Position numbers and translations under genes: made by a program. The notes beneath the pieces were generated by a model that was not told the DNA's origin, ran no database searches, and saw only the letters and a program-made list of their open reading frames with translations. From positions 1 through 64,000 of the forward strand of contig NZ_FZOU01000012.1 in assembly GCF_900188085.1 (NCBI RefSeq): DNA of 64,000 nt. The letters run 5' to 3'. This DNA is from Granulicella rosea (GTDB lineage: Bacteria; Acidobacteriota; Terriglobia; Terriglobales; Acidobacteriaceae). Shown one piece after another: positions 1-64,000 of this stretch. Each line of letters opens with the position of its first letter. Positions within the stretch are counted from its first letter, which is position 1.

Positions 1-102
1 AAACGAGAGGTCATCGGACACGAAGAGATCTTCCTCCAACTCCACGACCACCTCCCACCAGAGATGATCTACGAAAGAGAACTCCTCATCTGTAGACTGT
101 AA
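1..102 (+). CDS. 3' end of an unidentified gene cut by the window edge
   Basis: Frame 1 is open from the first base and ends at TAA 100-102, giving a 33-residue tail that includes PPEMIYERELLICRL. The acidic and hydrophobic mix reads like real protein, but I do not recognise the family. A perfect inverted repeat overlaps the stop, which fits the end of a plus-strand gene. With so short a piece the reading could be chance. Confidence 0.35.
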   Translation, partial: KREVIGHEEIFLQLHDHLPPEMIYERELLICRL

Positions 103-117
103 CCAGGATGGTTACAG
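97..117. terminator. 9-bp-arm inverted repeat
   Basis: CTGTAACCA and TGGTTACAG form perfect 9-bp arms around a 3-base loop. The repeat lies between the tail of the upstream plus-strand frame and the 3' end of the convergent lacI gene, so a bidirectional terminator is likely. There is no T-run. The arms also resemble a spaced LacI-type operator (TGTAACC / GGTTACA), so a regulatory site is the alternative. Confidence 0.45.
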
Positions 118-129
118 ACTGACCTGCTC

Positions 130-1209
130 TCACGCCTCCGAAGGCGCGATCGCGCGGGTCGACTCACGCCGCACAAGCCGCGGCTCGACCAGCTCCTCGT
201 GCGTCAGCTCTTCGCGGCCTTCGATATGCCCCAGCAGGTGCGCGGCGGCCATCGCGCCCAGCTCTTCGAGCGGCTGCATGAACGTGGTGAGCGTCGGGCT
301 GATGTAGCCCGCGCTGGCGATGTCGTCGAAGCCGATCACCGAGATATCCTCCGGCGTGCGCAGACCCTCGTCGCGGATCGCGCGCATGGCGCCGATGGCC
401 GTCACGTCGTTGAAGGTGATCAGGCCGGTGAAGCGCACGCCTTTGCCCAGCAGCTCCTTCGCGCACAGATAGCCCTCCTGCGGCGCCGAGATCTCGGTCG
501 GCGAGTTGCCGGAGTGCAGCTCGCCGATGATGCGTTCGTCGAGCGTCAGCCCGCGTTCGCGCGCGGCGGTCTGGATGCCGCGCCACCGCTCGGTCGCGGC
601 GCGGCGCCAGGGCGGTCCCTTGATGACCGCCAGGCGGCGATGGCCGAGTTCGTACAGGTGTTCGACCGCCATCGCGCCGCCGCGAAAGTTGTCGATCGCG
701 AAGCGCGGCACGCCGTCCACCTTGGCATGGTTGCCGATGGCGATCCAGGGCCGTCCGGGCTGCGCCGGGAAGGTCGTGTTGATCGAAAGAAAGCCCTCCG
801 CCGCGCGTTCGAGAAAGCGCCGCGGATACTCGCGGATCAGCGTCTTGTCGTCGTGATGGCTGGCCGTGAAGTAGAGATACTTCTCCTTCGTCAGCGTGGA
901 ATCGATGCCCGCCAGGATCGTCGCGGCATACAGTTCGCGGATCTCCGGCAGGATGACCGCGATCGTGTAACTCCGCTTCGAGCTGAGATATTTCGCGTAA
1001 AAATCCGGGCGGTAATCGAACTTCGCCGCCGCCTCGATGATCCGCTGGCGAGTCGCCTCCGGAATCAGGCGACCGCGTGGGGTATCATTCATCACGAGCG
1101 AGACCGTGCTCGGCGAAAGCTGCAGATACTGCGCGAGCGTCCTCTGCGTGATCGGCTGGTGCTTGATCGGCTGCACAGGCTCCTGCGTGCTGCCCTTCGT
1201 CGTTGACAA
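130..1209 (-). CDS. LacI-family transcriptional regulator
   Basis: Predicted 359-aa DNA-binding repressor. The N-terminal helix-turn-helix (about residues 22-72, with LAQYLQLSPSTVSLVMN and the hinge region DYRPDFYAKYLSSKRS) is followed by a periplasmic-binding-like effector domain starting at YTIAVILPEI. I chose the TTG start at 1209 because GGGGGGAGG sits 4 bases before it; the ATG at 1263 would overlap the divergent transporter. The gene is transcribed away from an MFS transporter 35 bp off, an arrangement typical of a local sugar regulator. A likely target is the perfect palindrome AGTCAACCGGTTGACT at 2747-2762 in front of the first glycan locus, but that link is inference from proximity and operator class. 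Confidence 0.9.
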   Translation of the reverse strand: MSTTKGSTQEPVQPIKHQPITQRTLAQYLQLSPSTVSLVMNDTPRGRLIPEATRQRIIEAAAKFDYRPDFYAKYLSSKRSYTIAVILPEIRELYAATILAGIDSTLTKEKYLYFTASHHDDKTLIREYPRRFLERAAEGFLSINTTFPAQPGRPWIAIGNHAKVDGVPRFAIDNFRGGAMAVEHLYELGHRRLAVIKGPPWRRAATERWRGIQTAARERGLTLDERIIGELHSGNSPTEISAPQEGYLCAKELLGKGVRFTGLITFNDVTAIGAMRAIRDEGLRTPEDISVIGFDDIASAGYISPTLTTFMQPLEELGAMAAAHLLGHIEGREELTHEELVEPRLVRRESTRAIAPSEA

Positions 1210-1244
1210 GATGCCTCCCCCCACACGCTCGCTGACAAGACTCG

Positions 1245-2471
1245 ATGACCTACAAAGAAGCATATACGGCGCGGGGGTCTGAAGTCGCTGGACCCGACGG
1301 CGTCCGGATCGGCAGGATCGTCGCGCAGAGCACGGCGCTGGTCTTTCTCGGCTATCTCGGCACGGGGCTGGAGGCGGCGGTCGTGCCCAGCTTCGTCCAC
1401 CGCGAGCTCGGCCTGAGCACCACGCTGGCCGGCGCCGCGCTCGGCGCGCAGGCCCTGGCGACGCTCGTCAACCGCGCCTTCGCCGGCCGTGTCACCGACC
1501 GCTTCGGCGCGCGCGCGACCATCGTGCGCGGACTGCTGCTGATGCTGGCCAGCGGCGTGCTCTTCACCGGCGCGGCGGTCTCGCTCGCGCATCCCCTGCT
1601 CGACTTCGCGATCCTGATGCTCAGCCGCCTGATGCTCGGCTGCGCGATCAGTTGGGTCTCGGCCGCCGGCGCGGTCTGGGGCATCGGCCGCGCGGGAGAG
1701 GCCAACGCCTCGCGCGTGCTGGTCTGGAGCGGAGTCGCCGCCAACGCCGCGCTGGCCCTCGGCGCGCCCGCCGGGCTCTGGATCGGCGCGCACTGGAGCG
1801 TCATGACGCTCGGCCCCACCATCGTCGCCCTCTACGCGGCCAGCATCGGCTACGCGCTCACGCTGGCCGAGGTCGAACGCGTCGGCGCCGAACCCCTGCG
1901 CATCTCCGCCGTGCTGCGCCGGGTCGCGCCCTTCGGTTCGATCCTCGCCCTCTGCGCCACGGGATACGGCGTCTTCTCGGCCTTCGTCACGCTCTTCTTC
2001 CAGCAGCAGGGCTGGGCCTCCGCCGCCTGGCCGCTGGGTCTCTACGGCGCGGCGTTCATCGCGACGCGCATCCTGCTCGGCCGCTGGATCGACCGCTACA
2101 GCGTCTTCCAGGTCGGACTCGCCTCGGTCGGGCTCGAACTGGCCGCGCTGGCGCTGCTGGCGGTCTCCCGCTCGGCAGGCTTCGCGCTCGCCTCCGCCTG
2201 CCTGATGGGCATGGGCTTCTCGCTCATCTTCCCCGCCCTCTGCGTGCGTACGATCCAGGCCGTGCAGCCGCGCGACCGCGCCTCGGCGATCAGCGTCTTC
2301 ACCGGCTTTCTGGAGTTCGCCCTCGCGGTCGCGGCCCCGCTGACCGGTCTGCTGATCGCGCGCGAAGGCTACCGCGCGGGCTTCTGGGCGGCGTTCCTGG
2401 CCGTCTGCCTCGGCTTCGCCGGATTGCTGGCCCTCCGGCGAGAGGATTCGCTGAAAAAGGCCCAGGGCTGA
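1245..2471 (+). CDS. MFS transporter
   Basis: 408-aa major facilitator superfamily permease of the inner membrane with about 12 hydrophobic segments. The loop between segments 2 and 3 carries the MFS signature region NRAFAGRVTDRFGARATIVRG, and a second copy of the pattern (RILLGRWIDRYSVFQVG) appears after the midpoint, as expected for the duplicated six-helix fold. It is divergent from the LacI regulator, so it probably carries the inducing sugar or an efflux substrate; the sequence does not tell which. The ATG at 1245 is in a 35-bp divergent gap without a strong ribosome site, so a later start is possible. A hairpin follows at 2517. Confidence 0.85.
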   Translation: MTYKEAYTARGSEVAGPDGVRIGRIVAQSTALVFLGYLGTGLEAAVVPSFVHRELGLSTTLAGAALGAQALATLVNRAFAGRVTDRFGARATIVRGLLLMLASGVLFTGAAVSLAHPLLDFAILMLSRLMLGCAISWVSAAGAVWGIGRAGEANASRVLVWSGVAANAALALGAPAGLWIGAHWSVMTLGPTIVALYAASIGYALTLAEVERVGAEPLRISAVLRRVAPFGSILALCATGYGVFSAFVTLFFQQQGWASAAWPLGLYGAAFIATRILLGRWIDRYSVFQVGLASVGLELAALALLAVSRSAGFALASACLMGMGFSLIFPALCVRTIQAVQPRDRASAISVFTGFLEFALAVAAPLTGLLIAREGYRAGFWAAFLAVCLGFAGLLALRREDSLKKAQG

Positions 2472-2516
2472 AGCGAGCTTCCGCTTCGGTGGACGGCGAA
2501 TAACCGTTTTGTTAAG

Positions 2517-2536
2517 GGCATGGCTTCAGCCATGCC
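2517..2536 (+). terminator. Hairpin after the MFS gene
   Basis: GGCATGGC and GCCATGCC form perfect 8-bp arms around a TTCA tetraloop, 45 bases after the MFS stop. There is no T-run after it. It belongs by sequence to the GGCTTCAGCC/GGGCTTTAGCCC palindrome family seen at 18851, 26091 and 38070, so it may be a dispersed repeat serving as a terminator. Confidence 0.55.
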
Positions 2537-2702
2537 GCTTCGGACCGCCACGAACCCGGCTTCAGCCGCTGGGGTACGGTCTTCGCTTGAACCAGCACAA
2601 AGCGGACCTCAGCGGCTGAAGCCGCCTTACCGCATCGGCGAGACGGCACAGTTGAAGCCGTGCCCTTGACGAACCCTTCTCCAAAGGACGAAATTTTTCC
2701 AC

Positions 2703-2762
2703 TTGACAGCGACCCCCGGCGCGAGGCAATGTATGTTGGCTGATCTAGTCAACCGGTTGACT
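2703..2762 (+). promoter_or_regulatory. Promoter with LacI-type operator
   Basis: A consensus -35 box TTGACA at 2703-2708 is followed by a weak -10 candidate (CAATGT, 2727-2732, spacing 18) and then by AGTCAACCGGTTGACT at 2747-2762, a perfect 16-bp palindrome with the central CG typical of LacI-family operators. It lies 75 bp before the lipoprotein gene at 2837 and should control the whole plus-strand locus. The nearest LacI gene ends the same intergenic neighbourhood at 130-1209. Confidence 0.65.
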
Positions 2763-2836
2763 GAAGCGAAAATCAACTTTTCGCACCCCCGGCCACCCAG
2801 ACGGCGCCAATTTCCGCACGCCCCGAAGGACATGCC

Positions 2837-5092
2837 ATGAATCCGCTTCGCCGTTCCCTCCGCACCCCATCCGCACTTCTGGCCGGCGCCTCCGCCCTTG
2901 CCCTCACGCTGCTCAGCGGATGCGGCATCGGCACGCCGAGCACCGGCGCCGCGAGCGCATCCGCCATCCCGCAGGGCTCCAGCAACATGGGCGGCATCCT
3001 GCACGGCGGCCCGAATCCCGTCGCCGGAGCCACCATCACCCTCTACACCACGACCAGCGCCGGCTATGGCGCGACAGCCACCTCCGTCGCCACCACCACC
3101 ACCGGCAGCGACGGCTCCTTCAACCTCACCCTCCCCACCTCCACCATCGCCTGTCCCACCGGCGAGTACGCGTACATCACCGCCGCCGGCGGCACGACCG
3201 GCTCCTCCGCCGTCAACAACGCCTCGCTCATGATGGCGCCCATCGGCCTCTGCGATGCGAACTACACCTCCACCGGCGCCGCCGGAGCCTACGCGAACGT
3301 CTACACGGGCTCCCCCATCTGGCTCGACGAGCTTACGACCGCCGTCTCCGCCTACGCGCTCGGCAACTTCATGACCGTGACCAACGCGGGCGTCGTCAAC
3401 ATCGGCGCGCCGGCCAACAACCACGGCAAAGCCTCCGCCTCCACACCCGCCGCCGCGGGTCTCGCGCACGCCTTCCAGAACGCGCTGAACATCGTCAACA
3501 TCCACACCGGCCAGCCCTACGGCAACCTCGGCGGCAGCCTCAACACCACCGCTGGCATCATCCCGGCGGACGAGATCTTTCTCCTCGGCAACATCCTGCA
3601 GGCCTGCGTGAACAGCGCCGGCAACACCGCCGCCAGCACCGCCACCAGCAACGACGGCAACGCCTGCGGACAGCTCTTCAGCTTCACCGTACCGCCGCTC
3701 TCGGGCGCGGCCGTGCCGGTCAACACCATGCAGGCCATGCTCGATCTCGCGAAGTATCCCGCGCCCGCGCTGAACACCTGGAACACCGCCTGCACCGCCG
3801 CCGGCGGCGGAACCACCACCGCCACCAGCTGCCTCTTCAACCTCGCCACCGGCATCGGTTCGTATCCGAACTCGCTGACCGCGGCGCCGGTCGACTGGAG
3901 CCTCGCCATCGTCTTCCCCGCGGGCACGGGCAAGAACACCACCTCCACCGCGCCGGTCTGCACGGGCACGGGAACCTCCTCCTGCCCCGGCCTCACCTAT
4001 CCCGCATACGTCGCGCTCGACTACGCCGACAACGTCTACGTGTTGAACTGGACCGGTTCGACCACCACCCAGACCAACATCGTCGGCCTCGGCTTCGACG
4101 GCACGCCCATCTTCGCCTCGCCCGCCGATACGACCGACATTCTCATCAAGACCATCGCCACCGACACCGCCGGCCACGTTATCGCCGCCAACAACGACGC
4201 GAACGCCAACACCGCCACCGACGTCGTGAAGGTCTACAGCGCGACGACCGGCGCGACGCTCGCCACGCTGACCACCTCCAACGGTCTCGGCTCGATGCCG
4301 CAGTCGATCATCGCCGATCCGCTCAACAACCTCTACATCGCCTCCAGCCTCACGGCGATCAACATTCGCAAGGCGACCTACGGAGGCACCTCGGCGGCGC
4401 CCACCTACGCGGTCGCCTCGCTCACCACCACCGCGCCGACGGGCGGCGTCCTGCAGCTTGGCTGGGACTCGAAGCTGGACCTGTACCTCGAGACCAGCAC
4501 GCCGAACGCCTACCTGCTGCCGAACACCGGCACCTTCGCCGCGCCCACCTACGCGGCGAACGGCATCACCGCCTCGAGCGGCGGCGTCACCGGCTCGACC
4601 GGCAGCAACTACGGCATTGCGGTTGCAAGCACCGGCAATGCCTACACCGTCACCTCCGCCGGGCTGACGCCGATCACCAAGACAGTCGGTTCGTCGACCA
4701 CGATCGCGTCGGGCTCGCCCATCCCCCTGCCGTACATCCTCACCAGCGGCGGAACCACCGGCCCCTTCGACCGCTACGCGTCGATGGACGGTCTCAACGA
4801 GGTCGTGACGCCGGACGGCGCCAACGGCACCGCTCCCTCGGGCGTGGTCATCTACGACACGGTCAACAACATCTCGCTCGGCATTCTGAGGGGTTGCTAC
4901 GTCATCAGCCGGGCCTGCGGAACCACCTCCGCCGGACAGGTCCCGATGTACTCCGCCCGTTCGGCGGCGATCGACTCCGCCGGCGACGTCTGGGTAGCCT
5001 CGGGCGCAAGCGCGACGTTGACCGAGCTGATCGGCGCCGCCGCGCCCACATGGCCCGGCCTGTCGATGGCCCTCTCCGGCCGTCCCCAGTAA
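2837..5092 (+). CDS. NHL/beta-propeller-like surface lipoprotein, first gene of glycan locus 1
   Basis: 751-aa exported protein of unknown function. The signal sequence ends in the lipobox LLSGC, so it should be lipid-anchored. A short transthyretin/Ig-like domain follows (GGILHGGPNPVAGATITLY, about residues 50-110), then a middle region with NILQACVNSAG and QAMLDLAKYP, then blade-like repeats (YPAYVALDYADNVYVLN and similar) like those of NHL propellers. It is clearly homologous to the lipoprotein at 57937-60195, which shares the HGG..V.GAT start and the CVNSAG segment; both sit upstream of a TonB receptor. I infer a surface glycan-capture role analogous in position to SusD, without sequence proof. 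GAAGGA 7 bases upstream supports the start. Confidence 0.75.
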   Translation: MNPLRRSLRTPSALLAGASALALTLLSGCGIGTPSTGAASASAIPQGSSNMGGILHGGPNPVAGATITLYTTTSAGYGATATSVATTTTGSDGSFNLTLPTSTIACPTGEYAYITAAGGTTGSSAVNNASLMMAPIGLCDANYTSTGAAGAYANVYTGSPIWLDELTTAVSAYALGNFMTVTNAGVVNIGAPANNHGKASASTPAAAGLAHAFQNALNIVNIHTGQPYGNLGGSLNTTAGIIPADEIFLLGNILQACVNSAGNTAASTATSNDGNACGQLFSFTVPPLSGAAVPVNTMQAMLDLAKYPAPALNTWNTACTAAGGGTTTATSCLFNLATGIGSYPNSLTAAPVDWSLAIVFPAGTGKNTTSTAPVCTGTGTSSCPGLTYPAYVALDYADNVYVLNWTGSTTTQTNIVGLGFDGTPIFASPADTTDILIKTIATDTAGHVIAANNDANANTATDVVKVYSATTGATLATLTTSNGLGSMPQSIIADPLNNLYIASSLTAINIRKATYGGTSAAPTYAVASLTTTAPTGGVLQLGWDSKLDLYLETSTPNAYLLPNTGTFAAPTYAANGITASSGGVTGSTGSNYGIAVASTGNAYTVTSAGLTPITKTVGSSTTIASGSPIPLPYILTSGGTTGPFDRYASMDGLNEVVTPDGANGTAPSGVVIYDTVNNISLGILRGCYVISRACGTTSAGQVPMYSARSAAIDSAGDVWVASGASATLTELIGAAAPTWPGLSMALSGRPQ

Positions 5093-5112
5093 CGCAGTCA
5101 TTCTTTCTCCAG

Positions 5113-5135
5113 GCCGGCAGGCACGTCCTGCCGGC
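5113..5135 (+). terminator. Hairpin between lipoprotein and GH79-like genes
   Basis: Perfect 9-bp arms GCCGGCAGG and CCTGCCGGC with a 5-base loop, 20 bases after the lipoprotein stop. No T-run follows. It may lower read-through into the glycosidase gene or protect the upstream message 3' end. Confidence 0.6.
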
Positions 5136-5180
5136 GCCCTTTCCCCCTCACTGTGCGCCCACCGCGCTGAAGGACTCCCC

Positions 5181-6629
5181 ATGCTCGATCGCCGTAAATT
5201 TGTATCGTCTGCCGCACTTGCCTCAGCTTCCACGTTGCTTGCGCCCCGGCTCTTCGCCCAGGGTCAGGCCACGCCTCCGAGCTTCGTCGTTCATCCCGAG
5301 ACGCTGTTCCAGATTCCCGCCGACTTCACCGGCCTCAGCTACGAGTCCTCGCAGCTCACCCACCCCAGCTTCTTCAGCGCGAAGAATACCCCGCTCGTCG
5401 GCCTCTTCCGCACCCTCGGCGAGACCGGCGTCCTGCGCATCGGCGGCAACCTCAGCGAGTTCACCACCTGGTCGAACACCGACCCCGACGTGGCGGACGA
5501 CGGCGGCGTCGAAGGCCCCGACCCCGGCATCCGCGACGCGCATCGCTTCATCATCTCGCCGCGCTCGATCGAGAACCTCAACCAGTTCCTGCTCGCGACC
5601 AACTGGAAGCTGATCTACGGACTGAACCTCGCGGGCGGCACGGCGGAGGCCGCGGCGGACGAGGCCGCCTGCGTCATGCGCATCTGCGGGCCGCGCGTCG
5701 TCGCGCTCCAGTTCGGCAACGAGCCCGACCTCTTCAAGCACAACGGCGACCCCAAGGACCACTGGACCTACGCCGAGTTCATCGCCAGATGGAACGACTT
5801 CCAAAAGGCCGTTCATGCGAAGGTTCCAAACGCGCCGCTCGCCGGACCCGACACCTCGTTCAAGCCCGAGTGGGTCGGCAACTTCGCCGCCGACACCAAG
5901 GGCCGCACCTGCCTGCTGACCGCGCACTACTACGCCGAGGGCCCGCCGACCAACCCCGACATGACCCTCGACCGCCTGCTGACCGACAAGACCAAGTTCG
6001 ACGCGAACATCCAGAAGGCCGCCGCGCTGGCCCAGAAGGCCGGCATGCCCTATCGCATGTCCGAGGGCAATAGCTGCTACAACGCCGGCAAGAAGGGCGT
6101 CAGCGACACCTTCGGCTCGGCGCTCTGGGCCGGCGACTTCTCCGCCAAGGTGGCGGCCGTGGGCGCGACCGGCATCAACCTGCACGGCGGCGGCAACGGC
6201 TTCTACACGCCCATCGCCGGATCGCCGAAGGACGGCTTCGTCGCCCGGCCGGACTTCTACGGCATGCTGATCGCCAGGCCGCTGCAGGGCGCGAAGATGC
6301 TCGCCGCCGACCTCGACGCACAGGGCCAGAACCTGACCGCCTACGCGGTCGAACAGCACGGCAAGGTCACCGTCCTCGCCTTCAACAAATCCGACCGGCC
6401 CGCGACGATCGAGATCGCCCTGCCCGCGACCTACACCGGCAGGGACGCCCACATCCTGCGCCTGACCGCGCCCTCCGTCGAGGCGACCGGCGGCGTAACG
6501 CTCGGCGGCGCCGCGGTCGACAAGGACGGCAAGTGGACGCCGAAGTCGAAGGAAACCATCGCACGCCAGAACGGCAAGCTGCTGCTGCCCCTGCCGGCGT
6601 ATAGTGCGGCGTCAGTACATTTCGCGTAG
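5181..6629 (+). CDS. Glycoside hydrolase, GH79-like (beta-glucuronidase/heparanase type)
   Basis: 482-aa exported (beta/alpha)8 hydrolase. The start MLDRRKF followed by a hydrophobic stretch and AQG looks like a twin-arginine signal. Family clues are LRIGGNLSEFTTW near residue 85-97 and QFGNEPD with the likely acid/base Glu181. The likely nucleophile is Glu295 in YRMSEGNS, and HGGGNGFYTP comes in the last barrel strands, before a beta-sandwich from about residue 400 (VTVLAFNKSDRPATIEIALP). Known GH79 enzymes remove glucuronic acid or 4-O-methylglucuronic acid from glycans and proteoglycans. Preceded by AAGGA 7 bases upstream and followed by a TonB receptor gene, so it probably works on the imported glycan. 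Family assignment is by motif only. Confidence 0.75.
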   Translation: MLDRRKFVSSAALASASTLLAPRLFAQGQATPPSFVVHPETLFQIPADFTGLSYESSQLTHPSFFSAKNTPLVGLFRTLGETGVLRIGGNLSEFTTWSNTDPDVADDGGVEGPDPGIRDAHRFIISPRSIENLNQFLLATNWKLIYGLNLAGGTAEAAADEAACVMRICGPRVVALQFGNEPDLFKHNGDPKDHWTYAEFIARWNDFQKAVHAKVPNAPLAGPDTSFKPEWVGNFAADTKGRTCLLTAHYYAEGPPTNPDMTLDRLLTDKTKFDANIQKAAALAQKAGMPYRMSEGNSCYNAGKKGVSDTFGSALWAGDFSAKVAAVGATGINLHGGGNGFYTPIAGSPKDGFVARPDFYGMLIARPLQGAKMLAADLDAQGQNLTAYAVEQHGKVTVLAFNKSDRPATIEIALPATYTGRDAHILRLTAPSVEATGGVTLGGAAVDKDGKWTPKSKETIARQNGKLLLPLPAYSAASVHFA

Positions 6630-6640
6630 AACCTTCGTTT

Positions 6641-6726
6641 GTCATTCCCGCAGGGAATCTGCTTCTGTCGTTGCACTTGTCGTTGTCCGTTCTTGTCTGT
6701 CATTCCCGCAGGGAATCTGCTTCTGC
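6641..6726 (+). repeat. Two direct copies of a CATTCCCGCAGGGAATCTGC element
   Basis: The 28-bp unit beginning TGTCATTCCCGCAGGGAAT occurs at 6641-6668 and again, identical, at 6699-6726, 58 bp apart. Each contains the small palindrome ATTCCCGCAGGGAAT. The layout (GTCAT, palindrome, TCTGCTTCTG tail) parallels the GTCATCCTGAGCG element found in other gaps of this window, so it looks like a sister family. It lies in the leader of the TonB receptor gene. Confidence 0.75.
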
Positions 6727-6765
6727 TTTTCGTTTCAAGTCTTCGCCGCATCTCAAGAGGTCTTC

Positions 6766-9700
6766 ATGCAGTCTTACACCCAACATCGCCGCTCGTTCTC
6801 GCAAGCCCTACGCGCTCTGTCGCTGTGCGTGGCGCTCGCGTCTCCCGCAATGCTTCACGCCCAGGCGCAGAACACCGGCGCCGTGGCGGGCAGCGTCTTC
6901 GACAGCGCGCACAACCTCATCGTCGGCGCAGCCGTCACGCTGACCTCCGAGGATCGCGGCAACGTCTACAAGATCGCCAGCAGCGCGCAGGGCGAGTACA
7001 CCTTCAACGACGTGCCCGTCGGCACGTACACGCTTGAGGTCACCGCGCCCGGCTTCTCGACCTTCGTCTCGCACCACGTCGTCATCGACTCCGACACGCG
7101 CCTGCGCATCGATTCGACGCTTGCGACCGGCGCCGTCGACACCCAGGTCGTGGTCAGCGCGGATCAGGCGGCGGTCGATACCCAGAGCGCGACCGTCGGC
7201 CAGGTCATCGACAACGAGCTGGTCGAGAACCTGCCCATCGACGGCAACAACGTCGTCGCGCTGGCCGCCCTGCTGCCCGGCGTCACCGACGTCAGCGCCC
7301 CCACCACCTTCACCGACGAGAACGGCGGCGCGACCTTCTCCGCCAACGGCGCGCGCGGCAACTCCAACCTCTTCCTCTTCGACGGCCTGCTCTGGAACAA
7401 CCTCTATCTCAACACCGGGATCAACTACCCCAACCACGCCGCGCTCAACCAGGTGAGCGTGCAGTTGAACAACTACTCCGCGCAGTATGGGCGCAGCGCC
7501 GGCAGCATCTTCAACGTGGTCTCGAAGTCCGGCGGCAACACGACCCACGGCGAGATCTTCTTCCACTATCACGACGCCACCCTGACCGACGCCACCAACT
7601 ACTTCACCCACAACGTCACCCCGCAGCAGACCGCGCAGTATGGCGGCGCGGTCAACGGCGCCATCTTCCGCGACAAGCTCTTCTACGCCGCCGAGTTCCA
7701 GGGACTGACCGGCTACAGCGGCGTCACCGCCAACGCCGAGACGCTCTCCGCCGCCGAGGAAGGTCTCAACCCCGACGGCACGCCCTACATGTGCACCAAC
7801 CCCGCGCTCGCCGGCAAGCAGTGCGCCAGCTTCGCCGCCGACGCGCAACCCGGCGTCTCCTCCTCGAAGCTCATCATCAACCCCATCGGCGCATCGCCGA
7901 TTCCGGCCTCCTTCGGCGTCAACATCGCCGTCGCCAAGTCGCAGATTCAGTCCACCTGGAACGCTCTCGGCAACAGCTCCACCAGCCCCTGCATCAACAC
8001 GCTCACCACCCTCGGCGCGGGCTTCCTCGTCAACGCGGAGATCCCCGCCGAGTGCTTCGACCCCACCGTGCAGGCCATCATCCACAAGGGCTACATCCCC
8101 GCGCCGACCGTCTACCTCGGCGGCTCGCAGCTTCCCTACTCCAGCCCCGCCGCCACCCGGCCGCAGCGCGAGTACGGCGGCTTCCTCCGCCTCGATTACA
8201 ACATCACGCCGCGCCAGACCCTCGCCGCGCGCTTCTACCGCACCGAAAACTCCGACTCCACCGCCAACGGCGGCGGCGACGCCAACGTCGGCGTGCCCAC
8301 CTACGAGGTCGACTACAACCGCGCCTTCATCACCGCCGGTTCGCTCAGCCACACCTTCATCCTCACCCAGAACCTCGTCAACGTCGCCACCATCGGTTAC
8401 AAGCGTTACGACTACGGCGTCGTGCCCTCGGATAACACCACGCTCGCCACGCTCGGCTCGCAGTTCCAGTACCCCGGCTACCAGTCGCTGCCGACCATCT
8501 CCGTCAGCACGCGCTTCACCCTCGGCAACTCCTCCGACGCCTTCACCCGCTCCATCGGCGAGAACGAAGAGCTGGTCGACAACCTCTCGCTCGCCAAGGG
8601 CCGCCACAACTTTCAGTTCGGCGTGGACTATCTGCGCGAGCAGTATCTGAACGTCCGGACCAACGTCGGCAGCTTCAGCTTCCTCGGCAATCCCGGCTTC
8701 ACCGATGCGCAGGCCTCGGACTTCATCATGGGACTCGTCTACCAGGAGAGCTTCGGCAACACCCAGCGCATCTCCGCCAGGCAGAACGCCGTCTACGCCT
8801 ACGCGCAGGATCAGTGGCGCGCGACCGCCAGGATGAACGTGACCTATGGCGTCCGCTACGAGCTGCCGCAGCCCTGGTACCAGCCCGACGGACAGGCCGC
8901 GACCTTCGTACGCGGCTACCAGTCCATCGTCATCCCCAACGCACCCGCCGGCCTCGCCTTCGTCGGCGACCCCGGCATTCCGAAGTCGCTCATCAAGCCC
9001 GACTACAGCAACATCTCGCCGCGCATCGGCATCTCCTACGACCTCTTCGGCAACGGCAAGACCGCCATCCGCGCCGGCTTCGGCACCTTCTACGACGCCA
9101 TCCCCGCGACCATCGTCGGCTTGACCCAGCCCTATACCTATCGCGCCAACTACACCCTGCCCGCCGGCAGCCTCACCAATCCGCTGCTCGGCTTCCCGTC
9201 CATCCCGCAGAACTTCACCGGCAAGGGCACGGCGCAGTTCACCCAGCCCTACTCGGTCATCGCCCCCGACTCCAACTTCCGCAACTCCTACACCCTGGCG
9301 GTCAACCTCGGCTTCCAGCAGCGCATCACCAGCGGAAGCATATTGGAGATGAACTACATCGGCCGCTTCTCGCGCCACCAGCTCATCGCCGTCGACCAGA
9401 ACCCCGCCATCGTCGACTGCTCGGGCGCCTACTTCCAGGCCAACCCGACGCTCTACTGCGGCTCCTTCGTCGCGCAGGGAAACCCCGCTTCGAACTACGC
9501 AGGCCGCGTGAAGTATCTCGGTTACAACTACGGCGGCGGCGGCATCGTCGATCTCGAATCCGCCGCCACCGCCAACTACAACGCGCTCCAGATCACCTAC
9601 CGTCAGCGCGCCTTCAGGAACCTGACCCTGCTCGGCAACTACACCTACTCCCGCGCGATCGACGAGCAAAGCTCGCTCAGCACCTCCAGCTCCGTCTCCG

Positions 9701-10311
9701 AGCCGCAGAACATCGCCATCAACTACGGCGTCTCCGATCAGAACGCGACGCAGATCTTCAACATGGGCTGGCGCCTCGGCCTCGGAAAATTCCGCAACGC
9801 CAACAGCCTCGTCAAGAACGTCTTCAACGACTGGGCCTTCAACGGCATCTACAACGCACGCACCGGCCACCCGGTCAACGTCACCTTCGGCGGCGACGAG
9901 CTGGGCACCGACGAGCCCGGCCAGCGCGCCTACCTCATCCCCGGCATGAACCCCTTCCTGCCTTCGAACCGCCATCGCACCCAGAAGATCGCGCAGTGGT
10001 TCAACTCCGCGGCCTTCCAGAAGCCGGCGCCCTTCACCGCGACCAACATCGGCCGCAACTTCATCATCGGCCCGGCCTACATCAACACGCAGTTCTCGCT
10101 GACCAAGGAGCTTCGCTTCCACAAGCTCGGCGAAAGCACACGCGCCCAGTTCCGCGCCGAAGCCTTCAACGTCTTCAACACCGTCAACCTCGGCCAGCCC
10201 CGCGCCAACTACAGCGCCAGCCTCGCCCAGTCGCTCACCTTCGGCTCGATCAACTCGGTCGGCACGAACGGCAACCGCCGCATTCAGTTCGGCGTCATCA
10301 TCTACTTCTAA
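6766..10311 (+). CDS. TonB-dependent receptor, Oar-like, with N-terminal carboxypeptidase-regulatory-like domain
   Basis: 1181-aa outer-membrane receptor, predicted to import a glycan fragment with TonB energy. A signal peptide ending at MLHAQAQ is followed by a transthyretin-like domain (GAVAGSVFDSAHNLIVGAAVTL to about residue 110). The plug follows (ENLPIDGNNVVALAALLPGV, then SAQYGRSAGSIFNVVSKSGGN), then a long barrel with many alternating strands ending in RIQFGVIIYF, the terminal Phe typical of outer-membrane barrels. The ATG at 6766 was chosen because AAGAGG precedes it and the signal peptide starts there; the frame is open further upstream through the repeats. It is flanked by glycosidase genes, with no SusD homologue. 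Substrate is unknown. Confidence 0.9.
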   Translation: MQSYTQHRRSFSQALRALSLCVALASPAMLHAQAQNTGAVAGSVFDSAHNLIVGAAVTLTSEDRGNVYKIASSAQGEYTFNDVPVGTYTLEVTAPGFSTFVSHHVVIDSDTRLRIDSTLATGAVDTQVVVSADQAAVDTQSATVGQVIDNELVENLPIDGNNVVALAALLPGVTDVSAPTTFTDENGGATFSANGARGNSNLFLFDGLLWNNLYLNTGINYPNHAALNQVSVQLNNYSAQYGRSAGSIFNVVSKSGGNTTHGEIFFHYHDATLTDATNYFTHNVTPQQTAQYGGAVNGAIFRDKLFYAAEFQGLTGYSGVTANAETLSAAEEGLNPDGTPYMCTNPALAGKQCASFAADAQPGVSSSKLIINPIGASPIPASFGVNIAVAKSQIQSTWNALGNSSTSPCINTLTTLGAGFLVNAEIPAECFDPTVQAIIHKGYIPAPTVYLGGSQLPYSSPAATRPQREYGGFLRLDYNITPRQTLAARFYRTENSDSTANGGGDANVGVPTYEVDYNRAFITAGSLSHTFILTQNLVNVATIGYKRYDYGVVPSDNTTLATLGSQFQYPGYQSLPTISVSTRFTLGNSSDAFTRSIGENEELVDNLSLAKGRHNFQFGVDYLREQYLNVRTNVGSFSFLGNPGFTDAQASDFIMGLVYQESFGNTQRISARQNAVYAYAQDQWRATARMNVTYGVRYELPQPWYQPDGQAATFVRGYQSIVIPNAPAGLAFVGDPGIPKSLIKPDYSNISPRIGISYDLFGNGKTAIRAGFGTFYDAIPATIVGLTQPYTYRANYTLPAGSLTNPLLGFPSIPQNFTGKGTAQFTQPYSVIAPDSNFRNSYTLAVNLGFQQRITSGSILEMNYIGRFSRHQLIAVDQNPAIVDCSGAYFQANPTLYCGSFVAQGNPASNYAGRVKYLGYNYGGGGIVDLESAATANYNALQITYRQRAFRNLTLLGNYTYSRAIDEQSSLSTSSSVSEPQNIAINYGVSDQNATQIFNMGWRLGLGKFRNANSLVKNVFNDWAFNGIYNARTGHPVNVTFGGDELGTDEPGQRAYLIPGMNPFLPSNRHRTQKIAQWFNSAAFQKPAPFTATNIGRNFIIGPAYINTQFSLTKELRFHKLGESTRAQFRAEAFNVFNTVNLGQPRANYSASLAQSLTFGSINSVGTNGNRRIQFGVIIYF

Positions 10312-10348
10312 CTTCGTCGTCCTTTGCTGGGAACCACCTGAAACGCAC

Positions 10349-10376
10349 GTCATCCTGAGCGAAGCGAAGGACCTGC
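10349..10376 (+). repeat. REP-like element, GTCATCCTGAGCG family
   Basis: A copy of the dispersed 28-bp element with core CCTGAGCGAAGCGAAGGA, followed by the T- and GC-rich tail seen in other copies (GCTTTTGCCGTTGCTTG). The core has TCCT..AGGA inverted ends. It fills the gap between the TonB receptor and the 1406-aa gene. Confidence 0.8.
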
Positions 10377-10444
10377 GTTTTGCTTTTGCCGTTGCTTGTT
10401 CTTGCTGGAAGCACCCGCTCCACCGTTCTTCCGTAGAGGTTCTT

Positions 10445-13400
10445 ATGCCGACCATCCCGCCCCGCCGCAGCTTCCACCAACACGCCGTCCGTATCGCCCT
10501 TGCCCTCGCGGCTCTCGCCGCACCGCTGGTCCGCGCGCAGTCCGTGCCCGTGCCCTTTGCCGGCACGCTCGCCGGCGGCGGCACGGTCTGCTCGGCCAGC
10601 CTGCCCGTCTTCGCCGTCAACGGCAACGGCGCGAAGTACGGCGACGGCTGCCCCGCCACGCAGGCCACGCTGAACGTGCCCGTCGCCGCCGCGTCCGACT
10701 CGCTCGGCAACGTCTTCATCGCCGACCAGACCTACCAGCTCGTGCGCGTGGTCTACAACGGAGGCGCCGCCCTCGCCGCCGCCATCACCGCGTCCAACGT
10801 GCAGAACGCCGGACTCGTGCCCGTGAAGGGCAACATCTACACCATCGCCGGCGGCATCGTCGCCACGCCCACCGAGACGACCAAGTACTGCAATCAGGCC
10901 GCCTCCGGCACGATCGGACTCGACACCGAACTCGACGGCTGCCCCGGCTCCGAGTCCGAACAAGGCCCGCGCGGACTCGCCACCGACGCCGACGGCAACC
11001 TCTTCATCGCCAGCGTCTCCCCCGTCTCGCAGATCCGCGTCTTCTACGTCGGCGGCGCCGCCGCGGCCAGGCTCATCACCACCGAGAACCCCACCGTCAC
11101 CACGCCGCAGCCCGGCTACGTCTACAACATCGCCGGCGGCAACGCCTCGTCCTACACGCTCGACGGTTCATTGGCCGTCAAGGCCACGATGAACACGCCG
11201 CGCGGCATCGCCATCGACGCCTCCGAAAACATCTACTTCGCCGACCAGCTCAACAACGTCGTCCGCCGCGTCGACGGCACGACCGGCATCATCACCACCG
11301 TCGCCGGACACTGCGTCGTCAGCAGCACAAGCTGCACCGCCACCGCCACCTCGGGCGACGGCTCCCCGGCCGCCAGCACCGCCGTCAACATCTACTCGCC
11401 CTACGGCGTCGCGCTCGACCAATACGGCAACCTCTTCATCGCCGAGGCCGGTTCGGCCTCGCTCGCCGGACGCATCCGCGTCGTCTACGCCGGCGGCACG
11501 CTGCCCGGCCTTGCCTCGCCCACCGTCGGCGACATCTACACCTACGCCGGCGGCGGCACAGGCTCCACGCCCGCCCTGCAGGCTGTCTTTCAGGAGGTCT
11601 TCGGCGTCACCGTCGACCCCTCCGGCTACCTCTACGTCACCGACTACCGCAGCGGCTCCACCGGCTCGAACCATCTCTGGAAGGTCGACCCCACCAACGG
11701 CAACATCGCCATCATCGCAGGCTCAGGCGGCGCCGCCCTCACCGCCGGCGCGCACTGCAACGGCGGAACCACTGGCCCCACCGCGTCCAACACCAAGGGC
11801 GACGGCTGCCCCGCCACCCAGGCCTTCCTGCAGAACCCGCAGGAGCAGCTCGCCTTCGACCCGCACGGCAACTTCTACATCGCCGACCGCGTGAACAACG
11901 TCGTCCGCTCCTTCACCTACAACAACACCTTCCCCGCCACCCCCACCGGCACAAGCATCACCCAGCAGCTCGCCTTCCTCTATCCCATCTCGACCCCCAC
12001 CACCGAGACCTTCGTCACCGAGGGCGCCGCCTCGCCCGACTACGCCGACGGCGGCAGCTCCACCTGCTCCCTCGGCACGCCACTGACCACCGCCGCAACC
12101 TGCGTCGTCAACGTGACGTTCAAGCCCTCGCAGGCCGGCCAGCGCTCCGGCGCCATCACCGTCACGGGCGCTGCCGGAACCGTCGCTGTCGAAGCCCTCA
12201 CCGGCGTCGGCACATCCCCGGTCCTCACCATCGCGCCGCCCGCATCGACCACGCTCGGCTCGGCCATCCAGCCGCTCGGCGTCTCGACCGATGAGGCGGG
12301 CAACGTCTACGTCTCGAACGGCAAGGCCGGCCAGGTGCTCAAGACCACCATCGCCGGCGGCGCCGGAACCGCCGTACTCACCGGCCTCGGCAGCCCGCGC
12401 CAGTCCACCACCGACAACTTCGGCAATCTCTACGTCGCCGACGCGACCAACAACAAGATCGCCGAGCTCACCGCCGCCGGCGCGACCGCCAGCCTCGGCA
12501 CGGGACTTAGCGCGCCCCAGGGCGTCGTCGCCGACCTCTACGGCAACCTCTACGTCGCCGACACCGGCAACAACCGCCTGCTCTACCTCTCGCCCGCCAC
12601 CGGCAGCCAGCGCGTCGTGCCCGTCTCCGGCTTCACCCTCAGCGGGCCCACCTGCCTCGCGCTCGACGCCTCCGGCGACCTCTACATCGTCGACACCAAC
12701 GGCACGCGCCTGATCGAGGTCCCCGTCGGCAGCGCGCCCGTCGCCATCACCCTGCCCACCGGCGCCACGCCCTCGGCCGTCGCCGCCGACCCAGGCGGCA
12801 ACCTCTACCTTGCCGACACTACCAGCAAGAGCATCCTCTTCGTCCCCGCCGGAACCTCCACCGCGACCACCTTCGCCAGCGGCTTCACCACGCCCGTCGC
12901 CCTGGCCGTCGGCTCGAACGGCAACGTCTTCGTCGCCGACTCGTCCGCGACCAGCGCCACCGGCTATAACGCAGCGCTGAACGCCAGCACCTTCACCACC
13001 ACGAACATCTCGCTCACCAGCCTGCCCATCACGTTGACCCTCACCAACGCAGGCAACACCGCCGCCGCGCTCGGCACGCCCGCCTTCACCGAGACCGGCT
13101 CCGCCGCGGCCTTCCCCACCTCGGGCTCTGCAACCTGCACCGCCGGCGGCGCCCTCGCGACCGGCGCCAACTGCACCCAGACCTTCGTCTTCAAACCCAC
13201 CGTACCCGGCGCACAGACCGCGCAGGTCGTCTTCACCCCCACCGCCGGCCAGCCCGTCACCGCGAACCTCAGCGGCACGGCGACCAACCTCATCCTCACC
13301 AGCCTGACCCTGACCCCCGCCAACAGCACTGTCAGCTACGGCCAGCCCGTCACCTACACCGCCACCCTCACCGCCACCAACGCAGGCAGCTCCACGCCAA

Positions 13401-14665
13401 CCGGAACCATCTCCTTCGTCGTCGACGGCGCCACCGTTTCGACCGTCAACGTGACGGCCACGCCCTACACCTACAAGCTGAACGCCGCCGCCGGAACCCA
13501 CTCCGTCGCGGTCGTCTATAGCGGCGATGCGGCCTTCGCGGGCAGCAACACCACCACGCTCGTCACCGTCAACAAGGCGTCCACCACCACCACCGTCACC
13601 TTCGCGCAGAACGCCAGCGGCGTCGCCCTGACCGCCATCGTCACCCCCACGACCACCGGTCCCAGCGCCTTCACCGGTTACGTCACCTTCAGCGTCGACG
13701 GCGTGGCCGGCTCGCAGATCGCCGTCGGCACAGGCACGGTCACCACCACGCAGGTGCTCTCCGACGGAACCCACACCTACAGCGCCAGCTACACCGGCGA
13801 TGCGAACTACGCCGCCAGCAGCAGCGCCACGCAGAGCGTCACCGTCGCGCGAGCGGCCACCGCCCTCACCCTCGCCATCACCCCCGTCTCGAACGCCGGA
13901 GTCGGCGGCCTGCAGCTCACCGCAACCCTCACCTCCGCCGCCGCCGGCACGCCCACCGGAACCATCACCTTCACCAACGGCGCGGCCACCGTCGGCACGG
14001 TGAACCTCTCGACCGCCGTCAAGGGCGTCGTCACCTTCACCACCACCTCGACCACCTACACCAACTACACGTTCACGGCGGCCTACTCGGGCGACGGACT
14101 CTTCAGCTCCTCCTCGGCCACCGCCACCGAGGGCGCGGACTTCGTCGCCGTCGCCCCGGCCGCCGGCCTCGCCGTACCGCAGGGCGCGCAGGCCGTCCTC
14201 GCGATCGCCATCACGCCCATCAACGGCTACTCCGGCACGCTGACCGCGACCTGCTCGAACCTGCCCACCAACACCATCTGCCGCTTCCAGCCGCTGCCCC
14301 TGACCGTCGCCGCCGGCGTCGCCTCCACCTCGTCGGTCCAGGTCTTCGCCGGCGTCAACCCCAGCGTAGCCAGCCTCGAACCGGCGCACCCGGACACGCG
14401 ACGCACCTGGCTCGCGCTGCTCCTCTTCGCCCCGCTGGGCTGCTGCTTCACCCGCACCGGACGCCGCCGCCTGCCGCAGCTCTTCGCCCTGATCGCAGCC
14501 GCGTTCGTGCTGACCGCGCTCTCCGGCTGCGGCAACAAGACCCCAGCCAACAGCCCCACCACCTACCTCGCGCCCGTGGGCACGACGACCTTCACCGTGA
14601 CCTACACCGATACGAACAACCTCGTGCGCTCCGTGGCCGTCCCGCTCACCATCACCCAGCAGTAA
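10445..14665 (+). CDS. Large secreted protein with NHL repeats and Ig-like domains
   Basis: 1406-aa exported protein of unknown function. After a signal peptide (ALAAPLVRAQS) come NHL-type propeller repeats (for example GVALDQYGNLFIAEAG, QLAFDPHGNFYIADRVNNVVR) to about residue 510. An Ig-like/choice-of-anchor segment (TFKPSQAGQRSGAITVTG) follows, then a second propeller (GVVADLYGNLYVADTGNNR) to about 840. Several bacterial Ig-like (Big_3 type) domains come next, with GTISFVVDGA and VVYSGDAAFAGS, to about 1240. The C-terminus has a hydrophobic stretch and then LTALSGC with Cys1362, a lipobox-like motif placed near the end of the chain rather than the start. It may be a surface adhesin or glycan-binding scaffold. 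It sits between the TonB receptor and two glycosidase genes. Confidence 0.75.
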   Translation: MPTIPPRRSFHQHAVRIALALAALAAPLVRAQSVPVPFAGTLAGGGTVCSASLPVFAVNGNGAKYGDGCPATQATLNVPVAAASDSLGNVFIADQTYQLVRVVYNGGAALAAAITASNVQNAGLVPVKGNIYTIAGGIVATPTETTKYCNQAASGTIGLDTELDGCPGSESEQGPRGLATDADGNLFIASVSPVSQIRVFYVGGAAAARLITTENPTVTTPQPGYVYNIAGGNASSYTLDGSLAVKATMNTPRGIAIDASENIYFADQLNNVVRRVDGTTGIITTVAGHCVVSSTSCTATATSGDGSPAASTAVNIYSPYGVALDQYGNLFIAEAGSASLAGRIRVVYAGGTLPGLASPTVGDIYTYAGGGTGSTPALQAVFQEVFGVTVDPSGYLYVTDYRSGSTGSNHLWKVDPTNGNIAIIAGSGGAALTAGAHCNGGTTGPTASNTKGDGCPATQAFLQNPQEQLAFDPHGNFYIADRVNNVVRSFTYNNTFPATPTGTSITQQLAFLYPISTPTTETFVTEGAASPDYADGGSSTCSLGTPLTTAATCVVNVTFKPSQAGQRSGAITVTGAAGTVAVEALTGVGTSPVLTIAPPASTTLGSAIQPLGVSTDEAGNVYVSNGKAGQVLKTTIAGGAGTAVLTGLGSPRQSTTDNFGNLYVADATNNKIAELTAAGATASLGTGLSAPQGVVADLYGNLYVADTGNNRLLYLSPATGSQRVVPVSGFTLSGPTCLALDASGDLYIVDTNGTRLIEVPVGSAPVAITLPTGATPSAVAADPGGNLYLADTTSKSILFVPAGTSTATTFASGFTTPVALAVGSNGNVFVADSSATSATGYNAALNASTFTTTNISLTSLPITLTLTNAGNTAAALGTPAFTETGSAAAFPTSGSATCTAGGALATGANCTQTFVFKPTVPGAQTAQVVFTPTAGQPVTANLSGTATNLILTSLTLTPANSTVSYGQPVTYTATLTATNAGSSTPTGTISFVVDGATVSTVNVTATPYTYKLNAAAGTHSVAVVYSGDAAFAGSNTTTLVTVNKASTTTTVTFAQNASGVALTAIVTPTTTGPSAFTGYVTFSVDGVAGSQIAVGTGTVTTTQVLSDGTHTYSASYTGDANYAASSSATQSVTVARAATALTLAITPVSNAGVGGLQLTATLTSAAAGTPTGTITFTNGAATVGTVNLSTAVKGVVTFTTTSTTYTNYTFTAAYSGDGLFSSSSATATEGADFVAVAPAAGLAVPQGAQAVLAIAITPINGYSGTLTATCSNLPTNTICRFQPLPLTVAAGVASTSSVQVFAGVNPSVASLEPAHPDTRRTWLALLLFAPLGCCFTRTGRRRLPQLFALIAAAFVLTALSGCGNKTPANSPTTYLAPVGTTTFTVTYTDTNNLVRSVAVPLTITQQ

Positions 14666-14714
14666 AGGCTGCGCGATTCTCGTCTGCTCCTGGCGCTCGC
14701 CCCGCCCAAATGCT

Positions 14715-14839
14715 TGTCATCCTGAGCGCAGCGAAGGACCTGCTTCTCGCTTTTGCCGTGCCTGTTCCTGCCTGTCTCCAGCACGCGCTGCAAGCACAGG
14801 CAACGACAAAAGCAGATCCTTCGCTCCGCTCAGGATGAC
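14715..14839. repeat. Inverted pair of REP-like elements
   Basis: A plus copy (14715-14743, core CCTGAGCGCAGCGAAGGA) faces a minus copy (14812-14839, core TCCTTCGCTCCGCTCAGG) across about 70 bases. The inner flanks are also complementary (GCTTTTGCCGTGCCTG against CAGGCAACGACAAAAGC), so the transcript could fold into a long hairpin between the two large genes. Confidence 0.8.
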
Positions 14840-14875
14840 AAACACACGCTTTCCGCTTCACCCGAAAGGCCCGCC

Positions 14876-16363
14876 ATGCGATTGAACCCCCGCTGCCTCC
14901 CGATCCCGGCACTGTTCTTCACCTGCCTTCTACCGCTGGCCGCGCAGACCCCCGCTCAGCCCGCCAGCGCCACCAGCCTGCTCTTCCCCACCAACCCCGC
15001 GCCCGCCTACAACGGCACGAAGGAGTTCTCGATCGACATCAAGTCGACGAAGATGAACAAGGTCGACGGCAAGGACGTCTGGGCGCCCCAGCAGGTCAAC
15101 CGCACGCGCGTCATGGAGCAGCTCGCAGGCTTCACCCCGAAGATCCTCCCGACCGACAAGTGGGGCGGCCGCCTCGACCGCACCGAGTCCGCGACCGGCT
15201 TCTTCTATACCAAAAAAGTCGACGGCCGCTGGTGGGTCATCGATCCCGCCGGCCACGAGTACTTCAACATCGCCCTCGTCGAGCTCGCCCCCAGCCACTC
15301 CCCCAACGGCAAAGCCGCCATGGAAAAACTCTACGGCGACAAAGCCACATGGATGAAGAAGACCCACGCCCTGCTGCTCCAGAACGGCTTCAACAGCGCC
15401 GGCGCCTGGAGCGACGTGGACGCCATCCGCGCCTCCACCCTCCAGCCCAACCACCCGCTCTCCTACACCGTCATCCTCAACTTCATGGCCGACTACGGCA
15501 AGAAACGCGGCGGCCTGCACGACACCCCCGGCCACGCCGGCTTCCCCAACGACACCATCTTCGTCTTCGACCCCGGCTTCCAGAAGTACGTCGAAGAGGC
15601 CGCCAAACAGGTGCGCCAGTACGCCGCCGACCCCAACCTCTTCGGCTACTTCTCCGACAACGAGCTGCCGCTCAGCCGCAAGAACCTCGACGGCTACCTG
15701 AACCTGCCGCACAACGAACCCGGCTACATCGCCGCGAAGAAGTGGTTGGACGAGCACAAGGGCACGGCCTCGCCCGACGAGCTGAACAAGCAGTTCCTCG
15801 CCTACGAGGCCGATCTGTACTACTCCATCGTCTCCTCCGCCCTGCGCAAAAACGATCCGAACCACATGTTCCTCGGCTCGCGCAACACCGGCGAGGCGCG
15901 CAACGACGAAGAGGTCTTCCGCGCCCTCGGCAAGTACTCCGACTGCATCTCGATCAACTACTACAACTCGTGGACGCCCGACTCCTCGCTGCTCGCCAAC
16001 TGGGAAAGATGGTCCGGCAAGCCCCAGATCATCACCGAGTGGTACACCAAGGCCGCCGACTCCGGCATGCCCAACACCACCGGCGCCGGCTGGCTCGTCG
16101 CGACCCAGGCCGAACGCGGCGAGTTCTACCAGAACTTCGTCCTCGGCCTGATCGCCTCGAAGTCCATCGTCGGCTGGCAGTGGTTCAAATACCAGGACAA
16201 CGACCCCAACGACCCGCACGCCGAGCTCTCGAACAAGGACGCGAACAAGGGCGTCGTCAACATCCAGTTCAAAAACTACGGCCCGCTGCTCGAACGCATG
16301 CGCCAGCTCAACCCCAACGCCTACGCGCTGGCGGATTACTTCGATAAGGCCGCGAAGCCGTAG
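14876..16363 (+). CDS. Secreted glycoside hydrolase, GH50/agarase-like
   Basis: 495-aa exported enzyme with a signal peptide ending near LPLAAQT. A (beta/alpha)8 glycosidase is indicated by KWGGRLDRTE, FFYTKKVDGRWWVIDPAGHEYFN and LLQNGFNSAGAWSD, a pattern known from GH50 beta-agarase relatives. Glu263 in FSDNELPLS is the likely acid/base and Glu388 in IITEWYTKA the likely nucleophile; WQWFKYQDND marks the last strand. True agarases act on red-algal agarose; a soil relative may act on another beta-linked galactan, so I name no substrate. The start at 14876 is preceded by AAAGG and avoids translating the repeat pair, although the frame is open back to 14753. Confidence 0.65.
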   Translation: MRLNPRCLPIPALFFTCLLPLAAQTPAQPASATSLLFPTNPAPAYNGTKEFSIDIKSTKMNKVDGKDVWAPQQVNRTRVMEQLAGFTPKILPTDKWGGRLDRTESATGFFYTKKVDGRWWVIDPAGHEYFNIALVELAPSHSPNGKAAMEKLYGDKATWMKKTHALLLQNGFNSAGAWSDVDAIRASTLQPNHPLSYTVILNFMADYGKKRGGLHDTPGHAGFPNDTIFVFDPGFQKYVEEAAKQVRQYAADPNLFGYFSDNELPLSRKNLDGYLNLPHNEPGYIAAKKWLDEHKGTASPDELNKQFLAYEADLYYSIVSSALRKNDPNHMFLGSRNTGEARNDEEVFRALGKYSDCISINYYNSWTPDSSLLANWERWSGKPQIITEWYTKAADSGMPNTTGAGWLVATQAERGEFYQNFVLGLIASKSIVGWQWFKYQDNDPNDPHAELSNKDANKGVVNIQFKNYGPLLERMRQLNPNAYALADYFDKAAKP

Positions 16364-16387
16364 ACGTCATGCCCCGCCCAGGATGCC

Positions 16388-16462
16388 TGTCCTCCTGAGC
16401 GCAAGAACATTTGTCATCCTGCGCAACAACATTTGTCATCCTGAGCGCAGCGAAGGATCTGC
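16388..16462 (+). repeat. One full and two partial REP-like elements
   Basis: Partial copies at 16388 (GTCCTCCTGAGCGCAAG) and 16413 (GTCATCCTGCGCAA) precede a full copy at 16435-16462 with core CCTGAGCGCAGCGAAGGA. The stepwise partial copies suggest local duplication and decay in the gap before the next gene. Confidence 0.75.
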
Positions 16463-16535
16463 TTTTCGTTTTTTGCCATTGCCTGTTCTTGCCCGACCGC
16501 GCCACCGACCCCGACCCCAACCCCGAAGGCAAACC

Positions 16536-18698
16536 ATGATCCTCCGCCGCTGCCTCTCCGCCTCGATCCTCGCGCTCGCACTCGCCGTCTCCGGCTGCGC
16601 CGCCAATCCTTCCTCCAGTACGCTCAACCTGCCCGGCGACACCCTGAGCCTCTACCTCGACGGCGCCATCGTACCGGTCGTACCCGGCGGCGCCCCCAGC
16701 ACGGTTGTCTGCTCGTCCCTGCGATCCACTGGCAGCACCGCGCCCATCACCCTCTCGGTCACCGGAGTCCCCGCGGGCATGACCGCGACCTTCACCCAGC
16801 CGCCCGCCAACGGCAACTTCGGCACGCTCCTGCTCACCGCCGTCAACACCGCCGCGCCCGGAACCTTCCCCCTCACCGTCACCGCGACCGACGGCACAGC
16901 CACCTCCACCGCGAAACTCACCGCGACCATCATTCCCACCGACGCCATCACCCTCGCCGCCGCGACCCCCGCCATCACCGTCCGGCAGGACGGCACGCCC
17001 GGCAGCACCGCCGTCACCGTCTCGCGCTCCGTCGGCTACACGAACCCCATCACCATCACCGCGACCGGCATGCCCACCGGCCTCACCCCGACCTACACCC
17101 AGCCCGCCGCCGGAACCACCGGCACGGTCACCTTCACCACCGCCTCCACCCCCGCCGCGCCCGGCACGTACAACATCACCCTCACCGCCAGCGACGGCGC
17201 CGCCACCGCGACCACCACCGTCGCCGTCACCGTCGGCGTCGTCCTCACCGTCGCGAACGCGAACGACACCACCCTCGGCATCTCCGGACAGTTGCGCGAG
17301 TTCATGAGCACCGGCTTCCAGCCCTCCACCTACAACAACGGCTTCTTCAAGAGCTTCGCCAGCACCACCGACCTCGCCGCGCTCAACCCCCTGCACATCC
17401 GCCTGCAGCCCGTCTTCGGCGCCATCCCCTGGGTCGCCAACTCCCTGCCCGCCGCCGCCTCCGACTGGAGCTTCACCGGCTTGGACCAGACCGTCCAGCC
17501 CGTCCTCGCCGTCGGCGACAAGAGCCCCATCTTCCAGATCGCCAAGGCGCCGCTCTTCCTCGACGACGCCAGCGGACACTTCATCGACAACCCCACCAAC
17601 CTCGCGCTCCTCACCACCTACGCCCAGAATCTCGTCCGCTACTACAACACCGGCGGCTTCAACGTCGGCAGCACGCACTTCCAGTCCGCCAGCTCGCAGC
17701 ACATCACCTGGTGGGCCATCTTCAACGAGCCCAACCTCAACAACCTCACCGCCACGCAGTACATCCAGCTCTACAACACGCTCGTACCCGCCATGCTGGC
17801 CGTCGATCCCACGCTGAAGTTCGTCGGCCTCGAGCTGTCGGACTACGTCAGCTCGACCGGCGTCGGCCAGGCCGCATCCTTCCTGCCGCAGATGGTGCTG
17901 CCCGCCAACGCCGGCGGCATCAACGCCCCCATGAACGCCATCGCCACGCACTTCTACGGAACCTGCGTCCAAAGCGCCACCGACGCCTCGCTCTTCACCG
18001 GCGCCGCCAAGTTGGTCAGCGAGGTCAAATACATCGAGGCGCAGCTCGCCACGCGCTCCGACCTCGCCGGAACCCCCGTCTGGGTCACCGAGAACAACGT
18101 CAACTCCGACTACGCCCTCACCACCGGCTTCAGCAGTTGCACGCCTACCATCCAGTACGTGCTGGACCCGCGCGGCACCAGCACCTTCTTCACCGCCTAC
18201 CGCCCGCTGCTCTTCTCGCAGCTCGGCAAGGCCGGCGCCCAGTCCCTCTACCACTTCCTCTACGAAGGCTCGCAGGCCTACGGCGAGGTCAACAGCGGCA
18301 GCGCGGCCAAGACCCTCGCCTACTGGACCGACTACTGGCTCGCCCACACCTTCCCCTGGGATGGCGTCTCCGCCGGCGCGCTGCTCTACAAGACCAGCAC
18401 CACCGAAGCCACGCCCACCGTCGACATCCTCGCCGTCCACAACCTCGACAACAGCGTCTCGCTCATGGTCACCAACTACGCCGCCGCCAGCACCGCCGAC
18501 GACAACGGCGCCGGCAATACCCGCACCGTCTTCGTCAACCTCACCGCGCTCGGAACCTTCTCCTCCGCGACCGAGGTCGACCTCAACGGCGCAACCTCGC
18601 CCACCGCCGGACCCACCGCGGCCACCATCACCCCAGGCTCGACCCTGAGCCTCACCTTCAACGGCTACGGCTCCAGCATGTTCCTCCTGAAACCATAA
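16536..18698 (+). CDS. Lipoprotein with Ig-like domains and a clan GH-A glycosidase domain
   Basis: 720-aa predicted surface-anchored hydrolase. The signal ends in the lipobox AVSGC. Two or three beta-sandwich segments follow (PGTFPLTVTATDGTAT and PGTYNITLTASDGAAT, to about residue 230). A (beta/alpha)8 domain comes next, with WWAIFNEPNLNN (probable acid/base Glu398) and VWVTENNVNSDY (probable nucleophile Glu519), and then a C-terminal beta-sandwich. The NEP plus late TE pair is the hallmark of clan GH-A; the family could be GH39-like or an unassigned relative. It is the last gene of locus 1, followed four bases after the stop by a strong hairpin. The start was set at 16536, where the signal peptide begins; the frame extends upstream only through repeats. 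Confidence 0.7.
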   Translation: MILRRCLSASILALALAVSGCAANPSSSTLNLPGDTLSLYLDGAIVPVVPGGAPSTVVCSSLRSTGSTAPITLSVTGVPAGMTATFTQPPANGNFGTLLLTAVNTAAPGTFPLTVTATDGTATSTAKLTATIIPTDAITLAAATPAITVRQDGTPGSTAVTVSRSVGYTNPITITATGMPTGLTPTYTQPAAGTTGTVTFTTASTPAAPGTYNITLTASDGAATATTTVAVTVGVVLTVANANDTTLGISGQLREFMSTGFQPSTYNNGFFKSFASTTDLAALNPLHIRLQPVFGAIPWVANSLPAAASDWSFTGLDQTVQPVLAVGDKSPIFQIAKAPLFLDDASGHFIDNPTNLALLTTYAQNLVRYYNTGGFNVGSTHFQSASSQHITWWAIFNEPNLNNLTATQYIQLYNTLVPAMLAVDPTLKFVGLELSDYVSSTGVGQAASFLPQMVLPANAGGINAPMNAIATHFYGTCVQSATDASLFTGAAKLVSEVKYIEAQLATRSDLAGTPVWVTENNVNSDYALTTGFSSCTPTIQYVLDPRGTSTFFTAYRPLLFSQLGKAGAQSLYHFLYEGSQAYGEVNSGSAAKTLAYWTDYWLAHTFPWDGVSAGALLYKTSTTEATPTVDILAVHNLDNSVSLMVTNYAAASTADDNGAGNTRTVFVNLTALGTFSSATEVDLNGATSPTAGPTAATITPGSTLSLTFNGYGSSMFLLKP

Positions 18699-18701
18699 GA
18701 A

Positions 18702-18739
18702 ATCGAGAGCTTAAAGCCCTTCAGCTTTAAGCTCTCGAT
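18702..18739 (+). terminator. 16-bp stem hairpin ending glycan locus 1
   Basis: Perfect 16-bp arms (left ATCGAGAGCTTAAAGC) around a 6-base loop, starting 4 bases after the stop of the GH-A lipoprotein gene. This is the strongest hairpin in the window. No long T-run follows, as is common in this GC-rich sequence. Confidence 0.8.
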
Positions 18740-19028
18740 CAACGCACCTCCAGCGGATATTCGCTTCGCCCAGAAAGCCTGTCATCCTGAGCGAAGCGAA
18801 GCACCTGCGTTAGCAGCGGATTACCTTTAGGGAACCTCTGATTAAGATAGGTCCGGGCTTTAGCCCGGACAATAAGCCCCGCAGAGTCAGTGGGGCTTTA
18901 GCCCCTGGGATATGGTTGCGGACTTAATCAGAGCACCTTTAGGTGTCAAGCGCTAACCCGCGATGCCTGTCATCCTGAACGAAGTGAAGGACCTGCGTTA
19001 GCTCTTGTCGTTGTTGGTCTTCCCGCCG
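18740..19028. repeat. Repeat-filled gap: two REP-like copies and two GGGCTTTAGCCC hairpins
   Basis: No gene is seen. REP-like copies lie at 18781-18808 (core CCTGAGCGAAGCGAAGCA) and 18969-18996 (core CCTGAACGAAGTGAAGGA). Between them are palindromes GTCCGGGC-TTTA-GCCCGGAC (18851-18870) and GGGGC-TTTA-GCCCC (near 18891-18905). The gap separates convergent transcription units: the end of locus 1 and the end of the transglutaminase gene. Confidence 0.75.
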
Positions 19029-19907
19029 TCACCCTTCCACCGGCTCCATATCCACCGCGACCTTCAGCGCATGGCCCCCGCCGCCGAGGATCAACCCTCG
19101 CACCGGGCTCACATCGCCGTAGTCCCGTCCCCACGCCAGCGTCACATGCCCATCCGACGGCGCCACATCGTTCGTCGGGTCCATATCCAGCCAGCCCGCG
19201 CCCCGGCAATACGCCGACACCCAAGCATGCGACGCATCCGCCCCCACCAGCCGCGGCTTGCCCGGCGGCGGATACGTCCGCAGATACCCGCTCACATACC
19301 GCGCCGCCACCCCGATCGACCGCAGGCACGCCGTCTGCACATGCGCGAAGTCCTGGCACACCCCACGCCGCTTCTTGAAGACCTCCTCCGTCGAGGTCCG
19401 CACCGTCGTCACCTTCGAATCGAACTTGAAGTCCGTATGGATGCGATGCGTCAGGTCCAGCAGCGCCTCGCGCATCGTCCGCCCCGGCGTGAACGACGCC
19501 AGCGCATACGCCGCATACTCCGGCCGCATCTTGATGCGCGGCGACTCGAATTGAAACTGGTAGGCCTCCAGCCCCTCGGGCGTGTGATCGTCCGCCAGCG
19601 CCGCCGTCGACATCTCCCACGGCAGCGAGTCGCGCCCATTACAAGCCGACCCGCAACCCCGCACGATCTCGCTCTTCGCCTCGACGACCAGCTCTTTGTG
19701 CGGCTCCTGCACGGTGAAGTAGGCCAGCAGATTGCCGAAGTAGTCCACCCGCTCGGACAAGGTCACCGGCGCCGGCTCGATCCGCAGGCTGTAGCTCAGC
19801 AGCTCGTTGTCCACAAACGAGCGCGGCTTCAGACACACCACGTGATTCCCCACCGAGACGGGATACGCATACTCATACGTCGTGCGATGGCTGACCTTGT
19901 AGTTCAC
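19029..19907 (-). CDS. Transglutaminase-like protein with N-terminal beta domain
   Basis: 292-aa cytoplasmic protein without a signal peptide. The N-terminal domain (YKVSHRTTYEYAYPVSVGNHVVCLKPR) matches the bacterial transglutaminase-like N-terminal region. The core has a complete triad: Cys184 in RRGVCQDFAH, His227 in DASHAWVSAY and the Asp of WLDMDPTND. Such proteins act as peptidases or acyl transferases; this type typically sits beside alpha-E and circularly permuted ATP-grasp genes, as here. The GTG start at 19907 has GGGGA 5 bases upstream. It is the last gene of the minus-strand cluster, 243 bp after the ATP-grasp/alpha-E gene. Confidence 0.85.
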   Translation of the reverse strand: MNYKVSHRTTYEYAYPVSVGNHVVCLKPRSFVDNELLSYSLRIEPAPVTLSERVDYFGNLLAYFTVQEPHKELVVEAKSEIVRGCGSACNGRDSLPWEMSTAALADDHTPEGLEAYQFQFESPRIKMRPEYAAYALASFTPGRTMREALLDLTHRIHTDFKFDSKVTTVRTSTEEVFKKRRGVCQDFAHVQTACLRSIGVAARYVSGYLRTYPPPGKPRLVGADASHAWVSAYCRGAGWLDMDPTNDVAPSDGHVTLAWGRDYGDVSPVRGLILGGGGHALKVAVDMEPVEG

Positions 19908-20150
19908 AAATCCCCAATCCCTGCTGAAAAGCTCGCCTTGATCTTCTTTCCTTCGTCCTGGAAGCCTGTCATCCGGAACGTAGCGAAGGACGTTTCATCG
20001 TTCCATTGGTCTGCTTCCTGGACGACCACAAATGCTCGTCATCCTGAACGTAGTGAAGGACCCCCGCATTTCGTTCGTCGATCGGACCTGATCGAAGCGG
20101 TAACCGTCAAGACCCCCGCATTTCGCCTTCCCCGCTCCTGTCCAAGCTCC
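19908..20150. repeat. Gap with two diverged REP-like copies
   Basis: Copies at 19968-19991 (core CCGGAACGTAGCGAAGGA) and 20038-20062 (core CCTGAACGTAGTGAAGGA). Both share the CG/TAG compensating changes in the arms, which hints that the hairpin rather than the exact sequence is kept. Confidence 0.65.
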
Positions 20151-22649
20151 TCACTGCCCCATCCGGCTAGGCAGCGTCCTCGCATGACTGAAATACCGGC
20201 TCGAAAGATTGTTCGACCACGCCGGCAACATCCCCTCCAACTCCCCCAGAAACTTATCCAGCGGACGCAGATCGTTCTGCGCCCGGCCCTGTTTCACGCC
20301 GGAAGCAGGATACCGCATCGCCTGCAGGTCGATCCCCCTCAGCCGCGTCACCACGTCGAGCATCGCCGCCAGCTCCGCCTCGCCATGCCGCGGCAGCTTG
20401 CCGTAGAGGTCCGCCAGATGCTCCAGTTGAAAGTCCAGCGAGCGCGGATTCGTCTCATCCGCCAGCAGCACATCCAGCACCGCCAGCGGCTGCAGCGTCG
20501 TGTAATACCGCGTCCGGTACGTCACCGAAGAGTCCGCGACCTCCAGCAGCGCTTCGAGATACGACCAGTTCTCGACCGCCAGCGGATGCGTGATCACCCG
20601 CAGTTGCCGCGTGTTGTAGACCGCGCGTTCCAGCCGCCGTCCGAAACTCATGAACAGCCAGCCCGACCCGCGATTGATATTCTCCCGCTCCATGCCCGAG
20701 AACGCCGACAGCAGCTCCAGGCAGTCCGTCAGCATCGCCGCATAGTCGGGATCGGGGTCCTTCGGATCGACATCCATCGCCGTACGCAACTGCCCGATCA
20801 GCAGCATCATGTCCGCCGAGAGCCGCTCCCGCACGCTCCCGCCGATTCGCGAGATCTCGTGCAGCGTGCTCGGCAGACTGTCCGGACGCTTCCTGTCCGT
20901 CAGCATCGACACAAACTCGCGCTCGAACGAGCGATACGTCACCGCCGCCCGCCGCCTCGGCAGCTTGCTGTGCCGGGTCGCCAGGCAGCCATGCAGCAGC
21001 GTCAGGCTGCCCAGCTCCGACGCCTCGCCATGACTCACGCGCGGCGCCATCGAACGCAGAATCCGCGCGATATTCTCCGCCCGCTCCACATACCGGCCCA
21101 GCCAGAACGTGTTGTCCGCCACGCTCGACGGCACCACGCGCGACACCCGCCGCAGCTCCAGCGGCTCGTTGCGCGGACGCAGCATGCTGAACGTATCCAC
21201 CGGCGTGTCCGAGAGCACCCACGCGTCCTTGCTGTGGCCGCCGCGCTGCATCGAGACCACCGACCCCGTCGCCTCCGCCACCCGCACCAGCCCGCCCGGA
21301 ATCGCGCACCACCCGGTCGGCGTGTTCAGCACATACGTCCGCAGCACCACCGCCCGCGAGTTCAGCCCCTCGTTCTCCCACACCGGCGCCGTCGATAGCG
21401 CCACCTGCTCCTGCGCGACATACTCATGCGGCTTCGCGCGCATCCGCTCGATCAGCGCCTCGCGCTCCTTCTCCGGCAACTGCGACGCGAAGACCGGCTC
21501 CATGCCGCCCGCCGGAAACGCCGGCTTCACCACCACCGACTCCAGATGCCCCATCACCCAGTCCAACGCCTTCGGCTGCCCGCACCACCACGTCGCGACC
21601 GACTTCAGCTTCAGCCCCTCGCCCAGCAGATGCCGCGCCAGCCCCGGCAGAAACGGCATGATCGCCGCCGACTCGATCAGCCCACTCCCCAGCGCATTCG
21701 CCACCGCCACATTGCCCGCCACGATCGCGTCCACCAGCCCCGGAACCCCCAGCAGCGAGTCCCCGCGCAGCTCCAGCGGATCGCAGAAGTTGTCGTCCAC
21801 GCGCCGCAGAATCACGTCGACCTCTTCCAGCCCGCCCACGGTTTTGAGAAAGACCCGCCGGTCGCGCACCGTCATGTCCGATCCTTCGACCAGCGTAAAC
21901 CCCAGATACTTCGCCAGATACGAGTGCTCGAAGTACGTCTCGTTATGCGGCCCCGGCGTCATCAGCACGATGCGCGGATTCGGCTTCTCCGGCCCCGCCA
22001 TCGCGATCAGCGCATCCCGCTGCGCGCGAAAGAACGGCGCCAGCCGCAGCACATTCGAGTTGCGAAACAGCTCCGGATGCAGGTCCGACACGATCGTCCG
22101 GTTCTCCAGCGCGTAACCCGAACCCGACGGCGCCTGCGTCCGGTCGGCCAGCACCCACCACTGCCCGTCCGGCGACCGCGCCAGGTCCACCGCCAGCATA
22201 TGCAGGTGGCTGTGCGGCGGCACTTTAACCCCCACCATCGGCCGCAGAAACGCCGGGTTGCCATACAGCAGCGCCGCCGGAAAGTGCCCATCCTTCAACA
22301 GCGTCTGCTCGCCGTACAGGTCTTCGAGGATCAGGCTCAGCAGCTCCGCCCGCTGCACCACCCCGGCCTCGATCGTCTTCCACTCCTCCGCCGGAATCAG
22401 CAGCGGCACGATATCCGTCTGCCACGGCCGGTTCACGCCCTGCGGATCGCCGTAGATGTTGTACGTGATGCCGTTCTCGCGGATGCGCCGCTCCGCCCGC
22501 GCCCAGCGATGCTTCAGCTCCTCCGGTCCGATCGCGCGCAGCGACTCCATCAACTGCGCCCAGTGCGGACGCGGCGCCACCCCATCCGCCGAGGACTCCT
22601 CGTACGTCGCGCCATACCGCAGCGGCGACTGGTAGAGATCGTTCGTCAC
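20151..22649 (-). CDS. Circularly permuted ATP-grasp / alpha-E fusion protein
   Basis: 832-aa protein. Residues 1 to about 490 are a circularly permuted ATP-grasp type 2 domain, with GITYNIYGDPQGVNRPW, RRVDDNFCDPLELRGDSLLGVPG and GNVAVANALGSGLIES. From about residue 510 comes the all-helical alpha-E domain, starting at ADNTFWLGRYVERAENIARILR. ATP-grasp enzymes join carboxylates to amines using ATP, so a peptide-like ligase reaction is likely; the substrate is unknown. In many bacteria the two domains are separate genes. The GTG start shares GTGA with the stop of the upstream DUF2126 gene, which indicates translational coupling. Confidence 0.9.
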   Translation of the reverse strand: MTNDLYQSPLRYGATYEESSADGVAPRPHWAQLMESLRAIGPEELKHRWARAERRIRENGITYNIYGDPQGVNRPWQTDIVPLLIPAEEWKTIEAGVVQRAELLSLILEDLYGEQTLLKDGHFPAALLYGNPAFLRPMVGVKVPPHSHLHMLAVDLARSPDGQWWVLADRTQAPSGSGYALENRTIVSDLHPELFRNSNVLRLAPFFRAQRDALIAMAGPEKPNPRIVLMTPGPHNETYFEHSYLAKYLGFTLVEGSDMTVRDRRVFLKTVGGLEEVDVILRRVDDNFCDPLELRGDSLLGVPGLVDAIVAGNVAVANALGSGLIESAAIMPFLPGLARHLLGEGLKLKSVATWWCGQPKALDWVMGHLESVVVKPAFPAGGMEPVFASQLPEKEREALIERMRAKPHEYVAQEQVALSTAPVWENEGLNSRAVVLRTYVLNTPTGWCAIPGGLVRVAEATGSVVSMQRGGHSKDAWVLSDTPVDTFSMLRPRNEPLELRRVSRVVPSSVADNTFWLGRYVERAENIARILRSMAPRVSHGEASELGSLTLLHGCLATRHSKLPRRRAAVTYRSFEREFVSMLTDRKRPDSLPSTLHEISRIGGSVRERLSADMMLLIGQLRTAMDVDPKDPDPDYAAMLTDCLELLSAFSGMERENINRGSGWLFMSFGRRLERAVYNTRQLRVITHPLAVENWSYLEALLEVADSSVTYRTRYYTTLQPLAVLDVLLADETNPRSLDFQLEHLADLYGKLPRHGEAELAAMLDVVTRLRGIDLQAMRYPASGVKQGRAQNDLRPLDKFLGELEGMLPAWSNNLSSRYFSHARTLPSRMGQ

Positions 22650-24982
22650 GCCCGCACATCCCCTTCAGCGACAGGCCAGCGCATATCGAGCGTCATCGGA
22701 AAGACCGGATTCGTCTCCGCCGCCGGCGCCTTCGCCGCCTCGCTGGGCGCGTCCGAGACCTGGAACCGCTCCATCCGCCGCGCCTTCGCCTCTGCCGCAT
22801 CCGCCGGCCGCGTCGTGTGGAAGCTGCCGTCCGGCGGCCCGGCGTAGTACGTACATCGGCCAATCGCGCGCTCGCTTAATGTATCGATGATCTCAAAGGC
22901 CAAAGGGGTGTGAACCGGAATCGTCGGATGCAGCGACGCCGAAAGTTTGCGCGCCCGATACCGTATCCCCGCCACCAACTCCCCGCCGACGCCCGTAGCC
23001 GTCAGCGGCACGCGCCGTCCGTTGCAGCTCACCACGTACCGGCCCGCATCCGTCGCGCCCGTCAGCTTCACCTGCATCCGTTCGAGCGACGAGTCCACCG
23101 ACCGCCCCGTCCGGCCCGAAAACGTCTCCTCCGCCAGCACATTCCACGGCTCCAGAGCCTGACGCAGTTCGAGCGTCACCCCCTCGGCCGACACCTCGCC
23201 GATACGCGGGAAACGAAACTCCAGATGCGTCCTGAACCACTCGTTCTCGAACGCATAGCCCGCATCGCGCAGATACTCCAGCACTTCGAAGAAGTCCTGC
23301 TCGACGAAGTGCGGCAGCATGAACCGGTCGTGCAGCGACGTCCCCCACCGCACCAGACCCTTGCCGAACGGCGCGCGCCAGAAGACCGTCACCAGCGCCC
23401 GCACCAGCAGCATCTCCGCCAGCCCCATCCGGTAGTGCGGCGCCATCTCGAACGCGCGCAGCTCCAGCAGACCCAGCGGCAACCCCTGCCCATACGGCGG
23501 CCACATCTTGTCGATGCAGAACTCCGCCCGGTGCGTATTGCCCGTGATGTCGACCAGCAGGTTGCGGAAGAGCCCGTCCAGAATCATCGGCTCGATCTCA
23601 TGCCGGTCGAGCTGCTGAAACGCGACCTCCAGCTCGTACAGCGCGTCCCCGCGCGCCTCGTCCACCCTTGGATACTGGCTCGTCGGTCCGACGTACATCC
23701 CTGAAAATAAATACGATAGCGACGGATGATTCTGCCAGAACGCCACCATGCTCCGCAGCAGATCGGGCCGGCGCAGCAGCGGCGAATCCGCCGGGCTGCT
23801 CGCGCCGATGACGATATGGCTGCCCCCGCCCGTCGCCAGATGGCTGCCGTCATAGGCGAACTTGCCCGCGATCAGCCGGTTCTTCTCGGCCTCCTCGGCC
23901 AGGATCGCGTTCAACTCCTCCAGCTCATCCCAGTCCGCGGTCGGCGGCAGATTGACCTCCAGCACGCCGGGATCGGGCGTCAGACTGAAGGCCCGCATGC
24001 GCAGATCGTGCGGCGCGGTATACCCTTCCACCCACACCGGCATCGCCAGATGCGCGCACGTATCTTCAATCGCTGCAATCAGATCGAGGTAGTCCGCCAG
24101 CACCGACGTATACGGCACGAACACATGCATCCGTCCCTCGCGCGCCTCGACGCACAGCGACGGACGCACCAGCTCCGGCGCATCCTCGGGCTTCGCGGCC
24201 AGCGGCGGCAGCGGATCGGGCGCGGCCTCGACCGCGAACAGCTCCGGCCGCCGCGCGGGTCCGGCAGGCAGCGCGACCAGCCCGTCCGCGCCCTGCTCGT
24301 AGGTCAGAATATCCGGCGCGACCCACGGCATGATCCCGGTATCTATCCGGTAGCCGATCGGCGAATCGCCCGGCAGAAGCTGCATCGTCTCCGACCGCGG
24401 AAACCAGAGCTGGCTCGACCACGCCAGCCTGCCCCCGGGCTGACGCCGCCGCAGCGGCAGCACATACCCCGCCGCAACCTCCGCCCCGGGATTGAACGCC
24501 GGCAGAATATCCGCCGAACTGACCTGCAGCCGCCGCGCCAGCGCCCCCACGAACCGCTCGGCATCGCCCAGCCCATACTCCGTCGTCTGCTCTTCGGTCG
24601 CGACCAGGTCGCCATTCTCCCACACCGGCACGCCGTCCAGCCGCGAGACACAGTGGAACGCCCACCTGGGCAGCGGCTCGCCGGGATACCACTTGCCCTG
24701 CCCGAAGTGCAGCATCCCGCCCGGCGCCGTCTTCTCCCGCAGGCAGCGAATCAACGCCAGCCCGCGCGTCCGCTTCTCCGGCCCCAGCGCCTCGATGTTC
24801 CACTGCGGCGTCTCGGCCGCGTCGATCCCGACATAGGTCGGCTCGCCGCCCATCGTCAGCCGCACGTCCTGCGCCACCAGATCCTTGTCGATCTGGTGCG
24901 CCACCGCCCGCAACGCCGCCCACGCCTCATCGCTGTACGGCCGAGTCAGACTCGGCGCCTCGCCCACCCGGGTCTCCGTCAT
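22646..24982 (-). CDS. DUF2126 protein, detached from its transglutaminase domain
   Basis: 778-aa protein of the DUF2126 family, with VRLTMGGEPTYVGIDAAE, MLHFGQGKWYPGEPLPRWAFHCVSR and the late YPRVDEARGDALYELEVAF. Family members are usually about 1100 aa because a transglutaminase-like domain precedes this part; here that domain is the separate gene at 24979-25836. I recall DUF2126 being predicted as a carboxylate-amine ligase of the glutamine-synthetase-like class, but I cannot verify this here. The frame is open up to 25333, but the ATG at 24982 starts right at the conserved region and shares ATGA with the upstream stop. It is the second gene of the coupled operon. Confidence 0.85.
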   Translation of the reverse strand: MTETRVGEAPSLTRPYSDEAWAALRAVAHQIDKDLVAQDVRLTMGGEPTYVGIDAAETPQWNIEALGPEKRTRGLALIRCLREKTAPGGMLHFGQGKWYPGEPLPRWAFHCVSRLDGVPVWENGDLVATEEQTTEYGLGDAERFVGALARRLQVSSADILPAFNPGAEVAAGYVLPLRRRQPGGRLAWSSQLWFPRSETMQLLPGDSPIGYRIDTGIMPWVAPDILTYEQGADGLVALPAGPARRPELFAVEAAPDPLPPLAAKPEDAPELVRPSLCVEAREGRMHVFVPYTSVLADYLDLIAAIEDTCAHLAMPVWVEGYTAPHDLRMRAFSLTPDPGVLEVNLPPTADWDELEELNAILAEEAEKNRLIAGKFAYDGSHLATGGGSHIVIGASSPADSPLLRRPDLLRSMVAFWQNHPSLSYLFSGMYVGPTSQYPRVDEARGDALYELEVAFQQLDRHEIEPMILDGLFRNLLVDITGNTHRAEFCIDKMWPPYGQGLPLGLLELRAFEMAPHYRMGLAEMLLVRALVTVFWRAPFGKGLVRWGTSLHDRFMLPHFVEQDFFEVLEYLRDAGYAFENEWFRTHLEFRFPRIGEVSAEGVTLELRQALEPWNVLAEETFSGRTGRSVDSSLERMQVKLTGATDAGRYVVSCNGRRVPLTATGVGGELVAGIRYRARKLSASLHPTIPVHTPLAFEIIDTLSERAIGRCTYYAGPPDGSFHTTRPADAAEAKARRMERFQVSDAPSEAAKAPAAETNPVFPMTLDMRWPVAEGDVRA

Positions 24983-25836
24983 CGTGTCACCGCCATCGTA
25001 TGCTCCATCCTTACCTCCGCCGGTTCCACCGTCCCGCCGATCGGCGCCGCCTGCGACGCCGACGGCGTACACACCAGCGGTATATGCCCCTCCGCCGTCA
25101 GCAACCCCGAGGTCGGGTCCAACCCGATCCACCCCGCGCCCGGCAGGTAGACCTCCACCCACGCATGCAGATCGGCCGAGTCCACCTTCGGCCCATCCGG
25201 CGCATCGTTCGCCACTTGAATCAGATACCCCGACACGAACCGCGCCGCAATCCCCAGCCGCCGAAACACCTGCACCAGCAGCCACGACGAATCCCGGCAC
25301 GACCCCGTTCCCAGCGCCAGCGTCTCCTCGCACCTCTGAACCCCATGCTCCAGCCGCGTCGTGTAGCCCACGCGGTCGCGCACCGCGCGGTTCGACGCCA
25401 GCAGAAAGCTGACCGTATCGGTCGTCTCCCGCGAGAGCCCGGCGACGAACTCCGCCAGCAGCGGCCCCGCCGGCTCAGTCGCCAGATAAAGCCCCAGCAG
25501 CTCCGCCGCCTCGCCGTCATAGACGAAAGGAAACTGCGCATACGCCGGCTCGACAAAGAAATCAAAGGGGTTATACGGCGTCAGATCCGCCTCCAGCCGC
25601 ACCTCCACCACAAACTCCGCCGTCTTCGAGGGCAGAATCACACGCGCCAGCCGGTTGCCCAGCGGGTCGAACTGCCAGTGCAGCAGACGGTCGGCGGGCC
25701 GCACCTCCAGCGCGTAGCTCAGGATCGGCGTGCGCCCGCCCGGCGCCGGGCAGAGCTGAATCTTCTGCGGTCCGAACGCGACAGCCCTCTCATACTGGTA
25801 GCTGGTGGTGTGCTGCAGTGCGACGCGATTACCCAT
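24979..25836 (-). CDS. Transglutaminase-like protein, first gene of the ATP-grasp operon
   Basis: 285-aa cytoplasmic protein. The N-terminal beta domain (VALQHTTSYQYERAVAFGPQKIQLCP) precedes a transglutaminase core with an intact triad: Cys180 in LGTGSCRDSSW, His224 in ADLHAWVEVY and Asp240 in WIGLDPTSG. It corresponds to the N-terminal third of longer DUF2126 proteins. The ATG at 25836 has GAGG 5 bases upstream and follows a tandem TTCCGAGACAA repeat that could be regulatory. Its stop overlaps the DUF2126 start by four bases. Confidence 0.88.
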   Translation of the reverse strand: MGNRVALQHTTSYQYERAVAFGPQKIQLCPAPGGRTPILSYALEVRPADRLLHWQFDPLGNRLARVILPSKTAEFVVEVRLEADLTPYNPFDFFVEPAYAQFPFVYDGEAAELLGLYLATEPAGPLLAEFVAGLSRETTDTVSFLLASNRAVRDRVGYTTRLEHGVQRCEETLALGTGSCRDSSWLLVQVFRRLGIAARFVSGYLIQVANDAPDGPKVDSADLHAWVEVYLPGAGWIGLDPTSGLLTAEGHIPLVCTPSASQAAPIGGTVEPAEVRMEHTMAVTR

Positions 25837-26199
25837 TGAACCTCAAGTTCCGAGACAATTCCGAGACAATTCCAAGACCCTCGGTTTCAAACCTTCCACA
25901 GCATGAGATGTCGTTTCCCGGCGACCGAAGCCGCGAAGATGGGCGAGAGAAGTGGCAAAGTTCTTCTTATCGTAACGAATCCCACGCCATTCCACACAAA
26001 ACCACCCAACACCTGGCCGATATCTGCATCCAACGCCACAGGTAGTGTGAAATGCGTCAGATTTGCCTTTGCTCTTACGACCGGGTGGAAGCATGGGGCT
26101 TCAGCCTCATCACCCGGATCGACCGTACGACAGGGCTTTAGCCCTGGGGCCCTCCGCACCGCACGCCACAATCCCCTGAAACACAGCTCTAGGAGTCCC
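25837..26199. other. Divergent promoter region between transglutaminase genes, with repeats
   Basis: 363 bp separate the operon starting at 25836 (minus) from the gene at 26200 (plus). It contains a tandem repeat TTCCGAGACAA at 25848-25858 and 25859-25869, close to the minus-strand start, and a GGGGCTTCAGCC/AGGGCTTTAGCCCT palindrome element at about 26091-26150. Open frames cross it, but they include the repeat and show no known domain. Confidence 0.6.
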
Positions 26200-27183
26200 A
26201 TGCTGATCCAGTCCGAGTACGATATCCAGTTCTACCTTCCCGCCCCCACCGCCATGGTGGCGCTGCTGCACCTGCACCCCACGCTTGACTCGTTCCTGCG
26301 CGGAACCGACGACCTGCACGTCGAAAGCCACCCCACCCACGGCTTCGGCCCCAACCCCGGCCAGAACAACGGCGCCGTCACCGTGCCCACGACCGAGTAC
26401 ATCGACAGCTTCGGCAACCGCTGCTCCCGCTTCGTCGCACCCGCCGGACACCTCCGGCTCTCGGGCGTCAACGTCCTCAACGCCGATCCCAACCCCGACC
26501 AGATCCACCACCACGCCCGCCAGCACCCCATCGAGGAGCTGCCCTCCGACGTCCTCCAGTTCCTGCTCCCCAGCCGTTACTGCCAGGTCGACCAGTTCGG
26601 CGGCATCGCGCAGGATCTCTTCGCCAACACCGTCTCCGGCTGGGACCGCGCCACCGCCATCCGCGACTGGGTCCACGACCACGTCACCTTCAACTACAAC
26701 GCCGCGCGCCCCACCAAGACCTCCATGGACGTCTTCACCGAGCGCATCGGCGTCTGCCGCGACTTCCAGCACCTCGCCATCACGCTTTCGCGCTGCATGA
26801 ACATTCCCGCCCGCTACGTCACCGGCTACATCGGCGACATCCGCCGCCCATACAGCGGCGCGGGCGACTTCAGCGCCTGGTACCAGGTCTACCTCAACGG
26901 CCAGTGGATCAACCTCGACGCCCGCCACAACTACCCCCGGCAGGGGCGCCTGCTGATGGCCGTCGGCCGCGACGCCGCCGACGTCGCCATCACAACCAGC
27001 TTCGGCACCGCCAACCTCACACGCTTCTACGTGGAGTCGAACGAGATCGACGCCGCCGGCAACCGGGTCCCACTCCCGGTCGCCGGCCAGCCGCTGGACT
27101 ACCCGCCCATCGAACGCAACACCCCCACCCAGTCGAACTACCGCGGCGCCAGCCCCACCCAGACGCAGTCGGCCGTGTCGTAA
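26200..27183 (+). CDS. Transglutaminase-like protein with altered triad
   Basis: 327-aa cytoplasmic protein, divergent from the ATP-grasp operon. The N-terminal beta domain (YDIQFYLPAPTAMVALLHLHP) is followed by a transglutaminase core with Cys186 in RIGVCRDFQHL and Asp240 in WINLDARHNYPR. The position normally held by the catalytic His (HAW in both neighbours) is Ser225 in GDFSAWYQV. His243 of the DARHN motif might stand in. I believe this pattern occurs in relatives, but I cannot check. AGGAG lies 4 bases before the ATG at 26200. The frame extends upstream to 25903 only through a repeat, so the longer form is unlikely. Confidence 0.82.
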   Translation: MLIQSEYDIQFYLPAPTAMVALLHLHPTLDSFLRGTDDLHVESHPTHGFGPNPGQNNGAVTVPTTEYIDSFGNRCSRFVAPAGHLRLSGVNVLNADPNPDQIHHHARQHPIEELPSDVLQFLLPSRYCQVDQFGGIAQDLFANTVSGWDRATAIRDWVHDHVTFNYNAARPTKTSMDVFTERIGVCRDFQHLAITLSRCMNIPARYVTGYIGDIRRPYSGAGDFSAWYQVYLNGQWINLDARHNYPRQGRLLMAVGRDAADVAITTSFGTANLTRFYVESNEIDAAGNRVPLPVAGQPLDYPPIERNTPTQSNYRGASPTQTQSAVS

Positions 27184-27265
27184 GCCGCACGTCCTCGTTT
27201 GCCCTGAACTCCTTTCGCAAATATGTACTTGACTCCATAATGCCGTTTGAAGCATTCTGGGATCC

Positions 27266-27622
27266 ATGGCATGGGCTGTCGAATTCCATGAGGAGTACTT
27301 CGCGGAGTTGCAGAACGAAGCGAAACCGATTCGAGTGGCCGTCATCGCCGCAACGAGACTTCTGCAGCAGTTTGGACCTCTCCTGCACCGGCCCTATGTC
27401 GATACGCTCAAGGGCTCTGCCTATCCGAATATGAAGGAGTTTCGAACCACTCTTCCGGATGGCGAGTGGCGCATCGCCTTCGCGTTCGATCCACAACGCC
27501 GGGGAATCATGCTGACCGGGGCAACGAAGTCGGGCGTTGGACAGGACAAATTTTACGAACGGCTGATTCACATTGCGGACCGTCGCTATGCGGATCACCT
27601 CACCGGGAAGAAGACGAAATAA
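27266..27622 (+). CDS. HigB/RelE-type toxin of a toxin-antitoxin pair
   Basis: 118-aa protein resembling the Gp49/HigB branch of RelE-fold mRNA interferases: AWAVEFHEEYFAEL at the start, TLKGSAYPNMKEFRTTLPDGEWRIAFAFDP in the middle, and basic residues near the end (RLIHIADRRYADHL). Such toxins cut mRNA on the ribosome. The gene order toxin first, antitoxin second, separated by 10 bp, is characteristic of HigBA-like pairs. A TTGACT box lies about 32 bp upstream. Regulation by the downstream Xre-type partner is expected from the family. Confidence 0.82.
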   Translation: MAWAVEFHEEYFAELQNEAKPIRVAVIAATRLLQQFGPLLHRPYVDTLKGSAYPNMKEFRTTLPDGEWRIAFAFDPQRRGIMLTGATKSGVGQDKFYERLIHIADRRYADHLTGKKTK

Positions 27623-27632
27623 CGGAGCGTGG

Positions 27633-28034
27633 ATGGCTGTCTCTCTCGAATACGTGATGTCGACTCTCTCCCCCGAGGAGCGTGCAGAGGTCGAAGCACG
27701 CGCCCAGGAGCTCATCGAAGAAGAGCTGACCCTGCGCGATCTTCGCGCCGTTCAGCACCTTACGCAGCAGCGGGTCGCTGAACTCCTCGGCATCGAGCAG
27801 GACAGCGTCTCCCGCATGGAGCGCCGCGCCGATATGCTGCTCTCCACCATGAGCAGCTACGTCGAAGCCATGGGCGGACGCCTGCGCCTCGTCGCCGAGT
27901 TCCCCAACCGCAGGCCCTACACCGTCAAGCTCGGCGACCTGACCGAACGGCAGGAAAAGCCATCCCGGCGCAGGAAGCCGGCGACCGCCTCCGCCCCGGC
28001 CGTTGCGGCTCGAAAGAAGACGAAGTTGGCCTGA
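27633..28034 (+). CDS. Xre-family antitoxin paired with the HigB-type toxin
   Basis: 133-aa protein with a helix-turn-helix of the Xre type: LRDLRAVQHLTQQRVAELLGIEQDSVSRMERRADM, about residues 35-70. It should neutralise the toxin encoded 10 bp upstream and repress the shared promoter. A basic, Lys/Arg-rich tail (SRRRKPATASAPAVAARKKTK) extends past the conserved part. The start at 27633 follows GGAGCG. Its stop lies 6 bp from the convergent end of hrpB. Confidence 0.85.
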   Translation: MAVSLEYVMSTLSPEERAEVEARAQELIEEELTLRDLRAVQHLTQQRVAELLGIEQDSVSRMERRADMLLSTMSSYVEAMGGRLRLVAEFPNRRPYTVKLGDLTERQEKPSRRRKPATASAPAVAARKKTKLA

Positions 28035-28040
28035 AGGCCA

Positions 28041-30362
28041 TCACACCGGCTTCTCCGGCCACTGGTGCCGCGGATACCGCCGCATCATCTCGTTGCGCAC
28101 CTTCGGATAGAGCCGCTCCCAGAACCCCGCCAGGTCGGTCGTCGTCTGCACCGCGCGCTGATTCGGCGCCAGCAGATGGCACACCACCGGCGTGCGGTCG
28201 CGGCCGATGCGCGGCGCCTCCTTCGTGCCGAAGAAGTCCTGCAGCCGCGATGCGATCCACGGCGGCTTGCCGTGGTCGTAGTGCACCTTCATCGGGCGTC
28301 CCTGCTTCAGCTTCACCTGCACCGGCGCCAGCTCGTTTAGCAGCCGCCCGTCCATCCGCGCCTCGAGCCCCGGCAGAAAACCCTTCGCCGCCTCCCGCAG
28401 CCCCTTGAACCCCTGCAGCCCCAGGCAAAGCTCCCGCAGCGCCCCTTCCAGATCCGGCGCCGGCAGACCCGCGAACGCCACGCGCGCCGTAAAGTGTTCG
28501 AGCGCCTCCGCGTCGACGAAGCGCTCGATCCCCGCCTCCAGCGCCTTCTTCGCCAGCAGCGCGGCGGCATCGGCGCCGCTGGCCGGCCCCCGCGACTCCT
28601 CGATTGCGAGCTTGTCGTACACCAGCGAGCTCACCCGCTCCACGCGCTCGCCCGCCGCATGCCAGACGACCTCGGCCTGTTCGACCACGCGGTCCGGGAA
28701 GAGGTCGAGCAGCCACTCCGGCTCGATCTTCGCCGTCATCCGAATCATCGGCAGCCCCTGCTGCGGACGATCCTCCGCATCCACCGCGACCATGAACTCA
28801 TACACCGGCCGCGCGCCCGCCACCTCGGCCGACACCCCCGTCGCGAGCATCACCTGATTGCCCGCCCGCCGCCGCGCCACGCGATCCGGAAAGCCGGCCA
28901 GCACCGACAGCAGCAGCGCGGCATCCTCATGCGTCTCCTGCCGCGCCGTCCGCGCGATCCGCCGCAACTGCTCGAACTGCTGCTTCGTCCGCGCGTCCAT
29001 CGGCTCATCGAGCGCCGCCAGCAGATCGTTCTTCTCCGCCCGCGCGCCCGAGCCCAGCAACGCCGCCGCCCGGCATCCATCCTCGCCCACGCCGCGCGCC
29101 ACCGACTCCACCAGAATCCGCGCCAGACGCGGCGGCAACGGATACCGCGCCAGCTTTTCGGCCATCGCGCCGGCCGCGCCCAGCCGGTCCAGGAGCGCCT
29201 CCGCATTCGCCAGCGCTTCGGCAGGCGGCGCATCCAGCCACTCGATCTCGCCCGGCGCAATCCCCATCACCCGCAGCGACAGGCAAAGCTGCGACAGGTC
29301 CGCGCGCGCGATCTCCGGCAGATCGTGCTCCGCGCGCCGCATGTAGTCCTCCTCGGGATACAGCCGCAACACCCGTCCCGGCCCCGTCCGCCCCGCGCGC
29401 CCAGCCCGCTGCTGCGCCGACGCCCGGCTCACCCGCCCAACCTCCAGCGTCGGCAGCCCCGTCCACGGCGAGTGCGTCGCAATCCGCGCCAACCCGCCGT
29501 CGATCACCGCCGTCACGCCCTCCACCGTCACCGAACTCTCGGCCACATTCGTCGCCAGAATCAGCTTCCGTTCCGTAGAAGGCGCCACCGCCCGGTCCTG
29601 CTCCGCCGGCGTCAGATCGCCATGCAGCGGCAGCACCGCGAACCCCGCCGCCCGCGCCACGCCCTCGACCTCGCGCGCCGTACGCCGTATCTCAGCCAGA
29701 CCCGGCAGAAAGGTCAGCACATGCCCCGCATGACCCTCCTTCACCAGCAGCTCCATCGCCTTGCGCACCTGCACCGGCAGCGCGTCCGCCGTGTACGGCG
29801 CATATTGAACCGCCAGCGGAAACGCCCGGCCCTCCGACCGCAGCACCGGGCATCCGCCCAGATACCGCGCAATCGGCCCCGCATCGAGCGTCGCCGACAT
29901 CACCACGATCTTCAGCTCCGGCCGCGTCTTCTGCAGACGCTTCAGCAGCGCGAGCGCCAGATCGCTATCGAGATGCCGCTCGTGGAACTCGTCCAGCACC
30001 ACCGCATCCACGCCTTTGAGCGCCGGGTCCGAGAGCAGCCGCCGGCTCAGGATGCCCTCGGTCACGAAGCGCAGCCGCGTCTTCGGCCCGGAGACCTCCT
30101 CGAACCGCACCTGGTACCCAACCGTCTCGCCGGCCTCCTCGTTCCTCTCCCACGCGACGCGACGCGCCGCCATGCGAGCCGCGATCCTGCGCGGCTCCAG
30201 CACCACCACCTCGCCCGCCACGAGCTCCAGCAAAGCCGCCGGCACACGCGTCGTCTTGCCCGCGCCCGGCGCAGCCTCGATCACCAGATTCGGCACGTCC
30301 CGCAAGGATGCGAGCATCGCCGGAAGGATCGCATCCACCGGCAGTATGGGTTTACGGTTCAA
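28041..30362 (-). CDS. hrpB: ATP-dependent helicase HrpB
   Basis: 773-aa DEAH-box superfamily 2 helicase, slightly shorter than the roughly 810-820 aa of proteobacterial HrpB. Visible motifs are the P-loop APGAGKTT (residues 31-38), LDEFHERHLD (motif II), MSATLD (motif III) and QQRAGRAGRTGPG (motif VI), followed by the HrpB C-terminal domain ending in MRRYPRHQWPEKP. Its cellular RNA role is not well defined. Translation starts at TTG 30362, whose last two bases are shared with the stop of the 45-aa upstream gene (TTGA), so the two are likely coupled. Confidence 0.92.
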   Translation of the reverse strand: MNRKPILPVDAILPAMLASLRDVPNLVIEAAPGAGKTTRVPAALLELVAGEVVVLEPRRIAARMAARRVAWERNEEAGETVGYQVRFEEVSGPKTRLRFVTEGILSRRLLSDPALKGVDAVVLDEFHERHLDSDLALALLKRLQKTRPELKIVVMSATLDAGPIARYLGGCPVLRSEGRAFPLAVQYAPYTADALPVQVRKAMELLVKEGHAGHVLTFLPGLAEIRRTAREVEGVARAAGFAVLPLHGDLTPAEQDRAVAPSTERKLILATNVAESSVTVEGVTAVIDGGLARIATHSPWTGLPTLEVGRVSRASAQQRAGRAGRTGPGRVLRLYPEEDYMRRAEHDLPEIARADLSQLCLSLRVMGIAPGEIEWLDAPPAEALANAEALLDRLGAAGAMAEKLARYPLPPRLARILVESVARGVGEDGCRAAALLGSGARAEKNDLLAALDEPMDARTKQQFEQLRRIARTARQETHEDAALLLSVLAGFPDRVARRRAGNQVMLATGVSAEVAGARPVYEFMVAVDAEDRPQQGLPMIRMTAKIEPEWLLDLFPDRVVEQAEVVWHAAGERVERVSSLVYDKLAIEESRGPASGADAAALLAKKALEAGIERFVDAEALEHFTARVAFAGLPAPDLEGALRELCLGLQGFKGLREAAKGFLPGLEARMDGRLLNELAPVQVKLKQGRPMKVHYDHGKPPWIASRLQDFFGTKEAPRIGRDRTPVVCHLLAPNQRAVQTTTDLAGFWERLYPKVRNEMMRRYPRHQWPEKPV

Positions 30363-30496
30363 CGTGTCTGTTTCTTCAGACCTGGCTTCATGACGCCTGG
30401 GCTCGTGAAGAATTGCGAGATACTCTTCCCCGCGTCGGCCATCTCCGCGATCTGCTCAGCGTCCAGCGGTACGTTATTTTCAGGATCGATCGGCAT
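30359..30496 (-). CDS. Small 45-aa protein coupled to hrpB
   Basis: The frame encodes MPIDPENNVPLDAEQ, then IAEMADAGKSISQFFTSPGVMKPG and a basic tail. I do not recognise it firmly; it resembles the N-terminal piece of small acidobacterial CopG-like proteins. AGAAGAAG lies 2 bases before the ATG at 30496; a second ATG at 30514 would add six residues. The stop overlaps the TTG start of hrpB. The acidic, regular composition and the overlap argue for a real gene or a recent truncation product. Confidence 0.5.
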   Translation of the reverse strand: MPIDPENNVPLDAEQIAEMADAGKSISQFFTSPGVMKPGLKKQTR

Positions 30497-30681
30497 ATCT
30501 TCTTCTTTTCGCATAGGTGGACTGACAGCAAACAAAAGCAAATCCTCTTCGAGGATGACAAACAAGAGAAACAAGAGCAAGAACGACAACACAAGAACAC
30601 CACGAATCGTATAGATCGCCCAGATCGAATCCGTGTTCAATCCGTTCTGATCGGTGTCAAGCCTTCGCCTTGACGCCGCGG

Positions 30682-32568
30682 CTAATCCGCCTTCCCATAC
30701 CCACCCAGATAAGCCTTCTGCAACACCCCGAACGCAGCCTTCTTCTGGCCCTGATCGCTGATCAGCCCCTTGCGGTTGAAGTAGTCCTGCATCCCCGGCA
30801 ACTGCCGATACGGCGCGCGAAAGTCCATCAGGATCCACGGGCTCAGCCCGCGCACCTGCGGTATCTTCGCCAGCATCGGCAGTTGGTGTTGATAGATCGC
30901 GGCCTCATACTCTTCGGTCCAGCGGTCGGTCGCCGCGCCATGCAGCCCCGCCTTGCCCTCGCCGCCGAACTCGCTCACGATCACCGGCTTGTCGTACTTG
31001 ATCGTCCAGTGCATCGTGTCCGCGGTCTCCGGCTTGCCCTCGTACCAGCCGATGTACTCGTTCATCCCCACCACGTCCAGCGCCGCGCCCAGCGGGTCGT
31101 CGACGACCTTTTCATGTTCGCCCACGCCACGCACCAGCAGCGCCGCCGTCACCAGCCGCTCTCGATCCAGCAGACGAACCTCCGCCGCGAGCGCGGTCAG
31201 AAACTGCGTCCGCGCCGGCGTGCTCGGCGTCTCGTTCGCAATCGACCACAGGCCGATCGAGGCCTTGTTGCGGTCGCGCGCAATCTCCTCGTGCAACTGC
31301 TGCTTCGCCTTCGCGAGCACGGCCGGGTTGTCGAACGCGATCGCCCAGTACGTCGGAATCTCCGACCACACCAGCAGGCCCATGCGGTCGGCCGCGCGCG
31401 TCATCTTCTCGTCATGCGGATAGTGCGCCAGCCGCACATAGTTCGCGCCCAGCTCCTGCGCCCAGCCCAGCAGCGTGTCGACGTCCTTCTCCGAGTTCAC
31501 GCGCCCCGTACGCAACGGCGCCTCGGCATGGATGCAGATGCCGCGCAGAAAGATCGGCTTGCCGTTCAGCAGAATCTCCGTCCCGCGCGTCTCGATGGTC
31601 TTGAAGCCCATCTCCTCGTGGATCGCGTCCTTGCCCGCCATCAGGTCGACCTTGTACAGCTTCGGCGCGCCCGGCGCCCACAGCTCCAGCCCCCGCGGCG
31701 CAAACGACACCGCCGCCCGCCCATCCGCGCCGACGGTCGCGGTCGCGCCGGCCTTCAACTCCGGCAGCGAGACCGACACCCTCTCGCCCGCCTTCGCGCC
31801 GACGACCTGCACCCAGCCCTCAATCTTCGTCCGCGTCGCCCGATCCACATGCAGGTCGTAGCCCGCGATGTAGCTCTCCGGAACCTCCACCAGCGCGACC
31901 GACCGCGTCAGCCCGCCGTAGTTCCACCAGTCCGTCTCGAGCGTCGGCACGCCATCCGGCAGACGCTGATTGTTCACCGCCGCGACGATCGAGTTCGCGC
32001 CCGCCTTCAACTGCGCCGTCACCTCGCAGTCGAAGGTCGTGAATCCGCCCTCATGCTGGCAGACCTTCTCGCCGTTCACCCAGAACCACGACTTATAGTT
32101 CGCCGAGCCGACATGCAGAAAGACCCGCTTGCCCGCCACCGGCGTCCACTCCACATCCCGCTGATACCACAGCGCGCCCTCGTAGAAGAAGAGCGAGTCG
32201 CGCTGCGTGTTCCAATCGCCCGGCACATGCAGCGTCGGCGACTTGGCGAAGTCATACTCGAAGAGCCGGTTGTCGCCCACCCCGCCCCACCGCTGATCCT
32301 TGAACCAGCCGTCCTTCTTGATCTCATGATGGAAGCTGTAGAGCCCCGCGAAGTAAGGGTCGACGATCGAACGCCACTCGCCATCGAGCGAGGTCTGAGG
32401 CCGCCGGTCCGCGCCTTCGAGCACGGTCGTGTTCTCGGTGAACGGTGCATCGGCCGCATGCACGGTAGCGTCCACCTCACCCGCCCCCGCAGGCCGCTGC
32501 GCCCGCGCACTCATCCCGCACAGCAACATCGCCGCAACACTCAACGCCTTCTTCCAACTCAAGCCCAT
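30682..32568 (-). CDS. GH2 family glycoside hydrolase (beta-galactosidase/glucuronidase type)
   Basis: 628-aa exported enzyme; the signal peptide ends near GMSARAQ. The GH2 order is clear: sugar-binding jelly roll (GDWNTQRDSLFFYEGALWYQRDVEW), Ig-like domain, then a (beta/alpha)8 barrel. Glu446 in WSIANETPS is the acid/base and Glu533 in IVSEFGGEG the nucleophile. MTRAADRMGLLVWSEIPTYW is the usual barrel segment. The length and the NWWNYGGL-like region favour beta-glucuronidase or beta-galactosidase activity, but I cannot separate them. It is the only glycosidase in the 27-36 kb stretch and has hrpB downstream. Confidence 0.85.
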   Translation of the reverse strand: MGLSWKKALSVAAMLLCGMSARAQRPAGAGEVDATVHAADAPFTENTTVLEGADRRPQTSLDGEWRSIVDPYFAGLYSFHHEIKKDGWFKDQRWGGVGDNRLFEYDFAKSPTLHVPGDWNTQRDSLFFYEGALWYQRDVEWTPVAGKRVFLHVGSANYKSWFWVNGEKVCQHEGGFTTFDCEVTAQLKAGANSIVAAVNNQRLPDGVPTLETDWWNYGGLTRSVALVEVPESYIAGYDLHVDRATRTKIEGWVQVVGAKAGERVSVSLPELKAGATATVGADGRAAVSFAPRGLELWAPGAPKLYKVDLMAGKDAIHEEMGFKTIETRGTEILLNGKPIFLRGICIHAEAPLRTGRVNSEKDVDTLLGWAQELGANYVRLAHYPHDEKMTRAADRMGLLVWSEIPTYWAIAFDNPAVLAKAKQQLHEEIARDRNKASIGLWSIANETPSTPARTQFLTALAAEVRLLDRERLVTAALLVRGVGEHEKVVDDPLGAALDVVGMNEYIGWYEGKPETADTMHWTIKYDKPVIVSEFGGEGKAGLHGAATDRWTEEYEAAIYQHQLPMLAKIPQVRGLSPWILMDFRAPYRQLPGMQDYFNRKGLISDQGQKKAAFGVLQKAYLGGYGKAD

Positions 32569-32587
32569 GATTCTCCTCTGACGTCTG

Positions 32588-32655
32588 GGTGCCCCATCCT
32601 TTCGGCTTCATCGAAAGGGTGGGACGTAAACCGTCTGAACATCTACGTCCCACCC
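32588..32655. repeat. CCCCATCCTTTCG/GGGTGGGACGTAAA repeat, single-sided copy
   Basis: Starts with GGTGCCCCATCCTTTCG, loops back with CGAAAGGGTGGGACGTAAA and ends with TACGTCCCACCC. It is the shortest of three copies (others at 34664 and 52847). It lies between the start of the GH2 gene and the end of htpG and can form a hairpin with a 7-bp CCTTTCG/CGAAAGG stem. Confidence 0.75.
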
Positions 32656-32674
32656 AGGCATCTTACCCGAGCCT

Positions 32675-34540
32675 CTACACCGTCAGCTTCAACACCCGGT
32701 TCAACCGCTGCACAAACGAAGCCGGATCGCTCAGCGCGACACCCTCCATCAGCAGCGCCTGGTCGAACAGCAGCCACGCCGCGTCGTCGGCGACCGTGTC
32801 CTCCGGACGAGCCAGCAGCTTTTTCACAATCTCGTGGTCGGGATTGATCTCAAGCGTCGGCTTCGGCAGCGGAATATCCTTCTGCCCCATCGCACGCAGC
32901 ATCTGCTGCATCTGCAGCGACGGCTCTTCCTCATCGGACACGATGCACGAAGGGCTGTCCGCAAGCCGCGAAGACACGCGCACATCCTTCACCTTGTCGC
33001 CCAGCGTCAGCTTGATCCGCGCCAGCAGCGGCGCAAGCGCCTCCGTGTTCTCCGGCTCGCTCTCGTCCTTCAGGTCCTCGCTGGTCGAGGCCTTGTTGAC
33101 CGACTTCAGGTCCGTGCCGTCGAACGACTCCACCTGCGAGAAGACGATCTCGTCGATGTCGTCGTCGAGGATCAGCACCTCGATGTCCTTCTTCTTGTAA
33201 ATCTCCAGCAACGGCGAGGTCCGCAGCAGATTCTCCGGCCCGCCCGTGATGTAGTAGATGCTCTTCTGCCCGTCCTTCATGCGGCCCTTCACCTCCGCAA
33301 GACCGGTCAGCCCGTCCACCTTCGTGGACTTGAAACGCACCAGCTCCAGCAGCGTCTCGCGGTTCGCGTAGTCGCCGTGAATCCCTTCCTTCAGCGGCCG
33401 GTTGTACTCCTTCACGAACTCCAGATACTTCTCCGGCTCCTTCGTCGCGATGCCCTTCAGCTCCGAAAGAATCTTCTTCACGCTCGCCGTGCGGATGCTG
33501 GTCAGCACGCGGTTCTGCTGCAGAATCTCGCGGCTCACATTCAACGGCAGGTCTTCCGAGTCGATGATGCCGCGCACGAAGCGCAGATACTGCGGCAGCA
33601 GGTCTTTGGAATCGTCCAGAATGAAGACGCGCTTCACATACAGCTTCACGCCCGTCTTGTACTCGGCCTGGTACAGATCGAGCGGCGCCTTCGCCGGTAT
33701 ATAAAACAGCGTCGTATAGTCCAGCGTGCCCTCGGCCCGCGTGTGGAACCAGAAGAGCGGGTCCTGCGGATCGCCCGAGATCGACTTGTACAGCTCCTTG
33801 TAGTCCTCGTCCGTCAGCTCCGACTTCGACCGCCGCCACAGCGCGCTGGCCGCATTCACCTGCTCGGTCACGCGCGTCTTCTCGGACTTCTTCTCCTCGG
33901 CGTTCCACTCGCTCTTGTCGTACGTCAGGAAGATCGGGAACGCGATGTGGTTCGAATACTTCTTCACCACCTCCTGCAGCCGCCAGCTATTGGCATACTG
34001 CGAGCCCTCTTCGTTGAAGTGCAGCAGCACGGTCGTGCCCGCCTCCGCACGCTCCGCCGGCGAGATCTCGAAGCCCGTCTTACCGTCCGAAACCCACTTC
34101 CACGCAGCCTCTTCACCCGCCTTGCGCGAGATCACCTCGATCTTGTCCGCCACCATGAACGCGCTATAGAAGCCCACGCCGAACTGCCCGATCAGGTTCG
34201 AATCCTTCTTCTGGTCGCCCGAAAGCTGCGACAGAAACTTCTTCGTCCCCGACCGCGCGATAGTGCCCAGATGCGAGACCAGATCCTCCTCGTTCATGCC
34301 GATGCCGGTATCGGCGATCGAGAGCGTCTTCGCCTCCTCGTCCAGCACCAGATCGATGCGCGGGTTGAACGCCAGCGTCTTGAACGCATCGTCGGTCAGC
34401 GTCAGGTGACGCAGCTTGTCGAGCGCGTCCGACGAGTTCGAGATCAGCTCGCGGAGAAAGATCTCCGGATGCGAGTAAAGCGAGTGGATGATGAGCTGCA
34501 AAAGCTGACTGACTTCCGTTTGAAATTCAAGTTTCGACAT
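32675..34540 (-). CDS. htpG: Molecular chaperone HtpG (Hsp90)
   Basis: 621-aa cytosolic ATP-dependent chaperone of the usual length. The GHKL ATPase motifs are present: ELISNSSDALDKLR, IADTGIGMNEEDL and GQFGVGFYSAFMVADK near the N-terminus. The middle domain has LPLNVSREILQQNRVL and the C-terminal dimerisation region ends LNRVLKLTV. I chose the ATG at 34540 because AGGAAC lies just upstream and MSKLEFQTEV is the common start; the ATG at 34558 adds six residues. It is monocistronic, bounded on both sides by copies of the CCCCATCC repeat. Confidence 0.96.
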   Translation of the reverse strand: MSKLEFQTEVSQLLQLIIHSLYSHPEIFLRELISNSSDALDKLRHLTLTDDAFKTLAFNPRIDLVLDEEAKTLSIADTGIGMNEEDLVSHLGTIARSGTKKFLSQLSGDQKKDSNLIGQFGVGFYSAFMVADKIEVISRKAGEEAAWKWVSDGKTGFEISPAERAEAGTTVLLHFNEEGSQYANSWRLQEVVKKYSNHIAFPIFLTYDKSEWNAEEKKSEKTRVTEQVNAASALWRRSKSELTDEDYKELYKSISGDPQDPLFWFHTRAEGTLDYTTLFYIPAKAPLDLYQAEYKTGVKLYVKRVFILDDSKDLLPQYLRFVRGIIDSEDLPLNVSREILQQNRVLTSIRTASVKKILSELKGIATKEPEKYLEFVKEYNRPLKEGIHGDYANRETLLELVRFKSTKVDGLTGLAEVKGRMKDGQKSIYYITGGPENLLRTSPLLEIYKKKDIEVLILDDDIDEIVFSQVESFDGTDLKSVNKASTSEDLKDESEPENTEALAPLLARIKLTLGDKVKDVRVSSRLADSPSCIVSDEEEPSLQMQQMLRAMGQKDIPLPKPTLEINPDHEIVKKLLARPEDTVADDAAWLLFDQALLMEGVALSDPASFVQRLNRVLKLTV

Positions 34541-34663
34541 AGTTCCTATTCTCTCCAAAAGGATGCCCCCGTGCCGGTCAATCCGGTACAGGGTTAGCCC
34601 GGTTGGCTATCCATAGCCTACCGCGAAGGCGGTCTTCTTTTCCTCTCCCGGCCCATACCGCCC

Positions 34664-34770
34664 GGGTGCCCCATCCTTTGCAGTCGCATCGCAAAGGGTG
34701 GGACGTAAAATCTCCGATCCGGATGTCCTACGTCCCACCCTTCGCAAAAGCGCGAAGAATGGGGCGCCCA
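34664..34770. repeat. CCCCATCC repeat, full inverted copy
   Basis: Left half GGGTGCCCCATCCTTTG..GCAAAGGGTGGGACGTAA and right half TACGTCCCACCCTTCGC..GCGAAGAATGGGGCGCCC are inverted relative to each other, so the element is a large palindrome made of two nested hairpins. It lies between the end of the MscS gene and the start of htpG, where it could act as a terminator for the channel gene. Confidence 0.8.
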
Positions 34771-34789
34771 GGCTTTGTTGTAACCCCGG

Positions 34790-36601
34790 CTAAGAAACCG
34801 CCGCGCTCTCCCGCATCCCCTTCATCAGATCCACCACCGTCCCAAACAGCTTATTCCGCGTCTCCAGCCTCACCCCGGCCCGTGTCACATACCGCACCAC
34901 GATATCCACGCCAGCCCCCGCCGGCCGCATATCCACCGCGGGAGTCGCGCTGAACTGCGGCAACCCTTCCTCATGCGTCACGCGCTTCCACTCCGCCTCC
35001 GCCATCGTCGCATCGGCGGCCGTCGCCTCCACCGTCGCCACGCGAATCTTCTCGATCAGCGCCGAAGCATCCACATCCGCCGGGATGCTCACCTTGATCT
35101 CGTCCCACATCCACTGCCCCGCGGTCGAGAAGTTGAAGTACTTCCCGCGAATCGCATACCCGTTCAGAAACGACACGCGCCGGCCCGTCGGATGCCCGTT
35201 CGCCGTCCAGTTGCCCGTCTCCAGCAGCCACGTGCGGAAGAGACCCAGCTCCACCACCTCACCGCCCACGCCGTCAATCTCCACCCAGTCGCCCACGCGA
35301 ATGCCATTGCGTCCCATCAGCACGAACCAACCGCAGAACGCCAGAATGAAGTCCTGAAACACCACCGTCAGCCCAGCCGTCGCAAGCCCCAGGATCGTCG
35401 GCATCTGCTCCGGCGAGCCAAACACCACCAGCAACACCAGCAGCAGCCCCACCAACTGCGTCCCCAGGTTCAGAATCGTACGCAGCGTCTGCTTCTGCCG
35501 ACGCTCCGTCGACATACGGTCCAGCGCCAGCAGCAGCAGCCACCCCACCACCATCGTCCCCAGCGCAATCGACGCAATCGACGCCACCGACTGCAGCATC
35601 AGGTGCAGCACGATGCGATGCTGCCGCCGCACCTGCTTCGTCCACTTCAGATACAGCGCCGCGAGCTGCTGTTGCGCGCCCAACCGGTCGTAGACGATGC
35701 TCAGAATATTCCGCTGGCTCGCCATGTACTGCAGCTGCTTCACCTGCTCGGCGCCCGTCTCGCCCTTCAACTTCGCCGCCGCCGCGCTGGCCTCGGTCGC
35801 CTTCGCCTCGGCCTCCATGCGGTCGTGATCGCCCGTCAGCGCGGCCACGTCGGCCTGCGCCAGACCCTCCGCCTGCGCCAGCAGCCGCAGCCGCGTACGC
35901 TGCTTGCGCCAGGCCGCAATCTGCCCGGCCAGCGTCCTGTACGTGTCCGCCACCTCGACCGCCGTCTGATCCACGCCGCCGCCGGCCTGCGTCGCCTCGT
36001 ACTTCTTCATCGCCGCCTGCCGCGCCGACAGCTCCTGCTGAATCTTGACCCGCTGATCCCCGCTCTCGCGCGCCAGGTCTTCGAGCGAGTCCGCCAGCTC
36101 GTTCTGGTCGAGTCCCAACTGCGCCTTCGCCACATCGAGATCGTCGCCCTCCTGCGGCGCCGCATCGCCAGCCGCGGGCGCGGCGGCAACCTTCGGCGTC
36201 AGCGCCGTCACCTTCGCCTGATCGTCCTTCACCGTCTGCTGCAGCTCGTTCACACGTTGCTGCAGACGCAGCGCCTCGCCCTTCAACGGACGCGTCTCCG
36301 CGCTCGCCTGCCGCAGCGACTGCGAAAACGCCTGATCGACCTCATGATCCGCCAGCCGCTCCGCCTCGCGCGCCAGCTCCTTCTCCTCGGCCGAAACCGC
36401 CAGACCCGCCAGCGTCTCCGCCGTCTGCCACGGCCGCTGATCGACGATCCCATGCGGAACCGGCTCGCCCGACCAGCCCGTCTGCCCGCCACCCAGAAAC
36501 GACAGATGCTCCATCACCCCACGCGTCAGGTAGCTGCCCGCCAACCCCACCAGCAGCACCGCCAAAGCCGCCGCAATCGCAATCCTGCGCGCACGATTCA
36601 T
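34790..36601 (-). CDS. MscS-like mechanosensitive channel with long N-terminal helical region
   Basis: 603-aa inner-membrane channel protein. One N-terminal membrane segment (IAIAAALAVLLVGLAGSYLT) leads to about 270 residues of charged, coiled-coil-rich sequence (EALRLQQRVNELQQTVKDDQAKV and similar). Three or four membrane helices follow, then the MscS pore and beta domain (GLTVVFQDFILAFCGWFVLMGRNGIRVGDWVEIDGVGGEVVELG), and a cytoplasmic vestibule. The long helical front resembles the MscK/YbdG-type extended channels. It should release solutes on hypo-osmotic shock. The start at 36601 begins the first membrane helix; an ATG 12 codons upstream is possible. Confidence 0.85.
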   Translation of the reverse strand: MNRARRIAIAAALAVLLVGLAGSYLTRGVMEHLSFLGGGQTGWSGEPVPHGIVDQRPWQTAETLAGLAVSAEEKELAREAERLADHEVDQAFSQSLRQASAETRPLKGEALRLQQRVNELQQTVKDDQAKVTALTPKVAAAPAAGDAAPQEGDDLDVAKAQLGLDQNELADSLEDLARESGDQRVKIQQELSARQAAMKKYEATQAGGGVDQTAVEVADTYRTLAGQIAAWRKQRTRLRLLAQAEGLAQADVAALTGDHDRMEAEAKATEASAAAAKLKGETGAEQVKQLQYMASQRNILSIVYDRLGAQQQLAALYLKWTKQVRRQHRIVLHLMLQSVASIASIALGTMVVGWLLLLALDRMSTERRQKQTLRTILNLGTQLVGLLLVLLVVFGSPEQMPTILGLATAGLTVVFQDFILAFCGWFVLMGRNGIRVGDWVEIDGVGGEVVELGLFRTWLLETGNWTANGHPTGRRVSFLNGYAIRGKYFNFSTAGQWMWDEIKVSIPADVDASALIEKIRVATVEATAADATMAEAEWKRVTHEEGLPQFSATPAVDMRPAGAGVDIVVRYVTRAGVRLETRNKLFGTVVDLMKGMRESAAVS

Positions 36602-36695
36602 CCGCTCACCCCATCCGCCAGCCCCATAGGCCGGCAAGCTAAGAGTATCGCGGGTAAGCCGGAAGACGAAGCAGCAGAAGGAGTTATCTACCCAT

Positions 36696-36827
36696 ATGCA
36701 AGCGGTGTGGGTCGAACCCCAGCTCCGGCGCTACGCCCTCACGCGGCCCGTCCTCGTGTTGACCAGCACACGCCAGACCGGCAAGACCTCCACCCTGCGG
36801 CGGCTCTTTCCCCACGAGCCGATCTAA
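36696..36827 (+). pseudogene. Truncated P-loop ATPase (AAA_14/DUF4143-like) remnant
   Basis: A 43-codon frame reads MQAVWVEPQLRRYALTRPVL, then LVLTSTRQTGKTSTLRRLFPHEPI and stop. The stretch TSTRQTGKTSTLRRLFP matches the N-terminal Walker A region of AAA_14/DUF4143 ATPases (usually about 380 aa, GARQTGKT). Everything after the first 43 residues is missing. AGAAGGAG lies 12 bases upstream. It is probably what remains of a mobile defence-type or toxin-antitoxin-like gene. Confidence 0.6.
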
Positions 36828-36864
36828 AAACGATTCCGATCGGCCAGGCAGTCCACCGCCAACG

Positions 36865-37944
36865 CTACCGCAGCGACACATCCCAAACCTTACTCAACCG
36901 CGAAGACCCCGCCGGCCCCGTCACCGTCAGCACCACCACGTAGTCCCCCGCGCCCTTGTACGCATGCACCGGATGCTGCTCGACCGACGTACTGCCATCC
37001 CCAAAATCCCACTTCCACGTCGCCGCGCCCACGGACTCATCCTCAAACGCCACCACCCGCCGACCGACATCCAGCACCTTGAAGCTCCACCTCGCCGCGA
37101 TCCCCGGCGCCAGCCCCGCCTCCAGCGGCATCAGCCGGAAAGCCCGCAGTTGGCTGGCAATGCCATACATCGTATGCTGCGACGACAGGTTCCAGAACCC
37201 GTTGTTCACCGCCGCGCCGTCATAGTCGATCACCGCCCAGCCCAGCCCGATCGTCTTGCCCTCATACAGCTTCGACTCCACCGCCCGCACCGGTCCCTCG
37301 CACCCCGCATAGTCGAACGGCGTGATCCAGAACTCCAGCGTGTACCGCCCGCTCTCGCCATGCTTGAAGCTGTACCGCTGCGCATGATTCGCATACGGCA
37401 GCTCCTTGATCCACGGCTGACACCCCAGCACCATCGCCCAGTCCTTGCCCTCGGCCGGCGTAAAGATGTGGTAGTTCTGCGCCCCCGTCCCGAACATCGA
37501 AGCCCGCGCATCCGCCTCCGGCTGCTTCGCATTCAGACGAAACCGCGGGTTCAACGGCTCGCCTGAAAGATCGCCATCCACCACCACCTCGAACGTATCG
37601 TTATGCAGTCCAGGATCGCTGAAGTCCCAGAAGTTGTCATACGCCTCATACAAAAAGTAGAGCCGGTTCAACCCCTTCACCCACCCCACCTTCACATGCA
37701 CATCCAGGTCCTTCGCATTCGCCGACGCATGCTTCTTCGTATCGTCCCGCAGTTGGCTGGCATCGACCACATAGCTCTCCGGAACCATCGCCCAGTCGCT
37801 CGCGTCGCCATCGATCCGCGGTATCCTGTCCGCCGGAAACTGAAACACCTTCAACACCGCATCCGGCTGATCCTGCGCCAGCGCACGCAGCCCAACGAAC
37901 GGCAGACCAACGAGCAGCAGCAAACAACCCAGAATGCTCGTCAT
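36865..37944 (-). CDS. Secreted protein with CBM9-like and PKD domains
   Basis: 359-aa exported protein. The signal peptide (SILGCLLLLVGLPFVGLRALAQ) is followed by a CBM9-like carbohydrate-binding domain (IPRIDGDASDWAMVPES, NRLYFLYEAYDNFWDFSDPGLHNDTFEVVVDGD) and a C-terminal PKD domain (WKWDFGDGSTSVEQHPVHAYKGAGDYVVVLTVTGPAG). It has no evident catalytic motif, so it may bind plant cell-wall glycan. It is downstream of the GH28-like gene and may be co-transcribed with it. The chosen ATG at 37944 lies inside a copy of the REP-like element; the frame continues upstream to 38142 through repeats only. Confidence 0.75.
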   Translation of the reverse strand: MTSILGCLLLLVGLPFVGLRALAQDQPDAVLKVFQFPADRIPRIDGDASDWAMVPESYVVDASQLRDDTKKHASANAKDLDVHVKVGWVKGLNRLYFLYEAYDNFWDFSDPGLHNDTFEVVVDGDLSGEPLNPRFRLNAKQPEADARASMFGTGAQNYHIFTPAEGKDWAMVLGCQPWIKELPYANHAQRYSFKHGESGRYTLEFWITPFDYAGCEGPVRAVESKLYEGKTIGLGWAVIDYDGAAVNNGFWNLSSQHTMYGIASQLRAFRLMPLEAGLAPGIAARWSFKVLDVGRRVVAFEDESVGAATWKWDFGDGSTSVEQHPVHAYKGAGDYVVVLTVTGPAGSSRLSKVWDVSLR

Positions 37945-38145
37945 CCTGACCCTGAGCTTTTCGAAGGGGAAGGACCCCCGTATTGGCCTTTGTTGTTGCT
38001 CTCGCCGTTGCATCTGCCATTGCCTCTCTTGTCTGTCATCCTCGCGGACGATCTGCTGTTGCCTTTCGGTGGAAGCATGGGGCTTCAGCCCCATGAATGG
38101 AGCGGCGGCAAGAAAGGGCTTTAGCCCTGGCCCTTCTTCCATCCA
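37940..38145. repeat. REP-like element and GGGGCTTCAGCCCC/GGGCTTTAGCCC palindromes
   Basis: A modified REP-like copy with an 8-base insert (GTCATCCTGACCCTGAGC, then TTCGAAGGGGAAGGA) begins at 37940 and overlaps the start codon of the CBM9-like gene. A partial copy (GTCATCCTCGCGGACGATCT) lies at about 38035, and GGGGCTTCAGCCCC and AGGGCTTTAGCCCT palindromes at about 38080-38130. The stretch separates the GH28-like and CBM9-like genes. Confidence 0.7.
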
Positions 38146-39564
38146 TTACAAAACCGAAATCCCATCCCCCAGCTCCTTCCTCGCCCCTTCCCCCTTGAAC
38201 CGCACCACCTTCACCCCAGTCGACTCCCGAGCCTCCACCGCATTGCCAAAATACTCCGGCCGATGCGCGCCCCAGCTCACCGAGCAATCCTCGATCAGCA
38301 CCCCATCCGCCCGCTCGATGCTGAACCCGGCGGTGGCATGCGGCACAATCCCAGGCCCAGCCGTCGTCGGCCGATTGTCATAAATCCCGCCCGCATAGCG
38401 CGTCGTCTTATCCAGGGTCACATCCACATGCCGGAACGAAACATCCCGCACCCGGCTGCTCGCGCTCCCGCACACCCGCACGCTGTTCTCCGCCACGCCC
38501 TTCACCCGTTCGACCGTCACATCGTGCAGCGAACCCAGCTTCGTCTCCGCCTTGCGCGGGATCGCCGTAAACGAGATCGCCTCCCCGCGTCCCCACCACG
38601 GATCGGAGTAAAGCCGCGAGACGAACTCGATATCCCTGAACGCAATATGGAAGACGTTCCCCTCATCCCGCAGTTGAATGCAAAGCCCACGCGAGCTCGA
38701 CTTGATCTTGCAGCGCTCGAACAATACATCGTGGACATCGGAAGTAGTCTCCGTCCCGACCTTCACCCCCGCATCCTGCGTCTCGATCACGCAGTCATGC
38801 ACATGGATATCCGCCGACGGACCCCAGTCCTTCTCCTGCCGGCTCGTCTTCACTACGATCGCGTCGTCGCCCGAAACGATGTCGCAGTCCTTGATCTCCA
38901 CCCGCCGGCAGTGGTCCGGATCGATGCCATCGCAGTTCGGCACATCCAGCAGATTCCTCACCTTGATGCGGTCCACCAGCACATCCTCGCAACCCAGCAT
39001 GTGCAGCCCCCAGTTCGGCGCCTCGGCAAACGTAATGTCCCGCACCTCCAGATCCCGGCAGCCCGTCAGGATGAACATCTTCGGCCGCCACTCCTTCGGC
39101 AGCCACCACTCCCCCGCCTTGTCGTACCCGGTCATGAACTCGCGCGCCCGCCCCTGGAACGAGCCCGTCCCCGAGATGCGCAGCCCTCGCGCTTCATGCG
39201 CCGTGATGAACGCCTCCGCCGTATAGTCCTCGCGCCGCGTGCTCACGATCAACTGCGCATCGTCCGCCAGGTGGAAGTCGATATCGCCCTTCAGCTCCAG
39301 CGTCCCGGCCACATACTTTCTGCCCCCGCGCAGCAGCACCTGCGAACGCCCGCCCGCTGCAGCCGCAGCATCGATCGCCCGCTGAATCGCCGCCGTGTCG
39401 AGCGCCACTCCATCCCCCACCGCGCCGAACTTCGTCACATCGAAGACCCTCGCCGGCCCCACCGCCCGCAGCAGCGGATGAAACATCGCGTCGCCCGCCG
39501 CCAGCCCCGCCACCCGCAGCAACGTGCGCCGCGTCGGCAACCCCTCACCAAATCCATCCGCCAT
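38146..39564 (-). CDS. GH28-like right-handed beta-helix glycosidase (polygalacturonase family)
   Basis: 472-aa protein with a twin-arginine-like signal (TRRTLLRVAGLAAGD). The pectinase-type start VFDVTKFGAVGDGVALDTAAIQRAIDAA is followed by a beta-helix with NCDGIDPDHC (Asp212, Asp215) and SGDDAIVVK (Asp233, Asp234), the acidic residues of GH28. The third GH28 motif, normally GHG, reads QDAGVKVG, and the RIK motif reads CIQLRD, so the usual catalytic-site His and substrate-binding Arg-Lys are absent. It may have changed specificity, for example a rhamnogalacturonan- or rhamnose-directed hydrolase, or be inactive. Followed by the CBM9-like gene. Confidence 0.8.
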   Translation of the reverse strand: MADGFGEGLPTRRTLLRVAGLAAGDAMFHPLLRAVGPARVFDVTKFGAVGDGVALDTAAIQRAIDAAAAAGGRSQVLLRGGRKYVAGTLELKGDIDFHLADDAQLIVSTRREDYTAEAFITAHEARGLRISGTGSFQGRAREFMTGYDKAGEWWLPKEWRPKMFILTGCRDLEVRDITFAEAPNWGLHMLGCEDVLVDRIKVRNLLDVPNCDGIDPDHCRRVEIKDCDIVSGDDAIVVKTSRQEKDWGPSADIHVHDCVIETQDAGVKVGTETTSDVHDVLFERCKIKSSSRGLCIQLRDEGNVFHIAFRDIEFVSRLYSDPWWGRGEAISFTAIPRKAETKLGSLHDVTVERVKGVAENSVRVCGSASSRVRDVSFRHVDVTLDKTTRYAGGIYDNRPTTAGPGIVPHATAGFSIERADGVLIEDCSVSWGAHRPEYFGNAVEARESTGVKVVRFKGEGARKELGDGISVL

Positions 39565-40023
39565 CGTTCAAGCCCTCGTCGAGGTCATCCTACATGCGCC
39601 GCCGCGCCATTGTGAAACCGATTGCCTATTGATACCACCGCGCCGGACGCCCTCGCCCTTTCATTCCTGCGCATACGCGCATCCATCCCCCACCTTCCAA
39701 AATCCCCCAAACCGCCCGCAAAATCCCGTCCTCATCCGCTCTGCGCGCCCTCCAAACTCCCTTGTCATCCTCCGACCAACCGTTGTCATCCTTCGCGCAG
39801 CGGAGGATCTGCTTTCGCCTTTGCCCTCGTCGATCGATACCCACAAGATACCCGGTAGCTACCGCTAACAAATACCTACCCGGTATCCACCCAGTACCCT
39901 CCCTAATCCCGGGGAATCCGCTATGCTGGATGCAACCACACCGGATAGCTACCCGGTAGCCCGCGAACCTGGTAGCTACCTGCTATATATCCGGTAGCTA
40001 CCGCCTAAAAAGGAGACCGCAAA
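39565..40023 (+). other. 459-bp region with REP-like copy, parS-like palindromes and parA leader
   Basis: Left part: a REP-like copy at 39785-39812 (CCTTCGCGCAGCGGAGGA) and a partial one at 39764. Right part (from 39850): palindromes detailed in the next entry, a TATATAT box at 39984-39990 and the ribosome site AGGAG before parA. No gene was found. Confidence 0.7.
39853..40003 (+). promoter_or_regulatory. parS-like/operator palindromes GGTAGCTACC upstream of parA
   Basis: GGTAGCTACC occurs perfectly at 39854-39863, 39971-39980 and 39993-40002; two copies extend to the 12-bp palindrome CGGTAGCTACCG. Related units lie at 39873-39886 (ACCTACCCGGTATC) and 39943-39960 (GGATAGCTACC and ACCCGGTAGC). 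The last two perfect copies flank a TATATAT box, so a protein bound there would block the promoter. Position upstream of parA, followed by a small parB-like gene, matches centromeres of type Ib-like partition systems. Confidence 0.7.
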
Positions 40024-40716
40024 ATGCAGGTTCTCGTCTTCGCCTCCAGCAAGGGAGGCGTCGGAAAAACCACCTCCGCCCTCGCCCTCGCCACCGTCCT
40101 CACCCACCACGGCGTCCCCGTCACCCTCATCGACGCCGACCCCAACGCGCCCCTCGCCCTCTGGGCGAAGCGCTTTCCCGACAACGTCCCCGCGAACCTC
40201 ACCGTCAAGACCGCCTTCCGCACCGATGTCGCCGAGGTCATCGACGCCGCCACCGATCCCTACGTCATCGTCGACCTCGAAGGCAGCCGCAACGAGGAGG
40301 TCTCGGTCGCCATCGGGCGCGCCGACCTCGTCCTCATCCCCATGAAAGGAAACCAGTTGGACGCCGACGAGGCGGTCAACGTCATCCGCGTCATCCGCAA
40401 GCAGGAGACCATCTTCCGCCGGCCCATCCCGTTTCGCGTCTTCCTCTCGCAGACCTCGCCCGTCATCATGGACCGCGGCATGCGCGACATCTGCGACCAG
40501 ATGCGCGAGAACAACATCCCCATGCTGAACACGGCCATCGTCGAGCGCTCGGCCTTCAAGTCGCCCTTCCGCCTCGGCGGCACCATCTACGAGCTCTCCG
40601 AGCGCGAGGCCAACAACCCCGCCGCCGCCATCGCCAACGCCGAGGCCTTCGCCCAGGAGGTGCGCGACACTCTCATCGCAACCCAAACAAAACAGGAGGT
40701 TTCCGCTCGTGGCTGA
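40024..40716 (+). CDS. parA: ParA-family partition ATPase
   Basis: 230-aa cytoplasmic P-loop ATPase of the small ParA/VirC1 type, lacking the N-terminal helix-turn-helix of larger ParA proteins. The deviant Walker A is FASSKGGVGKTTSALALA (residues 7-24), followed by LIDADPNAPLALWA (Walker A') and VIVDLEGSRNEEV (Walker B). It should move plasmid copies apart with the small protein encoded next. AGGAG lies 9 bases upstream of the ATG. Its last 8 bases overlap the next gene, and the promoter is embedded in GGTAGCTACC palindromes, which suggests autoregulation by the partner. Confidence 0.9.
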   Translation: MQVLVFASSKGGVGKTTSALALATVLTHHGVPVTLIDADPNAPLALWAKRFPDNVPANLTVKTAFRTDVAEVIDAATDPYVIVDLEGSRNEEVSVAIGRADLVLIPMKGNQLDADEAVNVIRVIRKQETIFRRPIPFRVFLSQTSPVIMDRGMRDICDQMRENNIPMLNTAIVERSAFKSPFRLGGTIYELSEREANNPAAAIANAEAFAQEVRDTLIATQTKQEVSARG

Positions 40717-41158
40717 AACTCCCCGCAACCCCATCAAACTCGACTTCACCAGCGGCCTCGACAACCTTCCGCCACGCCCCCGCGCCGACGCCCACACCAC
40801 CCAGGCCTCGGTCGACGCAGGCCGGGAACTGGGCTTTACCGGTCGCATCGACGCCTCCGTACCCATTCCGAAATCGATCTTCCACCCTGAAAATGCGCAC
40901 CTGCTGCAGCCGCTTCCAACCCGCGCCGAGCCGCCCAGGCCTGCTCCTCCCAAGCTCGACGGACGCAGTCTGCGCAGCCGCGGCGCCAACATCCAGATGA
41001 ACATCAAGGTCACCGCCGAGGAGAAGGACCGCATCCTTCAGGAGGCCGCGCTCGCCATCCAGGACCCCACCCTGCGGATCAAAAACATCGGCGAATTCAT
41101 CGTGCATGTCGTCGATCTTTACCGCGAACGACGCGGCCCGGGCTCCGAACCCTGGTAG
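40709..41158 (+). CDS. ParB-like small partition protein
   Basis: 149-aa protein directly downstream of parA. The N-terminal two thirds are proline-rich and poorly ordered (LPPRPRADAHTTQ, TRAEPPRPAPPKLDGRS). The C-terminal part NIQMNIKVTAEEKDRILQEAALAIQDPTLRIKNIGEFIVHVVDLYRE could form a ribbon-helix-helix fold that binds the GGTAGCTACC sites. The GTG start at 40709 has a near-perfect ACAGGAGGT 8 bases upstream and overlaps the parA end. Assignment rests on position and the predicted fold; I see no classical ParB motifs. Confidence 0.65.
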   Translation: MAETPRNPIKLDFTSGLDNLPPRPRADAHTTQASVDAGRELGFTGRIDASVPIPKSIFHPENAHLLQPLPTRAEPPRPAPPKLDGRSLRSRGANIQMNIKVTAEEKDRILQEAALAIQDPTLRIKNIGEFIVHVVDLYRERRGPGSEPW

Positions 41159-41163
41159 TCCGC

Positions 41164-41596
41164 TTCCAGCCGGCTGCGGGAATTCGCCCCGCAGCCGGCT
41201 GGAAGACCGAACGCCCGCAGCCGGCTGGAAAGATCCAACTAAACCTCTTCTTTTCATTACTTACAGCGCCTTCCCCAAGCCCGCGGACAGGCTTTTCTTC
41301 CAGCCCGCTGCGGATACCATGCCTCCATCCGTCCAACTTTGCATCGTCCTCGGTGCGCCCTTGCGTCCATTCCGGCGAAAAGCCCGCAGCCGGTTGGAAA
41401 AATTAAGGCGAATTTTCCACATCTCCGCAGTTGGCTGGAAATTTCGCCTCCGCACTCCGCTGGAAAACTCCCGCAGTAGGATGGAAGAGCGTCCGCAGTG
41501 GGCTGGTACGGGCTCCGCAGCGCAGTGGAAGCCAGCTCCGCACCGGGTTGGAACCATTCCGCAGCGGGCTGGAAAACTTCCCGCAGTGGGTTGGAA
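41164..41596. repeat. Iteron array, 13 units, consensus CCGCAGNNGGNTGGAA
   Basis: Plus-strand units start at 41189, 41215, 41384, 41425, 41450, 41471, 41493, 41515, 41538, 41559 and 41581; minus-strand units occupy 41164-41179 and 41298-41313. From 41450 on, the start-to-start distances are 21, 22, 22, 23, 21 and 22 bp, about two helical turns, so the sites face the same side of the DNA. The CCGCA start and TGGAA end are nearly constant and the centre varies. They are probable binding sites of the initiator encoded at 41725. Confidence 0.88.
41413..41421 (+). promoter_or_regulatory. DnaA-box match inside the iteron region
   Basis: TTTTCCACA fits the DnaA-box consensus TTWTNCACA exactly. It lies between iterons at 41384-41399 and 41425-41440. 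A single 9-mer could be chance, but its place inside the iteron array favours function. Confidence 0.45.
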
Positions 41597-41724
41597 AAGA
41601 TTGCCGCTTAAACCTAGCGATGACAGCCACTTAGCCATCGCTTAAGGTCTTAAGATGTTTCACTGTTTTGTCCGGTTAGAGGAAGATTACAGACATTACA
41701 CACCTCCGCGGGGAGAGTCACGGT

Positions 41725-43248
41725 ATGGCCAGGCGCAGCACCAAACCCGAATCCACCCTCATCACGCTGCCTGATGCTGTCGACCTTATCCGGTTCGAGA
41801 AGAATCTCCTGCAGATCGGCTTCTTCGGCGCGCACGAGCGGCGCGGCAACAAGATCATGTCCAGCCGCCGCATCGAGCAGTGGGTGAACCGTGAAGGGAA
41901 GAAGATCAAGGTCTCGGCCGAGTTCCGCTCGTCGGACGCGCTCGGCCTGCCCAGCACCTCGGACCGCGACAAATACATGGGCTTCATGAAGCTCGCGATG
42001 GAGACCAAGCAGCGCACAGGCGCCATCTCGAACCCCATTCGCTTCTCGGGCTACAGCCTGCTCAACATCCTTGGCCAGTGCGATTCGGGCGAGAACTACG
42101 AGGCGCTGAACTCCTGGGGCATGCGCATGGCCGACACGACCATTACGTCCGAACAGATCATCTACTCCTCCTCGCGCAAGCGGTACATGAACAAGACGGT
42201 GCATGTCTTCCGCAGCTTCACGCGGCTGGGCGCGAGCAATCTGGATAACACCGGAAAGACGGACATGTTCGAGGTCGAGCTGGAGGACTGGCTGCTCGAG
42301 AATCTGAACGAGAGCTTCGTCGTGCCGGAAGACTTCAACATGTACCGCAAGCTGGTGCGGCCGACCGCGAAGGGCATCTTCGTCTACCTGTATCTGTGGT
42401 TCTTCGCGAGCCAGGGCAAGGAGGTCGAAAAGGACTACGCCGAGCTCTGTGCGCTGCTGAACGTGCGCTGCTACGAGCATGTCTCGAAGATCCGCGAGAC
42501 GATGGGACTGTCGCTGACCGACCTCGTGAACATCGGTTATCTGAAGTCGTGGGACATCAAGACGATGTCGTCGAAGGCGGGCTACAAACTGGTGCTGACG
42601 CCGGGCCGCGCGATGAAAGATGTGCTGACGATGACGCAGCGCAAGCAGCTTGCCGCAGCCGCGCAGGTGGAAACGCCCTTGTCCGAACCGCGCGAGCGCG
42701 CCCGTGCGGCGCTGATCGAGCAGGGCGTCAGCCAGGCCAAGGCGACCGAGCTGGCGAAGCGGCTCGACCCGGCCGGCATTCTCGCGCGCGTGGAGTATGT
42801 CGCCGCGCAGGTGCAGGCGGACCGGCGGGGAAGCATCAAGAATCCGGCGGGCTATCTGATCACCTTCGTCGAGGGCGAGCAGCCGGTGCCCGCGGGCTTC
42901 GTGATGCCGAAGACGAGCGAGCCGGAGCGCGGCCACGACGTTCACCACGATCGCGGCGACTCGCTGGTCGAGATGCAGTTGCAGGAGGAGTACGAGGCGT
43001 GGCGCATCGCGCAGGCCGACGCGGCGATCGCGACGCGCTTCGGTGGCGAGGCGCTGACGAAGAAGCTGCGCGAGATTTCCACCCGGCTGCGGAAGGACAA
43101 GGCCATGGCCGCGATGCTCGAACGCCTCGCCCCGGACCAGCGCCGGCGCGAGCTGCTGCGGTATCTGCGCAAGGATGTGCTGGCGGAGCTGGTGCTCGAA
43201 AGCTATGAGGACTGGCGCGTGACGCATCTGCAGGGCGCGTTGTTTTGA
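41725..43248 (+). CDS. RPA-type (replication initiator protein A-like) plasmid replication initiator
   Basis: 507-aa protein. The N-terminal 290 residues have the pattern of plasmid initiators of the RPA family: SNPIRFSGYSLLNILGQC, NYEALNSWGMRMADTTITSEQII, FEVELEDWLLENLNESFVV and KLVRPTAKGIFVYLYLWFFA, then a winged-helix-like CALLNVRCYEHVSKIRETMG. It should bind the iterons just upstream and open the origin. About 200 further residues (from LAAAAQVETPLSEP) form a helical, charged extension of unknown role. GGGGAGAG lies 7 bases upstream. I cannot confirm the family by search; the iterons, parA and the domain pattern agree. Confidence 0.82.
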   Translation: MARRSTKPESTLITLPDAVDLIRFEKNLLQIGFFGAHERRGNKIMSSRRIEQWVNREGKKIKVSAEFRSSDALGLPSTSDRDKYMGFMKLAMETKQRTGAISNPIRFSGYSLLNILGQCDSGENYEALNSWGMRMADTTITSEQIIYSSSRKRYMNKTVHVFRSFTRLGASNLDNTGKTDMFEVELEDWLLENLNESFVVPEDFNMYRKLVRPTAKGIFVYLYLWFFASQGKEVEKDYAELCALLNVRCYEHVSKIRETMGLSLTDLVNIGYLKSWDIKTMSSKAGYKLVLTPGRAMKDVLTMTQRKQLAAAAQVETPLSEPRERARAALIEQGVSQAKATELAKRLDPAGILARVEYVAAQVQADRRGSIKNPAGYLITFVEGEQPVPAGFVMPKTSEPERGHDVHHDRGDSLVEMQLQEEYEAWRIAQADAAIATRFGGEALTKKLREISTRLRKDKAMAAMLERLAPDQRRRELLRYLRKDVLAELVLESYEDWRVTHLQGALF

Positions 43249-43400
43249 CGCAGGTGCTGGTGTGGCGTGTCGTTTGGAACGGTCAGGTTGTTGGCTGGCG
43301 ATAACGGCGTTTATCGTTACTCATCCGGCCAAACCAATTGTGTCCCCTGCGTCGGTACTCCCTAGAGTTCTGCGGGCCGATGAGGCGATAAACTCTCGAT

Positions 43401-43784
43401 GTGAGAAAGCTCATCATCTTCGCCGGAACAGCTGCATTATTTTCTGCACTCATCGATGTCATTCACGGTCAGCACAACGGCGATGTTCATCGAACGTACA
43501 TTCACGTCGCCGAACTTGTGCTTTTCCTTCTATTCCTCACCGCTCTCGCATTGCAAGGGCGTAGGCAGGCAATGAGCAGGTTCGATCTCGGCGGTTGGGC
43601 AGCGAGTCTGTGCATCTCGCTTGCGTCAATAGTCTTAGGCTTCGCTTTGTTTGGTCTATCGGGCGGTAGCGCTCACGGCGATGGTGGCGCCATCTCCGTG
43701 GCTTTCGGAATCTTCGGAATACTTGGAATCGCTGGCGTACCCATCAGCCTTGTCGGCTGGCTGATCGCGCGCTTCAACCGGTAA
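43401..43784 (+). CDS. Small hypothetical membrane protein
   Basis: 127-aa protein with four predicted membrane helices: about residues 4-21 (LIIFAGTAALFSALIDVI), 36-52 (VAELVLFLLFLTALALQ), 64-86 and 98-121 (ISVAFGIFGILGIAGVPISLVGWLI). There is no known domain. The start is GTG at 43401 with GAGGCGA about 12 bases upstream, a weak support. It follows the replication initiator but lies outside an obvious operon. It could be a plasmid maintenance or entry-exclusion protein; this is a guess from position. Confidence 0.55.
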   Translation: MRKLIIFAGTAALFSALIDVIHGQHNGDVHRTYIHVAELVLFLLFLTALALQGRRQAMSRFDLGGWAASLCISLASIVLGFALFGLSGGSAHGDGGAISVAFGIFGILGIAGVPISLVGWLIARFNR

Positions 43785-43925
43785 GGGAGGAGTTCGTCTC
43801 GAGCCAGCGCCGAACAAGCAGATACAAATTAGTACCGGGAAGCCGGCTTGTCGGCAATCATCGAATAACGCCAGGCCGAAGGTGCGACTGCAACAGCCAT
43901 CGCACCGGGCGAACGAAAAGGCAGT

Positions 43926-44241
43926 TCAGCCTGCTGTCACTGTGCGCCTACGCTTGGGAATGTAGCCTTCGGGCACTTCGTCGCCGGGCTCGGGCGGGTT
44001 GTCGCCGCCTTCCTCGAACATCGCGGGCGTCTTGGCGATGGCCTCACGACCGGGCTTCTCTCGTGCCTTGATCCACGCGTCATGCTGTAGGACGGCCAGC
44101 CTTTCGGCGACGGCGACATGGATGAACTGGTTGAGCGAAACGCCTTCCTGTTTTGAAAACGCCTCTGCGCCTTGGCGAATGGGACGGCATCAGCCGTAAC
44201 GAAAATAGTGGAACCTTTATTTTGCGCGATTCGGCTGCCAT
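43926..44241 (-). pseudogene. Frameshifted HicB/Arc-type antitoxin gene
   Basis: Starting at ATG 44241, one frame reads MAAESRKIKVPLFSLRLMPS. After a GGG run at 44181-44183 another frame continues IRQGAEAFSKQEGVSLNQFI, then HVAVAERLAVLQHDAW, to a stop at 43926. Joined, they make a ribbon-helix-helix antitoxin of about 104 aa (LRLP..IR.GA..F...EGVSLNQFI is the family pattern) with a hydrophilic C-terminal tail. The total length is 316 bp, one base more than a multiple of three, consistent with a single-base insertion. No toxin partner remains beside it. Confidence 0.6.
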
Positions 44242-44421
44242 CGCCTTCTCCCGTTGCTCATTAGACTCGGCGTCATGGGCGCACAGGAAGGCTTTACGGC
44301 GTCGTGTGCCCCTCTCGTCGCGCCAGTCGGCATAGCAGCGGCCACCTTTTTGAAAGACGGAGATACCTCCGGTCGAACGCATCTTCAGCGCTGAGATTTT
44401 TGAGAGACAGGATCGCCGCAA
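44242..44421 (-). pseudogene. Remnant of a tyrosine integrase N-terminus
   Basis: The frame upstream of the antitoxin remnant reads MRSTGGISVFQKGGRCYADW, then RDERGTRRRKAFLCAHDAES. This matches the N-terminal arm-type DNA-binding domain of phage-like tyrosine recombinases (the YADWRDERGxRRRKxF pattern). The catalytic domain is absent: the frame runs directly into the antitoxin start MAAESRK. It marks an old integration or deletion next to the replication module. Confidence 0.5.
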
Positions 44422-44577
44422 CTCGCATCCATACCATCAGAGTGATGTCACGAAGTGGACACCTGGACTGGGTTTGGCAGCGCTGCGAAGATTTGCTTTG
44501 ACAAATCCACCAGCAATCGGGCAATCTCATGTGTGTTTCAATAGAGAGTATATTTCCTAATTAGAGGCAGGGCTTCC

Positions 44578-45783
44578 ATGCACGCAGGCGACACTTTGAC
44601 TTCGGAACAACTACAGACACGCGTTTTCGCTGCGTTGGATAGCTTTCGCATCGAGATTCCCTCGTGGGGCTTTTCGAACACCGGCACGCGTTTCGGCAAG
44701 TTTACGCAGGCCGCCGCGGCCACCACGATCGAGGAGAAGTTTGCCGATGCCGCCGAGGTTAACAAGCTCACCGGCGTCGTCCCCACCATGGCGCTGCACG
44801 TCCTGTGGGACCTGCCGAACGGCGTCTCCGACGTGCCGAGCATTCAGGCGCTGGTGAAGAAGTACGGCATCCAGTCCGGTTCGATCAATCCGAACCTCTT
44901 TCAGGATCAGGAGTACAAGTACGGGTCGATCTGTAATCCGAGCACGGAGATTCGCGGCAACGCACTCGCGCACCTGCTCGATTCGGTCGAGATCGGCCGC
45001 GAGCTGGGCGCGAAGGATGTGTCGCTCTGGATCGCCGACGGATCGAACTATCCCGGCACGCAGAGCATGAGCAAGCGCATCGGCTACATGGAAGAGGTGT
45101 TGACCTCGACGCACGCCGCGCTCGCGCCCACGCAGCGCATGCTGGTCGAGTACAAGCCCTTCGAGCCGGCCTTCTACCACACGGACATCGCCGACTGGGG
45201 CATGGCGCTGGAGCTGGCGCGCCGCGCCGGTCCGCAGGCCAAGGTGCTGGTCGATACCGGCCACCATCTGCAGGGCACGAACATCGAGCAGATCGTCACC
45301 TGGCTGCTGCATGTCGGCGGCCTGGGCGGCTTCCACTTCAACGATCGCAAGTATGCGGACGACGATCTCACGCTGGGTTCGATCGATCCTTACCAGGTCT
45401 TCCGCATCTTCCACGAGATTCTTTCGAGCGACGCGAAGGGCGTGGACGATATCGCCTTCATGATCGACCAGAGCCACAACCTGAAGGGCAAGCTGGAGGC
45501 GATGATTCAGACCGTCGTCACCGCGCAGGAGCTGTATGCGAAGGCCGCGCTGGTCGACCATGCGAAGCTCGCCGAGCTGCAGCAGTCGTGCAGGCTGGTG
45601 GAGGCCGAAGAGACCTTCCGCGGCGCCTTCTGGACTGACGTGCGCCCGATCATTCGCGAGTGGCGCGAGGCGCGCGGCCTGCCCGCGTCGCCGCTGGCCG
45701 CGCTGGCCGAGGGCGGGTACATGGAGAAGATCACGGCGGAGCGTGGCGCGAAGAACGCGGCCAGCGTTTCGAGCTACGCCTAA
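44578..45783 (+). CDS. rhaI: L-rhamnose isomerase (Pseudomonas-type, xylose-isomerase-like fold)
   Basis: 401-aa cytoplasmic TIM-barrel sugar isomerase converting L-rhamnose to L-rhamnulose. The family pattern is strong: PSWGFSNTGTRF at residues 29-39, and metal and substrate residues Glu191 (VEYKPFEP), Asp226 (VDTGHH), His253 (GFHFNDRKYADDDL) and Asp261-263. The length fits the Pseudomonas-type enzyme rather than E. coli RhaA, which has an extended variant. It lies near rhaM (47595-47942) and the fusion regulator (46504), so it most likely feeds rhamnose from pectin into catabolism. The ATG at 44578 has AGAGGCAGGG upstream. Confidence 0.88.
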   Translation: MHAGDTLTSEQLQTRVFAALDSFRIEIPSWGFSNTGTRFGKFTQAAAATTIEEKFADAAEVNKLTGVVPTMALHVLWDLPNGVSDVPSIQALVKKYGIQSGSINPNLFQDQEYKYGSICNPSTEIRGNALAHLLDSVEIGRELGAKDVSLWIADGSNYPGTQSMSKRIGYMEEVLTSTHAALAPTQRMLVEYKPFEPAFYHTDIADWGMALELARRAGPQAKVLVDTGHHLQGTNIEQIVTWLLHVGGLGGFHFNDRKYADDDLTLGSIDPYQVFRIFHEILSSDAKGVDDIAFMIDQSHNLKGKLEAMIQTVVTAQELYAKAALVDHAKLAELQQSCRLVEAEETFRGAFWTDVRPIIREWREARGLPASPLAALAEGGYMEKITAERGAKNAASVSSYA

Positions 45784-45787
45784 CCTG

Positions 45788-45827
45788 TAAGGCAGGATCG
45801 ATCTATCTAAGGCAGGATCGATCTATC
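45788..45827 (+). repeat. Tandem 20-bp direct repeat after rhaI
   Basis: The unit TAAGGCAGGATCGATCTATC is present twice with no spacer (45788-45807 and 45808-45827), 5 bases after the rhaI stop. It contains GATCGATC, a small palindrome. It could have arisen by slippage or as a target duplication. Confidence 0.85.
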
Positions 45828-45895
45828 GAGCCTCCCGTGAGCAGCGCACCGTCTTTGCTAAGATGAGGGTGCGTGACGCTCTCGGGAGGTTTTGC

Positions 45896-46126
45896 ATGGA
45901 GATGACGCTGACCATCGATGACGATGTGCTTGCTGCCGCCGAAGAGCGCGCCGCGGCGGAGCACCGGAGTGTGGGTGAGGTCATCTCGTCGCTTGCCCGG
46001 CAGGCGATCCATACGGATCCTTCGAAGTTGAATATGCGCAATGGCGTTCCGTTGCTGCCCGTCTTGCTGGGGGATGAAGTCATCACCTCGGAGCATGTCT
46101 ACCGTTTACAGGATGAACTCGTGTGA
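45896..46126 (+). CDS. VapB-like antitoxin
   Basis: 76-aa protein beginning MEMTLTIDDDVLAAAEERAA, the ribbon-helix-helix pattern of VapB/CopG antitoxins (LTIDDDVL..A...A....SVGEVISSL.R), with a C-terminal toxin-binding tail (LLPVLLGDEVITSEHV). GGGAGG lies 6 bases before the ATG at 45896; an ATG at 45863 would add 11 residues. Its stop shares GTGA with the truncated toxin gene that follows. The antitoxin seems intact although its partner is damaged. Confidence 0.75.
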   Translation: MEMTLTIDDDVLAAAEERAAAEHRSVGEVISSLARQAIHTDPSKLNMRNGVPLLPVLLGDEVITSEHVYRLQDELV

Positions 46127-46389
46127 CGCGCTTTCTGACGCCTCCGGTGGTGCTGCAGGTGACGTGTGCCTTTTGCGACCATACCGGTCACGAGTTCTGG
46201 CCCGACAGCATCTCTCTCTTCGATCGACGCCGTATCGACCCCACTCGCTTGCTTGGGCCGAAGCAGGTCGCAGACACCTACCTGCTGGCCCTGGCCGTCA
46301 GCCGGGGTGGTCAACTCGCGACCTTCGACCGCCGTATCGTGACAGATTCCGTTGTCGATGGAGCGCAGGCGCTTTACCTCATCCCATAA
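46123..46389 (+). pseudogene. Internally deleted VapC (PIN-domain) toxin
   Basis: The 88-aa product starts MTRFL as VapC proteins commonly do, but then jumps to TCAFCDHTGHEFWPDSISLFD and RLLGPKQVADTYLLALAVSRGGQLATFDRRIV, which match the second half of VapC toxins (about 135-145 aa). Roughly 50-60 internal residues, including the first catalytic Asp region and the following Glu, are missing. The protein should lack ribonuclease activity. The GTG start overlaps the VapB stop, so the coupling survived the deletion. Confidence 0.65.
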
Positions 46390-46465
46390 TCCGCGAGTTT
46401 TTACGTCTGCTGAAAGATTTCTCCCAGCTCCGCAAATTCCATTAGCGAAATCCGTCGAAAATCAG

Positions 46466-46487
46466 CATAATGGGAAAACGATTTCAA
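46466..46487 (+). promoter_or_regulatory. Promoter and operator of the IclR/PBP fusion regulator
   Basis: A CATAAT -10-like box (46466-46471) is followed at once by TGGGAAAACGATTTCA (46471-46486), a LacI-type palindrome-like site. The overlap with the promoter suggests autoregulation. Related sites are at 49676, 55490 and 57722. The -35 region is weak. Confidence 0.5.
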
Positions 46488-46503
46488 CTGGGGTCATAGC
46501 CTC

Positions 46504-47610
46504 ATGCCGGTGCGCAAGACAACGAAACGTTTGTACCTGATCCCCGTGCTCTCCAAGGCGCTCGACATCCTCGAGCTGCTGCAGAACGAAAACCAGCCGA
46601 TGACGCTGGAGTCGATTCACCGCCAGACGAAGATCTCGAAGACCACGGTCTACCGGATTTTGAAGACCTTCGTGCATCGCGGCTATCTGTCGCAATCGCA
46701 GGACGGCATGTATCGCCAGGTCTCGCGCGCCAAGAAGCTGCGCTTCGGCTTCGGCGGGCAGAGCGCGGAGATGGCGTTCTCGAACGAGGTGACCGAGAGC
46801 CTGAAGCTGGCGGCCGCGGCGGTCGGGGTCGACCTGCTCATCCTCGACAACCACTACGACGCCGCCACCGCGATCCGCAATGCGGAGGAGTTCGTGCAGA
46901 ACCGCGTCGACCTCATCATCGAGTTTCAGGTCGAGCAGGAGGCCGCGCCGGTCATCGCCGACAAGATCGCCGAGGCGCGCATTCCGCTGATCGCGATCGA
47001 CATTCCGCACCCGCATGCGACCTTCTTCGGCGTGGACAACTACCGCGTCGGCCTGGAGGCCGGAGAGGCGCTGGCGGCCTATGCGCAGCGCCAGTGGAGC
47101 GGCCAGGTGGACTGGATCATCGGGCTCGACCTGCCCGAGGCCGGCACGCTGGTGCAGAGCCGCATGACGGGCGCCTTCGAGGGCGTGCGCGCCGCGCTGC
47201 CCGAGCAGCCGGTCGAGACCTTCGTCCGCATCGATGGCCGCGGCATGCGCGACAAGAGCAAGAAGCTGATCTCGGACTTCCTGCTGCGCCATCCCAGGGA
47301 CAAGCACATCCTCATCGCGGCGGCGACCGACACCAGCGCGCTGGGCGCCGTCGACGCGCTGCGCGAGCAGAAGCGCGAAAAGCACGCCGTCATCGTCGGC
47401 CAGGACTGCATCGTCGAGGCGGTGGAGGAGATGCGCCGCGCCAACTCGCCGCTGATCGGCTCGGTCTCGCACGAGGTCAGCAGCTATGGCCCGAGCCTCG
47501 TACACCTGGGTCTGTCACTGCTGCGCGGCCAGACCGTGCCGCCGTATAACTACGTCGCGCACCGCATGGTGACGCGCGAGAGCGTGCTGGCGAGTCAGCC
47601 GACGACGTAG
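46504..47610 (+). CDS. Fusion regulator: IclR-type HTH plus periplasmic sugar-binding-like domain
   Basis: 368-aa cytoplasmic regulator. Residues about 12-70 (IPVLSKALDILELLQNENQPMTLESIHRQTKISKTTVYRILKTFVHRGYL) are an IclR winged helix. The rest (from LRFGFGGQSAEMAFSNEVTES) is a periplasmic-binding-protein-like effector domain (ADKIAEARIPLIAIDIPHPHATFFGVDNYRVGLEAGEALAAYA), as in LacI and RbsB proteins. IclR proteins normally carry a GAF-like effector domain instead. Placed next to rhaM and near rhaI, it probably senses L-rhamnose or a rhamnose oligosaccharide. Its 3' end overlaps the convergent rhaM gene by 16 bp. Confidence 0.85.
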   Translation: MPVRKTTKRLYLIPVLSKALDILELLQNENQPMTLESIHRQTKISKTTVYRILKTFVHRGYLSQSQDGMYRQVSRAKKLRFGFGGQSAEMAFSNEVTESLKLAAAAVGVDLLILDNHYDAATAIRNAEEFVQNRVDLIIEFQVEQEAAPVIADKIAEARIPLIAIDIPHPHATFFGVDNYRVGLEAGEALAAYAQRQWSGQVDWIIGLDLPEAGTLVQSRMTGAFEGVRAALPEQPVETFVRIDGRGMRDKSKKLISDFLLRHPRDKHILIAAATDTSALGAVDALREQKREKHAVIVGQDCIVEAVEEMRRANSPLIGSVSHEVSSYGPSLVHLGLSLLRGQTVPPYNYVAHRMVTRESVLASQPTT

Positions 47611-47942
47611 GGCTTCAACGGCGAGCCTTCGAAGTGGAAGACCTCGCGCAGCCCGGCCCACTTGCCTTCGGCGCCGGGCACGGGCGCCTGCATGGGGTCC
47701 ATGATGCGCCACCAGCGCTGGGTCTCGGGGTCGGCGGCCATCAACAGCATGTCGGCCTCGTAGTCGTGCCCGTGATACTCGAAGTAGGCGAAGAGCACGG
47801 AGTCGCGCAGGAAGATGCTGTAGTTGCGAATGTTGCAGGCCTCGATGGTGTGGAGCACGGATGGCCAGACGGCGGCGTGATAGCGGATGTACTCCGCCTC
47901 ATACTCCGGCTTCAGTTGAATGATCTGGGCGTAACGCTGCAT
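47595..47942 (-). CDS. rhaM: L-rhamnose mutarotase
   Basis: 115-aa cytoplasmic enzyme of the RhaM/DUF718 family (usual length 104-115 aa) that interconverts alpha- and beta-L-rhamnose. Visible pattern: MQRYAQIIQLKPEYEAEYIRYHAAVWP (His22), RNYSIFLRDSVLFAYFEYHG, and WWRIMDPMQAPVPGAEGKWAGLREVFH. It supplies the anomer used by the rhamnose isomerase. I chose the ATG at 47942, preceded by CAGGA; the frame extends to 48044 without homology. The end overlaps the regulator gene by 16 bp on the other strand. Confidence 0.92.
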   Translation of the reverse strand: MQRYAQIIQLKPEYEAEYIRYHAAVWPSVLHTIEACNIRNYSIFLRDSVLFAYFEYHGHDYEADMLLMAADPETQRWWRIMDPMQAPVPGAEGKWAGLREVFHFEGSPLKPYVVG

Positions 47943-48026
47943 GGGGTGTCCTGTGTTCGCTGCTGGCTGGGTCGTCGTTCGACGTCTGCAAATCGCTGAA
48001 AAGGAAGCCCGGACATTGTGTCTCAT

Positions 48027-48082
48027 GGGCGTTTCAAAAAGCAAACGGGGTTGCGTCGCGGCTTATGCTTTATGAAACGCCC
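48027..48082 (-). terminator. 17-bp-arm inverted repeat between CE12 and rhaM
   Basis: Left arm GGGCGTTTCAAAAAGCA (48027-48043) pairs with TGCTTTATGAAACGCCC (48066-48082), 16 of 17 positions, with a 22-base loop. It lies 85-140 bp upstream of rhaM and downstream of the CE12 gene. It may end the CE12 transcript or control read-through into rhaM. The GAAACGCC half also resembles a regulator half-site. Confidence 0.55.
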
Positions 48083-48113
48083 GCTTCCTCTTGACCGCTC
48101 CATCGAAACCGTT

Positions 48114-48225
48114 GTCATCCTGAGCGCAGCGAAGGACCTGCTTTTCTTTGTGGCGACGATCCCTCCATGGAAAGAACGAGCAACGACAAAAGCCAAAGCG
48201 GATCCTTCGCTGCACTCAGGATGAC
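48114..48225. repeat. Inverted pair of REP-like elements
   Basis: Plus copy at 48114-48141 (core CCTGAGCGCAGCGAAGGA) faces a minus copy at about 48199-48225 (core TCCTTCGCTGCACTCAGG), with the inner flanks GCTTTTC and GACAAAAGC also complementary. It is the same arrangement as at 14715-14839. Confidence 0.8.
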
Positions 48226-48316
48226 AAGCGCTTTGGGGCTGATGCTGGATACTTGGGGCGGATACTGGATATCTCACTGCAACCGCATGAGATACCTGGT
48301 ACCGAGTGGATACCGT

Positions 48317-49642
48317 CTATCGTCCGTACGGCGTATCGAGCGAGACCATCGGGCTGACCGGCAGCTTGAACGCCGCGACATCGTCCGGTTTGGCCGGGTC
48401 GAAGGGCGGAATGTTCTTGCGCAGGTAGGGCGCCAGCGGTAGCTGCTGGTCGCGGATGTTCTGCACGATGGCGCGCGCCAGCTCATAGCCGCCGTATGCG
48501 TTGAAGTGCGTATCGTCTTTGAGTTCCGTCGTTTGGCCGGGGAAGCTGTTGGCGGGGAAGTGGACGAAGGCCTTCAGCGTGCCCTCCGGCCCCATGGCCT
48601 CGAAGAGCGTCTTGCTGAGCTCGTTCAGGTCGATCAGCGCGACCTTCTGCTCGGCGGCGATCTCGCGCATCACGGCCGGGTAGTCGCCCAGCGTCTGCAC
48701 GATCTTGCCCTGCGGATCGAAGACGCGGCGGTTCATCGACGTGACGAGGATGGGTGTGGCTCCCTTGGCGCGGGCCAGGGCGACGTACTTCAGCACCAGC
48801 TCCTTGTACATCCCGTGCGCCGGCACCTCGCCCGCGCCGGCCTTCTGGTCGTTATGCGCGAACTGAATGGCGAGGTAGTCGCCCTTCCTGATCGTGGAGA
48901 AGATCTTGTCGAAGCGGCGCTCGCCCTGAAAGCTGCGGATGGTCTCGCCGGATTCGGCCTGGTTGGAGATGGCGAGCCCCGGACCGAAGAAGGCGGGCAG
49001 CATCTGCCCCCACGCCGCCCACGGCTCCTTGTCCTGGTCGACGACGGTGGAGTCGCCGGCGAGGTAAAGCGTCGGCACATCCTTGACCGGCTTGATCGCG
49101 ATCGAGCGCACGGAGGGGTTGTCGCCGTTGAACTCCAGCGTCAGCTTGTTGTCCCAGTCCAGGGCGCCGATCTCGCGGGTCTTCAGCTTCACGGTCGCGG
49201 CCTGCGGCGGGGCGCCGTCGATCGCGGCCGTCCGGACGTTCACGACGAAGGTCTCGGTCTTCGTCGCGCCGGCGGCGGTGGCGAGCCGGTCGACCATCAG
49301 GCGACGCGACTCCGCGCGCACAGTGGTGACGGACGGGGCTGCGCCGCCCAGCTTCAACGTGACTTCGTAGTTGCCATCGGGCAGCCCGACCGAGAAGAAG
49401 AACGGCTTGGCGCTGGAGCAGACGCCGCCCGCGAAGCTCGTCGGCGCGTCGACCAGGTCGAAGCCGTAGCGGCCTTCCTTGCCCGCGCCGAAGCGGCTGG
49501 CGGCGGTCAACTGCGGTCCGTGAGCGCTCGCGGCGCCGCAGGAGAACTCGGCTGCCTGCGCATGCAGAGGCGCGGAGGAGGCCAGGGCCGCGGCGCCGGA
49601 CAGGCAGGCGGCGATCAGGATACGGCGTGGAAGTGCGGGCAT
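48317..49642 (-). CDS. Rhamnogalacturonan acetylesterase (SGNH/GDSL hydrolase, CE12)
   Basis: 441-aa exported esterase that should remove acetyl groups from the rhamnogalacturonan I backbone so that lyases can act. The signal peptide ends at APLHAQA. A beta-sandwich domain (residues about 32-180, FGAGKEGRYGFDLVDAP) precedes the SGNH core: block I LAGDSTVVDQ with nucleophile Ser198, block II NQAESGETIRSF, block III QFAHNDQK, and block V DDTHFNAYG with Asp376 and His379. It is divergent from the PL4-like lyase gene at 49781, with a shared promoter region holding a GTAAACGTTCTC site. Confidence 0.9.
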   Translation of the reverse strand: MPALPRRILIAACLSGAAALASSAPLHAQAAEFSCGAASAHGPQLTAASRFGAGKEGRYGFDLVDAPTSFAGGVCSSAKPFFFSVGLPDGNYEVTLKLGGAAPSVTTVRAESRRLMVDRLATAAGATKTETFVVNVRTAAIDGAPPQAATVKLKTREIGALDWDNKLTLEFNGDNPSVRSIAIKPVKDVPTLYLAGDSTVVDQDKEPWAAWGQMLPAFFGPGLAISNQAESGETIRSFQGERRFDKIFSTIRKGDYLAIQFAHNDQKAGAGEVPAHGMYKELVLKYVALARAKGATPILVTSMNRRVFDPQGKIVQTLGDYPAVMREIAAEQKVALIDLNELSKTLFEAMGPEGTLKAFVHFPANSFPGQTTELKDDTHFNAYGGYELARAIVQNIRDQQLPLAPYLRKNIPPFDPAKPDDVAAFKLPVSPMVSLDTPYGR

Positions 49643-49780
49643 GGTTATCTCCGGGGCTGGCTTCTTGGCGACGCTGTAAACGTTCTCTCGATGACGCCGG
49701 TGCAGACAGCGCCATCTTCGGGATGCTATATTGCTCCCGCAAATTTATATCAGGAATTGTCTCAATAAGGGAACTGCCCA
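49643..49780. promoter_or_regulatory. Divergent promoter region of CE12 and PL4 genes with AAACGTTC site
   Basis: 138 bp between two oppositely transcribed pectin genes. GTAAACGTTCTC at 49676-49687 has the AAACGTTY core shared with sites at 46472, 55490 and 57722. One bound regulator could control both directions. Confidence 0.5.
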
Positions 49781-52700
49781 ATGGCCAAGCGAGTCTGTGT
49801 TTTTTCGTTCGTACTTCTCGCCCTGCTCGGCTGCGGCGGCGGCTCGACCACCACGGGCGGCACGGTCTCCCCGCCGCTGACGCCGTCGGTCAGCCTCAGT
49901 GCGTCGTCGCTCGCCTTCACCCAGGCTGTGGGCGCGACGAGCGCGGCGCAGGTCGTGACCGTGACCAATACCGGCACGGCGCCGCTCGTCGTCAGCGGGG
50001 TGACGCTTTCGGGCGCGAACGCCTCCAGCTTTGCCGAGACGAATACCTGCTCGAACGTCGCGGCCGGCTCTACCTGCACCGTCTCCGTCACGTTCAGCCC
50101 CGCCAGCGCGGGCGCGTTGGCGGCGACGCTGAGCCTTGCGGACAACGCGGCCAACTCGCCCCAGAGCGTGGCTTTGACCGGCACGGGCGCCGCGCCCGCG
50201 GTGAGCCTCAGCCCGGCTTCGCTGGCGTTTACACAGGCCGCGGGCGGCACGAGCGCGGCCCAGACCGTCACCCTGACGAACACCGGCACGGCGCCGCTGA
50301 CCGTCAGCGGGGTGACGCTTTCGGGCGCGAACGCGTCCAGCTTCGCCCAGACGAACACCTGCTCGAACGTCGCGGCGGGCGCGACCTGTGCGGTGTCCGT
50401 CACCTTCAAACCCGCCGGCGCGGGGTCGTACACGGCTGCGTTAAGCTTCGCCGACAACGCGGCCAACACGCCCCAGACAGTTGCGCTGACCGGCACGGGA
50501 ACGGCGCCGCAACTGACGCTGAGCACCACCTCGTTGAACTTCACGCAGGCGGCGGAGTCCGTCAGCGCGGCCCAGACCGTGACCCTGACCAACACGGGCA
50601 ACGCGGTGCTGAACCTGGGCGCGGCGACCATCACGGGCGCGAACGCATGGAACTTCAACCAGACCACGACCTGCGGAACCACGTTGGCCGCGGGCGCAAA
50701 TTGTGCAATTTCAGTTACATTCAATCCAAGCCTGGCCGCGCCCTTCAGCGCATCGCTCGGCATCGCGAGCAATGTCGCGACGCAGACGGTGGCGTTGAAC
50801 GGCACGGGCACCGGCACGCTGACGATCAACACCAGCGTGGCGACCGACTGGAAGATCAGCAGCGGCGCGATCAACCTGGACTTCAACCCCACCACGGGCA
50901 GGATCTTCAGCGTCCACTTGGTAGGTTATTCGGATGAGTTAGTCGATACGACCACGACCAACGGCGGTCAGCCCGAGGGTCTTTACTCGGGCAATGTAGG
51001 CGGCGGCGCGGGTCCGGTTACGTCGGGTTATACGCAGAACGGAAATATGTATATCGACTTCTGGTCGTCGACCGCCAGCAGTTCGACCAATGCCTTTACC
51101 GAGACACAGCATTACATTATTACGGCGAACGATACGGGCTTTCATGGCTACTATGTCGTGAGCCACTCGCCGACCGACATCGCCGGCTCGCTCGGCCAGC
51201 AGCAATATATCTTCCGCGTCAATCTATCTCAGTTTACGAATATGTACTTAGTCGACTCGGGCTTGAATAACCTGGGGCCGGTCGCCGTGCCGCTGCCCGC
51301 GGCGTCGGTGACGGGGAATACCGATCCCGGACGGCAGGTGCAGAACGCCGTCGTCGATCTGAACGGACTTAGTCTGCCTACGGGTTGGACGCGGCAGTTC
51401 GCGACCAAGTACGATTTTTCGAGTTATGAGTATCTCCATAAGGCGCATGGTCTTTATGGAAGTAAGTATGGCTCCTGGGCGGTCTTTCCCCGGCAGGAGA
51501 ATATGATCGGCGGGCCGAGCAAGCAGGATCTGATCTTTACGGAAAATATCGTCATCGTGGAGTCGCTCTCCAGCCACTATGTGCTGAATATCGGTTGGAC
51601 GCCGACGCAGGGCGTGGCTTCGAGTAAGTTGTTCGGACCGGCTTACTTCCACTTCAACGCGGTCAGCAGCACGCTGAGCACGCCGGCGGCGATGTATGCC
51701 GAGGCTCAGACTTACACGCCGGTCTTCGATTATCTCTACGATAACGACCCGACGCTGATCGCGAACGGCCACGTCGCATCCAATGCGCGCGGCACGGTGG
51801 CGCCGACGATTGCGGGCGGAGGCTCCGCGACGACCAACGCCGCGTGGACCGTGCTGGGCGACAATGCGACGAACTATCAGCAGACGACCTATGGACGGCA
51901 GTACTGGGTGAATAACAACGCCTCCGGTACGGCGCCACTTACAGGCGTGGTTCCGGGAACTTATCGGCTCTCGCACTATGTGCTGGGTCAGTGGGGCGAG
52001 TTACGACTGGATAACGTGAATGTAACCGCCAACCAGACGACGTCGCTGCCATCGCTCAACTTCGTGCCGGAAAACTTTGGGACATATACGCCGATCTGGA
52101 CGATCGGCACGCCGGATCGTTCGGCGCATGAGTTTCTGCATGGTCACGACTCGGCTGGGAACGATCTGCGGAATTACTACGGCGCTTATAACTTCTGGTC
52201 CGACTTTGCGGCGAATAAAGGCGCGCAAATTTATTATGCGACGGCGGTAGGATCGACGCCGGCGACCAACGATCTAAGTCAGTTGAACTATGTGCAGTGG
52301 GGCGCGTTCAATCCCGGCTTATACGCCGGCGTTTATAACGCGGCGGACGATACGACGGATGGTTACACCTACATCGTGCCGTCGTATGTCGGCAACCCGG
52401 CGACGACGAACACTCCGGGCACGACGATCCACTTCACGACGACGGCGGGCCAGCAGGCGCAGGGGCAGTATGTGGTGCTGTCGGTGGGCATCGCGTCGGC
52501 GGAGGCCAGCCTGATCGCAACGCTGAACGGTCATCAACTGATCTGGCACTATACGAATGCGAGCGACGCGATGGTCCGCAGCGGGCTGGCAGGTTTCTAC
52601 CAGTGGACCGCGCTGCAGTGGGATACGGCGAACCTGAACGCGCCCGGCGCGGACAACGTGCTGACCCTGTCGGTCAGCCAGGCCGACGGCGTGATGCTGG

Positions 52701-52822
52701 ACGCGCTGCGGATGGAGATCACGCCCACCTCCGCCGACCCGGCTGTGACGGGCTGGCACGACTACACGTGGGCTTACGGGAGCAAGAGCACCGTGGCGAA
52801 CGACGCCGTGCCCAGCAACTAG
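49781..52822 (+). CDS. Rhamnogalacturonan lyase, PL4-like, with N-terminal Ig-like repeats
   Basis: 1013-aa surface lipoprotein (lipobox LALLGC). Three Ig-like repeats of about 105 residues follow (TQA.G.TSAAQ.VT.TNTGTAPL..SGVTLSGANASSFA.TNTCSNVAAG), the first two nearly identical. From about residue 350 comes a PL4-type catalytic module: INLDFNPTTGRIFSVHLVG, NGGQPEGLYSGN, SWAVFPRQENMIGGPSKQDL and LLYDNDP-like segments. A fibronectin-like part with GTYRLSHYVLGQWGELRLDNV and a C-terminal jelly roll (GIASAEASLIATLNGHQL) follow. PL4 enzymes cleave rhamnogalacturonan I between rhamnose and galacturonate by beta-elimination. Codons in about 50.93-52.4 kb are more AT-rich than in the repeats. Confidence 0.85.
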   Translation: MAKRVCVFSFVLLALLGCGGGSTTTGGTVSPPLTPSVSLSASSLAFTQAVGATSAAQVVTVTNTGTAPLVVSGVTLSGANASSFAETNTCSNVAAGSTCTVSVTFSPASAGALAATLSLADNAANSPQSVALTGTGAAPAVSLSPASLAFTQAAGGTSAAQTVTLTNTGTAPLTVSGVTLSGANASSFAQTNTCSNVAAGATCAVSVTFKPAGAGSYTAALSFADNAANTPQTVALTGTGTAPQLTLSTTSLNFTQAAESVSAAQTVTLTNTGNAVLNLGAATITGANAWNFNQTTTCGTTLAAGANCAISVTFNPSLAAPFSASLGIASNVATQTVALNGTGTGTLTINTSVATDWKISSGAINLDFNPTTGRIFSVHLVGYSDELVDTTTTNGGQPEGLYSGNVGGGAGPVTSGYTQNGNMYIDFWSSTASSSTNAFTETQHYIITANDTGFHGYYVVSHSPTDIAGSLGQQQYIFRVNLSQFTNMYLVDSGLNNLGPVAVPLPAASVTGNTDPGRQVQNAVVDLNGLSLPTGWTRQFATKYDFSSYEYLHKAHGLYGSKYGSWAVFPRQENMIGGPSKQDLIFTENIVIVESLSSHYVLNIGWTPTQGVASSKLFGPAYFHFNAVSSTLSTPAAMYAEAQTYTPVFDYLYDNDPTLIANGHVASNARGTVAPTIAGGGSATTNAAWTVLGDNATNYQQTTYGRQYWVNNNASGTAPLTGVVPGTYRLSHYVLGQWGELRLDNVNVTANQTTSLPSLNFVPENFGTYTPIWTIGTPDRSAHEFLHGHDSAGNDLRNYYGAYNFWSDFAANKGAQIYYATAVGSTPATNDLSQLNYVQWGAFNPGLYAGVYNAADDTTDGYTYIVPSYVGNPATTNTPGTTIHFTTTAGQQAQGQYVVLSVGIASAEASLIATLNGHQLIWHYTNASDAMVRSGLAGFYQWTALQWDTANLNAPGADNVLTLSVSQADGVMLDALRMEITPTSADPAVTGWHDYTWAYGSKSTVANDAVPSN

Positions 52823-52846
52823 ATTGTCTGAATCACAGCGATGACG

Positions 52847-52951
52847 GGACCCCCCATCCTTCGCGATGTTGCGAAGGGTGGGATATAGCACGACCGGGCT
52901 GGAACGGCTTACGTCCCACCCTTTCGATGAGGCCGAAAGGATGGGGCGCCC
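52847..52951. repeat. CCCCATCC repeat, full inverted copy between convergent genes
   Basis: Left half CCCCCCATCCTTCGC..GCGAAGGGTGGGATATA and right half TACGTCCCACCCTTTCG..CGAAAGGATGGGGCGCCC are inverted. It lies between the convergent ends of the PL4 and GH2 genes, the position expected of a bidirectional terminator. Confidence 0.8.
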
Positions 52952-52966
52952 GAGCATTCGCCCGAT

Positions 52967-55468
52967 CTAGAACGACCGGACAAACGCCGGCGGCGCCGGA
53001 GCCGCAGCCTGTACGGTGGTGGTTGCCGTCGCCAGTCCTGGGGATGAGGCGGTGACGGTGATGGCGCCGGGGCCGGTGGCGCGGAGGATGGCGACGGCGC
53101 GGCCTTCGTAGGCGTGGCGGTCGGGTTTCTGGAAGGAGTCGTGGTCGGCGTTGCTGCCGCTGTCGACGGCGACGATGGCGCCGGGGCCGGTGACGGCGAA
53201 GTGGATGAGGTTGGTCGCGTCGGGGACCATGGTTCCGGCGTCGTCGGCGACCTCTGCATATATATAGATGACACCGGAGTCATCGGCGGTGGTTTTGGCG
53301 TGCTCGGCCGTCAGATGCAGTTTGGTCGCCTTGCCCGCCGTGAGCAGCTCGTCGGTGGCGACGCCCTTGCCGCCGACGTAGCCGACGACCTTCAGCGAGC
53401 CGGGTGCGTAGGGAACCTTCCAGCTCAACGGCGTGGCGTCTGGGTGCAGCTTCTGTCTGCCGAGGGACTTGCCGTTCAGGAAGAGCTCGGCCTCCTCGCA
53501 GTTCGTGTAGCCCTCGACGGTTTCGACGTGGTCGCCGGGTTTTTCGGGCGTCCAGTCGAGGAAGAGCGACTGCTTGAAGCGGGCGGGCGCTGTCTCGTAG
53601 CCGGGGTCGACGCTGGTGCGCTCGGTGGGGGCGACGCGGCGTGCGATGTGGACGTTCGGGGTCGTGCCCCACCAGCTTTCGCGTTCGAAGGCGCGGGCGC
53701 GGGGGTAGCCGGTGCGGTCGAGCAGGCCGGAGCCGTTGCCGATCAGCGGCCAGCCGCCGGCCTCGCCCGCCTCACCCAGATAGTCGATGCCGGTCCAGAG
53801 AAACTGGCCGGAGTAGGGCGGGTTGTCGCGCAGGGCGATCCATTGGTTGCGGTCGTGGGTGTTCTCCGTGCCGAGGATCTTGCGGGTGGGCTTCTGCGCG
53901 TGCGCGGCGAGGATCTCCTGCTCGCGGTAGTTCTGGCCGACGACGTCGAGCAGGTCGGCGAGGCCGTTGTCATAGTCGTGGCTGGCGTTGGGCCGGAAGA
54001 GGCCCTGCGTGACCGGGCGGCTGGGATCGTTCTCGTGGAAGACCTGTACCAACGATGTGAGGATTTTATTGGCGAGCGCCGCCTGCGGGGTGTCGTGGAT
54101 CTCGTTGCCCGCGCTCCACAGGATGATGCTGGGGTGGTTGCGGTCGCGGCGGACGGTGTCGCGCGTGTCGCGCAGCGCCCACTGCTGGAAGAAGAGGTGG
54201 TAGTCGAAGGGGTTCTTGCCGACGGTCCACTGATCGAACATCTCGTCCATCACGAGCAGGCCGAGCTTGTCGCAGAGGTCGAGGAAGTCGGGCGAGGGCG
54301 GATTGTGCGCGGTGCGGATGGCGTTGACGCCCAGGGCCTTGAGCGCCAGCAGACGATGCTCGTAGACCCCGGCCGGGACGGCGATGCCGACGCCGCCGGC
54401 CTCGATGTGCATGGCCGCGCCCTTCAGCTTGAAGTTTTTGCCGTTGAGCCAGAAGCCGGTCGCGGCGTCGAAGTGGAACTCGCGGATGCCGAAGGGAACC
54501 TCGTCCGTATCGGCCGCCGCCGCGCCCGTGCGGACGGAGGCGGTGGCGGTGTACATCGCCGGGTGGTCGAGATCCCAGATGGCGGGGTTGGCAACGGGGA
54601 TGTCGCGTCCGATGGTGACCATGCCCTTGGCGGGGATGTCGCGCGGCGCGCCCCAGTCGCCGGGAATCTTACCGGCTGGCCCGGCGAGGGCGAAGCTGAC
54701 CTGCACCTTCGTGGCGGGCTTGTCGCTGTCGTTCACGATGGTGGTTTCGACGTGAACGGTCGCGCTTGCGGGCGAGATCTTCGGCGTGGTGACGACGGTG
54801 CTCCACGGCTCGATGTGCAGGTCGCCGGTGACGACCAGGCGGACGTGCCGGTAGATACCCGCGCCCTCGTACCAGCGGGAGGCGGGCTGCTGCGCGTTGT
54901 CGCAGCGCACGGCAAGGATGTTGTGCGCGCCGGCGCCGAACTGCAGGTGGCCGGTCAGCTCGTAGAAGAAGCTGACGGTTCCGTTCGGGCGCTTGCCCAG
55001 GTGCGCGCCGTTGATCCATACGTCGGAGTTGGCCATGACGCCGTCGAAGACGACGTAGACGTGCTTGTGGGCGTCGGCCTCGGTGAGCGCGATGTCCTTG
55101 CGATACCAGCCTACGCCGTTGGGGAAGTATCCGCCGCCCTGGCCGGTGGTGTTGGCCTTGTCGACCGGTCCGGCGATGCTCCAGTCGTGCGGCGCGTCGA
55201 CGGTCTTCCATCCGCTGTCGTTGAAGTCGGGCGCCTCGGCCTTTTTTGCGTCCTCGGCGAGGAACTTCCACTGCGCATCGAGCGAGCGCACCTGCCGCGC
55301 GGAATTTTGCGCGGTTGCCGACAGCGCGCAGGCGAACAGGAGGCCCGCGACGAAGCTGCTGACAGGAAAGCGCTTACGCAAAGGCAGCGAGAGGAAGGGC
55401 AGGGAAGTGGGCAAGCGAGGTCTCCAGAGGCGGGGATTCGTGGCGCCGGGGCGCACGCCGACGATCAT
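52967..55468 (-). CDS. GH2 beta-galactosidase-like enzyme
   Basis: 833-aa exported glycosidase. The signal-like segment FVAGLLFACALSATAQ follows about 38 residues from the chosen start. GH2 order: jelly roll (WKTVDAPHDWSIAGPVDK, GGYFPNGVGWYRKDI), Ig-like domain, then a barrel with NAIRTAHNPPSPDFLDLCDKLGLLVMDEMFDQW, acid/base Glu456 in WSAGNEIHD and nucleophile Glu535 in GTENTHDRN. Two further beta-sandwich domains close the chain. Likely removes galactose side chains from rhamnogalacturonan I, by context. No good ribosome site precedes 55468, so the true start may be a later ATG or GTG before the signal peptide. Confidence 0.88.
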   Translation of the reverse strand: MIVGVRPGATNPRLWRPRLPTSLPFLSLPLRKRFPVSSFVAGLLFACALSATAQNSARQVRSLDAQWKFLAEDAKKAEAPDFNDSGWKTVDAPHDWSIAGPVDKANTTGQGGGYFPNGVGWYRKDIALTEADAHKHVYVVFDGVMANSDVWINGAHLGKRPNGTVSFFYELTGHLQFGAGAHNILAVRCDNAQQPASRWYEGAGIYRHVRLVVTGDLHIEPWSTVVTTPKISPASATVHVETTIVNDSDKPATKVQVSFALAGPAGKIPGDWGAPRDIPAKGMVTIGRDIPVANPAIWDLDHPAMYTATASVRTGAAAADTDEVPFGIREFHFDAATGFWLNGKNFKLKGAAMHIEAGGVGIAVPAGVYEHRLLALKALGVNAIRTAHNPPSPDFLDLCDKLGLLVMDEMFDQWTVGKNPFDYHLFFQQWALRDTRDTVRRDRNHPSIILWSAGNEIHDTPQAALANKILTSLVQVFHENDPSRPVTQGLFRPNASHDYDNGLADLLDVVGQNYREQEILAAHAQKPTRKILGTENTHDRNQWIALRDNPPYSGQFLWTGIDYLGEAGEAGGWPLIGNGSGLLDRTGYPRARAFERESWWGTTPNVHIARRVAPTERTSVDPGYETAPARFKQSLFLDWTPEKPGDHVETVEGYTNCEEAELFLNGKSLGRQKLHPDATPLSWKVPYAPGSLKVVGYVGGKGVATDELLTAGKATKLHLTAEHAKTTADDSGVIYIYAEVADDAGTMVPDATNLIHFAVTGPGAIVAVDSGSNADHDSFQKPDRHAYEGRAVAILRATGPGAITVTASSPGLATATTTVQAAAPAPPAFVRSF

Positions 55469-55489
55469 ACATTTCTGATAGTTTGGCTG

Positions 55490-55518
55490 GGAAACATTTC
55501 CTGTAATGCATCAAGGAG
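55490..55518 (+). promoter_or_regulatory. GGAAACATTTCC site and ribosome site before the second PL4 gene
   Basis: GGAAACATTTCC (55490-55501), with halves GGAAAC and GGAAAT, lies in the 57-bp divergent gap between the GH2 and PL4 genes, followed by AAGGAG at 55513-55518. It resembles the other GAAACGTTTC-like sites of this island. Confidence 0.5.
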
Positions 55519-55525
55519 TCTACGC

Positions 55526-57502
55526 ATGTCCCTCTCCGCCGCCGCGAAGTACAGCTCTGTCGCCCTGTTCTGCCTCACCGCGCTTGCCAATGCGCAGAGT
55601 CCGGGACCGGTGAGCGTGAAGAAGGGGATGAACACCTACACGCTGCAGAACGCCTACGTGACCGCCGAGGTCGATCGCGCGACCGGCGACCTGAAGAGCC
55701 TGAAGTACAGCGGGGTGGAGATGATGGGCTTCGGCAGTGGCCATCATGCGGGGTACTGGGAGCAGAATCCCTCGGGCGCGGCGCAGTTGACCGACGGCGT
55801 CTCGATCGATCCGGCGACCAACAACGGCGCGCGGGCGGAGGTCTATGTGAAGGGCGTCGCGCAGGGCAGGTCGCTCTCGCGGACCTCGAGCGGCGGCATG
55901 ATCTGCGACCTCGAGATCCGCTACACGTTGGGCAAGGACGACCGCGGCATCTACACGTACGCCATCTTCAAGCATCCGGCGAGCTATCCCGAGACGCAGA
56001 TCGGCGAGAGCCGCTTCGGCGCCAAGCTGACTAACGTGCTCGACTGGCTTTCGACGAGTTCGAACAACAACCTGCTGATGCCGACCGGCTACGACTGGGA
56101 CCACGGCCAGCAGATGAACATGAAGGAGGCGCGGCGTCTCACTACCGGGGCCTTTGCTGGAAAGGTCGAGCACAAGTACGACTACTCCGACAACCAGTTC
56201 GACAATCCGGCCTTCGGCTGGTCGAGCACGAAGCGGCACGTCGGCATCTACTTCGTGAATCCGTCGCAGGAGTTTCTGAGCGGCGGCCCGACGAAGTACG
56301 AGCTGACGGCTCACCTGGACGACGGCGCGGGCGGCGACCCGACGCTGCTCGATTACTGGCGCAGCACGCACTACGGCGGCAGCACGCTGCATCTGGCCGC
56401 GGGCGAGGAGTGGAACAAGGTCGTCGGGCCGATCCTGGTCTATGTGAACTCCGCCGCGACCCCGCAGGCGATGTACGCCGACGCCAAGCGCGAGGCGGCG
56501 CGCGAGGCCGCGATGTGGCCCTTCGACTGGGTGAAGGGCGTGGACTATCCGCATGACGACGGCCGCACGACCGTCACGGGCAAGCTGACGATTCAGGACG
56601 AGAAGCCGGTCGCGCCGGGGCGGATGCTGGTCGGGCTGATCCCGCCGGGCGAGGGCGACGGCTCGTGGCAGACCGACGCCAAGCACTACCAGTTCTGGGT
56701 GAAGGCGTCGCCGGATGGAACCTTCTCCATCCCGAACGTGCGGCCGGGCAGCTACGAGGTGTACGCCCTGGCCGATGGCGTCTTCGGCGGTTACAGCAGC
56801 GGGGAGAAGGTGGAGGTGACGGCCGGCAAGCCGGTCGCGCTGGGCGAGCTGGCGTGGAAGCCCGTGCGCTACGGCAAACAGCTTTGGGAGATCGGCGTGC
56901 CCAATCGCAACGGATCGGAGTTTCTGGGCGGCGATCAGTACAACCGCTGGGGCAACTACCTGCTGTATGCGAAGCTGTTTCCGAACGACCTGACCTATAC
57001 CGTCGGCAAGAGCGACTACCGCAGGGACTGGTACTACGAGCAGGTGCCGAACTCCTCACACGGCTCGCCCGCGGGCGGCTTCAACGGCGGCGATACGACG
57101 TGGACGATCCGGTTCAACGTCGCCGAACCGGCGAAGGGCGTGGCGATCCTGCGCACGGGCCTCGCGGGCGTGGCGGCGCGGCACGTCTTCGTGCTGGTGA
57201 ACGGCAAACCGGCGGGCGACCTCGCGCCGTTGACCTACAACGCGACGATCAACCGCGACGGCATCCAGGGCACATGGACCGAGCACGACGTGAGCTTTCC
57301 CGCGTCGCTGCTGAAGGTGGGCGACAACGAGCTGGCGCTGCGCGTGCCAAGCGGAAACGTTACCTCGGGCGTGATCTACGACTACCTGCGCCTGGAGCTG
57401 GACGAGACGGGCAAGCATGCGCCCTCGGCGTCGCCCACGGCCGCGCCCGCGCCGTCGTCCGAACCGGATGCGTCGGACCCGGATGCGAAAGAGCCGCGCT
57501 GA
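55526..57502 (+). CDS. Rhamnogalacturonan lyase, PL4-like
   Basis: 658-aa exported enzyme with a signal peptide ending at LANAQSP. The PL4 pattern runs through the protein: NAYVTAEVDRATGDLKSLKYSGVEMMG, LMPTGYDWDHGQQMNMKEARRLTTGAFAGKVEHKYDYS, FGWSSTKRHVGIYFVNPSQEFLSGGPTKYEL and HYGGSTLHLAAGEEWNKVVGP. A fibronectin III-like domain (FSIPNVRPGSYEVYALADGVFGGYS) and a C-terminal jelly roll (VAILRTGLAGVAARHVFVLVNGK) follow, then a Pro/Ser/Asp-rich tail. It should cleave the rhamnogalacturonan I backbone. The ATG at 55526 has AAGGAG 7 bases upstream. The same frame stays open 2.4 kb upstream, antisense to the GH2 gene, which is a high-GC artefact. Confidence 0.88.
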   Translation: MSLSAAAKYSSVALFCLTALANAQSPGPVSVKKGMNTYTLQNAYVTAEVDRATGDLKSLKYSGVEMMGFGSGHHAGYWEQNPSGAAQLTDGVSIDPATNNGARAEVYVKGVAQGRSLSRTSSGGMICDLEIRYTLGKDDRGIYTYAIFKHPASYPETQIGESRFGAKLTNVLDWLSTSSNNNLLMPTGYDWDHGQQMNMKEARRLTTGAFAGKVEHKYDYSDNQFDNPAFGWSSTKRHVGIYFVNPSQEFLSGGPTKYELTAHLDDGAGGDPTLLDYWRSTHYGGSTLHLAAGEEWNKVVGPILVYVNSAATPQAMYADAKREAAREAAMWPFDWVKGVDYPHDDGRTTVTGKLTIQDEKPVAPGRMLVGLIPPGEGDGSWQTDAKHYQFWVKASPDGTFSIPNVRPGSYEVYALADGVFGGYSSGEKVEVTAGKPVALGELAWKPVRYGKQLWEIGVPNRNGSEFLGGDQYNRWGNYLLYAKLFPNDLTYTVGKSDYRRDWYYEQVPNSSHGSPAGGFNGGDTTWTIRFNVAEPAKGVAILRTGLAGVAARHVFVLVNGKPAGDLAPLTYNATINRDGIQGTWTEHDVSFPASLLKVGDNELALRVPSGNVTSGVIYDYLRLELDETGKHAPSASPTAAPAPSSEPDASDPDAKEPR

Positions 57503-57936
57503 TCTTACTTTGGTCGGACTGGCGCGTATTTTTCGGGGAAAACGGCGTGTCGACTCCATCTCGGCATGCCGTTGCAAGTGGTTCATAAATTGAGACTTGC
57601 CTTGGATTTCGAAGATTCTGCCAATACGAGAACAATTTTTCAGTTGACACCCTGTGTGCGGAGTGGGTACTTTGTCACCTGCCAATGACAAGCCTGTTTC
57701 AAGGTTCTGAAGTTCCGACTGGGAAACGTTTTCAAAGTAGCTCATCCCCGTCTCCTTCAGCCCCGTAACCGGCCCCATGCGGCACACATTTGAAGAGATA
57801 TCGCCCAGAAAACTGTATCTCGTTTGACCCGATGAGCACGCAGCAAGGAACTATCCGAGAAGGCCGGCAGCCCCGTCAGAGCTGACCCGCCCCGCAAGCA
57901 GCCGATCGATACCGTCGCACCAATTTGGAGACCAGC
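57503..57936 (+). other. 434-bp leader region of the second lipoprotein/receptor locus
   Basis: No gene is seen. It is AT-richer than its surroundings, contains the promoter and operator given in the next entry, and ends with GGAG six bases before the lipoprotein ATG. The 165 bases between the operator and the ribosome site hold no repeat or hairpin that I can recognise. Confidence 0.6.
57644..57733 (+). promoter_or_regulatory. Sigma-70-type promoter with LacI-type operator
   Basis: TTGACA at 57644-57649 and TACTTT at 57668-57673, spacing 18, form a good promoter. GGAAACGTTTTC at 57722-57733 (within TGGGAAACGTTTTCAAA) is a LacI-type palindrome with one mismatch, about 45 bases downstream of the probable start. 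The order TTGACA box then operator repeats that at 2703-2762, before the homologous lipoprotein gene. Confidence 0.65.
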
Positions 57937-60195
57937 ATGTTTCTGCGCCAACGCCTTTCCCTTCTGCCACTCAGCCTCGCAGCCATTCTCTCTGCCGGGC
58001 TCGCCCTCACCCTTACTGGCTGCGGCATGTCGGGCGGCGGCTCCACCGCCGCCACGAGCGTGAACGCTGCCGTCTCGACCACCGGCTTCGGCGGACGCGT
58101 TCATGGGGGTCAGCAGGCAGTGACCGGCGCGACCGTCAAGCTCTGGGCCGCCGGCACGACCGGCGCGAGCCCCGCGGGATACGGCGCGAATGCGACCGCG
58201 ATCGCCACGACCACGACGGACTCGAACGGCAACTTCAGCTTCAATAACACGTCGGGCGTCTCGCCCTGCACGACGGGCCAGTACCTGTACATCACCTCGA
58301 CCGGCGGCAACTCGGGCTCGGGCACGAACGCGCAGTTGGCCCTGATGGCCGCGCTGCCCACGCCCTGCAGCGCCGCGACCGGCGGCACGTACGTCTTCGT
58401 CAACGAGCTGACGACCGTGGCCGCGGTGACGGCCCTGCAGCAGTTCATGAGCATCGCCCCCGGCGGCGCGACCCCGTGGACGATCGGCGCGCCGAGCACC
58501 AATCTCGTCGGTCTGGCCAACGCCTTCCTGACGACGGGCAATCTGGTGAGCATCGCCACCGGTCAGAGCGCGGCTTCCACCACGTCGAACGCGATCAGCA
58601 ACACGGTGGGCGGCGTGCTGTACACCACGATCGTCGATCCCGACTATCAGAAGCTGAACACGCTGGCCGACATCCTGGCCTACTGCGTCAACTCCGCCGG
58701 CGGCTCGACCTGCACCGGCCTCTTCTCCGACATGACCCCGAGCGGCGCCACCGCGCCGACCGACACGATTCAGGCGATGTACTACGTCGCGACCAATCCC
58801 GGCGGCCTGACCATGCCGGCGCACGGCAACGCTCTGGGCTCGCCGTCGTATCTCTGCGGCCAGTATCCGTCCTCGAACTCACCCTTCGAGCCGACCAGCA
58901 CCTGCACCGGCGTCTACGACTGGACGATCTCGGTGAAGCTGAAGACGACCAACCCGTCGGCGGCGACCGTCGGCACGGCGTATCCGGCCAGCATCGGCAT
59001 CGACAGCCAGGGCAATGTCTGGGTCGGCGTCGGCACGGGCGGAGCAGCGCCCTTTATCAACCAGTTCAGCCCGCTGGGCGCGCTCAACATCTACGGCCCG
59101 ACGACCGTGAACCTTCCCGCCTCGACCCTCAACCTCGTCGTCGGCAACACCTCGACGGCATATGCTTACACCGGCGACACCGGCCTCGCGCCGACCTATG
59201 GACGTCCCTTCAGCCTGGCGGTCGATACGCTGGACAACGCGTTCTCCAGCTCCTTCGGCCCGGCCATCACACCCTCCACGGCCGGAACCAGCACGACGAT
59301 GCCGGTCGGTCTGATCACGGAGGTCTCGTCGACGGGCCTGGTGACGCCGATCCTTTCGGGTAGCGCCTCGGGCGCGCTGGCCATCGACGGCAACAACAAC
59401 ATCTGGATGAACAACATTCCGTACACGGCTCGCTACTACTTCAGCGAGCTGCTCTCGGGCAACGGCTATACCACCTTGAACGAAGGCGGCGGGCGTCTGA
59501 GCAGCACGCTGTTCAACTACGTGATGGTCGATGGCTCCGCCTCGCAGTTCGGCATCGCCTTCAGCAGCTCGACCACCTGCACGAACTTCCTCGTCCAGCG
59601 CGCCACAACCACCGACGAAGCGACCCAGCCTCTCTCGCCGACGACCACCCCCAACGACCTGAACCTGCCGAGCAACTGCGCCGCTTATGGCGCGGTCGAC
59701 GCGGCGAACAACATCTGGGCCACCTATGGCGGCGCGCTGAACTACCTGAATATCGCCGCCGGCACCGCCGGCAGCGGCACGACGGCGACGGTGCCGGTGG
59801 TGACGACCATCGCCTCCAGCACGAACACCACCACCACGGCCGCGGGCGGTACGGGCGGCGTGGACTATCCGGCTGGCGTCGCGGTCGACGGCACGGGCAA
59901 GGTCTGGACGGTGAACCGGCCAACCTCGACCTTTACCGGCATCTCGGAGTTCTCAGTCGCGACCAGCGGCGGCACGACCACGGCAACGGCGCTTTCGCCG
60001 AGTGGAGCGGGCATCTTCGGCTTCCAGTCCGGCGCGATCTCCGGCGCGAACGGTCTGGCGATCGACCGTTCGGGCAACCTGTGGGTGATGGCTACCTCGG
60101 GCAGCTACCTCTACTACATCGTCGGAGCCGCATCGCCAGTGATCACGCCGATGTCCGCGGCGATCGCCGCCGGTAAGCTCGGCGTCCGTCCCTAG
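57937..60195 (+). CDS. NHL/beta-propeller-like surface lipoprotein, locus 2
   Basis: 752-aa protein homologous to the one at 2837-5092. A signal peptide ending in the lipobox LTLTGC is followed by a transthyretin/Ig-like domain (GGRVHGGQQAVTGATVKLW), a middle region (ELTTVAAVTALQQFM, TLADILAYCVNSAGGSTCTGLF, DTIQAMYYVATNP) and propeller-type blades (ASIGIDSQGNVWVGVG, GLAIDRSGNLWVMA). Function is unknown; I infer surface glycan binding with the TonB receptor encoded 211 bp downstream. ATG 57937 has GGAG 6 bases before it; an in-frame TTG four codons upstream is less likely. Confidence 0.75.
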   Translation: MFLRQRLSLLPLSLAAILSAGLALTLTGCGMSGGGSTAATSVNAAVSTTGFGGRVHGGQQAVTGATVKLWAAGTTGASPAGYGANATAIATTTTDSNGNFSFNNTSGVSPCTTGQYLYITSTGGNSGSGTNAQLALMAALPTPCSAATGGTYVFVNELTTVAAVTALQQFMSIAPGGATPWTIGAPSTNLVGLANAFLTTGNLVSIATGQSAASTTSNAISNTVGGVLYTTIVDPDYQKLNTLADILAYCVNSAGGSTCTGLFSDMTPSGATAPTDTIQAMYYVATNPGGLTMPAHGNALGSPSYLCGQYPSSNSPFEPTSTCTGVYDWTISVKLKTTNPSAATVGTAYPASIGIDSQGNVWVGVGTGGAAPFINQFSPLGALNIYGPTTVNLPASTLNLVVGNTSTAYAYTGDTGLAPTYGRPFSLAVDTLDNAFSSSFGPAITPSTAGTSTTMPVGLITEVSSTGLVTPILSGSASGALAIDGNNNIWMNNIPYTARYYFSELLSGNGYTTLNEGGGRLSSTLFNYVMVDGSASQFGIAFSSSTTCTNFLVQRATTTDEATQPLSPTTTPNDLNLPSNCAAYGAVDAANNIWATYGGALNYLNIAAGTAGSGTTATVPVVTTIASSTNTTTTAAGGTGGVDYPAGVAVDGTGKVWTVNRPTSTFTGISEFSVATSGGTTTATALSPSGAGIFGFQSGAISGANGLAIDRSGNLWVMATSGSYLYYIVGAASPVITPMSAAIAAGKLGVRP

Positions 60196-60200
60196 TTCGG

Positions 60201-60238
60201 CCCGCGGCCGGGGCATCGCAAGATGTTCCGGCTGCGGG
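60201..60238 (+). terminator. Hairpin after lipoprotein gene of locus 2
   Basis: CCCGCGGCCGG (60201-60211) pairs with CCGGCTGCGGG (60228-60238), 11-bp arms with one G-T pair and a 16-base loop, 6 bases after the stop. There is no T-run, so it may attenuate rather than end transcription into the receptor gene. Confidence 0.55.
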
Positions 60239-60406
60239 AATGCTTCGCCGGGCAGGCGACCGCCTGGCTTTCGCTCTATCGGCGCCGTGCAACCGGCGGA
60301 TCGACGCACTTAACGACAGACACCTTCAGCAACTTTCGACAAACTTCGTCTGGCTGTTACGCCAGGCACGAACACCGTTCCACTGCGGGATTGCGGTCTC
60401 CAAGGG

Positions 60407-63400
60407 GTGATGCAAGTGATGCAACTCAACCAGTCGTCTCCGTTCCAGGTCATTCGCGTATCGAGCTTCGCGCGTACGTGGGTCTTTCTTCTTCTGCTGT
60501 GCGCGATGCTGACGGGTAACGCGCTGGCGCAGTCCGACACGGGCCGCATCTCCGGCACCGTCACCGACGCATCGGGCGCGGTCGTGGTCGGCGCTCAAAT
60601 TACCGCCACCCGCACCGAGACCGCGGTGACCACCACAACCACGACCGACAAGCGCGGCGAGTACGTCTTCGCCACGCTGCAGGTCGGCCACTACACCATT
60701 ACGGTCGAAAGTCCCGGCTTCGCCAGCGCGACCAAGGAAGGCCTGGAGCTGAACGACAATGGCGCGCTCAACGCGATCTTCAAGCTGCAGGCCGGCGCGA
60801 CCGAACAGATGATCGTGACCACGCAGGTCGGCGAGACGGTGAACACCTCGACCGGTGAGATCTCGCACGTCATCGACGGCGACACGGTGCGCGACCTGGC
60901 GCTGAACGGCCGCAACTACCTCGACCTGCTCGGCATTCTGCCGGGCTCGGTCGTGATGAACGGCGGCGACGCGATGGCGACCATCACCAGCGGCTCGACC
61001 ACCGGCATCGTGCTGAACGGCATTCGCGCGACCGCCAACGGACTGTACATCGACGGCGTCATCAACAAGGACATCGGCTCGAACGCGACGCAGTTCAACA
61101 ACGTCGGCATCGACTTTGTCGAGCATGTGAAGGTCGAGACCTCGGCCTTCTCGTCGCAGTTCGGTTCGGCGGCCGGCCCGGCCATCAACGTGGTCACGCG
61201 CTCCGGTACGAACAGCCTGCACGGCACGCTCTTCGAGCTGATCCGCAACGACCTGCTGGACGCGTCGAACTACTTCTCGCGCAGCGCCCAGCAGAACCCC
61301 AACGGCACCTACAACCCCATCCGCCAGCACCTGCGCTTCAACGACTTCGGCGGCGCGCTCGGCGGCCCGATCATGAAGGACAAGCTCTACTTCTTCATGG
61401 GCGCGGAGTGGAAGATCATCGCGCAGAACACGAACCCCTCCATCGTGACCCTGCCGCTGCAGGCGCAGTTGAATGGCGTCTTTCCCCTGACCACGGCCGG
61501 CGCCTGCTCGCTGTCGAAGGTTCCCGGCCTGGGCAACGTGCCCTCCACCTGCGATATCTCGAACTACATCACGCCCTTCGGCCACGGCGTGCAGAAGGTC
61601 TTCAACGAGGTCATCAGCAAGGCGACCTCCTACGCCGGCGTGGCCTGCACGCTGACCGGCTGCTCGAACAACGGCAATACGATCTACGAGCTGCCGCAGC
61701 CCTTCCGCAATCACGAGTATCTCGCCCGCGTGGACTGGATCATCAACAAGCGGCACAACGTGTACGCGCGCTGGATCGACGACACGCACACCACGACCAA
61801 TCCGCTCGGCGACGGCTCTCTGCCCACCACCTCGTACCACGACGAAGGTCCGGCCGATAACTTCCTCTTCGTACACAACATGGTGGTGACGCCGAACTCG
61901 ACCAACACGCTCAGCCTCTCGGCATTGTGGTCTTCGATCAACCAGCAGCCGGTCGGGCCGGACTGGTTGAAGTCCACCTATGGCCTCGACTATCAGTCGC
62001 TCTACCAGGGGCAGACTCCCAAGCTCGGCATTCCGTATCTCAGCCTGTACGGCTATACGGCATTCGACTCGGACAACTTCCTGAACCGCTCGCACAGCAC
62101 CTATGCGCAGGTCCAGGACGTGTACACGATGGTCGAGGGCAAGCACACCATCAAGGTCGGTGGGCTCTTCGGCCGCAACCGCAAGGACCAGAACGGCAAG
62201 CCGTACTTCTACGGCAACGTCGCGTTCACCAACGCCAGCACCAGCTTGAACACCTCGGGCAACGCCCTGGCCGATATGCTGCTGGGCAACTTCGCGACTT
62301 ACACCGAGTCGGCGTCCGACACCTACGGCTTCTTCCGGCTGTGGCAGGCGGCGGGCTATGTGGACGACACCTGGCGCATCGCTCCGAAGCTCTCGCTCTC
62401 GCTCGGTCTGCGCTTCGAGTGGATGACGCCGTGGGACTCGCAGCAGAACAACCTCGCGTCGTTCTATCCGGAGTTCTACGATCCGAAGGCGGCTGTGACG
62501 GTGAATTCGAACGGCACCCTGGTCGCGGGTTCCGGCAACCGGTATAACGGTCTGCGCCGCGCCGGCGATGGCGTGCCGAACAGCGAGCTGTTCCGCGTTC
62601 CCAATGGCCAGTCGGCCGATGTGCTCAGCGTGCCGACCATCGGCAAGCGCGGCTTCTACAAAGCGCAGCGGGTGATCGCGCCACGCTTCGGCTTCGCCTA
62701 CGACATGTTCGGCAACGGCACGCTGGCCTTCCGCGGCGGCGCCGGTCTGTTCTACGACACGCCGCAGGGCAACGTCGCCTTCTCGGCGCTGAACTCGCCG
62801 CCCTACTTGCAGAGCGCAGCGGTGCAGAACGGCAACATGGACAACCTCGCGGCCTTCAGCAGCCAGTTGAACCTGAGCCCGAACGGCGACATGTACGCGG
62901 TCAGCTCGACCCAGCAGCGCGCGTACGTGTACCAGTACAACTTCGGCATCCAGCAGCAGTTGATGGCGGGCATGTTCCTGCAGATCACCTATGTGGGCAA
63001 CGAAGCGCGCCACATGCTGCACGATCCGGACGTCAACGGCGTGGACCCCGGCGTCGAAGACGCGGCGTTCCAGGTCAATCAGAACGTAAATATCAACGCC
63101 TTGCGTCCTTACAAGGGCTTCGGCGCGATCTACCAGTACCGCACGGACGCGGACGGCAACTACAACGGCCTGCAGGCGAACCTGAACCGGCGCATCGGCA
63201 AGGGACGCTTCACCTTCGCGTACACATGGTCCAAGTCGCTATCGACCTCGAGCGCCGATACGGACGTCGCGCACATCTTCCCGTTTTCGAAGACATACTA
63301 CTACGGCTATACGAGCTTCGATCGCCGCAACCTGATCACGACAAGCTACATCGTGTCGTCCCCCACCTTTGCGCGGCATAACATCGTGATGCGCGAGGGT

Positions 63401-63901
63401 CTGGGCGGCTGGATGATCACCGGCACTGGCCGTTACCAGGGCGGCACGCGGCTTACCCCGCAGGGCACCGATACGCTGGGCGTCGCGGGCAAGGCCGAGT
63501 ATGCGGGCTATCCGATCCTCTATCCGCACACGCAGGTCGCATGGTGGGAGCCGCTCAATCCGGGCAACATCGCGAACGTCTATGCGCCCGCGCCGGGACA
63601 GATCGGCAACGTGCCGAACGGCCTGATCGCCGGACCGAACTACGTCGACCTCGACGTGTCCATGCGCAAGACCTTCAACTTTACCGAGCGGTATCGCCTG
63701 ACGGTGAACTTCGATGGATTCAACGTGTTGAACCATCCGAACTTCAACTCGCCGACGGTCAATGTGAACAGCGCGACGACGGTCTCCGATACGCAGAACG
63801 TATCGGCGACCAACACGGCCGGCCACGACTACTCGTATCTGGGCATTACCTCCGCGAATCGTCCGCGTAACATTCAGGGCGGTCTCCGGTTCGCCTTCTA
63901 A
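60407..63901 (+). CDS. TonB-dependent receptor, Oar-like, locus 2
   Basis: 1164-aa outer-membrane receptor. The signal peptide (WVFLLLLCAMLTGNALAQS) is followed by a carboxypeptidase-regulatory-like domain (GRISGTVTDASGAVVVGAQITATRTET to about residue 115), then the plug (LALNGRNYLDLLGILPGSVV, SSQFGSAAGPAINVVTRSGTN). A barrel with GGALGGPIMKDKLYFFMGAEW and many later strands ends in NIQGGLRFAF. GTG 60407, ATG 60410 and ATG 60419 are all possible starts; AAGGGG at 60402-60407 best fits the ATG at 60419, but the signal peptide is intact in each. It probably imports rhamnogalacturonan fragments, by neighbourhood. No SusD is seen. Confidence 0.9.
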   Translation: MMQVMQLNQSSPFQVIRVSSFARTWVFLLLLCAMLTGNALAQSDTGRISGTVTDASGAVVVGAQITATRTETAVTTTTTTDKRGEYVFATLQVGHYTITVESPGFASATKEGLELNDNGALNAIFKLQAGATEQMIVTTQVGETVNTSTGEISHVIDGDTVRDLALNGRNYLDLLGILPGSVVMNGGDAMATITSGSTTGIVLNGIRATANGLYIDGVINKDIGSNATQFNNVGIDFVEHVKVETSAFSSQFGSAAGPAINVVTRSGTNSLHGTLFELIRNDLLDASNYFSRSAQQNPNGTYNPIRQHLRFNDFGGALGGPIMKDKLYFFMGAEWKIIAQNTNPSIVTLPLQAQLNGVFPLTTAGACSLSKVPGLGNVPSTCDISNYITPFGHGVQKVFNEVISKATSYAGVACTLTGCSNNGNTIYELPQPFRNHEYLARVDWIINKRHNVYARWIDDTHTTTNPLGDGSLPTTSYHDEGPADNFLFVHNMVVTPNSTNTLSLSALWSSINQQPVGPDWLKSTYGLDYQSLYQGQTPKLGIPYLSLYGYTAFDSDNFLNRSHSTYAQVQDVYTMVEGKHTIKVGGLFGRNRKDQNGKPYFYGNVAFTNASTSLNTSGNALADMLLGNFATYTESASDTYGFFRLWQAAGYVDDTWRIAPKLSLSLGLRFEWMTPWDSQQNNLASFYPEFYDPKAAVTVNSNGTLVAGSGNRYNGLRRAGDGVPNSELFRVPNGQSADVLSVPTIGKRGFYKAQRVIAPRFGFAYDMFGNGTLAFRGGAGLFYDTPQGNVAFSALNSPPYLQSAAVQNGNMDNLAAFSSQLNLSPNGDMYAVSSTQQRAYVYQYNFGIQQQLMAGMFLQITYVGNEARHMLHDPDVNGVDPGVEDAAFQVNQNVNINALRPYKGFGAIYQYRTDADGNYNGLQANLNRRIGKGRFTFAYTWSKSLSTSSADTDVAHIFPFSKTYYYGYTSFDRRNLITTSYIVSSPTFARHNIVMREGLGGWMITGTGRYQGGTRLTPQGTDTLGVAGKAEYAGYPILYPHTQVAWWEPLNPGNIANVYAPAPGQIGNVPNGLIAGPNYVDLDVSMRKTFNFTERYRLTVNFDGFNVLNHPNFNSPTVNVNSATTVSDTQNVSATNTAGHDYSYLGITSANRPRNIQGGLRFAF

Positions 63902-63923
63902 CTTCAAGCCGCAACGTATAAAC

Positions 63924-63948
63924 GCCCCGAGCGCCAGAGCGCCGGGGC
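63924..63948 (+). terminator. Hairpin after the locus 2 TonB receptor
   Basis: GCCCCG and CGGGGC, continued by GCGC and GCGC with a one-base bulge, form a 10-bp stem with a CAGA loop, 23 bases after the stop. No T-run. The remaining 52 bases of the window hold nothing recognisable. Confidence 0.6.
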
Positions 63949-64000
63949 AGGCAATGGGAATGATCTGGGAATGATCTTCGGAGTGAGTCCAATGGTTCGT

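Follow-up and report, generated by a model that had tools for sequence, protein, structure and literature searches.

Acidobacteria are dominant soil bacteria, and the acidobacterial genomes examined here each encode some 50 TonB receptors or more; how glycans are captured at these receptors in Granulicella rosea, which has no SusD, is the question addressed. In the SusC/SusD systems of Bacteroidota, a lipoprotein gene lies beside that of a TonB-dependent receptor (TBDR) bearing a CarboxypepD_reg domain, within a CAZyme locus, and the SusD fold is α-helical. The two loci analyzed here share this arrangement, but their lipoprotein is a propeller, there is no regular pairing with receptors, and SusD_RagB (PF07980) is absent from the whole G. 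rosea genome, with a positive Bacteroides control; neither lipoprotein matched SusD in Pfam. A second described system is BtuG of Bacteroides, a seven-bladed propeller lipoprotein that caps the TonB receptor BtuB and in which a linker joins the lipid anchor to the propeller; lipoprotein-capped transporters have been called apparently exclusive to Bacteroidetes (PMC10404256). BtuG and the proteins described here are alike in being lipid-anchored β-propellers encoded near a TBDR (PMC10404256), whereas the latter carry a 270-aa N-terminal module before the propeller, accompany Oar-type receptors and are mostly unlinked to receptors. The SGBPs of polysaccharide utilisation loci offer a third comparison: they too are lipoproteins without an enzymatic signature, encoded in catabolic loci with lyases and hydrolases, but the present family belongs to another phylum and has another architecture, and its glycan binding is predicted.

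Two lipoprotein–receptor loci on a plasmid-like contig

The window, that is, the whole stretch of 64,000 nucleotides analyzed, is part of a 90-kb plasmid-like contig. Because ParA is encoded on this contig, together with a replication initiator that shares 69% identity with one from a plasmid of Acidisarcina polymorpha, both lipoprotein/receptor loci are probably plasmid-borne, as judged from gene content. Lipoprotein 2 was encoded in none of the plasmid records searched.

Locus 1 comprises, in order, a LacI-family regulator gene (130–1263, minus strand; Pfam Peripla_BP_3 1e-33, LacI 5e-6) and, all on the plus strand, an MFS transporter (1245–2471; MFS_1 4e-31), lipoprotein 1 (2837–5092; assigned by sequence homology, without a Pfam match), a GH79-like secreted glycoside hydrolase (5181–6629; Glyco_hydro_79C 1e-6, 79n 5e-5), the Oar-type TBDR receptor 1 (6763–10311; PF25183 OMP_b-brl_4 3e-150, with CarboxypepD_reg and Plug) and, immediately 3′ of it, a giant protein with NHL and Big_3_5 domains according to Pfam (10445–14665). 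Locus 2 consists of a GH2 enzyme on the opposite strand (52967–55468, minus; Pfam GH2 domains), followed on the plus strand by a PL4-type rhamnogalacturonan lyase (55526–57502; PF14683 2e-30, PF14686, PF06045), lipoprotein 2 (57925–60195), the Oar-type receptor 2 (60407–63901; PF25183 6e-157, CarboxypepD_reg, Plug) and a giant NHL/Ig neighbor just past the window end (contig C4:64019-68395). A preliminary description of the window had reported both lipoproteins and both Oar-type receptors, and the open reading frames, the lipoboxes (LLSGC, LTGC) and the PF25183 matches bear it out. It had overlooked the GH79-like gene between lipoprotein 1 and receptor 1, as well as the NHL/Ig giant after each receptor.

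The same description assigned each locus a TTGACA promoter and a LacI-type palindrome, which hold in part. TTGACA hexamers, candidate −35 elements, do occur at 2703–2708 and 57644–57649 on the plus strand, where the whole window has four; no acceptable −10 follows either of them, and no promoter passed the scan at 2703 or 57644. Palindrome scanning identified a perfect 16-bp palindrome at 2747–2762 (AGTCAACCGGTTGACT; operator 1), one of three in the window and a candidate LacI operator. Operator 1 lies near the LacI gene. Its counterpart at 57720–57735 (operator 2) is an imperfect CG-centered palindrome with 6/8 matching pairs and a weak candidate, as 51 CG-centered sites in the window are at least as good. 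Since their sequences differ, the two are not sites of one regulator, and we rejected a common operator for both loci, operator 2 being at chance level.

The HGG-domain lipoprotein family

Lipoproteins 1 and 2 had been described as homologous, and for the N-terminal third they are (36% identity over 304 columns, BLAST E 5e-26); alignable homology covers the N-terminal ~270–300 aa, but the C-terminal propellers cannot be aligned pairwise. The profile of the shared domain spans 229 positions, with four invariant or near-invariant cysteines and the motifs HGGQQP and NEVTTVA, and passes from a transthyretin/CarboxypepD_reg-like beginning into a helical second part. Pfam and NCBIfam hold no model of this domain, and we found no convincing relative among solved structures. 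NHL and related models recognize the C-terminal repeats, which likens the family to NHL/Vgb/SMP-30 propeller proteins; it differs from them by the added N-terminal domain. Among 104 family members, 84 have a lipobox no more than 80 aa from the domain.

The AlphaFold model of mature lipoprotein 2 (pTM 0.86) shows a β-sandwich, helices and then a propeller, which matches NHL proteins by sequence. The propeller-like repeats noted earlier are thus an NHL-type propeller by Pfam, model and sequence match alike. Its fold matches are unspecific, comprising many generic propellers, among them fucose- and rhamnose-binding Photorhabdus lectins. In the family alignment, none of the residues H, E, K and R is near-invariant in the propeller part, so a shared catalytic site is unsupported. 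A catalytic propeller of the Vgb lyase or SMP-30 lactonase type is disfavored, near-invariant histidine or glutamate being absent from this part. Taken together, these data show that the HGG-domain family consists of modular lipoproteins composed of a lipobox, a transthyretin/carboxypeptidase-regulatory-like β-sandwich, a cysteine-containing helical domain and, usually, an NHL propeller.

These lipoproteins are an undescribed family, heavily multiplied in G. rosea. Its genome holds 35 copies of the N-terminal domain, which include many lineage-specific branches in the tree, whereas relatives, almost all of them Acidobacteriaceae, have 0–10 each. Of 250 genomes sampled from the class, 35 contain the family, and almost all of these belong to the genus or family of G. 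rosea. Carriers other than G. rosea gave 1 to 9 matches apiece, which are lower bounds because at most 11 candidates per genome were scored. A smaller, complete search gave up to 10 copies per relative. The family was absent from two same-genus genomes in the 250-genome sample and from one smaller same-genus genome in the complete search. Public relatives belong to Granulicella, Acidobacterium and other Acidobacteriaceae, plus one MAG labeled Rhodanobacteraceae. With lipoprotein 2 as the sole query, no relatives were found in a search of genome contigs.

Pairing with TonB-dependent receptors

We examined the gene neighborhoods of the 35 G. rosea copies and of 69 members from other genomes with a simple purpose-made gene caller, which reproduced the known window genes; in the other genomes it may set wrong gene starts or overlook genes, so the counts there are approximate. 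A TBDR is the immediate neighbor of 5/35 members in G. rosea and 4/69 elsewhere, and lies within three genes of 11/35 and 13/69, respectively. About 1.0 of 35 and 2.1 of 69 immediate neighbors would be expected by chance, the former given 59 TBDRs among about 3900 genes. The excess is real but modest in G. rosea (P about 0.004), as five adjacent members against one expected indicate, and not significant in the other genomes (P about 0.16). Viewed from the receptors, 5/59 G. rosea TBDRs adjoin a family member, and relatives encode about 50 TBDRs each vs 0–10 family lipoproteins. The same-genus genome G003 encodes at least 54 TBDRs and no family member, and G001 has at least 55 TBDRs and two family members, neither of which adjoins any TBDR listed. 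Because of these adjacency counts and the TBDR-rich genomes with few or no lipoproteins, a general SusD-like pairing is excluded. The proposal that the NHL lipoprotein replaces SusD throughout this lineage therefore fails, and the simplest answer, that a lipoprotein lid is universal, goes with it. We likewise rejected the whole family as a SusD equivalent on the neighborhood counts.

One subclade does keep the pair. In a second conserved setting, an LTD-domain (or LTD-like) protein, a lipoprotein, a TBDR and a phospholipase C follow one another, an order read fully in G. rosea (C13), G038 and G136, the last from another genus. The G217 genome supports this ortholog group with a TBDR (77% identical) directly 3′ of the lipoprotein, so that the pair is kept in four genomes of two genera, with TBDRs 75–77% identical. 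Among members in other genomes, of which 4/69 have an immediate TBDR neighbor, this is the one subclade with a conserved lipoprotein–receptor pair. Since phospholipase C, not glycan enzymes, accompanies this pair where it was read, the clearest conserved lipoprotein–receptor pair points to phosphoesters rather than glycans.

That the propeller lipoprotein is, in a minority of members, the true lid of its neighboring TBDR, in the manner of BtuG or SusD, is an unlikely reading. It draws on the conserved LTD-group pair, on the excess adjacency, on three G. rosea lipoprotein genes directly paired with a TBDR, together with locus 1, and on the precedent of BtuG as a propeller cap (PMC10404256), but has to accommodate the 95/104 members without an immediate TBDR neighbor and the 54/59 G. 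rosea TBDRs without a family neighbor. A folded module of ~270 aa also separates anchor from propeller here, where BtuG has a linker only, and capped transporters are termed apparently exclusive to Bacteroidetes (PMC10404256). The narrower proposition that particular members, at locus 2 and in the LTD-lipoprotein-TBDR-phospholipase C operon, are propeller lids of Oar-type TBDRs that arose independently of SusD and BtuG is, in our estimate, distinctly unlikely; if true, it would overturn the view of lipoprotein-capped TonB transporters as exclusive to Bacteroidota.

Exosortase J, glycan enzymes and NHL/Ig giants as neighbors

In the other genomes, the commonest neighbor family of the lipoproteins is an exosortase, an enzyme of protein sorting. 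Its identity as exosortase J (XrtJ, NCBIfam TIGR04199) is firm, the two G. rosea copies scoring 652 and 556 bits, far above the cutoff of 200. The 250 genomes contain 23 xrtJ genes in 21 genomes; 20 of them have a family member downstream on the same strand, the domain starting 141 to 878 bases away, and the linkage extends to a second family of the class. In the tree, 10 of the 11 xrtJ-linked copies placed fall within one branch. This shows that one branch of the family forms a conserved gene pair with exosortase J, which is the one strongly conserved neighbor, and conserved partner, of the family defined here. The recurring order is M1 peptidase, XrtJ, lipoprotein and a convergent α-galactosidase, which is the main carbohydrate-related neighbor in the relatives; the M1 peptidase was assigned in other genomes by sequence resemblance to the Pfam-confirmed G. 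rosea copy. The literature searched contained no paper on XrtJ, and none that connects NHL proteins with TonB receptors in acidobacteria. The XrtJ linkage largely ties homologues of the two lipoproteins to a role other than the one first proposed, although the excess of TBDR adjacency stands.

The lipoproteins might accordingly be read as parts of an exosortase J-dependent envelope system, concerned with either surface polysaccharide or the sorting of proteins, with the glycan-locus copies as scattered duplicates serving envelope display and not nutrient capture. We regard this as rather unlikely. The 20/23 linkage across two families speaks for it, as does the presence of a family lipoprotein in every XrtJ genome; yet 14/35 lipoprotein genomes have no XrtJ at the threshold used, and 33/35 G. 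rosea copies, both window copies among them, are not beside xrtJ on the same strand. No C-terminal sorting helix was found in the exosortase-linked lipoproteins, which have no recognizable sorting signal at that end.

Glycan enzymes are the other recurrent neighbors in G. rosea, where at least 11/35 members immediately adjoin a CAZyme gene, of families GH28, PL4, pectate-lyase fold, alginate lyase, GH3, GH42, GH92, GH29 and GH79. A control of 35 random genes had no GH or PL among the first 25 of 45 families, those listed (Fisher P 0.005), a comparison that rests on a small control and on a scan that excluded short, TBDR and exosortase or otherwise already identified neighbors while keeping them inside the denominator of 63. 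The closest relative of lipoprotein 2 (C7:346455) also adjoins a PL4 rhamnogalacturonan lyase. Many members adjoin housekeeping genes (MutS-like, ribose-5-phosphate isomerase, cytochrome-like) without a glycan context. The suggested association with glycan loci therefore stands for these G. rosea members, but not for the conserved LTD-group pair with its phospholipase C.

Because at least 11/35 members adjoin CAZymes, and a PL4 lyase gene adjoins lipoprotein 2 as well as its nearest relative, we favor, tentatively and at somewhat short of even probability, a family of modular surface lipoproteins recruited in the G. rosea lineage as accessory binding proteins of glycan loci and not as obligatory receptor partners. 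The common N-terminal module would position the lipoprotein on the outer surface, assuming surface exposure, and the divergent propeller would act as the ligand-binding head. Duplicated copies may have been recruited into catabolic loci in this lineage, where they would, like SGBPs, keep polysaccharide close to the TonB receptor and to secreted CAZymes: probably a GH79 substrate at locus 1 and rhamnogalacturonan at locus 2. Unlike SusD, such a lipoprotein would not be obligatory for its receptor.

A better recurring unit in G. rosea is the TBDR with its downstream NHL/Ig giant. Directly downstream of 11/59 TBDRs, and on the same strand, lies a secreted protein with NHL and Big_3_5 domains, about 800 to 1460 aa long, and both window loci are among these 11. 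From this arrangement it could be argued that the giant is the recurring receptor partner and the lipoprotein incidental, which we consider highly improbable: homologous giants in relatives rarely adjoin TBDRs among those listed, so the linkage may be one cassette duplicated in G. rosea.

All 12 giants readable to the C-terminus (11 downstream and one upstream of a TBDR) end in an Ig domain with an inserted pair of hydrophobic helices. In the giant of locus 1, alignment, AlphaFold and Foldseek place this domain at 14063–14662 (plus strand), split by a two-helix hydrophobic hairpin that ends in LSGC. A lipobox-like motif, in most cases L(S/T)GC, closes the second inserted helix of the giants, and three cysteines are invariant in the alignment. 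AlphaFold modeled both Ig halves with high confidence and two helices between them, and in Foldseek, single Ig-like domains about 105 residues long aligned with both halves, spanning the helix-pair gap. We dropped the idea that hairpin-bearing giants are XrtJ substrates, because the module also occurs in the XrtJ-less genomes G003 and G124 as well as in a different family of the order. Across the class the hairpin-Ig module occurs commonly, with or without XrtJ.

Gene neighbourhoods of the HGG-domain lipoproteins

A conserved operon, found in three of the stretches read around genes of interest (L068:5359-16254, L074:133-9755 and L119:6020-15730), runs in the order LTD-domain or similar secreted protein, lipoprotein, TonB-dependent receptor (TBDR) and phospholipase C, with TBDRs about 75% identical. 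It suggests a phosphoester-scavenging unit. In 20 of 23 cases, a lipoprotein-family member lies directly downstream of the exosortase J gene (stretches L046, L047, L070, L081, L095, L100, L102, L104, L107, L112 and L126); a literature search on XrtJ found no paper. One lipoprotein copy (L057:4786-6117; G000:C11:1014785-1016116) has a TAG stop codon that cuts the reading frame just past its N-terminal domain, and its propeller carries on in the next ORF, possibly marking a recent pseudogene.

Probable plasmid character and glycan-use genes of the window

The window, part of contig C4 (90184 bases), encodes a ParA-type partition ATPase and a replication initiator protein A (40024-43248). The initiator shares 69% identity with one from a plasmid of Acidisarcina polymorpha and 60% with one of Granulicella tundricola. 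Judged from these genes, the window is probably a plasmid with glycan-use loci. Positions 30682-63901 encode GH28, SGNH esterase, two PL4-type proteins and two GH2 enzymes, which, combined with genes resembling, by eye only, L-rhamnose isomerase (44578-45783) and rhamnose mutarotase (47595-47942), point to a likely rhamnogalacturonan I locus.

A split Ig domain in TBDR-adjoining giants

In the secreted giants (NHL and Ig proteins) adjoining TBDRs, a hydrophobic hairpin of two helices splits the C-terminal Ig domain; it has a turn rich in arginine, carries an LSGC motif resembling a lipobox, and may be an internal membrane anchor. This split form, backed by an AlphaFold model, occurs in the window at 14063-14662 and at further giant C-termini (L139, L140, L148, L152, L155, L157, L159, L169, L171, L175 and L178); the hairpin-interrupted module is widespread in the class.
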